Below, piece after piece: positions 1 through 64,000 of a DNA stretch of 64,000 nt. The notes beneath the pieces are model-generated. The model ran no database searches. It was not told the origin of the DNA and worked only from the letters and a program-made list of their open reading frames with translations. Source of the DNA: Candidatus Eisenbergiella merdigallinarum. GTDB taxonomy: Bacteria > Bacillota > Clostridia > Lachnospirales > Lachnospiraceae. Every line of letters begins with the position of its first letter. Position 1 is the stretch's first letter. The position numbers and the translations under genes are program-made. The DNA lies in contig DWXE01000006.1 in the NCBI GenBank assembly GCA_019119355.1, positions 100,260 to 164,259 of the forward strand, in the 5' to 3' direction.

Positions 1-1
1 C

Positions 2-112
2 GCGGAGATGGTGGCGGAGCGCACCCACTCCACCGTGGTGCAGGTGATCGGCAAAAAGTTCGTATTATATAAGGAAAACAAAGATCACAAAAAGATAGAG
101 CTTCCCCGGTAG
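2..112 (+). CDS. yhbY: YhbY-family RNA-binding protein, 3' end only
   Basis: Frame 2 is open from the window edge and stops at TAG 110-112, giving the last 36 residues of a protein. The piece VQVIGKKFVLYK followed by a lysine-rich tail is the C-terminal strand of the CRM (CRS1/YhbY) domain. Members of this family are about 95-100 residues and associate with pre-50S ribosomal particles. It lies 28 nt upstream of the nadD start, matching the YhbY-NadD-YqeK-RsfS order common in Firmicutes. The start is outside the window and the ORF track missed it because it has no in-window start. Confidence 0.8.
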   Translation, partial: AEMVAERTHSTVVQVIGKKFVLYKENKDHKKIELPR

Positions 113-140
113 GAGAAAGCCCGGCGCAATGGAGGTCGCA

Positions 141-749
141 ATGAAGAAAATCGGTGTGCTGGGAGGGACGTTCAATCCCATCCACAACGGCCATCTGCTG
201 CTGGCGGAGACCGCCCGCCAGGAATGGGGGCTGGATGAAGTCCTCCTGATTCCCAGCGGCTGTTCCTATATGAAGGACCCCAGGGAAATCCTCCCCGGCC
301 CGGTGCGGCTGGAAATGGCACGGCTGGCGGCGGCGGACAACCCGTACTTTCGGGTATCCGATCTGGAAATCCGCCGGACCGGAAATTCCTATACCTGCGA
401 TACCATTCAGGAGCTGGGCCAGATGTTTCCGGACGCCCGGCTGTACCATATCGTGGGCGCGGATACCCTGTTTCATATGGAAACCTGGAAGGAGCCGGAA
501 CGGATTTTTTCGGGCTGCATCACCCTGGCTGCGGTCCGGGACGGAGGGCAGGACGAAAAGCTTCTCCGCCAGGCCAGACATCTGATGGAAACGTATCACA
601 CCCAGGTGCACCTGCTTCCCTCCCTCCATCTTGAAATTTCCGCCACCGACATCCGAAACCGGTGCCGCCAGGGGAAATCGATCCGCTATCTCGTGCCGGA
701 ATCCGTCCGGCTGTTTCTGGAAGAGAACGGATATTATCGTTCAAAATAA
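141..749 (+). CDS. nadD: nicotinate-nucleotide adenylyltransferase NadD
   Basis: This 202-residue enzyme adenylates nicotinate mononucleotide with ATP to make deamido-NAD, a cytoplasmic step of NAD synthesis. The N-terminus has the nucleotidyltransferase signature GGTFNPIHNGH, and the C-terminal region has ISATDIRNR, the second nucleotide-binding motif. I use ATG 141 rather than the track's ATG 129, because GGAGG at 131-135 overlaps the earlier ATG and sits 5 nt before 141. It follows yhbY closely and precedes yqeK by 33 nt, so the four genes probably form an operon. Confidence 0.93.
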   Translation: MKKIGVLGGTFNPIHNGHLLLAETARQEWGLDEVLLIPSGCSYMKDPREILPGPVRLEMARLAAADNPYFRVSDLEIRRTGNSYTCDTIQELGQMFPDARLYHIVGADTLFHMETWKEPERIFSGCITLAAVRDGGQDEKLLRQARHLMETYHTQVHLLPSLHLEISATDIRNRCRQGKSIRYLVPESVRLFLEENGYYRSK

Positions 750-782
750 TCCCGCATCATCGTGGAAAGGAGTTTTTTTGCC

Positions 783-1364
783 ATGAAAGAACCGGATATC
801 AGAAAAATTCGAAAATCCATGGAAAAGGTTCTGGATCCGAAGCGATACGAGCATACCCTGGGGGTCGCCTACACGGCCGCAGCCCTGGCCATGCGATACG
901 GAGAGGATATCAACAACGCGGTTCTCGCCGGAATGCTCCACGACTGCGCGAAATGCCTGACCAATGAAAAGCGCCTGGCCATCTGCGAAAAGTACAATAT
1001 CGCCGTCAACGATGCGGAGCACAAAAACCCCTATCTGCTGCACGCGAAGGTGGGGAGCTTTCTGGCCATGAAAAAATACGGGGTGACCGACAAGGACGTG
1101 ATCAACGCCATCTTAAATCACACCACCGGACGTCCGGGGATGTCCCTGCTGGAAAAAATCATCTGGGTCGCGGACTACATCGAGCCCGGCCGCAAACAGG
1201 CCCCCAATCTGGCGCTGATCCGGAAAATGGCCTTTGAAGATCTGGATCAGGCGCTCCTGACCGCTCTGAAGGATACGCTGGAGTATCTTCATGCCGGGAA
1301 AATGGAAGTGGACACCATGACGCAGAGGACCTATGATTTTTATCGGAATGGAGGAGAAGTATGA
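783..1364 (+). CDS. yqeK: YqeK-type HD-domain Ap4A hydrolase
   Basis: The 193-residue protein is an HD-superfamily metal-dependent phosphohydrolase. The metal-binding HD pair is in AGMLHDCAKCL near residue 48, and further histidines occur in LLHAKVGS and ILNHTTG as expected. YqeK proteins cleave diadenosine tetraphosphate symmetrically to ADP. ATG 783 is preferred over the track's GTG 762 because AAAGGAG at 766-772 precedes it. Its stop overlaps the rsfS start by 4 nt (ATGA), which points to translational coupling. Confidence 0.9.
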   Translation: MKEPDIRKIRKSMEKVLDPKRYEHTLGVAYTAAALAMRYGEDINNAVLAGMLHDCAKCLTNEKRLAICEKYNIAVNDAEHKNPYLLHAKVGSFLAMKKYGVTDKDVINAILNHTTGRPGMSLLEKIIWVADYIEPGRKQAPNLALIRKMAFEDLDQALLTALKDTLEYLHAGKMEVDTMTQRTYDFYRNGGEV

Positions 1365-1732
1365 CGAAGGCAGCACAAATGGCAAAAATGGCGGTGGACG
1401 CCCTGGAAGCGAAAAAGGGCGAAGATATCTGCATCATCGATATCAGCGGCGTTTCCGTGCTGGCGGACTATTTTCTGATCGCCAACGGCAACAACAAAAA
1501 CCAGGTACAGGCGCTCATCGATCACGTGGAAGAGACGCTGGGCAAAGCGGGATTTTCTCCCAGGAGCGTGGAAGGGTACCAGACCGCCAACTGGATCCTG
1601 ATGGACTACGGCGACGTGATCGTTCACGTATTCGACCGCCAGAACCGCCTCTTTTACGATCTGGAACGGATCTGGAGGGACGGGAAAAAAATCGGCGTGT
1701 CCGATCTGGAAGCGGCAGCGCAGGAAGCGTGA
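1361..1732 (+). CDS. rsfS: ribosomal silencing factor RsfS
   Basis: This 123-residue protein belongs to the RsfS/YbeB/Iojap family, which binds uL14 on the 50S subunit and blocks subunit joining when nutrients are short. Diagnostic stretches are DISGVSVLADYFLIANG and WILMDYGDVIVHVF, and the length is typical. The start ATG overlaps the yqeK stop. A long hairpin follows the stop codon and probably ends the operon. Confidence 0.93.
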   Translation: MTKAAQMAKMAVDALEAKKGEDICIIDISGVSVLADYFLIANGNNKNQVQALIDHVEETLGKAGFSPRSVEGYQTANWILMDYGDVIVHVFDRQNRLFYDLERIWRDGKKIGVSDLEAAAQEA

Positions 1733-1773
1733 GCGCCGCCCTTTGGGCACGGCGGGAAAATTAGGTAAATACC

Positions 1774-1845
1774 AAAAGGAAGAGACGTTCCTGTAGAAAT
1801 CGCAGGCCATGAAGCCCGAATTTTGCAGGAATGCCCCTTCCTTTT
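1774..1845 (+). terminator. hairpin after the nadD-yqeK-rsfS operon
   Basis: AAAAGGAAG (1774-1782) pairs with CTTCCTTTT (1837-1845), and inside it TTCCTG pairs with CAGGAA. The outer 3' arm carries a short T run. It lies 40 nt after rsfS, in the right place for an intrinsic terminator, although the loop is long. Confidence 0.55.
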
Positions 1846-1938
1846 ATTATGTTTTCTGTATGAGTTATATATATGTATGTTCCGTATGAGGACTTCTTCG
1901 TCCGCGTGCTCCGGGACGGCCGGATCACTGGCCGATCT

Positions 1939-2559
1939 TCAGCGGTAGACCCGCATCACGGCGAATACCTTGCCCAGAATCCGGCAGTCGTCCACGATAA
2001 TGGGCTCCATGGTGTCGTTCTCCGGCTGCAGGCGGATGTGCCCGTTTTCCCGGTAAAAGGTCTTGACCGTGGCGGAATCGTCGATGAGCGCCACCACCAT
2101 CTCCCCGTTGTTCGCCTCCTGACGGCTCTGGACGAATACCTGATCCCCGTCCAGAATCCCCGCGTTGATCATGGATTCGCCGCGGACCTTCAAAATGAAA
2201 CAGGGCTCCCCGGAAGGGATCATCTCCGCGGGCACCGGGAAATAGCTCTCGATGTTCTCCTCCGCCAGAATCGGCTGCCCTGCGGCGACGTTTCCCACCA
2301 CCGGAAGGCTGGTCATCTCCGTGCGGACCATCTGAAAGCTCTCGTCGCAGATCTCGATGGCGCGGGGCTTGGTGGGATCCCTGCGGATGAAGCCGTTCTT
2401 CTCCAGCGTCTCCAGGTGGGAGTGTACCGAAGAGGTGGACTTCAAATGCACCGCTTCGCAGATTTCGCGAACCGCCGGCGGATATCCCTTCTCCAGTATC
2501 TCGTTCTTAATATAATCAAGAATTTCCTGCTGTTTGACAGTGATCTTTCCCTGTGCCAT
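1939..2559 (-). CDS. lexA: SOS repressor LexA
   Basis: The 206-residue protein has the N-terminal winged helix ([17 protein letters not shown], then the [13 protein letters not shown] recognition region) and a C-terminal S24 peptidase domain. The self-cleavage bond is Ala93-Gly94 in NVAAGQPI, with catalytic Ser129 in VRGESM and Lys166 in SATVKTF. I start it at ATG 2559, the usual LexA N-terminus with GGAG just upstream. The track's extra 42 residues have no homology that I recognise. It is divergent from a LysM gene, and the shared region holds several LexA boxes, so it should regulate itself. Confidence 0.96.
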
Positions 2560-2723
2560 AAAATCTCCATTCTGAAGCGAAAGCGGAGGGGCGATGGAAA
2601 ACTGCGAATCCCATCTCCCTGTTTCATCACGGCGTTTTGTGACGCTCCGGCACAAAACGCTCCCCCCTTTTGGACGCGGTCCCAAAACTTTTTTTGCATC
2701 CGTCGGATCTATAAATTATAAAC

Positions 2724-2752
2724 ATTATAACATGGCGGAGATGAATTGGCAA
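2724..2752 (-). promoter_or_regulatory. lexA sigma-A promoter
   Basis: On the minus strand TTGCCA (plus coordinates 2747-2752) is followed after exactly 17 nt by TATAAT (2724-2729). A degenerate LexA box (2751-2762) touches the -35 element, consistent with autorepression. Confidence 0.75.
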
Positions 2753-2847
2753 ACATATATTCCGAAGAAATGTTCGATTCGGGAAGAAAATGAGCTTGAC
2801 ATTCGAAAGTATGTTCGCTATAATCGACGTATAAGAACAGATGTTCG
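2751..2847. promoter_or_regulatory. cluster of LexA (SOS) operators
   Basis: The Gram-positive LexA consensus is CGAAC-N4-GTTCG. The best site is AGAACAGATGTTCG at 2834-2847, which keeps GAAC-N4-GTTC exactly. CGAAAGTATGTTCG (2804-2817) and CGAAGAAATGTTCG (2763-2776) each differ by one base in the left half. AAACATATATTC (2751-2762) is a weaker fourth site. The 2804 site fills the spacer of the rightward promoter, and the 2751 and 2763 sites lie at or upstream of the lexA -35. Confidence 0.85.
2796..2824 (+). promoter_or_regulatory. LexA-controlled consensus promoter towards yneA
   Basis: TTGACA (2796-2801), 17 nt, then TATAAT (2819-2824) is a perfect sigma-A promoter. The spacer is occupied by a LexA box and another lies just past the -10, so it should be tightly repressed and strongly SOS-induced. 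The predicted start is near 2831, about 255 nt before the yneA-like ATG. Confidence 0.85.
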
Positions 2848-2888
2848 CAACGTATGTTTGGTTTCTTTTTATATCAGTTCATCCATGC

Positions 2889-3030
2889 AGGCACATGTGG
2901 CAAAATGCCGCGTGGGAGCTTGCTCACTTAAGCTGTATTTTGCTACATGTGCCTATAGGACGGACGCCCGACATGAATCATTTGACGGCCAGTGGCCTTT
3001 TGCGTAGCCAATTCAGGGAATCCGTCAAAT
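2889..3030 (+). ncRNA. candidate structured leader RNA or small RNA with two long hairpins
   Basis: Downstream of the SOS promoter, AGGCACATGT pairs with ACATGTGCCT (10 bp), and directly inside it GCAAAAT pairs with ATTTTGC, making an 18-pair stem when one G-T is allowed. A second hairpin is CATTTGACGG with CCGTCAAATG about 33 nt apart. No convincing ORF fits the region. It may be the untranslated leader of the yneA-like gene or a separate SOS-induced RNA. I do not recognise it as a known RNA family. Confidence 0.45.
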
Positions 3031-3085
3031 GATGAATGGCATGGCTGAACTGTTACTTCTTTTTGGATGGACAGGGGGTTTTTCC

Positions 3086-3445
3086 ATGAGCAAAGACAGC
3101 AGATCATATTCTTCCAGCTACTTCCGCCGGCGGCGGCAGCTTCGCTTCCGGATCGCGGCGGTTTTGACGGCGATTTGCATATCCGGCGCGTTCGGCGTCC
3201 TTCGTTTCGGCTTCTTCTCCGACGCCCGGGAGGACGCGGCTTCCGTCAGCTACAAGTATTTCACCAGCATTCTGGTCTACCCCGGAGATACCCTGACTTC
3301 CATCGCCCGCCAGTATGCGGACCACCATTACGATTCCCTGGAGGACTATATGGAAGAGGTGCGCATGACGAACCATCTGCAGGAGGATGAGATCCGCGCG
3401 GGAGAATATCTGATCGTTCCCTATTACAGCCCGGATTTCCGCTGA
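3086..3445 (+). CDS. yneA: YneA-like LysM membrane protein, SOS division inhibitor candidate
   Basis: The 119-residue protein has a basic N-terminus, one membrane segment (AAVLTAICISGAFGVLRFGF) and a C-terminal LysM-type fold (SILVYPGDTLTSIARQYADH ... GEYLIVPY). This is the architecture of B. subtilis YneA, which halts division during the SOS response and is also divergent from lexA. I start it at ATG 3086, preceded by GGGGG at 3073-3077; the track's ATG 3029 lacks a good ribosome site. The function is inferred from context and architecture, since sequence identity to YneA cannot be judged here. Confidence 0.8.
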   Translation: MSKDSRSYSSSYFRRRRQLRFRIAAVLTAICISGAFGVLRFGFFSDAREDAASVSYKYFTSILVYPGDTLTSIARQYADHHYDSLEDYMEEVRMTNHLQEDEIRAGEYLIVPYYSPDFR

Positions 3446-3497
3446 TTCCGCCCGGTTTTGCGCCGGAATGCCCTGCGAAGCTTTCCCCGTTCGGGAA

Positions 3498-3552
3498 CCC
3501 GAAGCGTTCTGAAGAAATCTCCGATTTTCTTTAGAAATTCTTCGGGTTTTTT
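3498..3552 (+). terminator. intrinsic terminator after the yneA-like gene
   Basis: CCCGAAG (3498-3504) pairs with CTTCGGG (3540-3546) and is followed by six Ts. The loop can form an additional inner helix. Confidence 0.7.
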
Positions 3553-3602
3553 GGCTCTCGTTTTAAAGCTTTTGCGGGTACCTTATAGACAGCGGCACGG
3601 AT

Positions 3603-3632
3603 TTGCCTTTTTGCGGCCCGACGTGGTATAAT
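3603..3632 (+). promoter_or_regulatory. extended -10 promoter of the two-component operon
   Basis: TTGCCT (3603-3608) and TATAAT (3627-3632) are 18 nt apart, and TG one base before TATAAT makes an extended -10. The -10 overlaps the ATG at 3631 used by the ORF track, so that ATG cannot lie in the transcript. This supports the TTG start at 3670. Confidence 0.7.
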
Positions 3633-3669
3633 GGCCGGAGAAATCAAATGCAGCAGGGAGGAAAGGGAC

Positions 3670-4380
3670 TTGGAAAAGAATCGAATTCTGATCGTGGAGG
3701 ATGACGCCGATATCCGGGAGGGCGTCGAGATCTATCTGAAGAACCAGGGATATCAGGTCATCCAGGCGAAGGACGGCATAGAGGGCCTGGAACAGATCGA
3801 ACGGAATGAAATCGATCTGGCTATCGTGGACATCATGATGCCCCGGATGGACGGCATCACGATGATGATGAAGGTGCGGGAGAGGGGATGCGACTTCCCC
3901 GTGATCATGCTCTCCGCAAAATCCGAAGAGGTGGATAAGATCATGGGGCTGAATATGGGGGCGGACGACTACATCACAAAGCCCTTCACCCCGCTGGAGC
4001 TTCTCGCCCGGGTCAATTCCCAGCTCCGCCGGTACAACCGGTACCGGGAAGCCCTGTCGAAGGCGGAGCCGCCGAAGGACACCTATCACGTCATCGGCGG
4101 GATCGAGCTGAACGAGGAGACGGTGGAGGTGTTCGTGGACGGAGCGCCGGTGAAGCTGACGCCCATCGAGTTCAAAATCCTCCTGCTCCTGATGAAAAAT
4201 CCGGGGCGCGTCTTTTCCGCGGACGAAATCTATGAGCGAATCTGGAACGAGAAGGCCATCAATACGGATACCATTATGGTACACATCCGCAAAATCCGTG
4301 AGAAAATAGAAATCGATCCGAAGAATCCGAAATATTTAAAGGTGGTGTGGGGCGTTGGATACAAAATGGAAAAACAATAA
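3670..4380 (+). CDS. OmpR/PhoB-family response regulator
   Basis: The 236-residue protein has an N-terminal receiver domain (acidic pair in LIVEDDADI, phosphoacceptor Asp54 in LAIVDIMMPRMDG, conserved Lys in DDYITKPFTP) and a C-terminal winged-helix DNA-binding domain (PVKLTPIEFKILLLLMKNPG ... VHIRKIREKIE). It resembles VanR/YycF-type regulators. I choose TTG 3670 because GGGAGG ends 8 nt upstream and the promoter -10 covers the earlier ATG. Its 3' end overlaps the histidine kinase gene by 26 nt, so the two are co-translated partners. Confidence 0.92.
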   Translation: MEKNRILIVEDDADIREGVEIYLKNQGYQVIQAKDGIEGLEQIERNEIDLAIVDIMMPRMDGITMMMKVRERGCDFPVIMLSAKSEEVDKIMGLNMGADDYITKPFTPLELLARVNSQLRRYNRYREALSKAEPPKDTYHVIGGIELNEETVEVFVDGAPVKLTPIEFKILLLLMKNPGRVFSADEIYERIWNEKAINTDTIMVHIRKIREKIEIDPKNPKYLKVVWGVGYKMEKQ

Positions 4381-6883
4381 GGCGAAGAGCGCGGGGATCG
4401 CTTTTGTGGCAGTTTTTCTCACGACGGCCGTTTTTCTGTCCTGCCTTCCCTTTTTTGAAAGCAGGGCGGACAGCGAATTCGAGAATCCCCTGACCGGAGC
4501 TTCCTTCATCCGGGCGCTGTATGAGAGCAACTATGTTCAATACCGTTATCTGCGGGAAAAGGCCGATCAGAAGACCTGGTCCTACGGCGATCTGTATGTG
4601 GATACGGAATTTCTCGGAATCTACGATGAGTACGATTACTCCTTCCGGGACGACGCCATGATCGATGTGCCGGCGGACGCCGTGCCCGGGAGCGACGCCC
4701 TGGACGAACAGGTCCGTGAGTTTTGCGAGAACTCCCTCTCGGAGCTTTCCGGTATCCGCAGCTACGCTTCCGCGCTGACTCAGTCCATGGACTATTACGC
4801 CGTGGATACGCTGTCCGGAACCTCCATGGGCAACAGCAGCCTGTCCGCGCTGAAGGATATCGTAAACGGAAACGCGCCGGAAGACAATCCTTACGTGTAC
4901 TATGTCTATCTCAGCTACGACGGCGCCGGCAATGTGGTCAACTGCGGCGTCAGCGCCAACGGGAAAGTGGGGGACTTCCTCAAACGGGTGGAGTCGCTGG
5001 GAAGAGAGCAGTACTTCACCGACTATTACGACGAAGACGGTATCTCCTACGCGGCTTTTTACAACACGGACAGCGGAGAGCGTTACCGCTATCGCTTCAC
5101 CGTGGGCGGCCCTGCGAACATGAAGATCGTCTATGCCCTCACTCAGGATCAGTATCAGACGTTTCTGAACGATGATCATTACGGGGAATTTTACTCCGGC
5201 CTTCTGCCCAGCTACCGCTCCATGTGGGAAAACAGCTATTACAACGCGGGCGTTCTGGGGTATGTGACGGGCTTTTTCTGCATTTCCATCGCCCTGGGAT
5301 GCTGCTGCGTGTGGATCTTTACCCGGTTTTTCCGGAAGGATTACTGCTACCAGGATTTCAGGATATGCCATTTCCCGCTGGAAGTCGATTTTCTGGCATT
5401 TCTTCTGGGGCTGGCCGTTGCGGAACAGATGCTGTCCCTGCTCTGTTCCTGGCAGAAGGGGTGGTTTCTGCAAAACTTTACCGAACAGATCCTCCGTCCC
5501 ATGCACCTTTCCTGGCTCTCCACACTGTTGGTGGGGATCGCGTTTTTCCTGTATTTCGGGCTCGGATTTACGCTGGGGAGCATCATCCCCCGGGCGCTCC
5601 ATCTGAAGACCTGTTTTAAGGAGAGCAGCCTTTTCTACCGCTACTGGGACCGGATCGTCAACTACCTGAAAAACTTCTATCAGGAACTGGTGAACTTCGA
5701 CATCGGAACGGATGCGAAGCGGATTATCACGAAGCTGGTGGTTCTGAATTTCATCATCCTCTGGGTGATTTCGCTGATGTGGGTCTGGGGATTTATCCCT
5801 CTGCTGATCTATTCCCTGATCCTCTATTTCCTGCTGAAAAAATATGTGAAGGACGTACAGAATAAGTATCACCGGCTGCTTCTCGCCACCAGCTCCATCG
5901 CCAAAGGAGATCTGGACATCGCCCTCTCCGAGGATTTCGGCGTTTTTGAGAGCTATAAAAACGAACTGCGCCAGATTCAGACCGATTTCAAAAAAGCGGT
6001 GGAAGAGGAGGTCAAAAACCAGAGGATGCGGTCGGAGCTGATTACCAACGTATCCCATGACCTCAAGACCCCGCTGACCGCCATCATCACCTATATCAAT
6101 CTGCTCAAGGAGCCGGACATCACGCCGACACAGCGGGAAGAGTATCTGAACACTCTGGATAAGAAGGCCGTCCGCCTGAAGGTGCTGATCGAGGATCTGT
6201 TCGAGGTCAGCAAGGCGACCACCAACAATATCACGCTGAACTACGATAAGGTGGATCTGTGCAATCTGCTGCGCCAGTGCTATCTGGAATATGAGGACCG
6301 GATCGCGGCGGCGGACCTGACGTTCAAATTCATGCTGCCCGAAGACAAGGCCGTCCTGACGCTGGATCCGCAGAAGACGTTCCGCATTTTTGAAAACCTG
6401 TACACCAACATCATCAAATATGCGATGCCGTCCACCCGCGTCTATGTGGTGCTGCAGGAGAAAAAGGAAGAGGTGGTCATCGAGATCAAGAATATTTCCC
6501 GGTCAGAGCTCCATGTGGCGCCGGAAGAACTGACGGAGCGGTTCGTCCGCGGGGATGATTCCCGCAATACGGAAGGGAGCGGGCTGGGGCTCGCCATCGC
6601 AAGAAGTTTCACGGAGTTGCAGCACGGGACGCTGCGGATTTCCGTGGACGGGGATCTGTTCAAGGTCACGCTGTCCTTCCGGAAATTCGATCTGCCGCCG
6701 GAACCCGAAAGGAAAGACGGCCAGACGGCGCAGTCCCAAAACGCGCAGAACGGGCCGGATTCCGGTCCGTCCGGTTCGGGAAGAAATCCCGCCGGGCCCG
6801 GCAACGCCTCCTCGCAGGAACGGCCGTTCTATCATCCCAGCCGCTGGCGCTCGGAAAAAAACCTCCGCAAAAAGAAGTGGTAA
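4355..6883 (+). CDS. multi-pass membrane sensor histidine kinase
   Basis: This 842-residue kinase starts at a TTG inside the regulator gene. It has a first membrane segment at about 11-31, a roughly 270-residue extracytoplasmic domain rich in Tyr and Asp, and then a block of about five further membrane segments between about 298 and 510. A HisKA domain follows with His568 in NVSHDLKTPLTAI, then an ATPase domain with an N-box ENLYTNIIKYA and GSGLGLAIARSF. The last 60 residues are a Gly/Pro/Arg-rich tail with no recognisable domain. Kinases of VanS type are usually about half this length. The signal is unknown. Confidence 0.9.
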   Translation: MDTKWKNNKAKSAGIAFVAVFLTTAVFLSCLPFFESRADSEFENPLTGASFIRALYESNYVQYRYLREKADQKTWSYGDLYVDTEFLGIYDEYDYSFRDDAMIDVPADAVPGSDALDEQVREFCENSLSELSGIRSYASALTQSMDYYAVDTLSGTSMGNSSLSALKDIVNGNAPEDNPYVYYVYLSYDGAGNVVNCGVSANGKVGDFLKRVESLGREQYFTDYYDEDGISYAAFYNTDSGERYRYRFTVGGPANMKIVYALTQDQYQTFLNDDHYGEFYSGLLPSYRSMWENSYYNAGVLGYVTGFFCISIALGCCCVWIFTRFFRKDYCYQDFRICHFPLEVDFLAFLLGLAVAEQMLSLLCSWQKGWFLQNFTEQILRPMHLSWLSTLLVGIAFFLYFGLGFTLGSIIPRALHLKTCFKESSLFYRYWDRIVNYLKNFYQELVNFDIGTDAKRIITKLVVLNFIILWVISLMWVWGFIPLLIYSLILYFLLKKYVKDVQNKYHRLLLATSSIAKGDLDIALSEDFGVFESYKNELRQIQTDFKKAVEEEVKNQRMRSELITNVSHDLKTPLTAIITYINLLKEPDITPTQREEYLNTLDKKAVRLKVLIEDLFEVSKATTNNITLNYDKVDLCNLLRQCYLEYEDRIAAADLTFKFMLPEDKAVLTLDPQKTFRIFENLYTNIIKYAMPSTRVYVVLQEKKEEVVIEIKNISRSELHVAPEELTERFVRGDDSRNTEGSGLGLAIARSFTELQHGTLRISVDGDLFKVTLSFRKFDLPPEPERKDGQTAQSQNAQNGPDSGPSGSGRNPAGPGNASSQERPFYHPSRWRSEKNLRKKKW

Positions 6884-6885
6884 CG

Positions 6886-6905
6886 GGGAGCCTGTTAAGG
6901 CTCCC
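6886..6905. terminator. short hairpin between convergent genes
   Basis: GGGAGCC (6886-6892) and GGCTCCC (6899-6905) form a 7-bp stem spanning the stop codon of the recombinase gene, 3 nt after the kinase stop. Neither strand has a clear T run, so it may be only a weak bidirectional terminator. Confidence 0.35.
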
Positions 6906-7947
6906 TCAAACGGACGCTTTTCGCCGCTTTTCGTTTGTTCTCATCCTTCATGGCGGCGTAGTGCTTTCGCGTGGTATTGACGTCCTTGTGCCCCAGCACG
7001 TCCGCCACCAGGTAGATGTCCCCGGTCTCCTGATACAATGTGGTCCCGTAGGTGCTTCGGAGTTTGTGCGGCGTGATCTTTTTGGTGGTGGTCACCAGGG
7101 ACGCGTATTTCTTCACCAGATTTTCCACGCTGCGCACCGCCATCCGCCGGTTCTGAAGGGAGAGGAAAAAAGCCTCCTCATGTCCCTGGGCGGGGACGGC
7201 GTGCCGGCGCTGTTCCAGATAGGAGAGCAGCGCTTCTTCCACCTCCCGGCCGAAATAGACCACATCCTCGTACCCGCCCTTCCGGCGAACCCGGATGGCC
7301 AGGTTGTCGAAATCCACATCGTTCAAATCCAGCCCCACGCATTCCGAGACCCGGATTCCCGTTCCCAGGAGGAGGGTCAGAAGGGCCAGATCCCTCACCT
7401 TCGTCTTTTCATGGAATTTTAGCTGGCTTTTTGTCATTTTCGTCCCGGCTTCCACCTGGTCCAGCAAAACGGCCACCTCGTTGGGATCCAGGCGGACGAT
7501 TTCCTTCTCGTGCAGCTTCGGCATGGGCACCAGAGCGGCCGGATCCGTCTGAATCAGCTCGCTGGTGAAGAAATACCGGTAAAACGTGCGCAGGGAAGCC
7601 AGCTTGCGCCGCTTTCCGCGCTCGTCGTTGGTGTACTCCACGCCGTCCTTCGTGTAGTAGGAGAGGTATTCCAGATATTCCTCGATGTCCTCCCGACCGA
7701 TCTGATCCAGCAAAGACAGCGGAAATTCCGTGATCTCCATCTTCTGGCAGACGCTGTTGTGGGTATGCAGGAATTCGAAAAATACCCCCAGATCATAGGC
7801 ATAGGCGATCCTGGTCCGGGAAGCGGTGGTGGGCTCGATCCCCCGGAAAAACTGCCTGCAAAAGGGCGGGAGCTGCTCCTGGAGATCCCTCAGCTTCTGC
7901 ACGTTGTCGATGTTGACCTGATCGTGATAATTTCTACTGTTTTTCAT
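6895..7947 (-). CDS. tyrosine recombinase, XerS/XerD-like
   Basis: The 350-residue protein has an N-terminal SAM-like DNA-binding domain and a C-terminal catalytic domain with Arg in GTGIRVSEC, His-x-x-Arg in TPHKLRSTYG, LGHKDVNTTRKHY with the second His, and the nucleophilic Tyr. The length and long N-terminus resemble streptococcal XerS rather than phage integrases. Its chromosomal GC content and its coupling to ttcA (4-nt overlap) argue for a resident chromosome-dimer-resolution type enzyme. I see no dif-like site nearby, so the role is inferred. Confidence 0.8.
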   Translation of the reverse strand: MKNSRNYHDQVNIDNVQKLRDLQEQLPPFCRQFFRGIEPTTASRTRIAYAYDLGVFFEFLHTHNSVCQKMEITEFPLSLLDQIGREDIEEYLEYLSYYTKDGVEYTNDERGKRRKLASLRTFYRYFFTSELIQTDPAALVPMPKLHEKEIVRLDPNEVAVLLDQVEAGTKMTKSQLKFHEKTKVRDLALLTLLLGTGIRVSECVGLDLNDVDFDNLAIRVRRKGGYEDVVYFGREVEEALLSYLEQRRHAVPAQGHEEAFFLSLQNRRMAVRSVENLVKKYASLVTTTKKITPHKLRSTYGTTLYQETGDIYLVADVLGHKDVNTTRKHYAAMKDENKRKAAKSVRLREP

Positions 7948-8711
7948 CCGTTCCCGTCGCCTTCTTTCCTTTCCCGTCCCTTTGCCCGCAGTTCCACTGC
8001 CGGCCAGCCCTTCAGATTTCCGGTCCGGATGGCGGTGAACATCCGTTCCTTGACCCCCGGATTCTCCAGATTCAGTTGGCGAAGCAGCTGTTTGGTATAT
8101 TCGCGTTTGGTATGCCCGTCGGCAGGGCAGGGGCTCTTGACCACCGGAATGTCGTTTTTGTGGATGAATCCGATGATATCGGCTTCCTTCAGATACAGCA
8201 TGGGCCTAATCACGGTCAGCTCCATCCGGTCCAGCCAGGTGACGGGCGCAAAGGTGTGAAAACGCCCTTCGAAGATCAGGGACATGAGCATGGTTTCCAC
8301 CACGTCGTCCTGATGGTGGGCGTACGCCACCTTGTTGCAGCCGGCGGCCTTGATGGCGTCGTTGAGCGCCCCTTTTCTCATTTTCGCGCACAGGGCGCAG
8401 GGGTTCGTTTCCTTTCTCTGGTGAAATATGATATCCGCAATCTGGGTGCGGACGATGGTGTAAGGGACATCCAGTTCCCGGCACATCTGCTGGATCCTGC
8501 TCAAATCCAGATTGTCGAAGCCCAGATCCACGGTCACCGCATGGAGGCTGAACTTTTTGGGATAGAAGCGCCGCAGCCCGCAGAGGGCGTGGAGCATGGC
8601 CAGCGAATCCTTCCCGCCGGAAATTCCCACCGCGATCCGGTCGCCTTCCTGAATCATATCGTAATCGTCCACCGCCCGGCGGACATAGCTCAAAAGCTGC
8701 TGTAATTTCAT
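7944..8711 (-). CDS. ttcA: TtcA-family tRNA 2-thiocytidine synthetase
   Basis: The 255-residue protein is a PP-loop ATPase with SGGKDS in VGISGGKDSLAML and the paired cysteines of CALCAKMRKG that bind an Fe-S cluster in TtcA. This family thiolates cytidine 32 of some tRNAs. The start is ATG 8711 with AAGGAG upstream; the 37 extra residues of the track ORF would reach into the divergent promoter region. A TTGAGT-N17-TAACAT promoter candidate lies upstream on the minus strand. Confidence 0.85.
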   Translation of the reverse strand: MKLQQLLSYVRRAVDDYDMIQEGDRIAVGISGGKDSLAMLHALCGLRRFYPKKFSLHAVTVDLGFDNLDLSRIQQMCRELDVPYTIVRTQIADIIFHQRKETNPCALCAKMRKGALNDAIKAAGCNKVAYAHHQDDVVETMLMSLIFEGRFHTFAPVTWLDRMELTVIRPMLYLKEADIIGFIHKNDIPVVKSPCPADGHTKREYTKQLLRQLNLENPGVKERMFTAIRTGNLKGWPAVELRAKGRERKEGDGNG

Positions 8712-8820
8712 ATTATCCTGTAACTCCTTTGTCCGTTCGTCCTGATTTATGTTATCATAAGGAAGGGAACAACTCAAGTTTTGTGAAATAATTAACAAAC
8801 GAAAGGATGAACGTAACGAC

Positions 8821-9267
8821 ATGAAATTTGTAATTCAACGGGTCAGCCGCGCGCAGGTGGTCATCGACAACAGCCTTTATTCCGAAATCGAAAGGGGATT
8901 TCTGGTCCTGGTGGGCGTCTGTCAGGAGGATACCCGGGAAACGGCCGATAAAATGGTCAAAAAGCTGATCGGCCTGCGGATTTTTGCGGACGGGGCCGGG
9001 AAAACGAACCTGGCCTTAAAGGACGTGGGCGGACAGTTGCTCCTGGTTTCGCAGTTCACGCTGTACGCGGACTGCAGGAAGGGAAACCGGCCGTCGTTTC
9101 TGAAGGCCGGGGATCCGGAATACGCCAATGAAATGTACGAGTATATTGTGGAATCCTGCCAAAAACAGGTGGAAACGGTGCGCACCGGAGTTTTCGGAGC
9201 GGATATGAAGGTGACGCTGACCAATGACGGGCCGTTCACGGTGGTGCTGGATTCAGCGGAATTGTAA
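8821..9267 (+). CDS. dtd: D-aminoacyl-tRNA deacylase
   Basis: At 148 residues this is a full-length DTD. It hydrolyses D-amino acids, and Gly mischarged on tRNA-Ala, from tRNA. The active-site signatures SQFTLYADCRKGNRPSF and the C-terminal TNDGPFTV (the cross-subunit Gly-cisPro region) are present. It is transcribed divergently from ttcA and is followed by a terminator-like hairpin. Confidence 0.95.
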   Translation: MKFVIQRVSRAQVVIDNSLYSEIERGFLVLVGVCQEDTRETADKMVKKLIGLRIFADGAGKTNLALKDVGGQLLLVSQFTLYADCRKGNRPSFLKAGDPEYANEMYEYIVESCQKQVETVRTGVFGADMKVTLTNDGPFTVVLDSAEL

Positions 9268-9431
9268 GGGATACCTTGAAAGCGCATTAACTATTCGTTA
9301 AACTAAGCTTTCGCGCATAGTTAAATACCGGTCTCCTGCAGGGATTTCACAGCGTCCTGAGCCGGGCCGCCCCAGACTTCAGCGACCGAACGGGAATCAT
9401 CGGGAATCCCGGACGCGCTTCCCGCCAATCA

Positions 9432-9470
9432 AAAACGGCCTGACCACAGGGAGTCAAGCCGTTTTTTTGC
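9432..9470. terminator. bidirectional terminator between dtd and the cytidylate-kinase-like gene
   Basis: AAAACGGCCTGAC and GTCAAGCCGTTTT form a stem with one mismatch, followed by Ts on the plus strand and preceded by As that give a T run on the minus strand. It can serve both convergent genes. The preceding 160 nt contain only an inverted repeat (TTAACTAT 9287-9294, ATAGTTAA 9317-9324) of unknown meaning. Confidence 0.75.
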
Positions 9471-9523
9471 TGTAAAAATCATCAGGAGATCCATTGATCG
9501 GGGAAGCGAAGCTCCCCCGGATG

Positions 9524-10150
9524 TCACTGCTTTCGTTTCTCGAAATCTTCCACGATCTGGGCGATGAGCTCCACGGTGCCGTCGATGCCCAGAACGGAAC
9601 TGTTCAGACAGTAATCGTAGCTGTCCGCGCGCCCCCACTTCTTCGAGGAATAATAGTTGTAATAGCTCTGCCTCTGCTTATCCTTCTTCGCCATCATGTC
9701 CCGCGCCTTCTCGTCGGTCACGTCGTATTTCTTCATCAGGCGCTTCGCCTTCGCATCCGCATCCGCAAAGATGAAGAAATGCACGCAGTTCTTAAAATCC
9801 TGCAGCGCGTAGTCCGCGCAGCGCCCTACGATGACGCAGGGCCCCTCCTGCGCAATCTTCTTGATGGTATCGAACTGAGCCAGAAAGATCTTGTGGCTGA
9901 TGGGCATATCCATAAAGGAGGAGGCGTTGTAGCCGAAAGAATAGGTGTCCATAACCAGATTGTACAGGAAGGAATTGGTCGGGCGTTCATCATGGCACTC
10001 GATCATCTCTTCGCAGAAGCCGCTTTCCTTTGCCACTCTCGTCAGCAATTCCTTATCGTAAAATTTGATATCGAACCGCTGGGCTACCTTCTCTCCGATC
10101 TCATGGCCGCCGGAGCCGAACTGACGTGCAATCGTAATGATAGTGTTCAT
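9524..10150 (-). CDS. cytidylate kinase-like family protein
   Basis: The 208-residue protein begins ITIARQFGSGGHEIGEKVA, the P-loop variant of the cytidylate-kinase-like family common in Clostridia. Further family features are GPCVIVGRCADYAL and the basic lid region ADADAKAKRLMKKYDV. It probably transfers a phosphate from ATP to a small substrate. The substrate is not known, and the protein is distinct from the Cmk that phosphorylates CMP. AAGGAG precedes the start. Confidence 0.85.
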   Translation of the reverse strand: MNTIITIARQFGSGGHEIGEKVAQRFDIKFYDKELLTRVAKESGFCEEMIECHDERPTNSFLYNLVMDTYSFGYNASSFMDMPISHKIFLAQFDTIKKIAQEGPCVIVGRCADYALQDFKNCVHFFIFADADAKAKRLMKKYDVTDEKARDMMAKKDKQRQSYYNYYSSKKWGRADSYDYCLNSSVLGIDGTVELIAQIVEDFEKRKQ

Positions 10151-10209
10151 AACCTCAACTCCTTCCGTTTTTATACTGTTATTATATACAACTCAAAGGC
10201 AATTTTCAA

Positions 10210-11904
10210 CTACTTTTCTGTCACAATCAGCTGAAAGGGATGCAGGATCAGGTTGTCTCCGATCCGCGTCACCTGTGGAAGATTGACAAAAATCACCTCG
10301 GAATAGTCTTCCTTCAGGGAAAGGAAGCGCTCCGATCCGCTGAAATTGCAGATGACGGTAAGCGTCTTCTCTCCCAGCGTGCGGCGGAAGGAAAAGATCT
10401 TCTCCTGATCCTCATAGAGCGGCTCAAAATCGCCATAGGTGAGGATTTCGTGATATTCCTCCGACTTGTAGAAATTCAGCAGCCTCCTGTAAAAATTCAG
10501 GATGGATCCGTATTCCGCTTCCTGCCGGGCCACGTTGATCCGGGGATAGTTGGGGTTGACCTTCAGCCACGGCCTGCCTCCGCCGAAGCCCGCGTTTTCC
10601 TCCGCAGACCACTGCATGGGGGTTCGGGAATTGTCCCGGCTCATGCGGGCGCAGCCCTCCAGGGCCTCCTCCTTCGAATGGCCGGATTTCAGGGAAAAAC
10701 GATAGTTGTCCAGCGTGCTCAGGTCGTCGAATTCTTCCAGTTCAAACGGGCAGTTGGTCATGCCGATCTCCTGCCCCTGGTAGAGGAACGGCATCCCGCG
10801 CTGCAGCACCAGCAGGCCGGCCAGGGCCGTCACGGACGCGAAGCCGTACTCTTCCTCCGGAATGAACAGGGAGGCCGCTCTGGGCCTGTCGTGGTTTTCC
10901 ACCACGTTAGCCTCGAAGGCGAAATCCTTCAGCGCCGCCTGGTTGACAAAAACATCCCGTTTCCACGCGTCCGGATCCATGTGGCGGTCGTCTTCGCAGT
11001 AGCAGACGCCGCGGATATGGCTGTTGATGGCGTCGAAGGCGAACATGGTGGAAAAATAGCCGTCCTCCCCGATGAATTCCGACAGCCTCTCCGGGCTGAC
11101 GTGGGAAGCTTCTCCTACCGTGAAGGCGTCGTGCGGGACGAAACAGCGTTCCCTGAGCTCGGACAAAAAGACGCCGATCCCGTTTCTGGTGCCGCCGTCC
11201 CGCCGGATCATGCGCGCGATGCTCTCCGAAATATTTCCCATCCCGTCCGGACCGTCCGGCGGAAGGTCCTCCCAGGTCAGATCCTTCTTCAGATTCGTGA
11301 TGGCGTCCAGCCGAAATCCCGCGATCCCGCGGTCCAGCCACCAGTTGACCATCCGGTAAATCTCCTCCCGCAGCGCCGGGTTTTCCCAGTTCAGATCCGG
11401 CTGCTGTTTCGCGAATATGTGGAGATAGTACAGATTGTCCTGCCCGGGAAGCTTCTCCCAGGCGCTGCCCCCGAACAGGGAACGCCAGTTGTTGGGCGGC
11501 TGTCCGTCTTTTCCCTCCTTCAGATAGAAATAGCCGCCGTATTTCCCGGACGGATCCGCCACCGCGCTTTGAAACCACGGGTGCTGATCCGAGCAGTGAT
11601 TGACCACCAGATCCAGAATCAGATACATCCCCCGCTTCTTCGTCTCCGCGATGAGCCTGTCCAGATCCTCCAGCGTCCCGAAACGCGGATCCACCCCATA
11701 ATAATCGGAAATATCGTAGCCGTTGTCCACCATGGGGGACGGATACATGGGGGACAGCCAGAGCAGGTCCGCGCCCAGTCCCTTCAGATAATCCAGCTTC
11801 TTAAGGATCCCCGGCAGATCGCCGATCCCGTCCCCGTTGCTGTCATAGAAGCTCCTGGGATAAATCTGATATCCCACCAGCCCGTGCCACCACTCTCTTT
11901 TCAT
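10210..11904 (-). CDS. GH13 alpha-glucosidase (oligo-1,6-glucosidase type)
   Basis: This 564-residue cytoplasmic enzyme has the full GH13 set: DLVVNHCSD (region I), GFRLDAI with nucleophile Asp200, TVGEAS with acid/base Glu265, and ENHDRP with Asp339. The opening WWHGLVGYQIYPRSF and the stretch QPDLNWENP are typical of oligo-1,6-glucosidases, dextran glucosidases and trehalose-6-phosphate hydrolases. The exact substrate is not resolved. There is no signal peptide. The downstream NUDIX start precedes it with a 4-nt overlap, so the two are co-translated. Confidence 0.88.
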   Translation of the reverse strand: MKREWWHGLVGYQIYPRSFYDSNGDGIGDLPGILKKLDYLKGLGADLLWLSPMYPSPMVDNGYDISDYYGVDPRFGTLEDLDRLIAETKKRGMYLILDLVVNHCSDQHPWFQSAVADPSGKYGGYFYLKEGKDGQPPNNWRSLFGGSAWEKLPGQDNLYYLHIFAKQQPDLNWENPALREEIYRMVNWWLDRGIAGFRLDAITNLKKDLTWEDLPPDGPDGMGNISESIARMIRRDGGTRNGIGVFLSELRERCFVPHDAFTVGEASHVSPERLSEFIGEDGYFSTMFAFDAINSHIRGVCYCEDDRHMDPDAWKRDVFVNQAALKDFAFEANVVENHDRPRAASLFIPEEEYGFASVTALAGLLVLQRGMPFLYQGQEIGMTNCPFELEEFDDLSTLDNYRFSLKSGHSKEEALEGCARMSRDNSRTPMQWSAEENAGFGGGRPWLKVNPNYPRINVARQEAEYGSILNFYRRLLNFYKSEEYHEILTYGDFEPLYEDQEKIFSFRRTLGEKTLTVICNFSGSERFLSLKEDYSEVIFVNLPQVTRIGDNLILHPFQLIVTEK

Positions 11905-12518
11905 TCCCGGTTCCTCCCTTCCTCCTCAACGTCTTCCGCCGGAAAGAGAGCTGCCAAAGCCTCTTTCCCCATCCCCGCCGCAAAACAGCAGGCCGCCATC
12001 TGCGAACGGGAGCTGAACTCCTCCGCGCGCAGAAGCGCCCGGACTTCGTCCCTGTCGTAAAACCGGGCCCGGATCTGTTCGTTGGCCGAAGCGCAGTCCG
12101 AAACCTCGCCCTCCGCTTCCACGAACGCGATACAGGTTTTCGTATCCGAAAAGCCCACAGCCGAATAAGACGGCGGCAGCAGGCCGATGATCCGTTTCGT
12201 CCGCAGGCCGGTCTCCTCGAAAAGCTCCCTCCTGACGCAGTCTTCCACGGTCTCCCCCTCTTCCAGCATCCCGGCGCAGAGGTTAAAAACTTCCCGGTTT
12301 AAGCTCATCCGGAATTCCCTCAGCAACAGCATCCGCTCCCCGCAAAAAGCCACGATGGAAACCCCGCTGACGGCTTTCCCCAGATCCTGCGGGCCGCGCA
12401 GCTCCTTTCTGCTGACCAGCTCGAAGGTTTTGGGGCGGCCGGCCCTGTTTTCATAGAGCAGTTCGTAATTTTTCAGATAGGCCCCGTCCCGGACCTTTTT
12501 CATCCCCAGAAGCTTCAT
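11901..12518 (-). CDS. NUDIX hydrolase, ADP-ribose pyrophosphatase-like
   Basis: The 205-residue protein carries a complete NUDIX box, GMLEEGETVEDCVRRELFEETGL, whose spacing fits GX5EX7REUXEEXGU. The RISE-like N-terminal domain and overall length match ADP-sugar pyrophosphatases, which cleave ADP-ribose and related compounds. Its stop overlaps the glucosidase start by 4 nt (ATGA). Confidence 0.82.
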   Translation of the reverse strand: MKLLGMKKVRDGAYLKNYELLYENRAGRPKTFELVSRKELRGPQDLGKAVSGVSIVAFCGERMLLLREFRMSLNREVFNLCAGMLEEGETVEDCVRRELFEETGLRTKRIIGLLPPSYSAVGFSDTKTCIAFVEAEGEVSDCASANEQIRARFYDRDEVRALLRAEEFSSRSQMAACCFAAGMGKEALAALFPAEDVEEEGRNRE

Positions 12519-12555
12519 ATCCCTCTCCCTTCCGGCTTCGAAGCGCGCCTGCGCC

Positions 12556-13788
12556 CTATTTTCCCTGAACCCGAAGGAGCTCCGCCAGAGGCGGTTCCTC
12601 CTTTTTGCGGGTGATCTCCACCAGCCCCAGCGGAGTCATGTCCACCACCCGCACGGGCACCGGATCCGTCCTGACCAGCTGCCGGAGCAGCTCCATCAGC
12701 TTTTTCCGGTCCGATTCCTCCTCCATGCTGATAAAGTCCACGATGATGATGCCGGACAGATTGCGAAGCCGCAGCTGGCGGGCCACCTCTGCTGCCGCTT
12801 CCCCGTTGGTCATCCGGAAGGTCTCCCGTCCGGATTTTTTCCGGTCGAATTTTCCGGTATTGACGTCGATGGCCGTAAACGCCTCCACCGGTTCGATGAC
12901 CAGATATCCGCCGGATTTCATCCAGACCTTTTTGTCCAGAGCGGCCTGAACCTGGCCGGAAAGCCCGTACAGCCTGGAAAGGGGCAGGGACGGATCCGCA
13001 TAAAAGGAAAGGGAATCCTCCGCTTCCGGCCTCTCCTGCCTCAGCCAGCTCTTTATCGCCGTATGAACGCCCGGATCGTCGGTGACGATCCGATCGGGAA
13101 GCGGCAGATCCGGATCCGCCAGCCGTTTCAGATAGCCCGGCTCCTGCCCGGAAAGGATGGAAAAGACCGTGCGTGTTTTGCCGACGCGAAGCAGCCCTTC
13201 CCCGCGTTCCACAAGCGCCCTCGCGTCTTTTGCCAGCAGCGCGGGATCCGAAACCGTTCCGGAAACCGTGCGCGCCACCAGAGCCATGGACCGCGGGATT
13301 TCCACCTCCGACAGGGCGCCGCGCACGAAGTCCTGCTGCTGCGGAGAAAGCTTATGGGAACAGCGCAGGCCGCCGGTTTGGGACGGGCTCAGGGCGAAGT
13401 ACTTCCCCTTCAGCGTCAGATCCGCGGTCAGGACGGGGTCCTTCGTCCTGACCGCATCCTTTTTCACCTGGACCAGCAGTTCGTCACCGGGTTTCAGCGC
13501 GCCGTCGTAGGGCCGGTTGGTCAAAACCGGATGGGAAATCTCGGAAAAGGGCAGGAAACACACCTGTCCGCCGGCGATTTCCACAAAAGCGCTCTCGATG
13601 TTTTTGACCACATTCCTGACCTTGCCGATATAAATATTGCCCAGCAGTGATTGACCGAATCGGTCGATCCTGATTTCCATCAGCTTTCCGTCCTCGATCC
13701 AGAAGCCGCACAGCTTTTGTCCCAGCAGGGCGGCGGATCCGTCCTTTTCGGAAAAACCGGGCCGGGTGATCGCATATACCGTACTCAT
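12556..13788 (-). CDS. rng: ribonuclease E/G family endoribonuclease
   Basis: The 410-residue protein has an S1-like N-terminal domain (GQSLLGNIYIGKVRNVVKNIESAFVEI) and the RNase E/G catalytic core with the metal-binding aspartates in FTAIDVNTGKF and IIIVDFISME. It lacks the long C-terminal scaffold of RNase E and is therefore an RNase G-type enzyme for rRNA and mRNA processing. It follows the two radical-SAM genes in the same direction, a conserved Clostridia arrangement. Confidence 0.9.
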   Translation of the reverse strand: MSTVYAITRPGFSEKDGSAALLGQKLCGFWIEDGKLMEIRIDRFGQSLLGNIYIGKVRNVVKNIESAFVEIAGGQVCFLPFSEISHPVLTNRPYDGALKPGDELLVQVKKDAVRTKDPVLTADLTLKGKYFALSPSQTGGLRCSHKLSPQQQDFVRGALSEVEIPRSMALVARTVSGTVSDPALLAKDARALVERGEGLLRVGKTRTVFSILSGQEPGYLKRLADPDLPLPDRIVTDDPGVHTAIKSWLRQERPEAEDSLSFYADPSLPLSRLYGLSGQVQAALDKKVWMKSGGYLVIEPVEAFTAIDVNTGKFDRKKSGRETFRMTNGEAAAEVARQLRLRNLSGIIIVDFISMEEESDRKKLMELLRQLVRTDPVPVRVVDMTPLGLVEITRKKEEPPLAELLRVQGK

Positions 13789-13794
13789 AATCCC

Positions 13795-14502
13795 TTAAAA
13801 ATCCTCCCCCGGCGCGTCCAGCGGCCGAAAATCAGGCTCCTGCGGCGTCCCCGCGTTCATCCACGTCTCCCGGCGGAGAATCGAGAAAAAGCCCGGGCGG
13901 TCCGGCAGCGGCTCCCCGCAGAAGGACAGAAGGCTTTCCGCCACCTCCTCGGGGCGGATGTTCTGGCTGCTGCCCGAATCCGCCGTCACGCACAGCTTGC
14001 CGTCCCGGATGCTGCACGCGCGGATGCCGGGGCGGATGTTCACCTGTCTGGTGCCCTTTTTCCCCTCTCTCGTGACGTGGATTTCTTCCCTGGACAAAAA
14101 TTCCGGCAGCTTCGCCTCCATGGCCTGAAAGCTCATCCGGCAATCCGAAAAGCCGATTTCCCAGGACGCGGCCGCCACGCTGGCCATGGCGTTGTCCGTC
14201 CCCTCCGGAAGGGCCTTCGCGTCCAGGATTTCAATGCCTTCCGGGCAGACGGACCGCAGCCGCGCCAGAAAGTCCTCCCGCCCCTGATGGGAGTTGATTT
14301 CCACGTCCATATATTCCCCGCAGCTGCTCATCCCCAGCCCCAGGGGCGAAGCGAAGGTCATGATCTGATGGGGGCTGTAGCCTCCGGAATAGGCCACGTC
14401 GATTTTCGCCCTGCGGATGGCCTTCTGAAAGAAACGCATCACATCCAGATGCCCGATAAACCGCAGAGCCCCGTATTTGGCAAATTTTACCCGCACTCTC
14501 AT
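13795..14502 (-). CDS. TIGR03936 (DUF2344) radical-SAM-associated protein
   Basis: The 235-residue protein begins MRVRVKFAKYGALRFIGHLD and contains AYSGGYSPHQIMTFASPLGLG, both characteristic of the DUF2344 family that always accompanies the TIGR03960 radical-SAM protein. Its biochemical role is unknown; the pairing suggests a shared modification, perhaps of RNA. The start overlaps the upstream gene by 4 nt and the stop lies 6 nt before rng. Confidence 0.88.
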   Translation of the reverse strand: MRVRVKFAKYGALRFIGHLDVMRFFQKAIRRAKIDVAYSGGYSPHQIMTFASPLGLGMSSCGEYMDVEINSHQGREDFLARLRSVCPEGIEILDAKALPEGTDNAMASVAAASWEIGFSDCRMSFQAMEAKLPEFLSREEIHVTREGKKGTRQVNIRPGIRACSIRDGKLCVTADSGSSQNIRPEEVAESLLSFCGEPLPDRPGFFSILRRETWMNAGTPQEPDFRPLDAPGEDF

Positions 14503-16382
14503 CCGTTCTGCCCCTCCCTGGCTTCAAAACATACGCCGCCGCCAAAGCGCGCCGCTCCGCAGCCCTGACATCGGGCCCTGCAGTTCGGCGAGACTTCCTC
14601 CCTCTGCGCCCGTTCCCATTCCCTCCAGAGGAATTCCCGGGTCACTCCACAGTCCAGGAAATCCCAGGGGAAAATCTCGTCCCGTTTTCTCTCCCTGGTG
14701 GTATAGAATCCGATATCCAGGCCGCATTCTTCGAAGGCTTCCAGCCACGCGTCGTTCTGGAAGGATTCACCCCAGGCATCGTAGAGACAGCCCTTCCGAT
14801 AGGCCGTCAAAATCGCTTCCGCCACCCGGCGGTCCCCCCGGGCGAAGACCCCCTCCAGCACGCTCACGTCGGCTTCGTGCCAGTTGTAGCGGATCCGCTT
14901 CTGATTCAGCTGTTCCCGCACGCTGCGCCTGGTGAGTGCCGCCTTTTCCAGGAATTCCTCCTTCGTGCACATTTTTGCCCACTGAAACGGCGTAAACGGC
15001 TTCGGGATGAAGAAGGAGGTGCTGGATACGATCTGTACCGGGCCGTTTCGCTTTTCCTTCGGCACCTTTTCGTAGTACAGGGCCGCGATATCGTTGGAGA
15101 GTTCCGCGATCCCCCGGATATCCTCCTCCGTCTCCGTGGGAAGGCCCAGCATGAAATAGAGCTTGACCCGGCTCCAGCCGCCCTCGAACGCCAGCCCCGC
15201 GCCGTGGAGGATATCTTCCCGGGTCAGCCCCTTGTTGATCACGTTGCGAAGCCGCTGGCTGCCCGCCTCCGGCGCGAAGGTCAGGCTGCTCTTTTTCACA
15301 TCCTGCACCTTTCCCATCACGTCCAGCGAAAAGGCGTCGATCCTCAGGGAAGGCAGGGAAATGTTCACCCTCTGCTCCCGGCAGGTGTCCATCAGAAATT
15401 CCACCAGCTCCTCCAGATGGGAATAGTCGCTGGAGCTCAAAGAACTTAAGGAAATTTCTTCGTAGCCGGTGCTGTCCAGCATCTCCGCCGCATACCGCTT
15501 CAGGGTATCCAGGCTCTTTTCCCTGACCGGACGGTAGATCTGCCCGGCCTGGCAAAAGCGGCAGCCGCGGATGCAGCCGCGCTGGATTTCCAGCACCATC
15601 CTGTCCTGGGTGGCCTTCACGTAGGGGACCACGGGCTTCGTGGGATAGGGAACGCTGTCCAGATCCATCACGATTTCCTTTCGCACCGTCGCGGGCACGC
15701 CCTCCCGTGCGGGCGCGAAGGAAGCGATGGTCCCGTCCTCTTCATAGCTCACCTCATAGAGGGAGGGCACATAGATCCCGGGCACTTCCCGGGCGGCCCG
15801 CAGCAAAAACTCCTCCCTTCCCTCTCCCGCTTTCTTCGTCTTCAGATAGAGATCCATCAGCTGCCGGTAAGCGGTTTCCCCCTCACCGATGTAGAACAGA
15901 TCGAAGAACTCCGCCACGGGCTCCGGGTTATAGGTGCAGGGCCCTCCGCCGATGACGATGGGATCCTCCTGCCCGCGGTCCTTCGCCAGAAGCGGGATGC
16001 CGGAGAGATCCAGAACCTGCAGGATATTGGTATAGCACATCTCGTACTGCAGCGTGATCCCCAGAAAATCGAACGAACGCACCGGATCCTGGGATTCCAG
16101 CGCGAACAGCGGAATGTTTTTCTCCCGCATTATCCTGTCCAGGTCCAGCCACGGCGAATAGACCCGCTCGCACCAGACGTCCCCGTAGCGGTTGAACAGA
16201 TCGTATAAAATCTGGATGCCCAGATGGGACATGCCGATTTCGTACACGTCCGGAAAGCACATGGCAAAGCGGATGTCCACCTTTTCGGGATCCTTCATCA
16301 CCGAATTGACCTCGCCCCCGATGTAGCGGGCGGGTTTGTCTACTTTTAACAAAATTTCATCACTTAACGCTAGTTTTCTCAT
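14499..16382 (-). CDS. TIGR03960 B12-binding/radical-SAM protein with replaced 5' end
   Basis: The 627-residue protein has a B12-binding-like N-terminal domain (RFAMCFPDVYEIGMSHLG) and a radical-SAM domain with the [4Fe-4S] motif CIRGCRFCQAG. A Cys-rich C-terminus (NCRARCQGCGAARFGGGVC) joins it to the DUF2344 partner. The function is not established. The first 16 codons (16335-16382) are 27% GC by my count, with TTA, CTA, AGT and GTA codons, whereas the next 16 are 65% GC. This suggests the adjoining mobile element integrated within the gene and rebuilt its start. AAGG precedes the ATG. Confidence 0.9.
   Translation of the reverse strand: MRKLALSDEILLKVDKPARYIGGEVNSVMKDPEKVDIRFAMCFPDVYEIGMSHLGIQILYDLFNRYGDVWCERVYSPWLDLDRIMREKNIPLFALESQDPVRSFDFLGITLQYEMCYTNILQVLDLSGIPLLAKDRGQEDPIVIGGGPCTYNPEPVAEFFDLFYIGEGETAYRQLMDLYLKTKKAGEGREEFLLRAAREVPGIYVPSLYEVSYEEDGTIASFAPAREGVPATVRKEIVMDLDSVPYPTKPVVPYVKATQDRMVLEIQRGCIRGCRFCQAGQIYRPVREKSLDTLKRYAAEMLDSTGYEEISLSSLSSSDYSHLEELVEFLMDTCREQRVNISLPSLRIDAFSLDVMGKVQDVKKSSLTFAPEAGSQRLRNVINKGLTREDILHGAGLAFEGGWSRVKLYFMLGLPTETEEDIRGIAELSNDIAALYYEKVPKEKRNGPVQIVSSTSFFIPKPFTPFQWAKMCTKEEFLEKAALTRRSVREQLNQKRIRYNWHEADVSVLEGVFARGDRRVAEAILTAYRKGCLYDAWGESFQNDAWLEAFEECGLDIGFYTTRERKRDEIFPWDFLDCGVTREFLWREWERAQREEVSPNCRARCQGCGAARFGGGVCFEAREGQNG
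16318..16382. other. probable attachment-site end of the mobile island
   Basis: Composition changes sharply at about 16331-16337, between codons 16 and 17 of the TIGR03960 gene, next to the island's recombinases. The crossover core is probably in or near AAACCCGCCCGCTACATCGG (minus strand, 16318-16337), which encodes the conserved KPARYIG. I found no second copy in the window, so the other att site should lie past 64 kb or has diverged. This is inference from composition and position. Confidence 0.5.
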
Positions 16383-16534
16383 TCATTACACCTTGATTTA
16401 TTGTACAATTTATACAAACACAATCATTCGTAAAACAATATAGTTGCAAACGACAAAATAAAAACTAAAGAATCTTCCGCAAACATGAATTATCAATATT
16501 ACGAAGAATTTGAGGCCTATGGCGACAAGAGATC

Positions 16535-16578
16535 AAAAATCCTGAATTTTACTACAAAATGACATTATCTGGATTTTT
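16535..16578 (-). terminator. possible terminator of the recombinase operon
   Basis: AAAAATCC (16535-16542) pairs with GGATTTTT (16571-16578) across a 28-nt loop that includes the stop codon of the first recombinase. The A and T runs make it usable on the minus strand. The rest of 16383-16534 is AT-rich and contains only a possible promoter for the TIGR03960 gene (TTGTTT-N18-TATAAA on the minus strand). Confidence 0.4.
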
Positions 16579-17866
16579 TATCACAAAAGAACACCTTATA
16601 GTCTTCTTCTGTAAAAGGGATACCTAACGTATCCTGCTCTGCCTTCATGCTTACGGGTTTCACAAACTCCCATATTTCAGTTAATATAGTGCAATCATAT
16701 ATGGGCTCAGCTTGGGTTACATATACTTCTTTTGTAAAATCCGGAGATGAGTGTCCCAGATATTCCGATACTGCTTTCATATTGATCTCATTATGCTCTA
16801 AGACGCTCGCGTACATATGCCTTAAATCATGCCAATGTATTTCTTTTAATCCGCACATCCTAGTTAACGCGTGGAAGGGGGAAATAAAACTTTTCCTGTT
16901 ATAAGGTGTGCCATCGCATTTGCAGCATATATAATCAAGATCCTTGAACGAGGGTACCCATTTCTTCTGGTGCTCATACCATGCGCGTTTTACAGCAATC
17001 TCATCAGCCACCCATTTAGCCAGAGGTATGCAGCGGATACTGTTGTCTGTTTTAACTTCGAGTTCACGGGTAGTGATCCCATGGTCACCCTCAACTCTGA
17101 TATCGCGTCCGAGCTGCCTGGATATATATAGTGCCAATGTCGTGAAATCAATGTCCGAATATTTTATGGCGATCGTCTCAGAAATGCGGATACCTGTCGT
17201 TACGGCAAGGAGTAAGGGCATGTACATCTCCGGAAAGCACTGTTTGCATGTGAAGAGCATGTTGCGGATCTCTGCTACAGTATACAGTTCAACCTCACGT
17301 TTCTTTGGCTTGGGAACATCTTTCGAAAGGTTCCTTAAAGCCAAAACACTGGGATTGATCGAAAGGAAACGGCTGCTCTGTGCGTAGGCAAAAAGCTGCC
17401 TGATCAATTTGATGCTCTGGTCTTTTACAGATGGGTAACGGATACCCTTTACCGTATCCTCAATAATACTGTGAGTCAGGGCCTCAAGCTTGGTATCTGC
17501 TCCAAAGCCTGGCAGCAGATAGTTGTACAGAATGTTTCTGGATGTCTGGAAGGAGTTATACCTGATACCTTTTTCTTCGATCATATGATAATACAGCCAA
17601 TAGTCAAAGAATTCCTTCACCGTGTATGAAAAAGGTATGTATTCTCCTTTTTCAAGTTCGGAGATCAGGACTTCCTTTGCCCTCCGCGCTTCTGCCTCAG
17701 TTTTATATCCACTCTTCTGCGTTGTATATTTATCTCCAGATTTAAAAAAAAGAGTAAAGCGGATCCGATACCTGCCTTTGTCTTTTGAAACGTCTCCCAT
17801 AAAACGATAACTGACGATCGGCCCGTAAAAGAACGTTGGATTGATATCCGGGGTTATCATTTTCAT
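16565..17866 (-). CDS. tyrosine recombinase/integrase A of the island
   Basis: The 433-residue integrase has an AP2-like arm-binding N-terminus, a SAM-like core-binding domain and the catalytic residues Arg in TTGIRISETIAI, HDLRHMYAS, LGHSSPDFTKEVY with the nucleophile Tyr. I start it at ATG 17866, which overlaps the stop of integrase B as ATGA. The track's 26 extra N-terminal residues would lie inside the upstream gene. It sits at the island's left edge, facing the chromosome. Having two integrases in tandem is unusual for Tn916-type elements and recalls Tn554 TnpA/TnpB. Confidence 0.88.
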   Translation of the reverse strand: MKMITPDINPTFFYGPIVSYRFMGDVSKDKGRYRIRFTLFFKSGDKYTTQKSGYKTEAEARRAKEVLISELEKGEYIPFSYTVKEFFDYWLYYHMIEEKGIRYNSFQTSRNILYNYLLPGFGADTKLEALTHSIIEDTVKGIRYPSVKDQSIKLIRQLFAYAQSSRFLSINPSVLALRNLSKDVPKPKKREVELYTVAEIRNMLFTCKQCFPEMYMPLLLAVTTGIRISETIAIKYSDIDFTTLALYISRQLGRDIRVEGDHGITTRELEVKTDNSIRCIPLAKWVADEIAVKRAWYEHQKKWVPSFKDLDYICCKCDGTPYNRKSFISPFHALTRMCGLKEIHWHDLRHMYASVLEHNEINMKAVSEYLGHSSPDFTKEVYVTQAEPIYDCTILTEIWEFVKPVSMKAEQDTLGIPFTEEDYKVFFCDKKSR

Positions 17867-19050
17867 ACATGTAACCTCTCCGAATACGGAATCATAACGT
17901 CTATGACCTTTCTTGTATCCTCGTCTGCATCCATTATCCCACAATATACATTAAATGTTGTGAGCACGGATTTGTGTCCAAGGAGTTTGCTGATCTCTTC
18001 TAAAGGGACCCCTTTTTCAAGAAGCATCGTAGCAAATTGATGACGGAGGGTATGGAATGATATCTGTTGGACCCCGGCATACTTGCATACCCGGTGGATG
18101 GAAGCAAGAAGGGTATTTTTTGTTTTCCTTGTCCCATACACAGAAAGTGAGACATATTCCGTGTCAATCTTTTCTTGGCCCCTGGATACACAGTTCTTGA
18201 TTATGGATTCATTAAATGCTTTTTTCTTTTCCAATTCATCGAAAAGAAATGCAGGTATTTTTATAACCCGATAACTGTTTCCTTTGGGCTTTTTTTCCTC
18301 CATATAACAGGTATATTCAAAATGATCGTTACTGTCTGACAGGTTATAATTTGTCGTATACTGCCTTGATATACGGACAGTTTGCTTTTCTGCGTCGAAG
18401 TCTCCGTAACGGAGCCCCCTGATCTCGCCTGTTCTCAGCCCTGCAAATAAACCGAGCAGTATTTCAAAGTAATAACCAGGATGCTTAGAGGCTTCCTGCA
18501 CGATCTTTTTCAGATCATTTTTGTTTAACAGTTTGATCTTGGGAGACTTTCTTTTTACCGGTACGATCTCACTTCGGATATCTTTTGAAAAATACCCATA
18601 CTCATAGGCATCCCTTAGTATCCGTTTCATAAACTTCTGGGCTGTTTCACCAGCTGAATCACAAACGGGGATACAGTTTTCGATTATTTCGTTGACATAA
18701 TCTACGGATACATAGTTCAGGAGCACATCACGGCGTATATTAGGGAGGATCAGATGGTAGATCCCCCAAATGCCGATGGTCTTTGTGCTGGTGTCAGTGT
18801 TCGACAGAAAGATGTTTTTTGCCCAATATTCAATATATTCTTTGAAAGTGTATTGCATATTGGCAATGATTTTGATCCGCCTTAGATCAATTTCATATTG
18901 CGCATCATCTAATGCCTGGTATTTTTCCGCCTCTTTTTTTGTGGTAAAACCTCCTTCCTGCGTATATGATATAGTAAAGTTATTCATATTGACAGAACGC
19001 TTTACATACATCCAACTGTTGTTTACAAAGCGAACGCTTCCATTCTCCAT
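17863..19050 (-). CDS. tyrosine recombinase/integrase B of the island
   Basis: The 395-residue protein has an arm-binding N-terminus (ISYTQEGGFTTKKEAEKYQA) and catalytic motifs FAGLRTGEIRGL, HTLRHQFATML and LLGHKSVLTTFNVY, so the Arg-His-Arg-His-Tyr set looks intact. ATG 19050 has GGAGG upstream, and the track's start is an in-frame TTG two codons earlier. It is translated in coupled fashion with integrase A. The two proteins are clearly different sequences rather than a recent duplication, so they may form a heteromeric recombinase. Confidence 0.87.
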   Translation of the reverse strand: MENGSVRFVNNSWMYVKRSVNMNNFTISYTQEGGFTTKKEAEKYQALDDAQYEIDLRRIKIIANMQYTFKEYIEYWAKNIFLSNTDTSTKTIGIWGIYHLILPNIRRDVLLNYVSVDYVNEIIENCIPVCDSAGETAQKFMKRILRDAYEYGYFSKDIRSEIVPVKRKSPKIKLLNKNDLKKIVQEASKHPGYYFEILLGLFAGLRTGEIRGLRYGDFDAEKQTVRISRQYTTNYNLSDSNDHFEYTCYMEEKKPKGNSYRVIKIPAFLFDELEKKKAFNESIIKNCVSRGQEKIDTEYVSLSVYGTRKTKNTLLASIHRVCKYAGVQQISFHTLRHQFATMLLEKGVPLEEISKLLGHKSVLTTFNVYCGIMDADEDTRKVIDVMIPYSERLHV

Positions 19051-19149
19051 TATCAACCTCCGTAAGCGTTAACAAGTAAGAATGATAGTCGTGTAAATTG
19101 TACTATAGGTTTTAATGGATGTCAAAACATAGTGATTCGTAACGTTTTG

Positions 19150-19329
19150 TTATGCTCCGTTCAGCCACTGGTCAAAGCTGGCTTTAGGGATCCTGTAGTT
19201 ATCACCGACTTTGATTACACGGAAAGGCCCTTCATCCTTGTAGGCGTTCTTTATAAATTCATATGCTTTAGAACGGCTGACACCAAGAATGTCCTTCACT
19301 TCTGCAACACTGTAAACTCTGGATTCCAT
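19150..19329 (-). CDS. excisionase-like MerR/AlpA-type HTH protein
   Basis: The 59-residue protein MESRVYSVAEVKDILGVSRS... has the winged-helix excisionase layout (helix-turn-helix, then NYRIPKASFDQWL). Such proteins steer integrase towards excision. GAGGTG precedes ATG 19329; the track start 11 codons earlier lacks a ribosome site. It lies 99 nt upstream of integrase B on the same strand, the usual xis-int order. Confidence 0.85.
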   Translation of the reverse strand: MESRVYSVAEVKDILGVSRSKAYEFIKNAYKDEGPFRVIKVGDNYRIPKASFDQWLNGA

Positions 19330-19529
19330 ATATTCACCTCGCAATCCGGCAAATGGGTACAAATCAACGGTTCCTACAGAGAATATGACATTTTATTGAA
19401 TGCCGACCATTTTTTTTCGCTGATCATTACATGTGCTTAAGGAATAAAATGACAAAGCCCCATCCGAAAACTGCCATATGGCCGGTATTCAGACGGGGTG
19501 GATCATTTTGTCTTTTACAATTCCTATGT

Positions 19530-20693
19530 CTATTTTATTTTTTTCTGTTCTACTACTTCATGCTCGATTCCGTTGCCCTTCAGGTAATTGTTTAATTCCC
19601 GAAGGATGGCAAAATTTCCTCTGACGCGGAATGATACCTCAAAAATGGATTCCCTCTTTTCCAGTGCAGGCCTATCTGAAGATGTTTCGATATCGGAAGG
19701 GATTATCTTATCGTTGCAGGCGCTACAGGAATTCATATTAACATCAGGGGATTTATTGGATTTCTCCTGGTCCCACTCTTCATGGTCATACAGTTCCGGA
19801 GGAATATCAAAAACATCAGCATCATGGATGGCAGGCCCCTCAGTTGAAGCATGATTCTGCATTGCAAATGCTTCATGCTCTCTATTCATCTGTTCAAGCC
19901 TCTCCCTTTCTGCTTTTTCACGCTCCAGCCTTTCCTGTTCCTGACGTTCTCTCTCCAAACGTTCTTTTTCCAGCCGCTCCCTTTCCAGGCGTTCCTCTTC
20001 CAGTCTCTTTTCTTGCTGGAAGATGTTTTCCGCCCTTCTTTTGATCCGCCGGATAGTCTCCAGGATATCATCCGTCTTTTCGAAGTCCTCAAGGAATTCT
20101 GCAGCATCCAGTTTGATACTGATCCTGGCGTTCTCCGTCTCAACCGTTTCCCTGACCAGGGCAATATTCCGGTCATGTTCCGCCTGCTGTTTCTCCAGGG
20201 CTGCAGCCTGTGCCTCTACGTCCTCTTTGATGGACTTCAGGGTTTTCGTCAGGTTCATGAAATCCTTTTTTACAACCATCCTGGTAGCATATTCCGGACG
20301 CAGCCCATGAGCTTCTGCTGCCTCAGAGATCTTTTTCTCGGCAAATGCACGCTTTTTCTGCCGTTCCTTCTCTTCGTAGACATCAAGGGCATCGTTGAGC
20401 GGCTTTTCAACCTTCTGGACCATTTCAATCAGCTCATTGACCTCTTTGTCAAAAGAATCGATAGGCTCCATTGCTTCTTTCTTTTTCTCCTTACGGAATT
20501 TATCGAGTTTTACTCGAAAAGAAGCGAGTTCACTTTTGGCATTTTTGCAGCCTTTCTGTGTGTCCTCAGTTACAACCAGCTGCCTGTACTCGTTAAGCCT
20601 TCTGTCCAGTAAAGTCCTGATCTCTGCCGCGTTGAACCCCATTTCAGCCGGTTTTATTTCGCTTTTAAGTGTGAGGATGTTACTTTCTTCCAT
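19530..20693 (-). CDS. DUF1351-family phage/mobile-element protein
   Basis: The 387-residue protein begins LKSEIKPAEMGFNAAEIRTLLDRRL and has the DUF1351 fold followed by a long, highly charged Glu/Arg coiled coil at about 215-270 (repeats of LERERLEKERLE) and a C-terminal domain NFAILRELNNYLKGNGIEHEVV. DUF1351 proteins occur in phages and conjugative elements, often beside recombination genes, but their activity is unknown. No RecT or ERF partner is visible here; the next gene is a DNA ligase. An imperfect hairpin region lies between this gene and xis. Confidence 0.75.
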   Translation of the reverse strand: MEESNILTLKSEIKPAEMGFNAAEIRTLLDRRLNEYRQLVVTEDTQKGCKNAKSELASFRVKLDKFRKEKKKEAMEPIDSFDKEVNELIEMVQKVEKPLNDALDVYEEKERQKKRAFAEKKISEAAEAHGLRPEYATRMVVKKDFMNLTKTLKSIKEDVEAQAAALEKQQAEHDRNIALVRETVETENARISIKLDAAEFLEDFEKTDDILETIRRIKRRAENIFQQEKRLEEERLERERLEKERLERERQEQERLEREKAERERLEQMNREHEAFAMQNHASTEGPAIHDADVFDIPPELYDHEEWDQEKSNKSPDVNMNSCSACNDKIIPSDIETSSDRPALEKRESIFEVSFRVRGNFAILRELNNYLKGNGIEHEVVEQKKIK

Positions 20694-20823
20694 CTTTCTC
20701 TTCCTTTCTGCAGTTAATTATTATCAAACCTACAGAACGAATATGTCAGATAGATAGTTCATACAAAATGATGATTTAGATGTGTATCCTTTATGTATGG
20801 AAGAAAGCCAAATTCCACAATGG

Positions 20824-20852
20824 AAAGGCATCCCTTAACTGAGGATGCCTTT
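20824..20852 (-). terminator. terminator of the Ku-ligase operon
   Basis: AAAGGCATCC (20824-20833) and GGATGCCTTT (20843-20852) form a 10-bp stem with a 9-nt loop, about 60 nt past the ligase stop. The T run on the minus strand is short. Confidence 0.6.
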
Positions 20853-20913
20853 GAATCGGGATTAAGCTTATTTTACAACCCAATTTGCTGAAAAACACTT
20901 ATTTCGGTTTTTA

Positions 20914-21834
20914 TCAAGATACTACATCTTCCGGCGTCACATCCATCCGATATCCTTTAAATACAGGCTGCCTAAGAGCACCTTGTATATTCGGCATATA
21001 TTCAACTACGCATACATGATCCGGATACACCCATACTGCCTGTTCGTTCCCTGCCGGAATCAGATGGAATGGATTTTTACCAGAGACCCTGAGTCCTCTT
21101 ACGGCATCGTTTGTTACACCAGAAGTTACGTGTCCTTTATATACCAGCGTTTCGTGCCTGAATTTCGCCAGAATCAGGCTGTAAATATGCTTGCCTTTTG
21201 GGATGTACCCCGCAACTACGAAATCTTCATCTGCCATCCGCTTACATTTGATCCAGTCACGACTCCGCTTTCCCATCATATAGATACTATCTTTACGTTT
21301 TGCCACTATACCTTCCAACTCACGTTGATCAGCAGCATGGTAAAGGGCCTTCCCGTGTTCTTCAATATACCGTGATATAGCGATCCTCTCAGTTTCTGTG
21401 ACAATTTCCTGCAGGATCTGCTTACGGGTAGTCAGTGGCTCCCAGATCAATTCCTTTCCACTCATATATAAACAGTCGAATGCTACATAAACGGCCGGAA
21501 ATCTGGTAGTTTCCAATTCAATACGGTACTTATCAGTGAGGAATGTCCGCTTCTGAAGTGCATAGAAATCCGGCACTCCATCTTTTAGCACTACTATCTC
21601 CCCGTCCAGGATACAATTTGTACGTACATTTTTGTATATCCGTCCCAATTCCGGGAATCTGCTGTTGATCTGGAAGTTTCTTTTATTTCGGAGATCGACC
21701 TCCCCATGACCAAAATAGGCCAGGCAGCGGATCCCATCCAGTTTCAGCTCATATATCCAACGCTTGTCGTCGAAGGCCTGCTCCTGAGAAGCGATCAGCA
21801 TCGGACTTGCCCCTCTTGCTGAAAAAATATCCAT
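20914..21834 (-). CDS. ATP-dependent DNA ligase (LigC/LigD-ligase type) of NHEJ
   Basis: The 306-residue protein is a stand-alone ATP-dependent ligase. The adenylated lysine is in YELKLDGIRCLAY, the second motif region is in LDGEIVVLKDGVPDF, and IVAKRKDSIY plus DWIKCKRM correspond to motifs IV-V, followed by an OB-fold. It lacks the polymerase and phosphoesterase domains of mycobacterial LigD. Its ATG overlaps the Ku stop by one nucleotide (TAATG), so the two are a classic bacterial NHEJ pair. Location within a mobile element is the unusual point. Confidence 0.9.
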   Translation of the reverse strand: MDIFSARGASPMLIASQEQAFDDKRWIYELKLDGIRCLAYFGHGEVDLRNKRNFQINSRFPELGRIYKNVRTNCILDGEIVVLKDGVPDFYALQKRTFLTDKYRIELETTRFPAVYVAFDCLYMSGKELIWEPLTTRKQILQEIVTETERIAISRYIEEHGKALYHAADQRELEGIVAKRKDSIYMMGKRSRDWIKCKRMADEDFVVAGYIPKGKHIYSLILAKFRHETLVYKGHVTSGVTNDAVRGLRVSGKNPFHLIPAGNEQAVWVYPDHVCVVEYMPNIQGALRQPVFKGYRMDVTPEDVVS

Positions 21835-22622
21835 TATGCTGTTCCTTGTGTTTTATGCTTTTCATTTCCAGTAAGTTCAAGACTTTTTTGTAACGCTTCC
21901 ATGAGATCAATGACATTAGACGGACCATTGGTATCCACAGCGACAATTTCCTGTCCCTGGATCTTTTTGGTTATTGCTGCCCTGAGCCGTTCCTGGTATT
22001 CATCGTGGAAATCAGAGGCATCAAAAGGTTTTGTCATGTTTTCGATTAACATTTTCGCCATATTCAATTCATTTTCATCCAGTTTCATTTTGGGTACAGT
22101 TTTCGGCATGGCAGTAATCTCATCTTGATAAAAGAGAGTTTTTACGATGATTCCATCCTTGGTTGGATACAGTACCAGCAGTTTTTCACTTGTCCCCATG
22201 ACTGTTTTCGCTATCGCTACCTTTTTTTGGGATAGCAGCGACTGACGAAGTAGTTCAAAGGCTTTTTCCGCCCCAGCTTCCGGCATGGCATAATAATCCC
22301 TTTCATAATAGATCATATTGACCTCTGACATTTTGGCAAACTGAAGGATATGGATGGTTTTGTCTTTTTTCGTTTTTATCTTTTCAAGCTCCTCATTGGT
22401 CATAACGACATATTTACCTTTTTCATATTCGTAGCCTTTAATGATATCTTCGCTTTTAATTTCCTTATCACAATGACGGCAATACTTTTTATACTGGATG
22501 CGCTCTTTGCTTTCCCTGCAAAGCTGGTTAAAGTGTATATCATTATCTACTGTCGTTTTATATAAGCCTACAGGAATTAACACAAGCCCCATGGATATGC
22601 TGCCTCTATGTGCAACTGCCAT
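21834..22622 (-). CDS. ku: bacterial Ku DNA-end-binding protein
   Basis: The 262-residue protein starts MAVAHRGSISMGLVLIPVGLY, the typical bacterial Ku N-terminus, and contains the conserved core KKYCRHCDKEI ... DIIKGYEYEKGKYVVMT. Ku homodimers encircle broken DNA ends and recruit the partner ligase. The C-terminal tail (about 210-262) is short and only mildly basic. GAGGTG precedes the start. It may help circularise or protect the element's DNA, or repair the host chromosome; the sequence does not say which. Confidence 0.93.
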   Translation of the reverse strand: MAVAHRGSISMGLVLIPVGLYKTTVDNDIHFNQLCRESKERIQYKKYCRHCDKEIKSEDIIKGYEYEKGKYVVMTNEELEKIKTKKDKTIHILQFAKMSEVNMIYYERDYYAMPEAGAEKAFELLRQSLLSQKKVAIAKTVMGTSEKLLVLYPTKDGIIVKTLFYQDEITAMPKTVPKMKLDENELNMAKMLIENMTKPFDASDFHDEYQERLRAAITKKIQGQEIVAVDTNGPSNVIDLMEALQKSLELTGNEKHKTQGTA

Positions 22623-22785
22623 ACAATCACCTCTGATCTTTTTAAATAGTATCTGTCAAATGAACAAAAATATGTATATAGACAGATTCCTCTTAATGAC
22701 ATCAAAGGCCTATAGAATATCCTTCGTTTCTTCTATAGACATTCCGGAATTGTTACCTTTTCCTCTGGTGCTTTAGCTTAACGGA

Positions 22786-22794
22786 TGGTATAAT
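22786..22794 (+). promoter_or_regulatory. extended -10 promoter of the following hypothetical gene
   Basis: TGGTATAAT (22786-22794) is a TGn-TATAAT extended -10, with no good -35 at the expected spacing. It lies 43 nt before the ATG at 22838. Confidence 0.55.
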
Positions 22795-22837
22795 AGCTAT
22801 ATTGCATATATGTGGAATACAAGGAAAGGGATATGAC

Positions 22838-23422
22838 ATGGACCTAAGTTTATATAATGAGAATCAGATTGCACTGTTGGAAGATCTCACCAAAAGGACT
22901 GCTGCCGGCACTATAAATTGGGAAGATGTCTCATATAATCCAATAGGTGTACTTGTAGATGAGAAGGATGACGGGACCTGTGAATATATCCTAACCCATA
23001 TCATATCATGTACAACAGATCTTTCTGGCATCATTCTTGATATCGAGCTTTCAGAGAACCTTGATATACTTACCGGAAAAGGTGACGTATTCGTGACAGT
23101 AACAAAATCAGGCGTTGCTGGGTTCGACGAGATCAATATTTCATTATCCGAAGATCCAGATTATGAGGGCAAAACAGTTGAACAGCTATATGAAACCTAT
23201 AAAGATCACCCTGTAGTTTTATTTTCGAATGCACTGATTAACAGATTGCATAACCTGGATAAAGTTCAGGATTCGTTCGATTGGGCTTCGTATACGAATC
23301 AGGACATCCCCGTGAGAATTAAAAAAATATCGCTGTTCAAATTGGGGATGTCGCTATTTGAAGCGAAAGACGTTTTAGGATTCCATAAATGTGTTATTGG
23401 TCCGATTTTGAAATCATTTTGA
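22838..23422 (+). CDS. hypothetical protein
   Basis: I do not recognise this 194-residue protein. It is acidic, has no signal peptide or membrane segment, and looks like a soluble alpha/beta protein; the N-terminal half contains NWEDVSYNPIGVLVDEK and the C-terminal end is KCVIGPILKSF. The start at ATG 22838 is supported by GGAAAGGGA upstream and a promoter, and the 12 earlier residues in the track lack a ribosome site. It is the only rightward gene in this part of the element, divergent from ku, and ends in a strong terminator, so it is a single-gene unit. Confidence 0.7.
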   Translation: MDLSLYNENQIALLEDLTKRTAAGTINWEDVSYNPIGVLVDEKDDGTCEYILTHIISCTTDLSGIILDIELSENLDILTGKGDVFVTVTKSGVAGFDEINISLSEDPDYEGKTVEQLYETYKDHPVVLFSNALINRLHNLDKVQDSFDWASYTNQDIPVRIKKISLFKLGMSLFEAKDVLGFHKCVIGPILKSF

Positions 23423-23425
23423 AAT

Positions 23426-23459
23426 AAAATCCCCGTACGTCTCCGTATGGGGATTTTTT
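23426..23459. terminator. strong terminator, probably bidirectional
   Basis: AAATCCCCGTACG pairs with CGTATGGGGATTT (13 pairs including one G-T) around a tetraloop, with Ts on the plus strand and As before the stem. It separates two convergent genes. Confidence 0.85.
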
Positions 23460-23477
23460 ATGAGGCATCCAGTCGGC

Positions 23478-24500
23478 TTACCAGGCGACTGCTATATCGA
23501 TTTGCGTAGGATTTGCGTAGATAAAATCTCCGGTATCAGCCACAATACAGGTACCAAGACTGCTTTCGACAAGACTGCCTCTCGGTCTGAGGTTCAGATC
23601 AGCTGCACACATGATATATGATCCCAGCATTTTACATCCGTCTTCTCTTATCCAGTATGGATATTCCTCTTCCGAAAAACCGGCTTTTCTCATGATCCTG
23701 ACCACACCGGACATATTGAGGTTATAATAGGTCTCCTTTCCACTAGGGCCGAGCACAGTCCCATTATGCCTGTTCAACACACCAGGCCGGACGGTTTCCT
23801 TCTGATTGGTTCTGTTGCTTTCCTTTTTCAGGCTCGTCCTCAATACTGTAGCCTTTTCCCTGAGTTGATCTGCTTCTTTTATGAGCAGATCATCACTGCT
23901 CGCAATCAAGATCCCATCGTCCCCTTCCGGTTCTCCCATATATGGCTCCGCATCCGTGACGATACGGGCATAGCTGACCTCGGATTCCTTGACCCAGCCG
24001 TGTTCTTTATTTCCGGAACTGTCAGTAACATAGGTGATCTCGATCCAGCCATCTTTTGATCCCCATACATCCAAGTCATCCGTAGAAACTGTCGGTTCGG
24101 TTGCACCGGCTTTCCTTTCCGCTAAAACAGTCGCTCCAGCATCTGGCTCTGCGTATATGGATATGTCCTTGTCCGCCGCTATTCCGTCCTGTGACGTAAC
24201 ATCTTCCAGTATCTCATCGGAATTATCGAGCCAGGATGCTTTCATGTATCCGGTATACCCTCCGGAGAATACTTTTACATAACTACCGTCTTCACCGATG
24301 ACACGGCAGACACCTCCTTCCGGAACAAAGGCTATTTTTATTGAGTTCTGGTCTGCTTCCTCGTAAATATAGCAGTCGTCATAAGCACAGGCGTAAAAGT
24401 ATGAGGCCCCGGCAGCATATGAATCAACCGCTGGCATCATACCTACCAGGAGCGATACGCACATGGATGGTATAAGGGCTTTTAAGTGTCTGCCTTTCAC
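23478..24500 (-). CDS. secreted protein with SH3-like and 3D-like domains
   Basis: Read from GTG 24500, the 340-residue protein has a signal peptide (basic KGRHLK, hydrophobic IPSMCVSLLVGMMPAV, cleavage near SYA-AGA). Two SH3b-like segments follow (IYEEADQNSIKIAFVPEGGVC and IYAEPDAGATVLAERKAG) and a C-terminal region with CIVADTGDFIYAN that resembles the 3D (Asp-box) domain of cell-wall hydrolases. The GTG overlaps the stop of the upstream gene as GTGA and uses the GGGAGG inside it; the track's ATG lies upstream in that gene. It may act on the cell wall during transfer. Confidence 0.7.
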   Translation of the reverse strand: MKGRHLKALIPSMCVSLLVGMMPAVDSYAAGASYFYACAYDDCYIYEEADQNSIKIAFVPEGGVCRVIGEDGSYVKVFSGGYTGYMKASWLDNSDEILEDVTSQDGIAADKDISIYAEPDAGATVLAERKAGATEPTVSTDDLDVWGSKDGWIEITYVTDSSGNKEHGWVKESEVSYARIVTDAEPYMGEPEGDDGILIASSDDLLIKEADQLREKATVLRTSLKKESNRTNQKETVRPGVLNRHNGTVLGPSGKETYYNLNMSGVVRIMRKAGFSEEEYPYWIREDGCKMLGSYIMCAADLNLRPRGSLVESSLGTCIVADTGDFIYANPTQIDIAVAW

Positions 24501-25096
24501 TTTCCGCCCCTCCCTGTACAGATCCCATCCGGCCTCAGGCTGTTTACAGCCCATGTGACATCATTTTCAAGCAGCACTGCTCCCTTTACAAGAGTTTGCC
24601 TGCTGAAATCAGAAAGGAATGCGTTGCGTCCTTTCCCAAGGTAACCGCAGATCATATCAACGGTCATCTCGGCATTTTCCACCTGGCTGCTGATAGGGGT
24701 ATCGTTGTCGACATCGTACCATCCAGAAATGGATTCATGGATGCTTTCTAACGTGCACTCCCCTTCCGCATCCCTGCTCAGGCAATGCACCAGAGCGGTG
24801 TACAGTGCGCGCTCAGCGTCATTGGCAGACCTGCACATACGGATCTTGTGCACGTCTATGGAATCGATGGGGAGAATGCGGTTTTCCCATCCGCGCTTGA
24901 CCATGACCTCATCACAGGCAAGCTCGATCAGGTTCAGATTCTCCTGCGCAAGGCGGGATGCTTTCGCACGCAGCTTCTTTACCTCTCTTTTTCTCAGTGC
25001 CTCATTGGCAGCGCAAACAGCGGCTCCTCCCGCAAGGATCGTAAATGCCAGTTTAGGCATGTTTTTTTTCAGGTTGATTCTGTCCAGCAGATCCAT
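24497..25096 (-). CDS. hypothetical membrane-anchored protein
   Basis: The 199-residue protein has a single N-terminal hydrophobic segment (LAFTILAGGAAVCAANEAL), then a basic coiled-coil stretch (KREVKKLRAKASRLAQEN) and a soluble domain I do not recognise. ATG 25096 has AAGGAGG upstream; the track start 25 codons earlier has none. It is translationally coupled to the secreted SH3-like protein, so the two may act together at the envelope. Confidence 0.65.
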   Translation of the reverse strand: MDLLDRINLKKNMPKLAFTILAGGAAVCAANEALRKREVKKLRAKASRLAQENLNLIELACDEVMVKRGWENRILPIDSIDVHKIRMCRSANDAERALYTALVHCLSRDAEGECTLESIHESISGWYDVDNDTPISSQVENAEMTVDMICGYLGKGRNAFLSDFSRQTLVKGAVLLENDVTWAVNSLRPDGICTGRGGK

Positions 25097-25410
25097 TCCT
25101 CTGCCTCCTTCCTTTATGGTTTGAGAGTAATATGCAAGAAACCATTTCGGGAAAAGCTGATTTTTTCGCATTGTTTGACATCAGCACTCCAGGTATCTTT
25201 TTGCGGATACGGAAAAGATGTGTTAAGACATAGACAGGACATGAGATACAGTCCTTCGCCGGTTCAGGTGAATATATGATTTCCTTTTCTTTCTTGTCAG
25301 CAGGGCGGCGATCTTGGGATTTGCTGCCTTGCATTATTTGTAAATGTTCGGGGGGATCGGATGTTTGGGCTTCACCAGCAGGACAAACATTTTTCTGTCC
25401 CGCTCTTTTT

Positions 25411-25439
25411 ATGACAAAGAATTTTAGATGTGCTATATT
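25411..25439 (+). promoter_or_regulatory. promoter inside the element's non-coding region
   Basis: ATGACA (25411-25416), 17 nt, TATATT (25434-25439), with TG one base before the -10. This is five of six at each hexamer plus an extended -10, and no ORF follows. Confidence 0.55.
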
Positions 25440-25445
25440 ATTGTT

Positions 25446-25510
25446 AGGGCAAAGAAAGACAGCCCTTCCGCCGGTGTGAGGCGGATGCGATTTTCCTTTT
25501 TCCTTTTCTT
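25446..25510 (+). ncRNA. candidate small RNA
   Basis: Just downstream of the promoter at 25411, GGGC(11 nt)GCCC and CCGCC(7 nt)GGCGG make two adjacent hairpins, followed by the T-rich run ATTTTCCTTTTTCCTTTTC. This resembles a short regulatory RNA ending at a U-rich terminator. Nothing encoded is apparent. The target is unknown; control of element replication or transfer is one possibility. Confidence 0.35.
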
Positions 25511-25974
25511 ATTTCTGCGAAGGGTGGGACACAGGAGAGAAAGATCCCTCACAGCCTGCCCTTTTGTGGATTGCGTCAGCATACTTTCCGGAACAATGAT
25601 GGTATCTGGGGAATATTTCTTTGTGACCGCAGTGTTTTTCTTTTCTTATCGCTTACACTATTTTCGCAAACCATCTCTCATCTTCTCTCGCTCCTTGCCG
25701 ATTGTTGCCGTCGGCCCCAACTTTTGAGTCTGGTGGTTCCCTTTTACTCCAGGACTCTCTTTTTCCTTCCCCTACGGGGTTCTGAAAAGAAATTCCCAGG
25801 ATATGCTGCTCCAGCGTCTGGACGTATCGCAGGGTAACAGCGTCAGGTTTGTGCGCCGGACATATTAATATCTCTGGGAACTCTGAATCTTAGGGAATCT
25901 TAAGCTATCTTAAGCTATCCAATTCTTTCCCTTATTTTCATCTCTGTCCCCATGACATTTTAAGATATTTGTTC

Positions 25975-26074
25975 ACCTGATATCATATCATCTCAGATCT
26001 CCTGACATAATATGTTATCCGTTCTCCTGCTATGTTATGGTGGCGGGATGCCCGACATCATATGATATCTGCTT
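25975..26074. repeat. four degenerate 25-bp tandem repeats (array A)
   Basis: Units start at 25975, 26000, 26025 and 26050. Each opens with a variant of CCTGACAT followed by an ATGAT/ATGTTAT-like palindromic core. They lie in a 2.1-kb gene-free stretch (25097-27226) upstream of the relaxase. A 10-bp tandem pair ATCTTAAGCT precedes them near 25900. Only low-complexity C/T-rich sequence lies between 25511 and 25860. Confidence 0.75.
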
Positions 26075-26117
26075 TCTTCTTTTTTTTCTTTAAATTCCAA
26101 GCAATATTGGCAGGCAG

Positions 26118-26298
26118 GCCTGAGATCTTAATATCTCAGGTGAACTGATATGTTTAACAATTCCGGCTACCTGACATGATTAACACCTCCGATCACTCGA
26201 TATAATTAACATCTCTGTTTACCTGATATATTTAACAGTTCCATTCATCCGACACTTTTAACATCTCCGATCACCTGATATGTTTAACATCTGCGGTT
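26118..26298. repeat. seven degenerate 25-26-bp iteron-like repeats (array B)
   Basis: Units begin at 26118, 26143, 26169, 26195, 26221, 26247 and 26273, the last six at an exact 26-bp period. The consensus is about ACCTGATATGNTTAACATCT. The first unit is itself an inverted repeat, CCTGAGAT-N6-ATCTCAGG. Regular helical phasing suggests cooperative binding of a replication, partition or relaxosome protein. There are no spacers, so it is not a CRISPR array. Confidence 0.8.
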
Positions 26299-26531
26299 TT
26301 CAGGAGGTTCAGGTGGAAATCTCTAAGGAAGAAATATCAGGATATGCGATGGAATGATGTCTTGAGGTTCACCGGCTGTCCTTGACGGATATGATGTTCT
26401 CCTATCTTCTTTGCTCAGGGAATTACTGATAAGGGAGCTGAGCCTACCCGGCTAAATTCATTCGATTTCCAGTATTCTTGAGCTTTCTCCATTTATCTCC
26501 CCTTTTCTCCCATTTACTCCATGTCGATTTT

Positions 26532-27095
26532 TGAAATGCAATGAAATACCGACGGTTATCCATTGTCCGTCTTTTCCGCTCCTTTGAGCTCTGCTGGTCT
26601 CCCATTTATTCCCATACTTTCTCTTGTTGTCCCATGTTTCCCAATATTTCCCTGTTTTTCCATGTGTTCTCCCTCTTTTCGGCTTCCTTAACTGTTTTTT
26701 ACCCTCTCGCTGCTTTGCGATCGTTTTTCCTGAAATCATGTAAGTTATGATGTCTGATCAGAGTTAGCTGTACCTGAACTGCTATTGACATTTTTGACCC
26801 TTTTCCCGTTATTTCATCAGCATTTCCCTTTCTTGAATCCCTTTTGATCTCTTTCATCCTCTTCCTCTCCCCTCTAAACGCACCACTGATCCTGCATGAG
26901 CCGACCAGATGTGGCGCTGCCCTCAACTTTTCAAATGAGATGCAATGAAATTCCTCCGGTTACTCATTGTCTGTCATTATCATCCTTTTTTATTCCTATA
27001 ACCCGCCGCATCCATCCTCTGACCTGATGGATACTACCCGTGATACAGGCCTGATTGAAATGAAATGATATGTCTCTGATGATTCATTTTCTGTC
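26532..27095. repeat. three dispersed 40-bp imperfect repeats with inner inverted repeats
   Basis: Copies lie at 26532-26571, 26936-26975 and 27056-27095. All read TGARATGMAATGA...CATTKTCYGTC; the middle copy has a perfect inverted pair CAATGA/TCATTG. The sequence between them is C/T-rich and without credible genes. Position ahead of the MobV gene suggests protein-binding sites linked to transfer or to its transcription. Confidence 0.65.
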
Positions 27096-27151
27096 AATTT
27101 ATATCTTGTATGTTGAACGTTTCTGCTCGGAAATAAAATTCAATAACTCAC

Positions 27152-27180
27152 TACGGAATTTGGAATTCCGTACGTTTTTT
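27152..27180 (+). other. hairpin upstream of mobV, oriT candidate or attenuator
   Basis: TACGGAATT and AATTCCGTA form a 9-bp stem with a 3-nt loop, followed by CG and six Ts, 46 nt before the relaxase ATG. MobV relaxases usually nick just upstream of their own gene near a hairpin, so this is the best oriT candidate in the window. The T run also makes it look like an intrinsic terminator. Confidence 0.4.
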
Positions 27181-27226
27181 AAAAACTGTTATCTGTCATA
27201 TTCCTTTGGACAAAGGAGGTATTAAA

Positions 27227-28261
27227 ATGGATTACTGTATTTTTCGCTTTAACAAAATAAAATCCCGAAGCATGATGAAGCAGGTATACGACCACCACTT
27301 CCGGTTTGCGGAGCCAGTCAACGTTGATAAGGAATATGAGGCGCTAAACGACCACCGGGTCACGCCAGACGGCGACTATATCAGCAGGTTTCATGAAAGG
27401 CTGAATGAACTGGAATACTATAAAGACCATAATTTCAGAAAAAACGGAGTGATGGCATACGACGTCCTTTTTGCCTATTCCCCTTCCGCCGCCGGAAAAA
27501 TAGACCTTGAGAAGTGGAAACAGGATAATGTGGACTGGCTCAATGAGACTTTCGGGAAAGAGAATGTCCTGGGGGTCGTATACCATTATGACGAAGCCGG
27601 ATATACGGAAGCCAGCACGATACACGGCCATGCTGCTGTCATACCGGTAGACGATAATGGTAAGGTTAACGCTTCCTACTACACTGGTGACAAAGCCAAG
27701 GTTTCAGAGCTACAGGACAGATACGCGGAAGTCATGAAGGCACACGGGCTGGAAAGGGGGATCGAGCAGTCCCTGTCCAGACACGATACACCCAAGCGAT
27801 TTTATGCAAAGCTTGAGGACGCCGTATATGGGATGCCGATGCCTGACCGTACCCCCGGTGAAAGCGCGGAAAAGTATGTGGAGAGGGTAAAAGACGCATG
27901 GCGCACAGAAAGGGCCGCCCATGTCCGTGAAATTCGGGATAAGAACCGTGAGATAGTGGAGATCCGGTCAGATCACAGAAGTGAAACAGAGAAAGACCGC
28001 GTGATCAGGTCACTCAGGGGGAAAATGGAAAAATACAGGGAAGCTGACAGGGAATTGATCCGCGAGTTTGGCAGCCGTCAGGAAGCTGTACAGCTTGCAA
28101 AGACAATGAAGCTGTTGAATGAGGGGATCGAGAACCATCCGGACACAGAAAAGGCCAACAGGATAGCGAATGATGTCATCCAGCTCATAAGCTGGTCTGA
28201 AAAGGAACGAAGGAAGAAAGAGAGAGAAAAGGATCAGGAGATCGCAGATGTGCGTAAATAG
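27227..28261 (+). CDS. MobV-family (Pre/Mob) relaxase
   Basis: The 344-residue protein has the plasmid-recombination/MobV relaxase features: an N-terminal FRFNKIKSRS, then the metal-binding histidine motif spread over VVYHYDEAGYTEAS and TIHGHAAVIPV. The C-terminal third is a charged coiled coil. It would nick oriT and pilot single-stranded element DNA through a conjugation channel supplied by another element, since no type IV secretion genes are visible. AAAGGAGG lies 7 nt before ATG 27227. Confidence 0.9.
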   Translation: MDYCIFRFNKIKSRSMMKQVYDHHFRFAEPVNVDKEYEALNDHRVTPDGDYISRFHERLNELEYYKDHNFRKNGVMAYDVLFAYSPSAAGKIDLEKWKQDNVDWLNETFGKENVLGVVYHYDEAGYTEASTIHGHAAVIPVDDNGKVNASYYTGDKAKVSELQDRYAEVMKAHGLERGIEQSLSRHDTPKRFYAKLEDAVYGMPMPDRTPGESAEKYVERVKDAWRTERAAHVREIRDKNREIVEIRSDHRSETEKDRVIRSLRGKMEKYREADRELIREFGSRQEAVQLAKTMKLLNEGIENHPDTEKANRIANDVIQLISWSEKERRKKEREKDQEIADVRK

Positions 28262-28343
28262 CGTTTTCTACCCCATGTACCTGTCTTTCATATTCTCTTT
28301 GTAATGCTGAAAGATTTCAAAGAGAAAGGAGAATCCTGAAAAG

Positions 28344-31148
28344 ATGGAAAAAGTGACTTATCATGAACTGAGGCTGATAAACGCCTGCAAACGCAGAAGG
28401 GAATATCCTCTGCATTTAAGGTCTGCGGACAGCCATCCGAAGCAGCTATCTGCCATCCAGAAGGCGATCCTGTCAGACGTACTTTCTGAAAGGATGGAGT
28501 CAGGGGAGATACCAGACAGGCTCCATGAACTTTTGAAGGAAATGCCTTTTCGATCAAAAAAAGGGAAAGAATTATTGGAGAGCGATATCAGCAAACGCCT
28601 TTATCGCTGTGCAGACACGATCAACGGACGAAAAAATGCCCCAAACTATTGGTCTGTCCTGACGGATCTTCCTGATACGACCGTGATCCTTCCCGGTAGC
28701 ACGGAAACCCTGAGTGTTGCCGGTGTGAGGCCTGATCTTGTCGTCAGATCTCATGTAGCCGGGATCCCGAAGATCACGGCATACCATATCCGGATAGGTG
28801 CTCCAAAAAAACCGGGCGGCACGAAATACCGGGCGAAGGATGCTGCTCAGGACCTCCAGGTGCTCGCTCTTCTGGAATACGCCCGCTTATTTGCGGAACA
28901 GCTCCTGCTAACAGGTGGAGAAGCGTATATTGAGGCTGGGTTTTTGTTCTTGAGGAAGAGCACTGACAAAGCACCTAACCCAAGGGATAAGGAATGGTAT
29001 TTTGATCCGGACCTTTTCTATGACGACAATGGCGAAGAAACAGACAACGTGGCAACGGTCCAGAAAGCAATAAGGATCGGACAAAGCAAAGATGTGTTGA
29101 AAGTTAAGGAAATAACAGCAGTGATCGACAGATACCTGGAAGGTATCCCTGCGGAAGAATGCCCGGAAGAAAACTGCAAAGACTGTGAATACTATGATGT
29201 TTGCTACTACACGCATTCCCCCCTGAAACTGGAGGAAAATAAGGCCCCTACAGCCCTCAGCCTGATCCGGTTAAGCGGCATACAGGAGCAGATCCAAAAT
29301 TTTCAGACAGGATACGCTGTCGTCAATGCGGTGCCAGGCGCGGGGAAAACGCTCGTCCTTGTCCTGCGTATCATAAACCTCCTGAATTTGGGGGTAAAGC
29401 CGGAGGAGATCGCAATCATAACATTTACGAATGCCGGAGCAGAAGTCTTTAAGGAAAGGATCTGCCTTTATAACGATGAACTCGGTTACGGGGAACCTGT
29501 GGACAAGATGATCGCCACGACATTTAATGGGTTTGGGCAGAGCATCCTGGAGAAGGAATACAGGGCAATGGGATTTGAAAAGGTTCCTAAAGTCATCGAT
29601 CCCATCGAGCGGTCAGGCATCATTGCGAAGCTTCTGAACGAGAAGCCAGTCGAGGGGCTGGACTACAGGAATTTCACTACGGATATGAAAACCTGCAAAG
29701 GCGCCCTTGCAGTAGCAAGTGAATGTTTCCGGCTGATGAAACAGTATGGCTGGACACAGTTTGACGTGGACAAGATCTCAGCGCGGATGGGACGTTTCTG
29801 CAGCCGTGAGGCGGCGCAAGGGCTGGCCTGCCTGTTCGATGAATACTGCTCTTATCTAAAAAAAGAAGGGCTTGTTGAGTATGCAGACCAGGAAGTGCTT
29901 CTTCTTGAGATGCTTGGTAAGGATCCCTATTACTTTGACAGCCTGGGGGTGAAGCATATCCTTGTAGACGAGTGCCAGGATACATCTGAAAACCAGTTCC
30001 GCATCCTGAAATATCTCACCCAGACGACATCCTTTGAGTCCCTGATGATCGTTGGGGATGACAGTCAATCGATCTACGGATTCCGTGATACGACGCCCCG
30101 CTACTTTCTGTCCTTTGAAGAAACAATGGGACTGCTTCCCGGTACAGCAGCTGTGTTTACCATGGATGAAAACTACCGGAGCACACCAGAGATCATCTCG
30201 TTCGCGAACGATCTTATAACCCTGAACAAATGCAGGGTTGACAAGACCATCGTAGCGGTAAAAGGCTCTGGAAAGCCTGTATCCATCAAAGGATTTGCGT
30301 CAGCGGATGAAGAATACAGGTGGATCGCAGACAGCATCGCACAGCAGATCAGTTCTGGCAGGAAGCCGGAGGAAATCGCAGTGATCGCTTCCACTAAGAC
30401 GGAGCTGTTAAAAGTGGCAGACATCCTTACGTCGGAAGATATCCCTTCGGTATTGCTCACGCCGGAAAAGTACCTGGAAAACTCCAGGGTCAGGGCCGCA
30501 TTGGCCCTTGCAGGCGTTTTCAGAGATGAGAACACACAGGATGCGATGATCTATTTCAATGCATCCCTCAGTGGTGATCTCTTTCTCTTTGGAAAGGAGC
30601 AGATGGAAATCGGGATCGACCGGGTGATCGAGGATGTGAAAAGCTATAAAGCCCTTCCAGAAAAAGAGTGTATGGAAAACTTTTTCCGTATGCTGGATTT
30701 CCTGGATGAGGACGATGAAATCTACCAATCATTTGAAGATTTCCTGAGGCGCCATGCCAGCATGAATGCGATCCTCTCCTATTGCGAAGATTTTTCAGCG
30801 TATGGTGAAAAAGCTGAGAAACGCAGGGAACATAACTATCCTGGCGTTGTACTCACAACAGCGCACAGCTCCAAAGGAATGGAATTCCCGGTCGTCTACA
30901 ATACGGTCACAAAATATGACCTGAAAGAATTACGTCCCGGTGATGACATCGAGGAGAAAAGGCGTCTGTTATTCGTTTCTGTCACGAGGGCGAAGGAAGA
31001 ACTGTATATCACTGGCAAGTACATCGCTTACGGCGGGAAAAAAGACCCGCATTTCAACCGGTTCCTGATGGAATCCTTTGAAATCGTGGGCGAAGCCAGG
31101 GAGCCATATGAAATTCTCTGTGAGATTGAGGAAAAAAACGTGAAATAA
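28344..31148 (+). CDS. UvrD-like SF1 helicase with Cas4/AddB-like N-terminal domain
   Basis: This 934-residue protein has a helicase half from about residue 310, with Walker A VPGAGKT (near 328), TTFNGFG, VDECQDTSENQF, VGDDSQSIYGFRD, TTAHSSKGMEFPV and FVSVTRAKEEL, all UvrD/PcrA motifs. The N-terminal 300 residues look like a PD-(D/E)XK nuclease of Cas4/AddB type: an early Cys in NACKRRREY, an Asp in GVRPDLVV, a Q-x-n-Y motif and a CPEENCKDCEYYDVC cluster that may bind Fe-S. The expected E-x-K strand reads AYHIRIG, so cleavage activity is doubtful. It may unwind DNA during transfer or repair. Confidence 0.88.
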   Translation: MEKVTYHELRLINACKRRREYPLHLRSADSHPKQLSAIQKAILSDVLSERMESGEIPDRLHELLKEMPFRSKKGKELLESDISKRLYRCADTINGRKNAPNYWSVLTDLPDTTVILPGSTETLSVAGVRPDLVVRSHVAGIPKITAYHIRIGAPKKPGGTKYRAKDAAQDLQVLALLEYARLFAEQLLLTGGEAYIEAGFLFLRKSTDKAPNPRDKEWYFDPDLFYDDNGEETDNVATVQKAIRIGQSKDVLKVKEITAVIDRYLEGIPAEECPEENCKDCEYYDVCYYTHSPLKLEENKAPTALSLIRLSGIQEQIQNFQTGYAVVNAVPGAGKTLVLVLRIINLLNLGVKPEEIAIITFTNAGAEVFKERICLYNDELGYGEPVDKMIATTFNGFGQSILEKEYRAMGFEKVPKVIDPIERSGIIAKLLNEKPVEGLDYRNFTTDMKTCKGALAVASECFRLMKQYGWTQFDVDKISARMGRFCSREAAQGLACLFDEYCSYLKKEGLVEYADQEVLLLEMLGKDPYYFDSLGVKHILVDECQDTSENQFRILKYLTQTTSFESLMIVGDDSQSIYGFRDTTPRYFLSFEETMGLLPGTAAVFTMDENYRSTPEIISFANDLITLNKCRVDKTIVAVKGSGKPVSIKGFASADEEYRWIADSIAQQISSGRKPEEIAVIASTKTELLKVADILTSEDIPSVLLTPEKYLENSRVRAALALAGVFRDENTQDAMIYFNASLSGDLFLFGKEQMEIGIDRVIEDVKSYKALPEKECMENFFRMLDFLDEDDEIYQSFEDFLRRHASMNAILSYCEDFSAYGEKAEKRREHNYPGVVLTTAHSSKGMEFPVVYNTVTKYDLKELRPGDDIEEKRRLLFVSVTRAKEELYITGKYIAYGGKKDPHFNRFLMESFEIVGEAREPYEILCEIEEKNVK

Positions 31149-31164
31149 ATCATCTCTGTGAAAG

Positions 31165-31194
31165 AAGCGGCTGCTGAAACGCAGCCGCTTTTTT
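31165..31194 (+). terminator. intrinsic terminator after the helicase gene
   Basis: AAGCGGCTGC (31165-31174), a 6-nt loop, and GCAGCCGCTT (31181-31190) followed by Ts form a strong 10-bp terminator. Confidence 0.92.
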
Positions 31195-31357
31195 CTGAAA
31201 AAAATCGTTTCATAAACATATTTTCCAGCATTATATATATGAATACCTTTCTCCAGGAAGGAGGGCCTGTGGGATGCACAATATTCGGAAGTGCATGTAA
31301 AATATCCCGAACAGGGAAAAGCAGATAAAAATCGAATTTGGAAGGAGCGTGTATCTG

Positions 31358-31993
31358 TTGAAAAAAGAAAAAGCATATAAACTCGGCGTAGGACAGACCC
31401 GGTTCCGGAAGAGGTTCCGGCGGCGGCAGCGCATGCGCAAGATCCGATCCTGTATATTATGGATGGCAGGGACCGTGGCGGCATGCACCTGTATAGCGCT
31501 CACAGGGTTCCATGTCTCTTACGCTTCTGACACAGGCATGATCGGATACATCGAGCAGGGCGAGACTGTTATCACCAACAAAATGTCTTTGCTCCTTCGG
31601 GAACCAACCCGCGGTGAGGTCATAACCTGCCGGCTTAATGTAGGAGGCAGCAGCCATACATTCCAACGAAGAGTCATCGCCTTTGGAGGGGAAACAGTTG
31701 AGATCTCCGACGGCTGCCTGTACATTAATGGACAGCTCTGCCAAGAGGATTATACAGAGATGCAGACCTACTCTTCCATCGGGTCATTCTCAGTCCCGCC
31801 TGGATGTTATTTTATCCTGAGCGATAACAGGGATGCAGGGCCAGACAGCCGTGATGGCCTTTACATCAGTAAAGAGGATATGATTGGAAGCGCCCTCGAA
31901 CCTTTTGACATTAGGCAGGTGCAGGAAAGGCTGGCATCACTGGAAGATATGGCGTTGGACACCATCAATACCGTGGGATCACTTATACGATAG
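31358..31993 (+). CDS. signal peptidase I homologue lacking catalytic Ser and Lys
   Basis: The 211-residue protein has a very basic N-terminus, one membrane segment at about 33-55 and an S26 signal-peptidase fold (GYIEQGETVI, RGEVITC, RRVIAFGGETVEI, YINGQLC, YFILSDNRDAGPDSRDG). Aligned by eye to SipS/LepB, the catalytic Ser of the S-M motif is Gly60 and the general-base Lys of the K-R-x-x-G motif is Arg104. It is therefore probably inactive, perhaps a binding or scaffolding derivative. I use TTG 31358 because GGAAGGAG ends 10 nt upstream; the GTG at 31349 is too close to it. Confidence 0.78.
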   Translation: MKKEKAYKLGVGQTRFRKRFRRRQRMRKIRSCILWMAGTVAACTCIALTGFHVSYASDTGMIGYIEQGETVITNKMSLLLREPTRGEVITCRLNVGGSSHTFQRRVIAFGGETVEISDGCLYINGQLCQEDYTEMQTYSSIGSFSVPPGCYFILSDNRDAGPDSRDGLYISKEDMIGSALEPFDIRQVQERLASLEDMALDTINTVGSLIR

Positions 31994-32002
31994 GAGGCAG
32001 TC

Positions 32003-32629
32003 ATGCAGACAAATACAAACAAATACACTGAAATTCTTAAGGATACTGCCCAAATGCTTTATCTTGCAAGGGCAAACAGCGCAAATGCTGACCAGCTCCT
32101 TGTCGCTGAACTTTACGGCATTTACTATAACGCTTTTGCAGGGTGCATGAGATCTGGGATCATCTACAGCAAGGAAATGGACAGGGATGGATATCCCAAA
32201 TATGTGATCTCTGTCGGCAATAATACATATCCATGTAAGGATATTGCCTTAAGGGATATCCTTGCAGAGGACTATGAAAGGATCACGAAATATCCTTATA
32301 AAGACACATCCTTTTCATTTGTTCAGCATTACCTACCGGAGAAGAAGGACGGGAAGGACGAATATAAAGATGATACGAAACAGCCAGAGGATATCATATC
32401 AGAATCAAATCTGATGGGGAAAGAAGAATCCATCTTAAGGGCCAAGAACAGGGAGCTTTTAAAAGATGCCCGTGGGTTCCAGTACGACCCGGATTATGAC
32501 CACTATTATTCGGACAGGCTCCCGGAAATCCTGAAAGAGCTCGATTCAAGCAGACGCGTGATCGCGGCAAGGGCCGTATGCATGTCGCTTTCGGTCATCT
32601 GTATCCTTACCGCCATGCTTTTTTTGTAA
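32003..32629 (+). CDS. hypothetical tail-anchored protein
   Basis: I do not recognise this 208-residue protein. It is hydrophilic and Tyr/Asp-rich, with one C-terminal hydrophobic segment (VCMSLSVICILTAMLFL) ending at the last residue, so it is probably tail-anchored in the membrane. It starts 9 nt after the signal-peptidase-like gene with AGGAGGCAG upstream, suggesting the two membrane proteins are made together. Confidence 0.65.
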   Translation: MQTNTNKYTEILKDTAQMLYLARANSANADQLLVAELYGIYYNAFAGCMRSGIIYSKEMDRDGYPKYVISVGNNTYPCKDIALRDILAEDYERITKYPYKDTSFSFVQHYLPEKKDGKDEYKDDTKQPEDIISESNLMGKEESILRAKNRELLKDARGFQYDPDYDHYYSDRLPEILKELDSSRRVIAARAVCMSLSVICILTAMLFL

Positions 32630-32660
32630 AATCTGAATCCCCAAAAAATAAGCCCGGCCT

Positions 32661-32702
32661 GAAGCAGGACTGTAGTTAACCACTACTGCCCTGCTTTTTT
32701 CT
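32661..32702 (+). terminator. intrinsic terminator
   Basis: AGCAGG and CCTGCT close a structure that also contains GTAGT/ACTAC, followed by six Ts. It ends the signal-peptidase-like operon. Confidence 0.75.
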
Positions 32703-32833
32703 CTTAATTTTCCCATGTTACTGAATAGCTGCGCTTTTTAAAACGGCTAAATTTATATATGTTACTATAACAAATGTGGGTAAGAAGGATCTGATTAAAA
32801 GCAATTAATTTTTGAAAAAATTTTTATACAATG

Positions 32834-32908
32834 ATGATATTTTATATCATTTTTCTTAAAAACATTTTTATTAACACTTTTGTGGCGGATCATAACAAAT
32901 TGATCGCC
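32834..32908. repeat. AT-rich palindrome and hairpin in an intergenic region
   Basis: The 584-nt gap between the tail-anchored protein and the sigma-factor gene is very AT-rich at 32705-32880. It contains ATGATAT-TTT-ATATCAT (32834-32850), a perfect 7-bp inverted repeat, and a GGCGGATCA...TGATCGCC hairpin at 32884-32908. These could be operator or promoter structures for the sigma gene. I see no gene in the gap. Confidence 0.4.
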
Positions 32909-33213
32909 GTCAGGGTAGGTATAAGGCGATAAAGGTGTCGCCGTTCGGAAGGGGTGAAGGACATGCGTATGTTCGAAAGGACGATCCTTTGTGTATAGGG
33001 ACCGTCAATAGTTCCAGAACAGAAGGCCATTGAACAACAGGCAGAATGGCAGGAAACCCAGGAGAGGGTGATCCGTCCATTTACTGATCGTGCGGAATGG
33101 GCGGGAATATGCTGATAATGGCTGTTAAAAGGAAACGCAAGGTGTTCATTCACGGACGGATAGACTGTTTCCGTGGGTGGGGAGAGGTTTTCGGAAAAAT
33201 TGGAGTGATTACT

Positions 33214-34476
33214 ATGGACTGGGAAAAACTTTTTGAGAATGGCAATGAAATAGGGAATATGGGGTTAGCTGAGGATGTTAAGGCTGATATCAGCTTAAAT
33301 CAGCCAGAAGATTACGAAAACGATCTTGACAGGTATATTGACGACGCGATGCGGAAGGCTTCAGAGACCCTCCATCCGTCCTCATCAACCCCCATGAAGA
33401 ATAGCGGGTGTAATGCTGACGCGTCTCCTTCTGGCAATGATTCCCCTGGTAATTCTGCCCTAAAAAAGGACAGGGAAGCTTATCTGGAAGGAGGAGCATA
33501 TGCGGTCCACAATAAGTTATCCTTAAACCCCAGCCCTACGCGTGATGACTTGGTAAGGATCATGGAGCTATATCACCATGGCACACGGGAAGAACAAGAT
33601 CAAGCGCAGACAGAAATGCTTGGCGTGCTTGATCCCTATATCCTGAATATAATCTATACGCGATATTCTACATATGCGAGGAAGCATTTGAACGATCTTA
33701 TGCAACAGGGATACCTTGGGGTCATCGTGGGCATGAAGACGTATGACCCGCACCTGGGCACTCCAACGACCTGGTTTAGCCGATATATCAATCATGAGAT
33801 CCAGGATTATATCTGTACACAGATCAACCATACCACGCAGCATTACAGCAACGCATCCAAAAAGGTGATGGACTGCATCAAAAGGAAACAGATAAACAAT
33901 ATCCCTTTCACCGAAAAGGACATCTACATTGAAACATCAGTCCCCTTAAAGACCATCCGGATGTGCCTCCAGATAAGCAATCTCTCTACTGTTCCAATCG
34001 ACTCAGAGGAAAACCCCATCGAGCTTCCTTCGAATTTCGATGATCCTGGAGAATACGTCGTGGAAAAAATGGAAAATGAGCATATAGCAGATCTGCTTTT
34101 TGGCAGTCAGGACGGAAAATATATCAGTGTACTGAGCGAAGACGAAAGAGACTGCATTGCTCTGCATTATGGTTTTGATGGCCGCGGAGTGCGTAGTTAT
34201 TCAGAAATAGAGAAGACCACTGGGATTCCAAGGCATAAGATTGGAAAGATCATCCAGGTGGGATTAAAAAAGATCAAATTTGAGCTGACAAAAGAAAAAT
34301 ATGGGATAAGGAGGGAACGCGTGCAACCGGCCCCGGAACGTGAAATGGACAGAGCAAGGCATAAGAATAAGAATAAGAGGAAAGAGATGATCCTGGACAA
34401 TATCCTTTCCGACGCCGAAATGGAATTTACCCAAATGACACTCTGGGAATATTTTAAGGATGGGCTGCTCGATTAA
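33214..34476 (+). CDS. sigma-70 family factor of the mobile element
   Basis: The 420-residue protein has a variable, Ser/Asn-rich N-terminus (about 1-110), a sigma region 2 (DLMQQGYLGVIVGMKTYDPH then TTWFSRYINHEIQDYI) and a region 4 helix-turn-helix (LSEDERDCIALHYG ... SYSEIEKTTGIPRHKIGKII). The C-terminal 60 residues are basic (HKNKNKRKE). It probably directs RNA polymerase to element promoters. ATG 33214 has TTGGAGTG upstream; the 39 residues before it in the track are not supported. Confidence 0.83.
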   Translation: MDWEKLFENGNEIGNMGLAEDVKADISLNQPEDYENDLDRYIDDAMRKASETLHPSSSTPMKNSGCNADASPSGNDSPGNSALKKDREAYLEGGAYAVHNKLSLNPSPTRDDLVRIMELYHHGTREEQDQAQTEMLGVLDPYILNIIYTRYSTYARKHLNDLMQQGYLGVIVGMKTYDPHLGTPTTWFSRYINHEIQDYICTQINHTTQHYSNASKKVMDCIKRKQINNIPFTEKDIYIETSVPLKTIRMCLQISNLSTVPIDSEENPIELPSNFDDPGEYVVEKMENEHIADLLFGSQDGKYISVLSEDERDCIALHYGFDGRGVRSYSEIEKTTGIPRHKIGKIIQVGLKKIKFELTKEKYGIRRERVQPAPEREMDRARHKNKNKRKEMILDNILSDAEMEFTQMTLWEYFKDGLLD

Positions 34477-34497
34477 GATTGAGCGCACTCTTCCATC

Positions 34498-34524
34498 AGG
34501 GCAGCATTTTGCTGCCCTTTTTTT
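34498..34524 (+). terminator. intrinsic terminator after the sigma gene
   Basis: AGGGCAGC, a 5-nt loop and GCTGCCCT are followed by a run of Ts: a clean 8-bp terminator 22 nt after the stop. Confidence 0.92.
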
Positions 34525-34630
34525 GTCACATCTCCTGTTCCCCCAGACTCTCATACCGTTTTCCTATCATGCAGCCTATTCCGACATATTGAACATGAAA
34601 GGTTGATGGATGTCAAAGGAGGACATAGAG

Positions 34631-35377
34631 ATGGGTAAGATAAAAGAGCTCCATGCATGCAAGAAGAAGCTTATGGAGGAGGTAAACTGCATTGATGCAG
34701 CTGAGGAATTAGGGCTGAAGATGAAGATCAAGGGGAACCGTATCCAGGTCGAATGCCCGTTCCACAGAAGCATGCTTGGGAGGGATGACCGCAGCCTCGG
34801 CAACTGCGTGATTTCCAGGACCGGGAAACGGTGCAATTGCTTTGCCTGCAATGGACATGGCGATGCGATAGAGATGGTTATGGCTTACAACGGGATGTGC
34901 TTCAGCGAAGCGGTAGACTGGCTTGCGGAAAGGAGAGCCCCTCACCTTATGGAGGGGATGGAGGGGAGATCCAGGGAAAAGCCTGAAAAATGCCCGTTCA
35001 CCGATGAAGAGTTCAATGTGATAGGTATCCATACATCAAGGTTCCTTATCCCTGTGGGTGCTGCTCCATCAAAATATGCTGCCAGGAATAAGCCCGGTGG
35101 TAAAGGGAAACACAGGGAAATCGTATATCCTGCTGAAAACAATGACGATTATGTGATCCTGTGTGAGTCTGCGCGGATGGATATCCGTGATATCTTTTAT
35201 GATAACAAACAGATATTCTGGCAGATCGTAGAACCGAAAGCCATGGAAGCGGCTGAAAGGTACAGGGATCAAATCGAATCCCTGGAACGGAACCGGAAAG
35301 GGGAAGAGCCGCTTCGTGACCTGATGGTCGAAGAACTGACATCAAGATTAAAAATCGCAAAAAAATTCATCCATTGA
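34631..35377 (+). CDS. CHC2 zinc-finger (DnaG-type) protein
   Basis: The 248-residue protein carries a CHC2-type zinc finger, CPFH ... CNCFACNGHGDAIEMVM, as found at the N-terminus of DnaG primases, followed by the usual FSEAVDWLAER helix. There is no TOPRIM domain, and the remaining C-terminal half is helical and unrecognised. It could load at or recognise the element's origin, with the polymerase activity supplied by another protein. AAAGGAGG lies 9 nt before ATG 34631, so I drop the track's first 7 residues. Confidence 0.8.
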   Translation: MGKIKELHACKKKLMEEVNCIDAAEELGLKMKIKGNRIQVECPFHRSMLGRDDRSLGNCVISRTGKRCNCFACNGHGDAIEMVMAYNGMCFSEAVDWLAERRAPHLMEGMEGRSREKPEKCPFTDEEFNVIGIHTSRFLIPVGAAPSKYAARNKPGGKGKHREIVYPAENNDDYVILCESARMDIRDIFYDNKQIFWQIVEPKAMEAAERYRDQIESLERNRKGEEPLRDLMVEELTSRLKIAKKFIH

Positions 35378-35406
35378 CAGAAATGCCCCGCTTAAAGTGG
35401 GTGCGA

Positions 35407-36990
35407 CTAAGGGATTTTATCCCTTTGAAAAATTCGGCATAGTTGGATTGAATTCCGGCTATGCCGTTTTTTCTGTTTTGCTTGGGGTATCCAGGCACCG
35501 ATGTAGTTGTAAACGATCTGGATACGCTGCTGCCTATGACCGTCCACCTTTTCGGCTTGAAACACAATAATGCGTTCCACGAACTCTCGAATAATCTCGG
35601 CATCCAATTCCTTAATATCCGTGTATTTCCTTACCAATGACAGGAAGTATTCGGTGTTAAGGGATTTTTCTTTTGCCTCATCAAGGAAATCCTGCAATTC
35701 AGCCACACGGCTTTCAAGCTGTTTCTGCTCGGCATCGTAGGTGGCGGTCATTTTGGCAAAACGCTCATCACTGATTTTGCCTTCGATGTTGTCCTCGTAC
35801 AAACGCTGCACAATGGTATCCAGTTTGGATATTCTTGCCCTTGCCTGTTCGTATTCCTTGCGGCATTCACGCAGACTGCGGTCAATTTCTCGTGTTTTGC
35901 TCTTGGTTACCATTTCCACAAATTCTGATTCATGCTCCCTTGCAAAGGCTGTGACCTGCTGAAGGTCTGCCAAGAGCAGTTGCTCTATGACCACATTTCG
36001 AATTTGGTGGGATGGGCATTCGTGCTTGCCTTTTTTACGATAGGTGGCACATACAAAATGTTCCTTATCGTGTTCCCAGTCCCTCGACCTTACTTGATAC
36101 AGTTTCTGACCACAGTCGGCGCAGTAGACCATGCCAGAGAGAATCGGCATTTCACCCATCGGTGTGACCCTGCGTCTGCCATCTCGGATACGCTGAACGA
36201 TGTCGAAGGTTTCCTTATCAATAATGGCTTCGTGGGTATCTTCAAAAATCTGCCATTCCGACGGGTCATTTTTCATCTGCTTTTTCAGCTTGTAGGACTT
36301 GCGATAAGTCTTAAAATTGACTGTGCGACCGAGGTATTCCTGTCTTTCCAGAATATGTACCACAGTGGAGGTTGTCCATCGGTACGGGTCATCGTTCTCA
36401 CGATATGCCGCAGCAGGAACATTCACACCCATTCGTTTGCCGTATTCCGCAGGAGTTTCAATCTTTCGCTTACGCAGTTCCTTGGCAATCTGTGTCGGGC
36501 CATAGCCGTTCATACAGAGTCTGAAAATCTCCCTAACCACATCAGCTGCATCTTCATCCACAATCCAGTGCGTCTTGTCCTCCGGATCTTTCTTATAGCC
36601 ATAAGGTGGATTGGTACACAGCGGTTTTCCTGCCTGTCCCTTTGCTTTGAACACAGCACGGATTTTCTTGCTTGTGTCCTTGGCATAAAATTCGTTGATG
36701 ATATTGAGAAATGGAGTAAAATCGCTTTCCTGCTGATTGATACTGTCCACACCATTGTTGATGGCGATAAATCGCACATCTGCTTGTGGGAATGCAATCT
36801 CTGTGTAATAACCGACCTTTAGGTAATCACGACCCAAACGGCTCATGTCTTTCACAATTATCGTTCCGATTCGACCTGCATCCATTTCCGCCATCATGCG
36901 CTGGAAACCTTCACGTTCGAAGGTAGTGCCGGACACCCCATCGTCTATGTAAACGCTGTCTTTGATACAAGGAAAATCCCCAATAAACAA
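35407..36990 (-). pseudogene. large serine recombinase, 5'-truncated
   Basis: The 527-residue ORF matches large serine recombinases of the TnpX/TndX type: the second half of the resolvase domain (VYIDDGVSGTTFEREGFQRM, VKDMSRLGRDYLKVG), the recombinase domain (PPYGYKKDPEDKTHW), the zinc ribbon (YCADCGQKLY ... HECPSHQI) and a coiled coil. The first 55-60 residues, including the Tyr-x-Arg-x-Ser catalytic serine, are missing. Homology begins at about 36965 and the sequence upstream is an unrelated terminator, so the gene is a decayed remnant of another transposon and is probably inactive. Confidence 0.8.
35435..35472 (+). terminator. terminator downstream of the CHC2 gene
   Basis: CGGCATAG (35435-35442) pairs with CTATGCCG (35459-35466), followed by six Ts. 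It lies inside the 3' end of the opposing recombinase pseudogene. A smaller palindrome AAGGGAT-TTT-ATCCCTT lies at 35409-35426. Confidence 0.75.
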
Positions 36991-37032
36991 GGGCTTTCAG
37001 CGGTATCGCTCCGCCGGAAGCCCTCTTTTTTT
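36991..37032 (+). terminator. intrinsic terminator at the truncation point
   Basis: GGGCTT (36991-36996) and AAGCCC (37018-37023) close a hairpin with inner GCGG/CCGC, followed by seven Ts. It abuts the broken 5' end of the serine recombinase and probably belonged to a different gene. Confidence 0.7.
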
Positions 37033-37072
37033 ATGCTTGTTTTCTGTTTTTCAGCGACTTTGCCCACGAGAG

Positions 37073-37167
37073 TTTGAACCCCTGTGAACCCACAATTTGA
37101 ACCCCTCCGAGGGAAAATCAAAAGGTATAGGCAAAATCAAAATGTGTGAGGAATAATCAAAAGGTAT
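37073..37167. repeat. short direct repeats resembling a transposon end
   Basis: TTTGAACCCCT occurs at 37073-37083 and 37096-37106, and AATCAAAAGGTAT-like units occur at about 37116, 37135 and 37155. Two families of closely spaced repeats are what IS21-type elements carry at their ends, but there is no transposase gene. The array ends 2 nt before the stop of the last defence gene. Confidence 0.45.
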
Positions 37168-37169
37168 TC

Positions 37170-37829
37170 TTACACCTCACTAAATACTTTTGAGAAGATC
37201 ATCTTTGTAAAAACATCGTCTATCTGCTTTGCAATCTGCTTTGATTCTATCAGGGTACCGAGTTCTATATTGCCCTGTTGCCCATGATAGGACAGATTCG
37301 CAGATGTTATTAAGGTCTGCTGCTGGTCAACCGAAATAACCTTTGCATGAAGTGCAGCCATCTTATCATCGTCCTGATGATAGTTATAGATTTTTAGAAA
37401 CCGTCCTTTATAGCGCAGTATCTTATCGAATCCCTGCTGCTTATCAATATCATTCACAAAGAACTTCACGAATACACCTCGCTGGCTTTTAAGAACGATT
37501 GTGTCGACCAGTTCTGAAAAGTATGAGGATAAGGAGTATCCCGTAATCAAGATATTCCTTTCCGCTCCGTTTATCATAGACTGAACCACATTCATCGTAG
37601 TTCTCGCATTGATAGAAAAAGATGGAGGTGCGGTGACAACAAGCGAAACCTTATCTGCTTCGGACATATTCATGGCGCCGATAATCGTAGCTATGATGTC
37701 CTCGCAATGTGCATCGGACAATTCCGGGCAGCTCCGCTTCAGCATAGCTTCAGCATTAGTTGTCCCATTAGCCACATCGCTTTTGACCGTATTTAAGAAT
37801 ATCTCTTTGTTTAGATTTCCACCTGGCAT
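37170..37829 (-). CDS. drmC: DISARM PLD-family protein DrmC
   Basis: The 219-residue protein has one phospholipase-D motif, LHAKVISVD...ITSANLSYHG, followed by NIELGTLI, as in DrmC. PLD-fold enzymes act on phosphodiesters, but DrmC is reported as dispensable for protection in some DISARM systems. It is the last gene of the operon. Its start lies 19 nt inside drmB, and no terminator precedes the repeat array downstream. Confidence 0.85.
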   Translation of the reverse strand: MPGGNLNKEIFLNTVKSDVANGTTNAEAMLKRSCPELSDAHCEDIIATIIGAMNMSEADKVSLVVTAPPSFSINARTTMNVVQSMINGAERNILITGYSLSSYFSELVDTIVLKSQRGVFVKFFVNDIDKQQGFDKILRYKGRFLKIYNYHQDDDKMAALHAKVISVDQQQTLITSANLSYHGQQGNIELGTLIESKQIAKQIDDVFTKMIFSKVFSEV

Positions 37830-39559
37830 AAGTCACCTACTAATTCCTTGAAATATGAGCATTCCTCGCGTCCTGGAATAGGAACTACAAGACCTCTGTC
37901 AAGCATTCTGTTTCCATTCTCGCACGCCGTTTCAGATATCATGCAGCACGAGTGGCAAGCGGCACCGTTTGAGTTTTTGCCGGCAGGCAAATTGCTCATA
38001 CATTCCGGGTCATTCGTACAAACAAGAGCTTCTTGGAAGGCGTCCCTCATGAGATTCGTCATCTGATCGATATTACCAAGTTCAACCAGACCGCCGAGTG
38101 AGCCTTCCTTATCGGAGCTTCCTGTGTATAAAAGAATGCCGGCCATTTTATCTCCAAAATAGATTCTTTCTCTAATAGCCGAAGAAGAATATCCCGATGA
38201 CATAGACATTTGCTTAATCATCAAGTGAGCGAATGTGTGCATCAGAACATAAACGGCATTTCTTACGACCGTAATCGTCCAGCCTTTTGACTCGCAGAAC
38301 TCTCTGTACGAGTCAGAATACTTTTCTGATAGGCCTTTCACCGTTGGAGAATTGAGCCACGCCGCAAGAGTATCTTTGTTAAACTCTATAAAGATGCCTT
38401 CTCCGTTTACTTCCGCCGCAGGTAGCCAGCGTTCCTGCTTACCCTTGCTTAATGCTACAACATTCGGCTGTTCATCTGCATCCGGATCGGGAGCGTCTAC
38501 TCTTGTGAATCCAAGAAGAACACGAACCTCTCTGAGTCTGGTCACTCGGATAATGCGGCTGAAATACTTCTGCAAGTACCCCGGCAGAGCATCCTCTTCA
38601 GCCTTGAAATGTTTCTTGTTTGATTCATATGCAGGGTCATTGTGGTGTGTGATGGCATTGTATTCCATCTGTTTGATTTCAGTGAACTCTTTGATATTGC
38701 TCATGCGCCGCTCAAGCGCATCATCAAACTCATCCCTCGAATAAGCAGAGAAATACATTTCATATATTTTGGTTATTCCATCATCTCCCATAAGCTGTTT
38801 TGCAAGCTCGATATCACGAAGATGCTCATCGATTAAGTTATACAGCGGATTGATCCACGGCGGAATAGAGATTGCACTCCGACTCACAGCGAAGTAAACA
38901 TTAGACGCACCACGCTGTGAAGGAATGATGGGTTTGTTGCACTTATGGTTTTTCACATTCGGTCTGAACGGATGATGGCCGGGGCAGGCAACGCCGTCAA
39001 AATTATCTCGCTGTGTTGCACCGCTCATGCTGCGTTTCGCACCGCAGGAGCATTCTACCCACATATCCGCAAGAGTGGAGGTATTGCCCGTTGAATACAT
39101 TTTTAAGGTACCGTTGCAATCGGACTCGCCTCTGTGTACCCACCACTTCCAAGGGAAGTCAGACAAATGACCGTCCTCGCAGATTGTGATGAAACGGGAT
39201 GGATAGGCAGGGCGATGGCACTCAGGGCAAGTGACACCATACTTGAGATACTTATCCAAGTCAAAATACTTTCTGGCATCAAACAGCTTTCCGCATTTTA
39301 AATTAGAGCATACGTGCCAGTATGGGAAGGTCACAACAGGAACATCACCCGAAAAACTTGTCCGCGGCATATAGAAGCAATCAACGCCCAAGTATGATGC
39401 AAGCCTGCCATCAATTATTTTTTGTCCCTTCTGTTTCCAGTAGGAGATGTCAAGAATCGTAACCGAGTCCTTTACCGCATCGACTACCGATCCGGGACCA
39501 AAGGTGGTTATGATTTGGTTTGGACGTAACTCTCCAAGTTTATTATTATCAAAAGCCAT
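37811..39559 (-). CDS. drmB: DISARM DUF1998 protein DrmB
   Basis: The 582-residue protein begins LGELRPNQIITTFGPGSVVD, the standard DrmB N-terminus, has zinc-binding pairs (HVCSNLKCGKLF ... GVTCPECHRP), and ends with the DUF1998 cysteine cluster TNDPECMSNL ... ACHSCCMISETACENGN. DrmB forms a complex with the DrmA helicase that recognises incoming unmodified DNA. ATG 39559 has GGAGG 5 nt upstream and lies 1 nt after the drmA stop; the track's 32 extra residues overlap drmA. Confidence 0.93.
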   Translation of the reverse strand: MAFDNNKLGELRPNQIITTFGPGSVVDAVKDSVTILDISYWKQKGQKIIDGRLASYLGVDCFYMPRTSFSGDVPVVTFPYWHVCSNLKCGKLFDARKYFDLDKYLKYGVTCPECHRPAYPSRFITICEDGHLSDFPWKWWVHRGESDCNGTLKMYSTGNTSTLADMWVECSCGAKRSMSGATQRDNFDGVACPGHHPFRPNVKNHKCNKPIIPSQRGASNVYFAVSRSAISIPPWINPLYNLIDEHLRDIELAKQLMGDDGITKIYEMYFSAYSRDEFDDALERRMSNIKEFTEIKQMEYNAITHHNDPAYESNKKHFKAEEDALPGYLQKYFSRIIRVTRLREVRVLLGFTRVDAPDPDADEQPNVVALSKGKQERWLPAAEVNGEGIFIEFNKDTLAAWLNSPTVKGLSEKYSDSYREFCESKGWTITVVRNAVYVLMHTFAHLMIKQMSMSSGYSSSAIRERIYFGDKMAGILLYTGSSDKEGSLGGLVELGNIDQMTNLMRDAFQEALVCTNDPECMSNLPAGKNSNGAACHSCCMISETACENGNRMLDRGLVVPIPGREECSYFKELVGDLCQVEI

Positions 39560-39560
39560 G

Positions 39561-42500
39561 TCAATCCTCCGTGTAATAGAACATATTCGCAGAACTCTCG
39601 ACCTCACGCATGGAACGAAGTGTAGCTTTTTCGTTCTCATCGTGCGGCTGATCATACGGATTCATCAACCTGTTATAGCGTTCAGTTCCAACAACGTAAT
39701 ACCGCAGCGGTTTCGTCTGCGCTGCCTGAAGTTTCCACCAGTCAATGAAGCGGTCAATTTCTTCCTCCGCATCTGCTCGTGCTGACGGCTTGATGATATT
39801 AAGCCGGTCAATTATCAGCTTCTTTACAGAATCAAGCTGCTCCGTGGTTAGTGAGCCAATAGCCGCCGCATCCGGGTTATTTGCCATGTTCGGGAAGTTC
39901 AAGCGTATTGCTGATATTATCAGCGCGTGCATGACACGATCTCTTGCTCTGGCGGAGAACGGTGTTGCCGTTGTTCCTTCAACAAAACGATAAAGCTGCG
40001 AATGATAGCCTGTAAAATTCTCGTAGTGCGATAAGTCACGGGGACGGTACGCATTGTAGAGCGTAACTACAAGTCCTGGGAATGCACGACCGATACGGCT
40101 TGTTGCCTGGATATATTCCGAGTTCTGTTTCGGCTGACCTGTCACAACCATCAGTCCAAGACGGTCAACATCCATACCAACAGCAATCATATTTGTCGCG
40201 ATAGCCGTATCCAGACAGTCTTTTGAATCACAAGTCGTTTCAAGCTGATTCAGCTTTTCCGGAATCTTGTACGATGACATACGGGAAGTGATCTCCACGT
40301 TGTGGTTCAGATACCTCTGCTTGTCCAAGCCGTACTTATTCTTGATACGATATATTCTCTTTGGAATGTCATCTTGTAAAAGTCTGACCGCACCGCCGAG
40401 TTCTCGGATACTGTTGAAATAGCCAACAAGAGAATAGTACGGATCAATCACATCCTTATACTCATCTTGAAGGGAGTATGTATAAGCAGCCTGCAGGATA
40501 ATGGCGTAAACACGCAGCAAGGCGGTCTTAACAGACTGACCGGGTGCGCAGACGCCCACATATTTTCGGAACGGATCATCCTCTACGGAAATCTCTCTGA
40601 TGAAGAAACTATCTCCGATTTCAAATCCGTTCGGCGGGAACTGCGTTGTATTCTTTCTTGCGTAAAGGCATCTGGTCTGCGCCTCTGCATTCTTGATTGT
40701 GGCTGTTGAAACGACATACTTCGGCTTAATACCATCGTGGATACACATATCCTCGATAATCGTTTCATAGGCACCGTAAACCGTACCAAGCGGTCCCGTT
40801 ATAAGATGCAACTCGTCCTGAATAATCAATTCCGGCGGCAGGAACGGTCTAATATTGACGATCGTTGACGCAGGCAAAGAAGCCGTTTTATTGTGGCGGC
40901 CGTGTTCTGCTCCAATCGCAACATAACCGTCTCGGCTGCATTTTCTGTCCACTCTGCCAAAGAGCGCATTCGTATTCACATCCCAAGGCAGGCGCGCAAA
41001 TTTATCAACGGTCGACAGAATAATAGTTGGACACTTGGCGTATATCTCTTCATCGACAAGATAAACCGGAATCGGTATTCTGTCGTTTTTATATCTGTAA
41101 AACTGACAATCTCGATCAGAACAGAAAATCTCAATAGACTTCTTGTCGGTGTCAATGTTAAAGTTCTCTTCTTTGAGAGGCTTTCCGCAGAACGGGCAAG
41201 TTAGAAGCTGCTTATAGACATGGTTCCTTGCGCTTCTTGCAGCCTGTGGATTATCAGCCTTTTCAATAAACTCATCAAATTTGTTAGGCGTTACTCCGCC
41301 TCCTACCCAGAATCCAATGCTGATAGGCTCTTTGCCAAACTGTGGGTATGCCTGCCGCCTGATCATTTCGGCAGCAAGCACCATCTTGGTAATACGGTCT
41401 CTCTGCTGTGTGGTGAGCAAACGGAGGGTATATCGGAGCATAACGGTTACACCGCCATCTCGATTGTAATTCTCTCCATTAGACGCTCTGAGCCTTCTGT
41501 TGGCGATTACGAACGCCATAAGGCCAAGGTAGGCCTCTGTTTTACCGCCGCCTGTAGGAAAGTAAAGCAGGTCAACGACCTCACGGTCTTTATGTTTCGG
41601 ATCAACGATTCCGGCAAGATTCATCAGAATAAAGGCAATCTGGAACGGACGCCATCCGAAGTTATTATCAGGATTCTTCGGATTAATGAAATCCTGGAAA
41701 TTGCACTCTGTTCCTGTGCCGTGCTTCTTTGCGTAGCCCTTGATGCTGTTCTGCAAGAAGATTACACGGTTCATAAAGCAGAAAGCCTCGAATGAGATGT
41801 CATCATTTTCAATAATGCTGATACCCTCACGTATACGCTTCAGAGCATCCAGGCAGCGTTCAATGACCTTGTTGCCTATCTTGTCCTTAAAATCAGGATT
41901 GCTCATCCTTGCGTTTCCGAGAAGTGTAGAGTTGATCCACTTTTCATAGGATTCAGCCAGGGTATTAAGTTTACCGATGGTTTCTTCCTTTTTCGATTTT
42001 ACAGACATGGTAAATGTCGAGAAGAAGTATCGGTCAAATCCATCCAAAGCGGCGCTGACACCCGGAAATTCATATTCTGGTATAAACGCTGATTTCACAT
42101 ATGTTGTTCTGCCATCAACCGGGGTATCCCACACCGCTGCGCAGCCACGTCCGCGTCCCATGATCGGGCGCTGCTCAAAATAAAACTCATCGGAGGCAAG
42201 TATCTCTCTGCAAATATGTTCTGCAATAAACGAGGCAGAACCGTCCTCCGCATAAGCCTTGATTTCCACCTGGAACATAATGGCCTCTGCACTGTTGGCA
42301 GGATTCTTTCTCTTGTTAATAACATATGCCGTTACAAGAGAATATCCTCCCTTCAAAGGAATACGGGACACATGAACATGAACATTGGAGTCGCAGGTAA
42401 GCTGGTAATCCTTTGTTCGTGTAAAATCCTTAAACTGGACACGAACCGTTTCTTCCATAGGCTGGCGCGTATATATAGCACGGCTGTGTTCTTTTTCATC

Positions 42501-42884
42501 CTTACCGGTATATTTTTCAGAGGATTTTACATAGTCTCCCCATGTCACATCCAAGTTGATACTCTCTGTATCGCTTTGGATGTAGAAACTGATACCGATA
42601 GAGGACGGCAGCTGAAAATGTGTAGTAGATATAGGCTCATTGTCATCATCCTCGCCTGCCGTAAAATCCTCACCATCCTCAAATGCCATATCAGCATCAA
42701 CTTCCTGCTCTCCGGCGCCAGAGTAATCCTCGTCATCGCTCTGAATATCGAGCATACCCACGAGATAGGCATAGCGTGGATTCTCTTCAAGAACCTCTTC
42801 CTTTTCTCTGGGACCGATAAGGTCAGTTCTTATGGCATCAATGATTTTCTGCCTGACCTCCGAATACTTAAATCTGTCAGCCAT
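39561..42884 (-). CDS. drmA: DISARM helicase DrmA
   Basis: The 1107-residue protein is the large DISARM SF2 helicase. An acidic N-terminal region (GEDFTAGEDDDNEP) precedes the helicase core: Walker A YFPTGGGKTEAYLGL, DEAD-box variant IIQDELHLITGPLG, STATIKNAEAQ and motif VI QATSRIGRAFPG. A zinc pair CPFCGKPL ... CSDRDC sits inside the core. DrmA with DrmB loads on unmethylated 5'-overhang DNA. GGAGGAGG precedes the ATG, which shares one base with the stop of the Res-like gene. Confidence 0.94.
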   Translation of the reverse strand: MADRFKYSEVRQKIIDAIRTDLIGPREKEEVLEENPRYAYLVGMLDIQSDDEDYSGAGEQEVDADMAFEDGEDFTAGEDDDNEPISTTHFQLPSSIGISFYIQSDTESINLDVTWGDYVKSSEKYTGKDEKEHSRAIYTRQPMEETVRVQFKDFTRTKDYQLTCDSNVHVHVSRIPLKGGYSLVTAYVINKRKNPANSAEAIMFQVEIKAYAEDGSASFIAEHICREILASDEFYFEQRPIMGRGRGCAAVWDTPVDGRTTYVKSAFIPEYEFPGVSAALDGFDRYFFSTFTMSVKSKKEETIGKLNTLAESYEKWINSTLLGNARMSNPDFKDKIGNKVIERCLDALKRIREGISIIENDDISFEAFCFMNRVIFLQNSIKGYAKKHGTGTECNFQDFINPKNPDNNFGWRPFQIAFILMNLAGIVDPKHKDREVVDLLYFPTGGGKTEAYLGLMAFVIANRRLRASNGENYNRDGGVTVMLRYTLRLLTTQQRDRITKMVLAAEMIRRQAYPQFGKEPISIGFWVGGGVTPNKFDEFIEKADNPQAARSARNHVYKQLLTCPFCGKPLKEENFNIDTDKKSIEIFCSDRDCQFYRYKNDRIPIPVYLVDEEIYAKCPTIILSTVDKFARLPWDVNTNALFGRVDRKCSRDGYVAIGAEHGRHNKTASLPASTIVNIRPFLPPELIIQDELHLITGPLGTVYGAYETIIEDMCIHDGIKPKYVVSTATIKNAEAQTRCLYARKNTTQFPPNGFEIGDSFFIREISVEDDPFRKYVGVCAPGQSVKTALLRVYAIILQAAYTYSLQDEYKDVIDPYYSLVGYFNSIRELGGAVRLLQDDIPKRIYRIKNKYGLDKQRYLNHNVEITSRMSSYKIPEKLNQLETTCDSKDCLDTAIATNMIAVGMDVDRLGLMVVTGQPKQNSEYIQATSRIGRAFPGLVVTLYNAYRPRDLSHYENFTGYHSQLYRFVEGTTATPFSARARDRVMHALIISAIRLNFPNMANNPDAAAIGSLTTEQLDSVKKLIIDRLNIIKPSARADAEEEIDRFIDWWKLQAAQTKPLRYYVVGTERYNRLMNPYDQPHDENEKATLRSMREVESSANMFYYTED

Positions 42885-45535
42885 TATGCCTCCTCCTTCA
42901 CGGCATGAGCCGTACCGAGTGTATATTTACAGGTATTGCCAAGATGAATGTTGTCATCTGAAATCAGCTTGTACTCCCAAGGCTTATGATCCGGGTCTGC
43001 CGTTGAAGCAAAGCGACACCACTTTATGCCTTCTCTTGCTTTCGATACGACCTCATCTGATGTCACTTCATTCAGAGCCTTAACCTCGACCATGAATTTT
43101 CCCGTAGTTGTTTCCACGAGGAAATCAGGATTATACTGCTGACCTGCTTTCCAGAACAAGCCAAGCTGATTAAGCGGCGGCTTGATCCAACGGATAACAT
43201 CCGGATCTTCCTCCAGAATAATGGAGAACAGACGCTCCGTGTCGCTGTCAAAAGCATTCGCCGGATAATATGACTTCTTGTAGCCTGTAAAGAGATACTT
43301 CTTGATATTGCTCTTGTCAGAGAACGGTTTATCATACTTAACCTTTCCGTCTTCTTTGACGTTCTTCACGAACTTACGGAACAGAATAAGGTCTTTCTGA
43401 ATGATGTGAACATCCTGCGTTTTTCTGTCCATATGCTCATAAATCTGCTTGCGGATATCGGCCACGATCAAAGAAGCATAGCGGCGAACGATTCTCCGTT
43501 TGTTTTCTTCATCCCCGGGTATCTGGCTTAAATACTGCTCAACCACGTCAATAACAAAATCCGCATCGTCATAAGACAACTCGCTGATGGAATCGAGGAG
43601 CATACAAGCAAGAGTGTTCATGGCGTCATTGACTTCAAGAATCTGCGCATCCACGACAGAAAGAAGCTGCTGATTGATAGCGTCAAAACGCTCAATCTTA
43701 GCCATAGCCACTTCAAAGTCAGCGATTGTGCGTTTCACCTCAAAGCGATTAAACTTCACCTCCGAAGTGGTCTGCACGAGGATTTTCGGGACAGAGATAG
43801 CCTTCGCCGAATACTCCGAGACCGCCTTTACAAACTCATCCTTGGTAAGGGGTTGTTTACCGGGTTTACCACTGGTCGCTGCCTGCGGTTGTTCCTGTGC
43901 AGGAGCCGTTGCCTCAGCAGAGTCGCCGGAAAGCATCTCAGGATGAAGGTCAAAGAGGGTCATCTGCCCAGGGTCTTCATTCTTATCCTTCTTCTGCGCA
44001 GCCATAAAGTTCTTCACATATTCCTGATAAATCTCAAGCTGCGTTTTCGGATTGCTGACTTCGGCAAAGGACTTCGCGCCGGTTGCAGTAATCGCAAAAT
44101 CCAGCAGAGAAAGCTGTCCATCGTCCACAGTAGCAGATACGCCTACGGACTCCGATGGTTCAACAGTTGTCTTATCAAGATCACGATAACGGAAAATATC
44201 ACTGCTCTTAATCTCGTCCACAAGTTCTCTGTAGTGATCATGGGCAACGATATCAAGAGAGTCCAAGTCTTCGTTGCCGGTTTGTTCTCCGAACGGAAGT
44301 CTTAAGCCACGACCAATAGTCTGCATAGCGAGGATATCGCTCTTTGCCGCATTGAGCGGGATAATCGTAAAGAGGTTATTGACATCCCAGCCTTCCTTCA
44401 GCTTATAAACATGCAAAACAATCTCGACCGGATTAGTGGCACTCTCTATAGAGAGCAAAAGACGGATGTTTTCTTCCGACTCCTCGCCGGTCTGCTTTGA
44501 ATGTATTTCGATAACCTTGCCCTTATACTTTCCGCCTTGGAAATCATCGCTGTCTATCAACGCACGGATTTTCTTGGCATGATCCGTATCTTTGCAGGCA
44601 ACAAGAACAATTGGTTTTACATAGTCAAGGTCGTTTTCGCTGCAATATTCACGCAGTACAGCCTTACGATGCTCATGAAGCGTAAGACCGTCTCGGATTT
44701 TCATTTCTTCAATATCGTCTTGGTTATAGCCCGCCATGTTAGAGCGTCCCATAACGACAGGAATCTTCAGATATCCCTCGACAGCGCCACGAGCCAGATC
44801 ATAAGCATAGATGACGTTCGATGTGGTCTTCGGCGTAGCGGTAAACTCAAGACCGAGAACCGGTTTAAGATAATTGATTGCCTTCATTGACGCCGGAGCA
44901 TAATAACGGTGCGCCTCATCCATGCAGATAACGAGATCGTCAAACTGTGCCAATACATCGGCAAAGGAAGCACCCAGCGTTTCCTTGAATTTATGGAAAT
45001 TGAACTGCGTGTCCGTCTTGCTGTTAAAGATTTTTCCAATGTTGAAAATGAAAAGCTGAATATCAGAAGTCTTTTCAACAATCAGAGTCATCTGATCATA
45101 CTTTATGGGATAGGTATCATAATTCTCACCATCGTAAACCTTCGGTCTACCCATTTCTGACTCAAGTCCTTTGAAAATATACTTCGGATGGTTTGGATTG
45201 GACTCCTTGCGCAGCTTTTCATAGATGGTGTTTCCGGGAGCAAGAATGAAAAAGTGCTTATAGCCCTTCGTTTTGTACAGATAATAGATGCTTGCTCCCA
45301 TCAGACGGGTCTTTCCGATACCCGTGGCCATAGCATAACAGAAGGACGGGAACTCAAACCCGGCTTTGACCTTGCGCTGCTTCTCGCAGTACTCCGATGC
45401 GGCTGCCTCAATAACATCCTTGCTGTCCTTCTTATAATCACAATGCGAACTGATGGCATCGAGGTAAGAGAGAGCCTCCTCCTGTGGAGTCCTTAGGCTC
45501 ATTGCGTATTTGATTCTGTTTACTATCTCTGACAT
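42884..45535 (-). CDS. type III Res-like helicase-endonuclease
   Basis: The 883-residue protein is an SF2 translocase with Walker A MATGIGKTRLMGA, MDEAHRYYAP, LEFTATP and QTIGRGLRLPFG, plus a C-terminal nuclease domain with an intact PD-(D/E)XK signature NPDFLV...MVEVKA. This is the architecture of the restriction subunit of type III R-M. It directly abuts the Mod-like methyltransferase gene (stop and start adjacent, no gap). It is not one of the standard DISARM genes, so its presence between mod and drmA is unusual. Confidence 0.9.
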   Translation of the reverse strand: MSEIVNRIKYAMSLRTPQEEALSYLDAISSHCDYKKDSKDVIEAAASEYCEKQRKVKAGFEFPSFCYAMATGIGKTRLMGASIYYLYKTKGYKHFFILAPGNTIYEKLRKESNPNHPKYIFKGLESEMGRPKVYDGENYDTYPIKYDQMTLIVEKTSDIQLFIFNIGKIFNSKTDTQFNFHKFKETLGASFADVLAQFDDLVICMDEAHRYYAPASMKAINYLKPVLGLEFTATPKTTSNVIYAYDLARGAVEGYLKIPVVMGRSNMAGYNQDDIEEMKIRDGLTLHEHRKAVLREYCSENDLDYVKPIVLVACKDTDHAKKIRALIDSDDFQGGKYKGKVIEIHSKQTGEESEENIRLLLSIESATNPVEIVLHVYKLKEGWDVNNLFTIIPLNAAKSDILAMQTIGRGLRLPFGEQTGNEDLDSLDIVAHDHYRELVDEIKSSDIFRYRDLDKTTVEPSESVGVSATVDDGQLSLLDFAITATGAKSFAEVSNPKTQLEIYQEYVKNFMAAQKKDKNEDPGQMTLFDLHPEMLSGDSAEATAPAQEQPQAATSGKPGKQPLTKDEFVKAVSEYSAKAISVPKILVQTTSEVKFNRFEVKRTIADFEVAMAKIERFDAINQQLLSVVDAQILEVNDAMNTLACMLLDSISELSYDDADFVIDVVEQYLSQIPGDEENKRRIVRRYASLIVADIRKQIYEHMDRKTQDVHIIQKDLILFRKFVKNVKEDGKVKYDKPFSDKSNIKKYLFTGYKKSYYPANAFDSDTERLFSIILEEDPDVIRWIKPPLNQLGLFWKAGQQYNPDFLVETTTGKFMVEVKALNEVTSDEVVSKAREGIKWCRFASTADPDHKPWEYKLISDDNIHLGNTCKYTLGTAHAVKEEA

Positions 45536-47188
45536 TTACTGCACCTCGCTTTCAAAATCGCATTTTTCCAGAAGGTCTTTCGGAATCTTTTTGACCTCGA
45601 TGTTGTCGGGCAATACCATATCCGACTGAATCTTTGTCCCGTAGATCAGTAGCGACTGACCTTCGGCAAGACGCGCGGACAGCGATTTTATATATCCGGC
45701 GTTAATGAATTCCGTAGTAATGTGAATATAACGTTTCTCCGAAGAATGACCGTGGAACACATCCTGGGGCTTATAGCGGAATCCTTCAATCTTACAGATT
45801 GCCTCGCAGAGCATCTCGAAGGTGTAGGAAGGATTGATCTGATAAATCGGAAGCTTGTCATTCTTCACGAGAAGACTCGGTGCCAACTCATAGAAGTGGT
45901 ATCCGCCTCCACCTTGCCAGTTATACTGTTTTGTAACACCGTTGCTGTCCTTACCATCGATTACTCTATCTAAACGTTTTTTACACAAGCTGTAGCAATG
46001 ATCTCCCAACTCAATGCCTATGTATTTTCTGCTCATCTTGTGTGCAACAGCAGCCGTTGTTCCTGATCCAAGGAAACTATCTAAAACCAAATCACCTTCA
46101 TTTGTTGCCATCAGAAGGATTCTCTCTATTAGCTTTTCAGGCTTCTTCGATCTTGGAAAGGCTACACCGCCTTCGTTTCCCAAGTCCGCCTTCGGAATAT
46201 CATCATTTTTCCACACATTTGATAACTTCGTGGTCTTAACTACATCTCTCCCCTCAAGGAAAGCTGTATCTTTTAGCCAAGCACACAGCTCACCATTATG
46301 ATAAAAGAGTGTGGTTTCCTTTCCGCCGTTTCTACCTCTGCTTGGCGTATACTCAACTGAATAAAGACTATTCTTTTCCATCCTTGACATAAGTGAGTTT
46401 TGAAATTCGTTTTCTTGCTGAACCACGTATGTGCGATATATGGTATCGAAGAACTCGTAATATTGTGCCCGTATTTCACTTTCACGACTTTCAAATTGCT
46501 TCAATGAAATATCACCGATTACATAATCCGTATGTTTATAAATTCGCACTGGCAAACCGTTTGATGCTGATTCAAATTCTTCTACAAGTTCCTTAGTCCC
46601 CTCCGACTGGATATACTTTCTATAACGCTGCATTGTTTTCTTGGAGAGTTTTTCGGAGGCAAGAACCTCATTAAGTTCGAGAATATTCTTTTTATATACG
46701 AGGATTTTTTCTCCCGTATTGAAGATGGCTCCCCCTTGACCTAAACCTGTTACATTTGATTTTTCATATGTGATATCTGATACGAAATTACTTCTACCAA
46801 ATATCTCGTCACACATAACCTTCAAGTAATGCCCTTCAGTACTATCTATGCTAATCCATAATGTACCGTTTTCAGCAAGCAAAGAATGCAAAATCCTGAT
46901 TCTTTTATAAAGCATATTAAGCCAAATAGAATGCTCAAGGTCATCATCATAGTGTTCAAAAGCATTTCCGGTATTGTAAGGTGGATCGATGTAGATGCAC
47001 CTGATTTTCCCAGTATAATCTCTTTCCAAAGCTTTTAACGCCAGCAGATTATCCCCGTGGATAAGCATATTGTCACTTGAGGCATCGCCATACGATTTTT
47101 CCTTGTCTTCTATTAAAATTCGTGGCTCAAATCTATCTTCCTCATATTTTCCGACCCAAGTCAGTTCAAGTCTTCCTACTTTTTGCAT
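45536..47188 (-). CDS. type III Mod-like (beta-class) adenine DNA methyltransferase
   Basis: The 550-residue protein has DPPY in YIDPPYNTGNAF followed later by the SAM-binding LDSFLGSGTTAAVAH, the beta-class order, and MLIHGDNLLALKAL at the front. The middle part (about 170-330) is the variable target-recognition region. It should methylate adenine N6 and would protect host DNA from the neighbouring Res-like nuclease. In class 1 DISARM this position is filled by the adenine methylase DrmMI, so it may serve both activities. Confidence 0.9.
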   Translation of the reverse strand: MQKVGRLELTWVGKYEEDRFEPRILIEDKEKSYGDASSDNMLIHGDNLLALKALERDYTGKIRCIYIDPPYNTGNAFEHYDDDLEHSIWLNMLYKRIRILHSLLAENGTLWISIDSTEGHYLKVMCDEIFGRSNFVSDITYEKSNVTGLGQGGAIFNTGEKILVYKKNILELNEVLASEKLSKKTMQRYRKYIQSEGTKELVEEFESASNGLPVRIYKHTDYVIGDISLKQFESRESEIRAQYYEFFDTIYRTYVVQQENEFQNSLMSRMEKNSLYSVEYTPSRGRNGGKETTLFYHNGELCAWLKDTAFLEGRDVVKTTKLSNVWKNDDIPKADLGNEGGVAFPRSKKPEKLIERILLMATNEGDLVLDSFLGSGTTAAVAHKMSRKYIGIELGDHCYSLCKKRLDRVIDGKDSNGVTKQYNWQGGGGYHFYELAPSLLVKNDKLPIYQINPSYTFEMLCEAICKIEGFRYKPQDVFHGHSSEKRYIHITTEFINAGYIKSLSARLAEGQSLLIYGTKIQSDMVLPDNIEVKKIPKDLLEKCDFESEVQ

Positions 47189-47199
47189 AATGTTCTCTC

Positions 47200-49818
47200 C
47201 TAAAACTTCAGCACGATGTTAACCAACAGAATCGGGTTAATATCAAACTGTTTTTCAAATTCTGCGATTTCCCGTTCACCCTCGGTTTTGAAGCCGGTAC
47301 CTTTTTCGTGAAAGGACTCCTGCAGCTTTTCAAGTGCCTTGGACTTCTCGGTTATCTTTTTTCGTATATCTATCTTCTCATAGAAATTATCCGAGGCTCG
47401 TTCCTCTTCCTTTAGAACATCGATTTCGGCATTCATGTCTTGATATATCGCTATCAGCTGTTCCATCTGAATACGCTCCCAGTTTTCGATCTTCCTTCGG
47501 TTATAGGCTTTGATTGATTCTGATTGCTCCTGATAGCGTTTAACCATCTCTGCGGTCAGATTGTCGTAAACACGCTGATAGAGTTTCATCTCGGATTCTG
47601 TCGGCGTGAAATAGCGCACATCCATATCGTCAATCTGTTCCAGTTCGGGAACAAGGTCTGCTTCGTCAAAGTCTATATAGGCTCCCTTTTCGTCACAAAG
47701 CAACAATACCGGGAAGAGAAGTTTCGAGGAATCGCAGAAGGCTCCTACAAACAGGATTCCGTGCGATCCGAGGACTTTTTCTCCCCAATTATCGACCTTC
47801 CAGTAATGAAGACCGCCGTCAACCTCTGGCTCGTCAAAAGCACTCCAGTATTCCACATCGTGCAGATACCGTGCGATATCAGACTTTGTGGCGTCAAGCG
47901 CCTGTTCTTTTGCACCGCTGCTTTCGGTAAGCAGAAGGGAACGGAGTTCTCTTGCTTTCTTATCTCGCTTTGCGTTCAGCTTGCGATCCAGCTTGTCAAA
48001 GGCTTTCTTAAACTCCGCCGTGGTGTCGCAGGTCTGATAAATCTGCAATACCATTTTTTCAAAACTTGTGCCTGACTCCAATGCGCCAAGAGCGATATCC
48101 GATGCACCGAAGACACCTTCGAATAGTTCAAACTTCTTTGAGAGAATATCGTAAACACGCTGGTCGGCGGCATTCTGCGTATTCAACAGATTGATTGCCA
48201 CAACGTCATGTTCCTGTCCGTAACGGTGACAACGGCCAATACGCTGCTCAATCTTCATCGGGTTCCACGGCAGGTCGTAGTTGATTACCGTGTTGCAGAA
48301 CTGAAGGTTCAGACCTTCGGAACCTGCATCCGTACAGATCAGTATCTTTGCGTTATTGCGGAAGTAATCCACAATGGCGTGTTTATATTCCACGCTACGC
48401 CCGTAGTTCGCTTTACCGAAGTTCTTGACCTGCCATGCCTTGTATATTTCCTTCGTCATGGTGTCGTCAAAATCACCATTGAAAAGGAGAATATCCTCGT
48501 CCTCGAATCCTGTCTTACGAAGCTCTGCGGCTATGTACTTCTGTGTACGTTTTGATTCCGTGAAGATTACTACCTTCTGCGGGATTCCTTGTTCCTGCTG
48601 GTAGTCGAATGCAATCTGTATGGCAGTCTTCAGCGCATTGACCTTTGCGTTTGTCTTGATGCGCTTTGCCACATCAATGATGATATTCACCTCATTGAGT
48701 TCGGCCTGGATGAACTGTTTCTGAACAATGGTATCTTCATCCTCAGTCTCCTCAAATCCCGACTCATCAATCTCATCCTCCACATAGCTCCAGAAAAGGT
48801 CGAAGCCTTCCTGTGCATTTGCAGACTTGCTGCCCTCGTATAGCTTTTCGAGTCTGTTCTTCAGAATTTCAAAAGTTTCTATCAAAGCGAAACTCGAAGA
48901 AGCAAGCAGCTTTCTGATAACAAGGATGATCAGCCCTCGGTTTGAGGTCGGTATGGAATACAACAGCTCACGCTTCAAAAAGTCGTTTACCCGCTGGTAT
49001 AATTCAATCTCATCCTGCGACAGGGTGAAATCCACCGTTTTGCAGGTTCTCTTTTTGAAATTCATGTACTTTGCCACATCTTTGCGGAGTGTCCGATAAA
49101 GAACCGGCGAAAGCTCACGCTTAAGGTCAGAGTAATCCTGTCCCTCGATGTAGCGTTTGTTAAAGACCTTCTCACTGCCGAAAATCCGCTGGTCGATAAA
49201 GGAAACCAGTCCATGAAGGTCTGTCAGAGAATTCTGAAGAGGCGTAGCGGTCAGCAGAATTTTCGGTATGCCCTTTGACAGTTCATACAGATTCTTTGCC
49301 CTTTTGGTACCATGAAACACGTTTCTCAGATTATGCGCCTCATCGATAATGATGAAATCCCACTTCACCTCCGGGAACCGTTTCATCAGCTTGGATGAAT
49401 AATCATAGGAGGTAAGAACAATTCGGACAGATTTATTATCAGTGAGCCTCTTGCGCCAGTCAGAACTATCTTTTTCCACAGTCAGCCTGTCAAGTATCAC
49501 CGACTCCAAGCCGAACTTATCCTCAAGTTCCAGTTCCCACTGTTTTCTCAAGGATGCCGGAAGCGCAATCAAGACACGCTTTGCGCCGGACTCAAGAACA
49601 TATTTCAGCACAAGTCCGGCTTCGATGGTCTTTCCAAGACCAACCTCATCTGCCAAAACAATGCCGCCTGTTTTCAACGCCTGGATAGCAGCGCAGAACG
49701 CATTGATCTGATGGGGATTCAATTCAATATTTGCATCCAAAAGGAAGTGGAACGGAGAAGCCTCAAGTTCCAGCTTTTTATATCTGCTGAATTGTTCAAG
49801 CAGCAGGTTACCTTCCAT
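47200..49818 (-). CDS. drmD: DISARM SNF2-like helicase DrmD
   Basis: The 872-residue SNF2-family translocase has ADEVGLGKTIEAGL, IIDEAHNLRN, LLTATPLQNSLTDL and EQRIGRCHRYGQ, with a long coiled-coil C-terminal region. A SNF2-type DrmD is the marker of class 1 DISARM. I start it at ATG 49818, where AAAGGAG lies 6 nt upstream; that start overlaps the cytosine methyltransferase stop by 11 nt. The track's ATG is 9 codons earlier. Confidence 0.9.
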   Translation of the reverse strand: MEGNLLLEQFSRYKKLELEASPFHFLLDANIELNPHQINAFCAAIQALKTGGIVLADEVGLGKTIEAGLVLKYVLESGAKRVLIALPASLRKQWELELEDKFGLESVILDRLTVEKDSSDWRKRLTDNKSVRIVLTSYDYSSKLMKRFPEVKWDFIIIDEAHNLRNVFHGTKRAKNLYELSKGIPKILLTATPLQNSLTDLHGLVSFIDQRIFGSEKVFNKRYIEGQDYSDLKRELSPVLYRTLRKDVAKYMNFKKRTCKTVDFTLSQDEIELYQRVNDFLKRELLYSIPTSNRGLIILVIRKLLASSSFALIETFEILKNRLEKLYEGSKSANAQEGFDLFWSYVEDEIDESGFEETEDEDTIVQKQFIQAELNEVNIIIDVAKRIKTNAKVNALKTAIQIAFDYQQEQGIPQKVVIFTESKRTQKYIAAELRKTGFEDEDILLFNGDFDDTMTKEIYKAWQVKNFGKANYGRSVEYKHAIVDYFRNNAKILICTDAGSEGLNLQFCNTVINYDLPWNPMKIEQRIGRCHRYGQEHDVVAINLLNTQNAADQRVYDILSKKFELFEGVFGASDIALGALESGTSFEKMVLQIYQTCDTTAEFKKAFDKLDRKLNAKRDKKARELRSLLLTESSGAKEQALDATKSDIARYLHDVEYWSAFDEPEVDGGLHYWKVDNWGEKVLGSHGILFVGAFCDSSKLLFPVLLLCDEKGAYIDFDEADLVPELEQIDDMDVRYFTPTESEMKLYQRVYDNLTAEMVKRYQEQSESIKAYNRRKIENWERIQMEQLIAIYQDMNAEIDVLKEEERASDNFYEKIDIRKKITEKSKALEKLQESFHEKGTGFKTEGEREIAEFEKQFDINPILLVNIVLKF

Positions 49819-51094
49819 CTGAATCTCCTTTATACAGTTGCTCAAAAATACCTATCGCTATCCCTTTGGCCATCATCGGAGGCACAGCATTTCCAATCTG
49901 GACGAATTGAGATGTGCGTGGTCCCTCAAAGAAATAGCTGTCCGGGAAGGACTGTATTCTTGCCGCCTCGCGGACGGTAATTGATCTGTTCTGGTCAATG
50001 TCAGGATGAATGAAATAATGACCGTCCTTTGAAAGGTGCGCCAAAATAGTATGGCAGCACGATTCATCGCCCTCGACAACTTTGAACCTGTCCGTAAATG
50101 AATGCCTGTTCTTATGAGTTTTCAATTCATCCGGGAGGTCATTGTAATTCAGGCGTTTATGACCGTCATTCCACAACTCAACAGCTCGCCTGTAAATCTT
50201 GATATCCCGATCTATATTCGGGCGGCAGTTGTGGTGGGTCAGCACATCATCCTTCGTCCGTATCCCTGATTCCGTGACATAGCTTGTGGCTTTTGTTTTT
50301 GCGTATTTATCGGAACTCTCGCCTGGATGCAGCTTTGGCAAATCAGCGAAGAGGTCATTTACTATAGCGTCCGTTTTGATCTCAAGAAAATCGGGATATT
50401 TCAGACCGCTTTTCTTTAACCATCCTACGATAATCATTCGGCGTCTGTTTTGGAGTACGCCAAAGGTGTGGGCATTCTGCTCACGGCATTCAATTTCGTA
50501 GCCCACTCGTTTTAAGTATTTCTGAATGTTCTTCCAGGTAGCTCCGCCATTGGCCGATTCAATACCCGTGACATTCTCGAAAACGAACATACGAGGCTGA
50601 TAGCGTTTTAAGAAACGCGCATACAGTTTGTACAAGTAGTTACGAGGGTCTTCCTCCATCGGCACTTCCATGTGACTACTTTGCGCTCTGCCCACCAAAG
50701 AATATGCCTGACAGGGCGGACCGCCTACAATGACATCAATTTTTGTGATGCCTCGTATTTTCATTATTCCATCAATGGTTTTGAAGATTGCCGGGAGCGT
50801 CTCGTCCGACATCGTTTCATTGATGATAGTTTTTGTTATGGAAGCAGGAATCTGCTTCATAAAATCGTCGCGGGAGATTTTCCCGGACACATACTTTTTA
50901 TATAAACCGAGATTGTCAGTACCTTTCAGGTAATAATAGGCACTTCTCGTTTCAAGCGTTTTAGCCGCAAATTCATTCATTTCGACATGCGCGACAGGCT
51001 TGAATCCAGCCTGAAGAAACCCTTCCGAAAGCCCTCCGGCACCCGCAAAGAGGTCGATGAAATTGTAGCTATATTGCGCATCTATCTTTGGCAT
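49808..51094 (-). CDS. DNA (cytosine-5) methyltransferase, DrmMII-like
   Basis: The 428-residue enzyme has all key m5C motifs: FIDLFAGAGGLSEGF (I), VGGPPCQAYSLVG with the catalytic Cys (IV), FENV (VI), QNRRR (VIII) and FVQIGNAVPP (X). It should methylate cytosine within a short target set by the region between motifs VIII and X. A 5mC methylase (DrmMII) is typical of class 2 DISARM, whereas the neighbours here are class 1. It lies 25 nt after the XRE regulator gene. Confidence 0.93.
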   Translation of the reverse strand: MPKIDAQYSYNFIDLFAGAGGLSEGFLQAGFKPVAHVEMNEFAAKTLETRSAYYYLKGTDNLGLYKKYVSGKISRDDFMKQIPASITKTIINETMSDETLPAIFKTIDGIMKIRGITKIDVIVGGPPCQAYSLVGRAQSSHMEVPMEEDPRNYLYKLYARFLKRYQPRMFVFENVTGIESANGGATWKNIQKYLKRVGYEIECREQNAHTFGVLQNRRRMIIVGWLKKSGLKYPDFLEIKTDAIVNDLFADLPKLHPGESSDKYAKTKATSYVTESGIRTKDDVLTHHNCRPNIDRDIKIYRRAVELWNDGHKRLNYNDLPDELKTHKNRHSFTDRFKVVEGDESCCHTILAHLSKDGHYFIHPDIDQNRSITVREAARIQSFPDSYFFEGPRTSQFVQIGNAVPPMMAKGIAIGIFEQLYKGDSDGR

Positions 51095-51119
51095 ATAGTT
51101 TCCTCGTCATTCTTTGATT

Positions 51120-51377
51120 TCATTCGGAAGGCTCTTTTTCTCCTTCGCTTATCCCGTCCGGTGTTTCCGGACTCGGGTCTGGAACGAATTCCATAATGTC
51201 AGCAACATCGCATTTCAGTTCCTGACAGATTTTTGAAAGAACCTCTGTGGTTACATTCTCGTCTTTGGTGAGCTTGGCGAGTGAAGAAGAGCTGATTCCT
51301 GCTTTTTTCCGCAGATCAGACTTTTTCATCTGCTTATCAATCAGTAACTTCCACAGCTTGTTATAACTCATCTTCAT
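51120..51377 (-). CDS. XRE-family HTH regulator
   Basis: The 85-residue protein contains an N-terminal Cro/CI-type helix-turn-helix (MKKSDLRKKAGISSSSLAKLTKDENVTTEVLSKICQEL) and an acidic, Pro-rich tail. Similar small regulators accompany restriction systems and DISARM loci, and probably limit expression until methylation is complete. It lies within the operon, between the ABC-3C genes and the DISARM/R-M genes, with gaps of 6 and 25 nt. A candidate operator of 10-bp repeats lies ahead of the first gene. Confidence 0.87.
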   Translation of the reverse strand: MKMSYNKLWKLLIDKQMKKSDLRKKAGISSSSLAKLTKDENVTTEVLSKICQELKCDVADIMEFVPDPSPETPDGISEGEKEPSE

Positions 51378-51383
51378 TTTGTT

Positions 51384-53021
51384 TTATTCCTCCGTGTCCC
51401 ATGACCTTCCATATAGTTCACAGTTATTAGTTGACAGTCTCAATACACAATTATCTTCAAGAATCTTCTGGGTTTCAGGTCTGCAATCGCTCTGTTTGTC
51501 GTAAGCAATAAATATCTGCTTCTTTGTACTGTTGTATATACGGAAGATTCCGTCTTCAACATCTTTTCCGAGATTCTTAAACAGCAAAGAATCGTGGGCA
51601 AGTGCAGGTAGCGCAGTTGTGAACAGAACAGCAAGGTCGTAAACAATCATACCTTTGAAATTTGAACCAGTTCCGGTATTATCGGGAGTTTCAAATTTGT
51701 AGCTGTTATAGGCATTGAAGTGTACATGAGGCGGTTTCTTCTTGGTAGTAAACAGGGAATCGTTAAACTCCTTCATCTTTGCGTTCAGTGTATCCTCGAT
51801 TTCCTGGAGAATGTCCTCAATGCTGCGCTTCAGTATTGCATCGGCATTCGCCTTTGCCGCCTGCAACTCGTTCTGTGTAAGGAATGCCTGGTTCTGGTTT
51901 TTAAGGGCATCAATCTCGGCTTTAAGAGCCGAGTGCCTGTCAAGAAATTCTCTTGAAATATTGCCAACAAAGCCAAGTTCCTTTATTTGAGCATTGATCC
52001 CATCGAGCTGCTGTCTAAGACCAGTTATTTCTCCCTCGATTGCTGTTTTCTCATCTGTAAACTGCGCATCCAGTATCTTGGCAAGTTTCTGGTGATAGCG
52101 TTCGACTTCGTACAGTTTCCGCAAGTTAACACCAGGGAAGAACTCCTGCAAAGCTGTCATGTCCGCCTCAGTAGGGTACAGTCCATATTCCAGACTCATG
52201 CTCACCAGACGTAGCTTCATTTCCTTGGAATGTATGACATTCTCTATGGTCAGCTTTTCATTCGTTAAAGCCGCTTTTTTCTTGTTTAGTTCAATTTCCT
52301 CTTCAGAATGGCCTTTTTCAGCTTCTTCCATAAGCGTAGCAAGCTGCAGTTCCAGGTCTCGAATAATCGCAAGGTTCTCCTCATACTTTTTCTGTCCGCC
52401 TACGAGGTCTGAAATGAACTGATATCTCCGTGCCTCTTTGTAGGCATCCAGTTTCCGTTTGTGTTCTGTCACATTAGCCTTGAACTCCTCGATGTCTTTG
52501 AAGCGATCAAACAAAGCCACTATGGATGATATCGACTTGTCCATATTCTGACCGGGGATGCCTTGAAGCGGATTAAGCTCATCCGTGTTTTTCTTTCCGT
52601 ATATTCTGAAGAAGCTGCTCAGTGCAATGCGGAAAGAAAGACCAACAAAATCAAGATGGTATTTTCCTTTGAGCCATGTCGTATATTCGTCCTTGGTATA
52701 CTGTCCGCCGGTCAATTCGTAATTCTTATCACAAATAAAAATAGTGTTACTGTCGCCCGTATTTCTGGCAAAATAGAACTTCTCTCCGTCAAACTCAAAA
52801 GCAAAGAAGATTGTATGATGCCCCTCTTTTTTCACGCCATCGCTTTTGATGTAGGTGTCTCCTCCAAAGACAAAATCAATAGCAAGCAAGGATGATGACT
52901 TGCCGATAGACATGGCACCGTCTTCCTTGCCGAGAACAACATTCAAGCCCTCCTTAAAATGAATCGGAGGCCGTTCCTCGCCTTGCTTTTTAAAGGCAGG
53001 CGATTTCATTTCTATAAGCAT
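51384..53021 (-). CDS. DUF2326 ATPase of an ABC-three-component system
   Basis: The 545-residue protein has an SMC/RecN-like N-terminal half (GLNVVLGKEDGAMSIGKSSS with the Walker A GKSS), a long coiled coil from about 180 to 420, and the C-terminal DUF2326 part (GSNFKGMIVYDLAVLFTTAL ... IFIAYDKQ) that completes the ATPase. This is the ABC component of ABC-3C systems, predicted conflict systems that couple an SMC-like ATPase to an effector. Its start overlaps the middle-component gene by 10 nt with GAGGTG upstream. Confidence 0.88.
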   Translation of the reverse strand: MLIEMKSPAFKKQGEERPPIHFKEGLNVVLGKEDGAMSIGKSSSLLAIDFVFGGDTYIKSDGVKKEGHHTIFFAFEFDGEKFYFARNTGDSNTIFICDKNYELTGGQYTKDEYTTWLKGKYHLDFVGLSFRIALSSFFRIYGKKNTDELNPLQGIPGQNMDKSISSIVALFDRFKDIEEFKANVTEHKRKLDAYKEARRYQFISDLVGGQKKYEENLAIIRDLELQLATLMEEAEKGHSEEEIELNKKKAALTNEKLTIENVIHSKEMKLRLVSMSLEYGLYPTEADMTALQEFFPGVNLRKLYEVERYHQKLAKILDAQFTDEKTAIEGEITGLRQQLDGINAQIKELGFVGNISREFLDRHSALKAEIDALKNQNQAFLTQNELQAAKANADAILKRSIEDILQEIEDTLNAKMKEFNDSLFTTKKKPPHVHFNAYNSYKFETPDNTGTGSNFKGMIVYDLAVLFTTALPALAHDSLLFKNLGKDVEDGIFRIYNSTKKQIFIAYDKQSDCRPETQKILEDNCVLRLSTNNCELYGRSWDTEE

Positions 53022-53236
53022 ATGAACACCTCGCCTTCATCGTTTAGATCAGCTGCTCTCAGCGCATACAGGCAATCCATAACAGAGATAAAATCCGTAG
53101 CATCTTTCAATGACGGCTTTACCCGCTCATACAAAACTTTAACCGCCACTGGGCCATTTTTTATCTCATCCAGCACTATCGGTATAAGCGATAAGGTGCT
53201 GTTTTTATAGGAATATAGCTTATTTGGTAATTGCAT
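53012..53236 (-). CDS. ABC-three-component middle component 6-like protein
   Basis: This 74-residue protein (MQLPNKLYSYKNSTLSLIPIVLDEI...) matches the small middle component usually found between the effector and the DUF2326 ATPase, including FISVMDCLYALRAADLNDEG near its end. These proteins resemble winged-helix/kleisin-like linkers. ATG 53236 has GAGGTG 5 nt upstream and lies 17 nt inside the upstream gene; the track start adds four unsupported residues. Confidence 0.85.
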   Translation of the reverse strand: MQLPNKLYSYKNSTLSLIPIVLDEIKNGPVAVKVLYERVKPSLKDATDFISVMDCLYALRAADLNDEGEVFICL

Positions 53237-54356
53237 CGTACACCTCACATTTCGCTATAAAAAACGCCACTACGATCTGACAGTAAATGTCCTCTTGCAG
53301 GCTGACCTTATGTACCTTTTCTGATATCTCGTTGAAAATCTCGACATTCGTTTTCTTTGCCTTCTTCAGGCGTTTGTAGATGGCCTTCATCTGATCCTGT
53401 ACTTCGTCATAGTCTATTTCTCCGCGTTTGTCGGCATTGGTTATGATTTCCTTCAGCGTGACATAGTAGGTATCAACATATCCTTTTACGGTATTGAACA
53501 ATGCGAGGTTGTCATCCGGGACAAGTTTCTCCCGTATATCCTTCGGATCAAGAGAAGGATCAAGCAAATCTTTTTCTTTCAGATTCTTGATTTTCGAGAT
53601 GACACCTATTATTTCCTTTTCAAGCGGCATTCCGTCCAAGAGGCGCATACTCTGTTTATGTGCAATCAATATCTTTTTGACACCCTGTAGTTCCTTGCAC
53701 AGCTTCTTGCTATCATCAATAGAATAGGTCGCATGACACATCGGACAAAGAGCCAGTAGGTTATCTACTTTCGGCTCTTTATTTTTATCTATGAGCACCA
53801 CCTCATAGGTATATGCTACTCGTCCGCTATCTGCGGTGGATAGCAGTCTGCCGCAGCCAGGAAAAGCACAAATGTTGTCAGCCTCATCCCGCAAATAATC
53901 GCCGTACTTGCTCTTCAGTTCAAATGCCTGCTGCATCAGCTTCTGCCGTTCGAGTTCCGTTTTTTGAACAAGCCCAGCTGCCCTGCGAATAATCTCCACG
54001 AAGCAATCTGCCAGCTTTTCAGCGATATTGCCTACCGTAGCGGTCGGGTCATAGCTTTTATAATCATCCGCAAGCAAGGCTAAGACCGCCTTGGGTCTTG
54101 ATTCAAGAGATTCAATGAACATCTCCGGCGATAATTTGTAGACAATACTCTGTGCAAACTTCTTTGAAATATCACGCTTTGCATACGTGCGGAGCGTGTT
54201 TTCTTTTGTCAGCTTTGATGATGGGTCTTTTGGCGTATCCCATCCATCCTCGGTAACTTCAGTGATCATCGCAACCAAATCCCGAAAGAAGCGTGGCACA
54301 TCCAAGCCATCAGATATTCGATTTTTCATCATTGAAAAGAAATCCTTAAACTCCAC
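53220..54356 (-). CDS. ABC-three-component protein with HNH-like zinc domain
   Basis: The first gene of the operon encodes 378 residues. Helical regions flank a treble-clef domain at about 160-210: CAFPGCGRLL ... DNLLALCPMCHATYS. The four cysteines, Asn and final His of an HNH endonuclease are present, but the strand that normally carries the first His (often D-H-I) reads YEVVLID. It may be an inactive or altered nuclease effector. The C-terminal third is mostly helical and may contact the small middle component. A consensus promoter lies 143 nt upstream. Confidence 0.75.
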   Translation of the reverse strand: MEFKDFFSMMKNRISDGLDVPRFFRDLVAMITEVTEDGWDTPKDPSSKLTKENTLRTYAKRDISKKFAQSIVYKLSPEMFIESLESRPKAVLALLADDYKSYDPTATVGNIAEKLADCFVEIIRRAAGLVQKTELERQKLMQQAFELKSKYGDYLRDEADNICAFPGCGRLLSTADSGRVAYTYEVVLIDKNKEPKVDNLLALCPMCHATYSIDDSKKLCKELQGVKKILIAHKQSMRLLDGMPLEKEIIGVISKIKNLKEKDLLDPSLDPKDIREKLVPDDNLALFNTVKGYVDTYYVTLKEIITNADKRGEIDYDEVQDQMKAIYKRLKKAKKTNVEIFNEISEKVHKVSLQEDIYCQIVVAFFIAKCEVYDAITK

Positions 54357-54386
54357 GAATACTCCTCATCCTTTCTCGGATTTTGT

Positions 54387-54410
54387 ACCACGGTGAACCA
54401 CGGTGTACCA
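54387..54410. promoter_or_regulatory. 10-bp tandem repeats, candidate operator of the defence operon
   Basis: ACCACGGTGA is repeated at 54387 and 54397, with ACCA again at 54407. One copy per helical turn in the 5' leader, 31 nt upstream of the first start codon, would suit binding by the operon's XRE regulator. The assignment is inference. Confidence 0.4.
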
Positions 54411-54498
54411 AACCATCCCCAAATCCGAATACCCCATTTTTTATAATGACATCAGCGTTGGGGACGATGCGACGCCGGGCGCAAAACACGCTATATGA

Positions 54499-54527
54499 AT
54501 TATAGCATAAAAGTGTCCGTTTGTCAA
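54499..54527 (-). promoter_or_regulatory. consensus promoter of the 17-kb defence operon
   Basis: On the minus strand TTGACA (plus 54522-54527), 17 nt, TATAAT (54499-54504) is a perfect sigma-A promoter with predicted start near 54492. All 11 defence genes follow with gaps of at most 25 nt, so this is probably the main promoter. Confidence 0.85.
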
Positions 54528-54679
54528 ATCAGACGTTCGCGTTGTGGACATTTTTCGGTCATAAAGGATTTATTTGCGGCGATAAGACCACGGCAAGAAC
54601 ATTCCCCCAAGGCTAACCTGGCATCGGTACATCCATTGGCCCGGATGATCCAGTGCGGATGACAGGATAATTTAATAAA

Positions 54680-54816
54680 AACAGCTGCCTACTGGATAAG
54701 GAAGCTGCAATCCCGGAATGGAGGAAACTCCTACAGGACTGCGGTTAGATTTCTATTACCTTTTTGCAGCTGACCAGCGAGAAGCCTCCATTCCCAACAC
54801 GAATGGAGGTTTTCTA
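54680..54816 (+). promoter_or_regulatory. candidate attenuator/RNA switch before the phage module
   Basis: CCTCCATTC (54785-54793) pairs with GAATGGAGG (54801-54809) to form a hairpin followed by Ts that also buries the ribosome site of the next gene. The identical 9-mer GAATGGAGG occurs upstream at 54716-54724 and could pair with the same strand instead. AGCTGC copies at 54683 and 54702 can each pair with GCAGCT at 54766. The rest of 54528-54680 shows no gene. Confidence 0.5.
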
Positions 54817-55209
54817 ATGATTATCAAGTACAAATTCGCTACCGGCGAGGTGACGGAGGTCGAGGTCTCGGACGAGATCGGTACCGTCATCCTGGATTCC
54901 AGGCGTGAGGAACACGCCAACAACGAGCGCCACCGCTACCACACGGCATTCTCGCTCGATGACATGACCTACGAGGACAAGGACTACTTCTCCGTTGATG
55001 ACAACCCGGAAGAGGCACTTATGCGGAAAGAAGCCGCCAAGGAGCGCAAGGCCATGCTCTCGCGGCTCACGCCCGTGCAGAGGCGCAGGTTTGAAAAGTT
55101 CGAGGACGGCATGAGCATCGCAGAGATTGCCCGTTCAGAAAAGGCTGCGTTCAACAGCGTCAAGGAGTCCATCGAATCGGCTCAGAAGAAGCTGAAAAAA
55201 CTTCTCTGA
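54817..55209 (+). CDS. phage sigma-70-like transcription factor
   Basis: The 130-residue protein MIIKYKFATGEVTEVEVSDE... has a C-terminal region-4-type helix-turn-helix (LTPVQRRRFEKFEDGMSIAEIARSEKAAFNSVKESIESA), typical of small sigma-like regulators at the head of Clostridia phage and ICE early operons. ATG 54817 has ATGGAGG 7 nt upstream. The track's ATG 54718 extends through the regulatory hairpins and is rejected. Composition is again GC-rich, unlike the defence operon. Confidence 0.8.
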   Translation: MIIKYKFATGEVTEVEVSDEIGTVILDSRREEHANNERHRYHTAFSLDDMTYEDKDYFSVDDNPEEALMRKEAAKERKAMLSRLTPVQRRRFEKFEDGMSIAEIARSEKAAFNSVKESIESAQKKLKKLL

Positions 55210-55217
55210 TTTTTCTC

Positions 55218-55246
55218 AAGGGACACCCTCAATTTCGGTGTCCCTT
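55218..55246 (+). terminator. intrinsic terminator
   Basis: AAGGGACACC (55218-55227) and GGTGTCCCTT (55237-55246) form a 10-bp stem with a T-rich tail just after the sigma-like gene. Confidence 0.8.
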
Positions 55247-55304
55247 TTCTGTTTAACAGCGGAAGGACAAAACAACATCCCTTCCGGAAAGTGAGGTAAG
55301 TGCC

Positions 55305-55508
55305 ATGAAGCACACATTACAGATCAGCGTCAGCAAGAAGCCGAAGAATGACGGTATCGCTGCCGTTCGCAAGGTTTCGGTAAGGGAGAAGTTCCTTCGA
55401 TTCCTCTTCGGCGACAAGACCAGGCTCACGGTCATCGTTCCCGGCGATACCGTGCAGGAACTGGAGATCAGGGAAATCGGAAAGGAGGCAGCCCGTGAAA
55501 CTGTATGA
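55305..55508 (+). CDS. small hypothetical phage protein
   Basis: This 67-residue basic protein (MKHTLQISVSKKPKNDGIAAVRKVSVREK...) is not recognised. GTGAGGTAAGTGCC precedes the ATG, and its end overlaps the Gp157 gene by 14 nt, which supports it being translated. It is the first gene of the replication module. Confidence 0.65.
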   Translation: MKHTLQISVSKKPKNDGIAAVRKVSVREKFLRFLFGDKTRLTVIVPGDTVQELEIREIGKEAARETV

Positions 55509-56010
55509 GATCAACGCAGAAATCCTGCGCCTGACGGATGCCATCGAGTTTGACGAGGAGACCGGGGAAATCCTCGGCGATACGGATGAAATGTTCGCGC
55601 AGATTCAGTTGCTTCAGATGGAAAAGAATTCTATCCTCGAATATCTTGCAAAACTCGTCCTGAATATCCGCTCCGAGGCAGCCGCCGTCAAGACCGAGGA
55701 ACAGCGCCTTAAGGCGCGCCGCGACAGGCTCGCCAAAAAGGAAGAACGCCTGATGAGGGTACTCGACCGTGAGTGCGCCGGCGAAAAGACCGATCTTGGC
55801 GTGGCGACCTTCTCTTATCGCAAGACCTCCCATGTGGATGTGTCGGATGCGGCAAAAGCTGTCCGCTGGCTCAAGCGCAACAAGCACCTCGACTGTTTCC
55901 GTATCCCGGCGCCGGAAGTCGCAAAGACCGAGGTCAAGAAACTCATCAACGCAGGAACGAAGGTACCCGGCTGTGCCGTGGTCGAGGACTACTCCTGCTC
56001 ACTCAGATAA
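55495..56010 (+). CDS. siphovirus Gp157-family protein
   Basis: The 171-residue protein matches the Gp157 family (MKLYEINAEILRLTDAIEFDEETGEI, central coiled coil EEQRLKARRDRLAKKEERL, C-terminal DVSDAAKAVRWLKRNKH). Gp157 has been linked to phage-resistance phenotypes in streptococcal phage Sfi21, but in these modules it sits with recombination genes. It uses a GTG start at 55495 with AAAGGAGG upstream. Confidence 0.85.
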   Translation: MKLYEINAEILRLTDAIEFDEETGEILGDTDEMFAQIQLLQMEKNSILEYLAKLVLNIRSEAAAVKTEEQRLKARRDRLAKKEERLMRVLDRECAGEKTDLGVATFSYRKTSHVDVSDAAKAVRWLKRNKHLDCFRIPAPEVAKTEVKKLINAGTKVPGCAVVEDYSCSLR

Positions 56011-56025
56011 GGAGGCTTTTTAACG

Positions 56026-56967
56026 ATGTTAAACATCACCAAAGGGAAAATCGACCGCGCCTTAAAGGTGGTCGCCTACGGGAGCGAGGGCATCGGCAAG
56101 ACGACCTTTGCCGCCGCTTTCCCGGAACCGCTCTTCATTGATACCGAGGGTGGCACGGCTCACATGGACGTGCGCCGTATCGACAAACCGCAGTCTTGGG
56201 AGGAGCTGCTCTCCATCGTGAACGAGGTCGCCGCCGATCCGAATGTCTGCAAGACGCTCGTGCTGGACACGGCGGATTGGGCGGAGGCTCTCTGCGTCAC
56301 TCATGTCTGCCAGAAGTACAAGCAGAACTCCATCGAGAGTTTCGGTTACGGCAAGGGCTACACCTACCTCGCCGAGGAGTTCGGCAGGCTGTTCTCCGCA
56401 CTTGATGCCGTGATTGCATCCGGCAAGCACGTAGTCATTACCGCTCACGCCAAGATGCGTAAGTTCGAGCAGCCCGACGAACAGGGAGCCTATGACAGAT
56501 GGGAAATGAAGCTCTCGAAGCAGGTCGCTCCGCTCCTCAAAGAATGGTGCGATATGCTCCTCTTCCTTAACTACAAGACCTATGTGGTCACGACCGAGAC
56601 CAACGCCAAAAAAGCCCAGGGCGGCAAGCGCGTCATCTATACCTCCCATCATCCGTGTTGGGATGCCAAGAACCGTCACAGCCTCCCGGAGGAGATGGAC
56701 TTGGATTTCAAGAACATCGCGCACCTTTTCAAAACGGGCTCCGAGCCTGCTGCCGATGCGGTTAAGCCCATCGACCGTCTGCGCTCCCTTATGACGGAGG
56801 CAAATGTGACGGATGCGGAGCTTCAGAAGGTCGTAGCGGACAAAGGCCACTATGCCGCAGACGCTCCCATCGACACCTATTCCGAGAAGTTTATCTCCGG
56901 CTGGCTCATCAAATACTGGCCGCAGATTCTGAACCTTATCAATGCGGGCCGCACGGTCCTGGACTAA
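56026..56967 (+). CDS. phage RecA-like ATPase (Sak4/AAA_24 type)
   Basis: The 313-residue protein has a Walker A AYGSEGIGKTTFAAAFP near residues 17-33, a Walker B-like KTLVLDTADW and ITAHAKMRKFE. This is the RecA-core ATP-binding protein found next to DUF669 in many siphophages, related to the Sak4 single-strand-annealing recombinases. It probably works with the DUF669 protein in phage recombination. GGAGG lies upstream of the ATG. Confidence 0.85.
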   Translation: MLNITKGKIDRALKVVAYGSEGIGKTTFAAAFPEPLFIDTEGGTAHMDVRRIDKPQSWEELLSIVNEVAADPNVCKTLVLDTADWAEALCVTHVCQKYKQNSIESFGYGKGYTYLAEEFGRLFSALDAVIASGKHVVITAHAKMRKFEQPDEQGAYDRWEMKLSKQVAPLLKEWCDMLLFLNYKTYVVTTETNAKKAQGGKRVIYTSHHPCWDAKNRHSLPEEMDLDFKNIAHLFKTGSEPAADAVKPIDRLRSLMTEANVTDAELQKVVADKGHYAADAPIDTYSEKFISGWLIKYWPQILNLINAGRTVLD

Positions 56968-56985
56968 CGAAGGAGGATTTTTATC

Positions 56986-57483
56986 ATGGCTGATTATCTT
57001 AACAACAATGCCGGCATGGATTGGGATGACGCTATCGAGAACGATGGCCAGGAGTTCATCATCCTGCCGGAAGGTGACTACAACTTCACCGTTACCGATT
57101 TCGAGCGCGGACGCTTTCCCGGCTCCGCCAAGATGTCGCCCTGCAATAAGGCGACTCTCACCCTGCAGGTCAAGACCGAGGACGGCATTGCCAGCATCCG
57201 CACCGACCTCATTTTGAACCGTGTCGTGGAGTTCCGTATCTCCGCTTTCTTCCGCTGCATCGGTCAGAAGAAGCACGGCGAGAGGCTCGTCATGGACTGG
57301 AACAAGGTCGTAGGTAGCCGCGGACGCGCACACTTCAAGCCTCGCACCTATACCGATCGCGACGGCAACGAGCGTCAGGCAAACGATGTCGACCGCTTCT
57401 ATGACTATGACGAGAAGAATTTCCCTGCAGAGGACGACTGGATGGAGATCACCGGAGATGCCGATGACCTGCCGTTCAATTAA
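56986..57483 (+). CDS. DUF669 protein, SSB-like
   Basis: The 165-residue protein MADYLNNNAGMDWDDAIENDG... belongs to DUF669, which accompanies Sak4-type ATPases and is thought to act as a single-stranded-DNA-binding partner. The acidic C-terminal tip EITGDADDLPFN resembles that of SSB proteins. It is spaced 18 nt from the ATPase gene. Confidence 0.87.
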   Translation: MADYLNNNAGMDWDDAIENDGQEFIILPEGDYNFTVTDFERGRFPGSAKMSPCNKATLTLQVKTEDGIASIRTDLILNRVVEFRISAFFRCIGQKKHGERLVMDWNKVVGSRGRAHFKPRTYTDRDGNERQANDVDRFYDYDEKNFPAEDDWMEITGDADDLPFN

Positions 57484-57494
57484 GGAGGTGCCGT

Positions 57495-59075
57495 ATGTTT
57501 GAGCTTCGACCTTATCAGGCTGAAGCGAAACAGGCGATCCTTGCCGCTTGGGACGAGGGGTACCGCAAGACACTCCTCGTCCTCCCGACAGGGTGCGGCA
57601 AGACCGTCGTGTTTTCTTCAGTCACAGAAAACCAGGTAAACAAAGGACACCGTGTGCTTATCATGGCGCATCGCGGGGAGCTGCTCGACCAGGCAGCGGA
57701 CAAGCTGAAGGAGGCATCCGGGCTTGACTCCGTTTTGGAAAAAGCGGAATCCACGAGCCTCGGCAGCTTTCTTCCGGTGACGGTCGGCTCTGTGCAGTCG
57801 CTTGCGCAGGAAAAGAGACTCGCCCGGTTCCCGAACAATTACTTCCAAGACATCATCGTGGACGAGGCGCATCACTGCCTCTCCGACAGTTACAAGCGTG
57901 TCCTCGACCATTTCCCCAACGCCAATATCCTCGGCGTCACGGCGACGCCCGACAGAGGCGACATGAAGAACCTCGGAGAGTTCTTCGATTCCAAGGCTTA
58001 CGAATACAGCATGACCGAGGCTATCCGTGAAGGGTATCTCTGCCCGATCAAGGCGCAGATGATTCCGCTCGAACTGGATATCGCGGATGTCGGTATTTCA
58101 AGCGGCGACTTCTCCGCAGGCGAGATCGGACACGCATTGGAGCCCTACCTTCATCAGATCGCATCTGAAATGGCGAACTACTGCCGGGGCAGAAAGACCG
58201 TTGTATTCCTTCCGCTCATCGCAACATCACAGAAGTTCTGCGCCATGTTGAACGATGCAGGGCTCCGTGCCGCCGAGGTCAACGGCAACAGCGATGACCG
58301 CTCGGAGGTGCTTGCCGATTTTGAAGCCGGTAAATATGACGTGCTTTGCAACTCCATGCTCCTCACCGAAGGCTGGGACTGCCCGTCCGTGAACTGCATC
58401 GTTGTCCTGCGTCCTACCAAGATCAGGTCGCTTTATCAGCAGATGGTCGGCCGCGGCATGAGGCTTTCTCCCGGCAAGACGGAACTGCTGCTCCTCGATT
58501 TCCTTTGGATGACGGAGCGTCACGACCTTTGCAGGCCGTCCGCGCTTATCAGCAAGGATGAGGCTATCGCTAAAAAGATCGATGAGCGCATGGTGGAGGA
58601 CGCTGACGGCTTTGACCTCATAGAGGCCGAGGAACAGGCGGAACGGGATATTCTCGCCGAACGTGAGTCGGCTCTCGCAAAACAGCTGGCTGAAATGCGC
58701 GGGAAGAAACGTAAACTCGTTGATCCCCTGCAGTACGCCCTTTCGATTGCTGCGGAAGACCTCACTAACTATGTACCGACCTTTGCATGGGAAATGGCAC
58801 CTCCGTCCGAGAAGCAGATCGCTTTCCTGGAGCGGAGGGGCATCTTTGCTGACAGCGTGAGGAACGCAGGGCTTGCGTCCCTTCTCATTGACCGCCTGCA
58901 GCGCCGTCAGCAGATGGGGCTTGCTACTCCCAAGCAGATACGGTGTCTGGAACGCTACGGCTTCAGGCAGGTCGGCACCTGGGCATTCGAGGATGCCAGT
59001 TCCCTTATTTCAAGACTTGCCGACAACAGCTGGAGGGTGCCTTATGGCATGACTCCCGCGCTCTACAGACCTTAA
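57495..59075 (+). CDS. phage DEAD/DEAH-box helicase
   Basis: This 526-residue SF2 helicase has Walker A LPTGCGKTVVFSS, IIVDEAHHCLSD, GVTATPDRGD, LLTEGWDCPSVN and QMVGRGMRLSPGKTE, as in phage replication helicases of the DEXDc-HELICc type. The C-terminal part (about 420-526) carries helical hairpins with PSEKQIAFLERRGIF and TPKQIRCLERYGF, a repeated motif that may bind DNA. It lies 11 nt after the DUF669 gene with AAGGAGG. Confidence 0.92.
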   Translation: MFELRPYQAEAKQAILAAWDEGYRKTLLVLPTGCGKTVVFSSVTENQVNKGHRVLIMAHRGELLDQAADKLKEASGLDSVLEKAESTSLGSFLPVTVGSVQSLAQEKRLARFPNNYFQDIIVDEAHHCLSDSYKRVLDHFPNANILGVTATPDRGDMKNLGEFFDSKAYEYSMTEAIREGYLCPIKAQMIPLELDIADVGISSGDFSAGEIGHALEPYLHQIASEMANYCRGRKTVVFLPLIATSQKFCAMLNDAGLRAAEVNGNSDDRSEVLADFEAGKYDVLCNSMLLTEGWDCPSVNCIVVLRPTKIRSLYQQMVGRGMRLSPGKTELLLLDFLWMTERHDLCRPSALISKDEAIAKKIDERMVEDADGFDLIEAEEQAERDILAERESALAKQLAEMRGKKRKLVDPLQYALSIAAEDLTNYVPTFAWEMAPPSEKQIAFLERRGIFADSVRNAGLASLLIDRLQRRQQMGLATPKQIRCLERYGFRQVGTWAFEDASSLISRLADNSWRVPYGMTPALYRP

Positions 59076-59089
59076 GGAGGTAACCATTC

Positions 59090-61096
59090 ATGGATAATCA
59101 TATTCTTTCGGCTCTCAAAGCCATAGACGTATCAACCTTGAGCCGTGCTGACTGGATCGCAGTCGGCATGGCGCTTAAGGAGGAGGGCTATCCCTGCTCC
59201 ATATGGGATGACTGGTCCCGAAATGACAGCCGCTATCATCCCGGCGAGTGCGAACGCAAGTGGAACAGCTTTCACGGCTCCGGCACTCCCGTCAAGGGCG
59301 GCACCATCGTACAGATGGCAAAAGACCGCGGCTGGACTCCCTTCGGTGGAGAGGACGGCTGCATGAATTGGGATGACGCCATCGAGTATGACGGCGAGGA
59401 CGGTTTTAACGGCTTTGCTCCCCCCGATGCTTGGAGCCCTGCGGCAGACCTCATCACTTATCTTGAACTGCTCTTTGATGCAGATGACCGTGTCGGCTAT
59501 GTCACAAATGATGTGTGGCAGGATGCCGAGGGCAAGTGGCTGCCGAGCAAGGGCGTGTATGACCGCACCGCCGGGGAACTCATCGCATCGCTTAAAAAGT
59601 ATCCCGATGACCTCGGCGCTACGGTCGGTGACTGGAAACCCGAAGTCGGCGCATGGATTCGCTTCAATCCCCTCGATGGGGACGGCGTAAAGAACGAGAA
59701 CATCACGAAGTTCCGCTTTGCCCTGGTGGAGTCGGACACGCTACCCGTTGCGGAACAGGATATCGTCTTCCGCAAGCTGGAACTGCCTATCGCGGCGCTC
59801 GTTCACAGCGGAGGCAAAAGCCTCCATGCCATCGTCCGCGTGGATGCGGAGAATTACGACGAGTACAGAAAGCGCGTGGAGTTCCTCTACGACTTCCTGG
59901 AGAAAAACGGAGTGTCCATCGACAAACAGAACCGCAATCCGTCCCGCCTCTCCCGTATGCCCGGCGTCACGAGAAACGGCAACCGCCAGTACCTTATCGC
60001 TACAAACATCGGAAGGAAGTCCTGGGTAGACTGGCTCGACTTCGTAGAGGGCGTTTCCGATGAACTACCCGACATGGTTTCCCTTGACATTTTCAAGGAC
60101 AATCCGCCGGAACTGCCGGAGGAACTCATCACGGGGATACTGCGCCGCGGACACAAGATGCTGATATCCGGCTCATCCAAAGCCGGGAAGTCCTTTCTTC
60201 TCATGGAACTGTGCATCGCTATCGCGGAGGGCAAGCCTTGGCTCGGCTTTCAATGCAAAAAAGGCAGAGTCCTCTATGTGAACCTTGAGATTGATCCGGC
60301 AAGCGCGATCAACCGATTTCTCAAAATCTACGAGGCACTCGGTCTGCCCATCAAAAATGCGGACAGCATCGTGGTGTGGAACCTCAGAGGTCACGCCGTA
60401 CCGCTCGACCAGCTTGTTCCGAAACTCATCCGCCGTGTACGGAATCAGCACTTTGACGCTATCGTCATCGATCCCATTTACAAAGTTATCACGGGCGATG
60501 AGAACAACGCCTCCGAAATGGGCGCGTTCTGTAACCAGTTCGACAAGATTTGCACGGAGACCGGGTGCAGCACCATCTACTGCCATCATCACAGCAAGGG
60601 TGCGCAGGGCATGAAAAAAGCGATGGACAGAGCGTCGGGCTCCGGCGTGTTCGCCCGTGATCCTGATGCCCAGCTTGACATGATTCAGCTTGAGCTTTCC
60701 GAGGATATCGCAAACAACGTCCGTGACGGCAATGAAACCGCATGGCGGCTCGAATCCTCGCTGCGTGAGTTCCCGAACATCACGCCCGTCAACTTCTGGT
60801 TCGAGTACCCGATCCATAAGGTCGATGACAAAGGGACGCTCGGCGCGATGCCTGCACAGGGCACTCCGCAGGCAGGACGGCTCAACAATCCGAAGAGCAA
60901 GACGCCAGATGACGCCGCCGATGAGTTCCGCACCGCTTTCTCCGCTCTCGACATGGACGGCAAGGTCACTGTGAAGGACATGGCGGAGTACATGGGCGTC
61001 ATTGATAAGACCGTGTACGCAAGGCTCAAGAAAATGGGCGACGAGTTCACTCTCGACAAAGGCGTCATCACGAAAACGAACCCTGAAAACGGCTGA
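59090..61096 (+). CDS. phage primase C-terminal/RepA-like helicase protein
   Basis: The 668-residue protein has an N-terminal PriCT_2-like segment (LSRADWIAVGMALKEEGYPC ... CERKWNSFHG), a central region with primase-polymerase-like IAALVHSGGKSLHAIVRVD, and a C-terminal RecA-fold helicase with Walker A ISGSSKAGKSFLLM near residue 360, Walker B DAIVIDPIYKV and HHHSKGAQG. The tail ends in a helix-turn-helix-like TVKDMAEYMGVIDKTVYARLK. It should prime and unwind phage DNA. Confidence 0.85.
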   Translation: MDNHILSALKAIDVSTLSRADWIAVGMALKEEGYPCSIWDDWSRNDSRYHPGECERKWNSFHGSGTPVKGGTIVQMAKDRGWTPFGGEDGCMNWDDAIEYDGEDGFNGFAPPDAWSPAADLITYLELLFDADDRVGYVTNDVWQDAEGKWLPSKGVYDRTAGELIASLKKYPDDLGATVGDWKPEVGAWIRFNPLDGDGVKNENITKFRFALVESDTLPVAEQDIVFRKLELPIAALVHSGGKSLHAIVRVDAENYDEYRKRVEFLYDFLEKNGVSIDKQNRNPSRLSRMPGVTRNGNRQYLIATNIGRKSWVDWLDFVEGVSDELPDMVSLDIFKDNPPELPEELITGILRRGHKMLISGSSKAGKSFLLMELCIAIAEGKPWLGFQCKKGRVLYVNLEIDPASAINRFLKIYEALGLPIKNADSIVVWNLRGHAVPLDQLVPKLIRRVRNQHFDAIVIDPIYKVITGDENNASEMGAFCNQFDKICTETGCSTIYCHHHSKGAQGMKKAMDRASGSGVFARDPDAQLDMIQLELSEDIANNVRDGNETAWRLESSLREFPNITPVNFWFEYPIHKVDDKGTLGAMPAQGTPQAGRLNNPKSKTPDDAADEFRTAFSALDMDGKVTVKDMAEYMGVIDKTVYARLKKMGDEFTLDKGVITKTNPENG

Positions 61097-61258
61097 TCGG
61101 ATTTTCTTCTTCTACGCTGTCTATAAAAAGATATAGACGGAAGAACGGTCGTTACACTCCCAAAGTGTGAAGGGCTGCATAGCCTGCCCTTCCACTTCTG
61201 CGGAGCGCAACGTAACAGCACGGAAAAGAAGAACCCAGGATACACGGAGGTGTAGAAA

Positions 61259-61672
61259 ATGGACTTTTTTATAGCAATGAAGCCGCCGACCGCAACCGCG
61301 CAGGAAAAACAGGTGCGCATCGTGAACGGCAAACCGATATTTTACGATCCCGCTCCCGTGAAGGACGCGAAGAAACTGCTCATCGGTCATCTCATCCTTC
61401 ATAAGCCGGACAAACCGATAGAAGGAGCCGTCTCGCTCACGACGCTGTGGCTCTTTCCGAAGGGCAAGTCCCATAAGAACGGCGACTGGCGGGTGACCAA
61501 GCCCGATACCGACAATTTGCAGAAGCTCCTCAAGGACTGCATGACAAAATGCGGATTCTGGAAGGACGATGCCCAGGTAGTCAGGGAGACCGTTGAGAAA
61601 CGCTGGTCGGATGAGCCGACCGGCATATACATCGAAATTACCGAACTGGAGGTGAAGCAGGATGCCAAATAA
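61259..61672 (+). CDS. rusA: RusA-family Holliday junction resolvase
   Basis: The 137-residue protein contains the RusA signature KPDTDNLQKLLKDCM...FWKDDAQVV with the metal-binding aspartates. RusA dimers cut Holliday junctions made during phage recombination. The 162-nt gap upstream carries no gene, and ACGGAGGTG lies just before the start. Confidence 0.92.
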   Translation: MDFFIAMKPPTATAQEKQVRIVNGKPIFYDPAPVKDAKKLLIGHLILHKPDKPIEGAVSLTTLWLFPKGKSHKNGDWRVTKPDTDNLQKLLKDCMTKCGFWKDDAQVVRETVEKRWSDEPTGIYIEITELEVKQDAK

Positions 61673-62171
61673 CATATACCGCAATTCCGAGGGCTATTAC
61701 GATCCGACCGCAGGAGCCGCCCTCGCAAAATGCGACAGGAAGGAAAAAAGCGACCGCAGGAAGGCGATTCGTAAGTCAAATGCAAAAGCCCGGAAACAGG
61801 CCGCCTCCGAATATCGGTCTATTGTCTATATCTGCAGCAGATATGCCGGGGATATCGCAAACAATGTGATAGCGGCACAGAGATATTGCCGATTCGCCGT
61901 TGATAGCGGATACATCCCCTTTGCGGCGCACCTTTTATTTCCTTTATTCCTTAATGACGCGATTCCCGCCGAGCGGATGCTGGGGCTGTCCTTCGGAAAC
62001 ATCTTCATGGACAAATGCGACGAGGTATGGATTTTCGGCTCGGAATATTCGGCTGGTATGCAGGCGGAATACGACCGCGCCGTAAAGAAGGGCTACCGAA
62101 TCCGCTATTTCACAACCGACTGCCGTGAGGTCACAGGTCACGGGAACGGAGGTGGCGATGGACCCATATGA
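61662..62171 (+). CDS. DUF7768/DUF4406-like phage protein
   Basis: The 169-residue protein has a C-terminal Rossmann-like domain (YICSRYAGDIANNVIAAQRYCRFAVDSGYIPFAAHLL ... EVWIFGSEYSAGMQAEYDRA) related to nucleoside 2-deoxyribosyltransferase-like folds. The N-terminal 50 residues are basic (CDRKEKSDRRKAIRKSNAKARK). Its cellular role is unknown. It overlaps rusA by 11 nt. Confidence 0.78.
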   Translation: MPNNIYRNSEGYYDPTAGAALAKCDRKEKSDRRKAIRKSNAKARKQAASEYRSIVYICSRYAGDIANNVIAAQRYCRFAVDSGYIPFAAHLLFPLFLNDAIPAERMLGLSFGNIFMDKCDEVWIFGSEYSAGMQAEYDRAVKKGYRIRYFTTDCREVTGHGNGGGDGPI

Positions 62172-62370
62172 AAAACTGGCGAACGCCATCATCATCCAGG
62201 CGGCAAAGGACTACCGCACCGCCTTAAGGAAACTGCGGAGAAATCCGCGAAACCATCTCGCTCAAGCGGAGGCTGAATCCATAGATCGGTTCTTCCGCTC
62301 CGGCTGGTACAAGTGCCTCACCGATGTGGATGGCGAAATGGTGATACGAAAACTCAGAGAGGAGGATTAA
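62158..62370 (+). CDS. small phage protein
   Basis: The 70-residue protein MDPYEKLANAIIIQAAKDYRTALRKLRRNPRN... is a small helical protein often seen before the ArpU/DUF1492 regulator in Clostridia phages. ATG 62158 overlaps the previous gene by 14 nt and has GGAGGTG upstream; the track's 11 earlier residues are unsupported. Confidence 0.68.
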   Translation: MDPYEKLANAIIIQAAKDYRTALRKLRRNPRNHLAQAEAESIDRFFRSGWYKCLTDVDGEMVIRKLREED

Positions 62371-62375
62371 CGGCT

Positions 62376-62801
62376 ATGACTGCAAAAGAATATCTGCGTC
62401 AGGCGTACCGGCTTGACCACAGGATAAATTCCGACCTTGCGGAACTCGAACGGCTCCGCGACATGGAAGGCAGCATCAGTTCTCCCAGCTTCGAGGAACA
62501 CTATAACCCGAACCGCAACACGGAGGCTCCCTTCATCCGCTGCCTTGAGAAGGTGTGGGATTTGGAGATGAAGATAAAGACCGAGATCGACAAACTCATA
62601 TCCTTAAAAGACCAGATGCGCGAGGTGATTGACGCCGTCCAGAACACGGACGAGCAGATGGTTCTCCGCTACCGCTATATCCATAACATGACATGGGAGC
62701 AGATCGGTGACGAACTCAAAGCTGACGAAAGCACGGTCAGACGGTGGCACCGCAGGGCGCTTGCAAGCGTTATCGTCCCGGCTGATCCCATCGTGATATA
62801 A
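62376..62801 (+). CDS. DUF1492/ArpU-like late regulator
   Basis: The 141-residue protein has a helical N-terminal part (LRQAYRLDHRINSDLAELERL) and a sigma-region-4-like helix-turn-helix (VLRYRYIHNMTWEQIGDELKADESTVRRWHRRAL). This family is thought to switch on phage late (packaging and structural) genes, matching its position just before the HNH and terminase genes. ATG 62376 has GAGGAGG upstream. Confidence 0.83.
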   Translation: MTAKEYLRQAYRLDHRINSDLAELERLRDMEGSISSPSFEEHYNPNRNTEAPFIRCLEKVWDLEMKIKTEIDKLISLKDQMREVIDAVQNTDEQMVLRYRYIHNMTWEQIGDELKADESTVRRWHRRALASVIVPADPIVI

Positions 62802-62942
62802 ATGTGCCGAAAATACCCGGTTTTGCCCAGCAATGCCCACCTTGCATTTATGGTACATTATAATCAGCGGAGCAGAATCAAGAAGCCTCAAGGGTGCAGA
62901 CCTTTGGGGCTTTCTTCATGCCCAGGAAAGCGAGGTGAAAGG

Positions 62943-63290
62943 ATGCCAAGGAAACCGAAACGACCATGCCGCTATCCCGGATGCGGTCGGCTCTCTGACG
63001 GTCCCTACTGTGAGGAACACAGGAAAGCCGTGCGGGACGATTACAACCGTTACGAACGCGCTCCCGACAGCAACAAGAAATACGGCAGGTGTTGGAAACG
63101 AATCCGAGACCGCTACGCTGCGGCACACCCGCTGTGCGAACGCTGCCTCAAGGAAGGTCGGTACACTCCCGTCGAGGAAGTGCATCACATCGTTCCCATC
63201 TCGAAAGGCGGCGACCACAGGGAAAGCAATCTGATGAGTCTTTGTCAGTCGTGCCACACCAAAATCCATGTGGAGATGGGCGACCGGTAG
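62943..63290 (+). CDS. phage HNH endonuclease
   Basis: The 115-residue protein has two zinc-type cysteine pairs (CRYPGCGRLS and CERCLKEG) and an intact HNH motif VHHIVPISKGGDHRESNLMSLCQSCHTKIH. HNH proteins next to the small terminase are needed for cos-end cleavage in some phages. ATG 62943 follows GAGGTGAAAGG; the track start lies in non-coding sequence. Upstream, 62802-62942 has a weak hairpin (AAGCC...GGCTT) and no gene. Confidence 0.92.
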   Translation: MPRKPKRPCRYPGCGRLSDGPYCEEHRKAVRDDYNRYERAPDSNKKYGRCWKRIRDRYAAAHPLCERCLKEGRYTPVEEVHHIVPISKGGDHRESNLMSLCQSCHTKIHVEMGDR

Positions 63291-63423
63291 GGCGATCAAA
63301 ATCTCTGCGGGACCTATAGCGGACAGCGGCCCGGGGCTTCGTGCGCGAAAAAGGCGAAATCAAAAGGGTAATTGACGGCGGCCTGTCAGGGCTGCTTATT
63401 TTTTGCGGAAAAGAGGTGAGAAA

Positions 63424-63972
63424 ATGCCGACAAAATCCAATAACACAGGCGGGCGCGGCGGTGCGAGACCCGGTGCGGGAAGGAAAAAGTCTGCGGTCAA
63501 GGAGAAAGCCGAGAACGGCAATCCGGGCGGACGGAAGCTGGAAGTGCTGGACATTCCCGAAGTCGAGGGTGTCGATATGCCAAAGCCCCATGAGTTCCTC
63601 TCTGCCGAGCAGCGTGACGGAAGTACGCTCCAGGCGGAGGAAATCTATAAAGAAACCTGGGAGTGGCTGAAGAAGATCGGCTGTGCGGCAAAGGTATCTC
63701 CCCAGCTATTGGAGCGGTATGCCATGTGCAGCGCCCGCTGGATTCAGTGTGAGGAGATGACCAACCGCATGGGCTTCCTCTCCAAGCACCCCACTACCCA
63801 GAAGCCAATCCCATCGCCGTTTATCAACATCGGCATCAACTACATGAACCAGGCAGTGCGGCTCTGGAACGAGATATTCCAGATCGTAAAGGAAAACTGC
63901 AGCACCGATTACGGGGAGGTTTCTCCCCAGGACGATTTGATGGAGCGTCTGCTCCGGGCAAGGAAGGGGTGA
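63424..63972 (+). CDS. phage terminase small subunit, P27 family
   Basis: The 182-residue protein has a basic glycine-rich start (GGRGGARPGAGRKKSAVKE), then the P27 terminase core (YKETWEWLKKIGCAAKVSPQLLERYAMCSARWIQCEE ... PSPFINIGINYMNQAVRLWNEIF). It recognises phage DNA for packaging. ATG 63424 follows AAAGAGGTGAGAAA. Together with HNH upstream it marks the start of the late region. Confidence 0.9.
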   Translation: MPTKSNNTGGRGGARPGAGRKKSAVKEKAENGNPGGRKLEVLDIPEVEGVDMPKPHEFLSAEQRDGSTLQAEEIYKETWEWLKKIGCAAKVSPQLLERYAMCSARWIQCEEMTNRMGFLSKHPTTQKPIPSPFINIGINYMNQAVRLWNEIFQIVKENCSTDYGEVSPQDDLMERLLRARKG

Positions 63973-63976
63973 AGCC

Positions 63977-64000
63977 ATGTTTGAGAAAGTAAATCCGTGC
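63977..64000 (+). CDS. start of next phage gene, cut by window edge
   Basis: An ATG at 63977, preceded by AAGGGGTGAAG, opens MFEKVNPC and runs out of the window. A large terminase subunit would be expected after the small one, but FEKVNPC is also how I remember phage-encoded S-adenosylmethionine synthetase starting. Eight residues cannot decide. Confidence 0.35.

Follow-up and report, generated by a model that had tools for sequence, protein, structure and literature searches.

A mobile island has probably replaced the start of a conserved radical-SAM gene with a start of its own, leaving the gene intact. The DNA stretch analyzed, hereafter "the window", comprises the last 64,000 nucleotides of a contig of 164,259 bp, and the contig stops at position 164259, which is window position 64000. 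The source genome (G000) is a MAG that is 90% complete and consists of 46 contigs. The gene under study (14499..16382, minus strand) encodes a B12-binding radical-SAM protein of 627 amino acids, whose N-terminus is MRKLALSDEILLKVDKPARYIG. It matches the TIGR03960 profile (NCBIfam) with 1050.8 bits over profile positions 1-605 and has no internal stops. A preliminary description of the region held that the host gene stays functional; the part of this claim that can be read from sequence, a full-length intact reading frame (1051 bits to TIGR03960), stands. Under the comparisons described below, the start of the gene differs from the body in type, composition and ancestry, and we infer that the gene is an intact hybrid made of a replaced start and a vertically inherited body.

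The first 16 codons, from the ATG to K16 (MRKLALSDEILLKVDK; 16335..16382, minus strand), contain 13 G+C among 48 bases reading from 16382 down to 16335, and codons 17-32 contain 31 of 48. The composition break lies between K16 and P17, in MRKLALSDEILLKVD-K/PARYIG. Codons CTA, TTA, AGT, AGA, GTA and TTG have relative frequencies of 0.00-0.05 in the adjacent host genes. When codon usage was scored by log-likelihood, codons 1-16 fitted the island (-21.3) better than the host (-33.9), and codons 17-32 fitted the host (-13.9 vs. -18.7 for the island). Five host genes, scanned in 1949 segments of 48 nt, nowhere reached this AT-richness; their lowest G+C was 0.40. Hence, the G+C figures of the preliminary description were exact, and so were its statements that the codons are rare in the host and that integrases are adjacent. 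Together with the codon incongruence and the lost clade N-terminus presented below, these features make the first 16 codons putative element-borne DNA.

Upstream of the ATG, an AT-rich leader of 182 nt (16383..16564, minus strand) extends to the stop codon of a recombinase gene, int2, and contains an AAGGTG ribosome-site-like run 8 nt 5' of the ATG. A search for a consensus promoter on the coding strand of the leader found no sigma-70-like match, and the element promoter that had been considered probable was thus not borne out.

AT-richness alone was considered as proof of a replaced start and rejected, as island-free relatives also start AT-rich. Across 109 related loci, the first 16 codons have a mean GC content of 0.35, compared with 0.47 for the body, which corresponds to an average drop of 0.125 (sd 0.085). 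At 0.32, the drop in the window is among the largest; a few loci that are free of an island, L138 among them, nevertheless equal it, and composition alone is therefore not decisive. Loci L010, L122, L130 and L138 have strongly AT-rich starts of the MRKLAL type and intact upstream host neighbors, namely the his operon and c1 (a label used here for a small conserved gene). In part, these loci show what the preliminary description had named as evidence against its own reading, and other lines of evidence were required. Element-like starts were more frequent where synteny is broken (11/27 against 7/67, p=0.0025, with a threshold chosen after looking), and a comparison of element-likeness and synteny on means gave a weak result (p=0.09). 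The association is suggestive only.

Stronger evidence came from the ancestry of the start and the body. Most genus mates begin with M[QR]LPDF.NRLALSDEIL.S[VI][DE]KPARYIG, with host-like GC, and the window start differs. In a tree of the body, from which the first 20 residues were omitted, the gene of the window and that of the sister species G001 are nested within the M[QK]LP clade, with supports of 95/93 and 98/90. Because the body nests inside this clade, the M[QK]LP N-terminus is, on the tree, lost in the window lineage. Mapping the M[QK]LP label on the body tree requires three changes, and G006 represents a second loss.

Codon identity, scored only at positions with the same residue, gave a concordant picture. 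Over codons 2-16, the window shows identities of 0.10-0.33 with genus mates and close kin that carry an M[QK]LP start, compared with 0.40-0.61 in the body (about 50-61% for the genus mates). Over the same codons, identity is 0.85 with L133 (body, 0.47), 82% with both L138 and L186, and 0.75 with L166 (body, 0.32). The baseline for all pairs is 0.44 at the 5' end and 0.45 in the body, so there is no general 5' excess. As codons 2-16 match other genera over genus mates in a region devoid of such excess, the start and the body of the gene have separate histories. In the first 45 nt, identity is 0.93 with L133 and 0.80 with G001, and identity between the window and G001 further downstream is 0.84. 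As a side observation, the region upstream of the TIGR03960 gene in L133 (L133:3-6456) contains unusual genes, some of them secretion- or phage-tail-like by eye.

Two tandem tyrosine recombinase genes, both with TTG starts, adjoin the radical-SAM gene. Gene int2 (16565..17944, minus strand; PF00589 2e-17, PF14659) has its stop codon 182 nt 5' of the radical-SAM ATG. Behind it lies int1 (17863..19056, minus strand; PF00589 1e-23), which overlaps the int2 start. The same pair is found in a distant genome, L173, directly 5' of its own TIGR03960 gene, where int2 is separated from the ATG by 369 nt. The int1 products of the window and L173 are 41% identical, and both recombinases form clades with their L173 counterparts (100/99 for int1 and 100/100 for int2), apart from the 19 uvrB-site pairs described below. 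Homology between the 182-nt leader of the window and the L173 leader was not detectable. Around 300 nt of the L173 leader, up to the ATG, are homologous in L179 (Faecalimonas umbilicata), and a part is homologous in L184. Upstream of its radical-SAM gene, L184 keeps an int2 fragment. In L179, the leader is preceded by an excisionase-like (Xis) tail and by a broken int1, a remnant riddled with stops.

A close int1 homologue was absent from 12 genus mates. Viral contigs yielded no radical-SAM gene and only remote int1 relatives, and among the matches listed for phage records there were only integrases with <28% identity. In L166, an HTH_17 excisionase-like open reading frame is located ~120-310 nt upstream of the radical-SAM gene, with no recombinase nearby; we read it as another element or a remnant at the same site.

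Relatives of the recombinase pair were also detected at a second gene. In about 19 other genomes, a related int1+int2 pair precedes a leader and uvrB. In two of these genomes, displaced uvrB copies were seen. G041 carries (loci L107/L254/L255), 25 kb from the intact uvrB, a second leader with uvrB codons 1-91 that ends in ...TATTTTGTGTCCTACTA, where the intact copy continues; G187 (loci L091 and L094) carries a leader with codons 1-91/92 that ends at the same place. The core of the uvrB element can be narrowed to TATTTTGTSTCCTACTA, at codons ~86-91. Integration inside uvrB would bring in a leader and the first codons and leave the earlier start truncated, as seen. Apparently, the elements of G041 and G187 represent repeated insertions at one site, and the pattern indicates that this recombinase family works inside coding sequence. 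Far ends of uvrB elements were not found in the stretches fetched from G074, G053, G311, G059, G080 and G394. Like the window, these Lachnospiraceae elements found here possess a homologous recombinase pair (tandem genes of the same subfamily, in the same order), a leader and then the start of a conserved gene. Unlike the window, whose pair is located at TIGR03960 and not 5' of uvrB, and forms a separate clade in trees, they target uvrB, have their crossover at ~codon 91, carry ~275 bp of coding sequence and, in two genomes, show displaced copies.

Altogether, these observations support two proposals of the preliminary description, namely that an element integrated where a conserved gene has its 5' end and that it supplied the start. 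The support comes from the loss of M[QK]LP, the codon incongruence, the L173 pair, whose leader is common to L179 and L184, and the uvrB analogues with their displaced 5' copies.

The position of the crossover is less precise. Because the composition break and a drop in the similarity to L133 (0.92 to 0.68) coincide there, a crossover at codons 15-22 of the radical-SAM gene is favored, with the predicted region running from ~K16 to G22 (16318..16337, minus strand). By the logic of uvrB, however, the crossover could lie deeper than K16. The exact core that had been placed at KPARYIG could not be substantiated: attR was not found in the window or the genome, and the only match in the window (16275-16288 and 35542-35555, 14 bp) is at chance level. 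Patterns KPARYIG, LALSDEIL and M[QK]LPDF did not reveal a displaced native start in the 90%-complete assembly, and the displaced 5' end that had been predicted is thus absent from it; the contig ends at 64 kb of the window. Second copies of the radical-SAM start in the L173, L179, L184 and L166 genomes amounted to chance matches only.

Two other candidate sites in the genome of the window were discarded. On contig C25, the his operon and c1, which are the ancestral neighbors, are not followed by a radical-SAM start. On contig C10, a homologue of the methyltransferase gene that adjoins the radical-SAM gene in G001 is surrounded by a cluster of small genes, which contains no radical-SAM fragment. 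This cluster (L225, G000:C10:96500-116000) is made of small AT-rich genes, including methyltransferase-, kinase-, acetyltransferase- and NUDIX-like genes by eye, and one of its genes adjoins the radical-SAM gene in G001.

Behind the recombinases lie a DUF1351 gene, an end-joining pair formed by an ATP-dependent ligase and Ku as cargo (20914..22622, minus strand; profile matches), a UvrD-like helicase gene, and a MobV relaxase gene (27206..28261, plus strand; Mob_Pre; NF041497 MobV 119.2 bits, cut-off 100). The relaxase suggests a potentially mobilizable element. A large serine recombinase (35407..36990, minus strand; Resolvase/Recombinase/DUF4368) perhaps marks a second element, nested or adjacent. 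Defense cargo detected with PADLOC (37170..54356, minus strand) comprises DrmC, DrmB, DrmA, a type III RM system, DrmD, DrmMII, LmuB-like and LmuA-like genes. Within it, 37170-51094 is a DISARM-type cluster in which the type III restriction-modification pair separates DrmA from DrmD, and the LmuB-like and LmuA-like / ABC-three-component CTD11 genes (51384-54356) adjoin that cluster. The window ends with a phage replication module (Gam, Sak4-like, helicase, primase and HNH; 54718..64000, plus strand; PHROGs) that is cut by the contig end. The module has a GC content of ~0.55, adjoins the lower-GC island and is possibly a separate prophage. Hence, the region behind the recombinases may contain more than one element.

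Our preferred explanation is that an integrative, probably mobilizable island with int1 and int2 would have inserted site-specifically into the coding sequence of the TIGR03960 gene, at its 5' end. The int2-side end of the island would carry the leader, the ribosome site, the ATG and ~16 codons in which the conserved LALSDEIL motif is restored, and a crossover near codons 15-22 would yield one intact hybrid gene. The native start, M[QK]LP...LALSDEIL in the ancestor, would have been displaced to the island's far end, which would hold an M[QK]LP..LALSDEIL fragment followed by a short copy around GTAGACAAACC. Transcription of the radical-SAM gene from the island, as well as current mobility of the island, may be presumed.

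One alternative is an earlier swap, in the common ancestor of the two species G000 and G001, brought about by a previous element or by foreign DNA through homologous recombination; the present island would then have come later, to the same position or close to it. G001 shares the AT-rich MRKLAL start (MRKLALNDEILLKIE) and has no int gene in the 1.1 kb upstream, where its contig ends; therefore, the swap may predate the present island. The G000-G001 identities at the 5' end and downstream are compatible with common descent, and L179 illustrates that starts can outlast decayed elements. The first 45 nt of the window are, however, nearer to L133 than to G001, which favors a later, separate replacement, and we regard an ancestral swap as unlikely. 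That the start is native seems to us still harder to defend: the island would have inserted upstream of the gene, within its leader or promoter, and the MRKLAL start would be the host's, its AT-richness maintained for translation initiation. AT-rich MRKLAL-type starts are indeed the common form in Lachnospiraceae, also where the his-operon neighbors are intact, the start type is common to G001, and attR was not found in the window or the genome. Against this idea, the body nests within the M[QK]LP clade, the codons match other genera instead of genus mates with no general 5' conservation excess to account for it, and the GC-rich starts of genus mates show that an AT-rich start is not required. 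An assembly or binning artefact that misjoined island and gene might be suspected in a MAG of this completeness and fragmentation whose contig ends in phage genes; it is highly improbable, as the arrangement is found independently in L173, and in decayed or truncated form in L179 and L184, and the hybrid reading frame is intact.

Beyond the replacement by the island in the window, a tentative speculation, which we consider possible but would not favor, is that the first ~16 codons might be a mobile module in Lachnospiraceae, overwritten repeatedly by several kinds of elements, with foreign starts outlasting element decay. N-termini would thus travel apart from gene bodies, and the recombinase family would switch between TIGR03960 and uvrB, carrying the start of each gene in its attachment site.

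The case also cautions that conserved genes may owe their N-termini and upstream signals to horizontal transfer, which misleads the annotation of start sites and the study of promoters. For mapping attachment sites within a conserved repair gene, the uvrB elements with codons 1-91 displaced offer a ready system. TIGR03960 was not mentioned in the literature searched, and a search for uvrB as an integration target gave nothing relevant; both the TIGR03960 target and the tandem-recombinase family appear undescribed so far. Start replacement by an island is a strategy known from SXT/R391 at prfC and IMEVchUSA3 at dusA, and the target is new. Hence, a TIGR03960 site and a tandem-recombinase family with uvrB as sister target are added to the few known islands that supply the start under which a host gene is placed.

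SXT/R391 ICEs integrate at prfC (PMC2791158) and are reported to supply a new promoter and N-terminus (PMC8409611). They resemble the window in having a tyrosine recombinase, a conserved-gene 5' end as target, an element-borne N-terminus and an intact gene; they differ in their single integrase, their target and their gammaproteobacterial hosts, and promoter and function were tested in SXT/R391. The dusA-specific islands, such as IMEVchUSA3 (PMC8409611), whose integrases are a described family (PMC4482086), also insert into a gene's coding sequence at the 5' end, restore the frame, alter the N-terminus and are mobilizable. Their integrase family and target are different, expression was measured in the dusA case, and the window has two tandem recombinases. 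Closer in taxonomy, streptococcal ICEs occupy the 5' end of ftsK, rbgA or ebfC, 5'-end insertions being rare (PMC4701971). They share with the window the Bacillota host, tyrosine integrases grouped by target gene and this rare type of insertion; unlike the window, where no conjugation module was identified, they have a typed one, and they use other genes and one integrase each.
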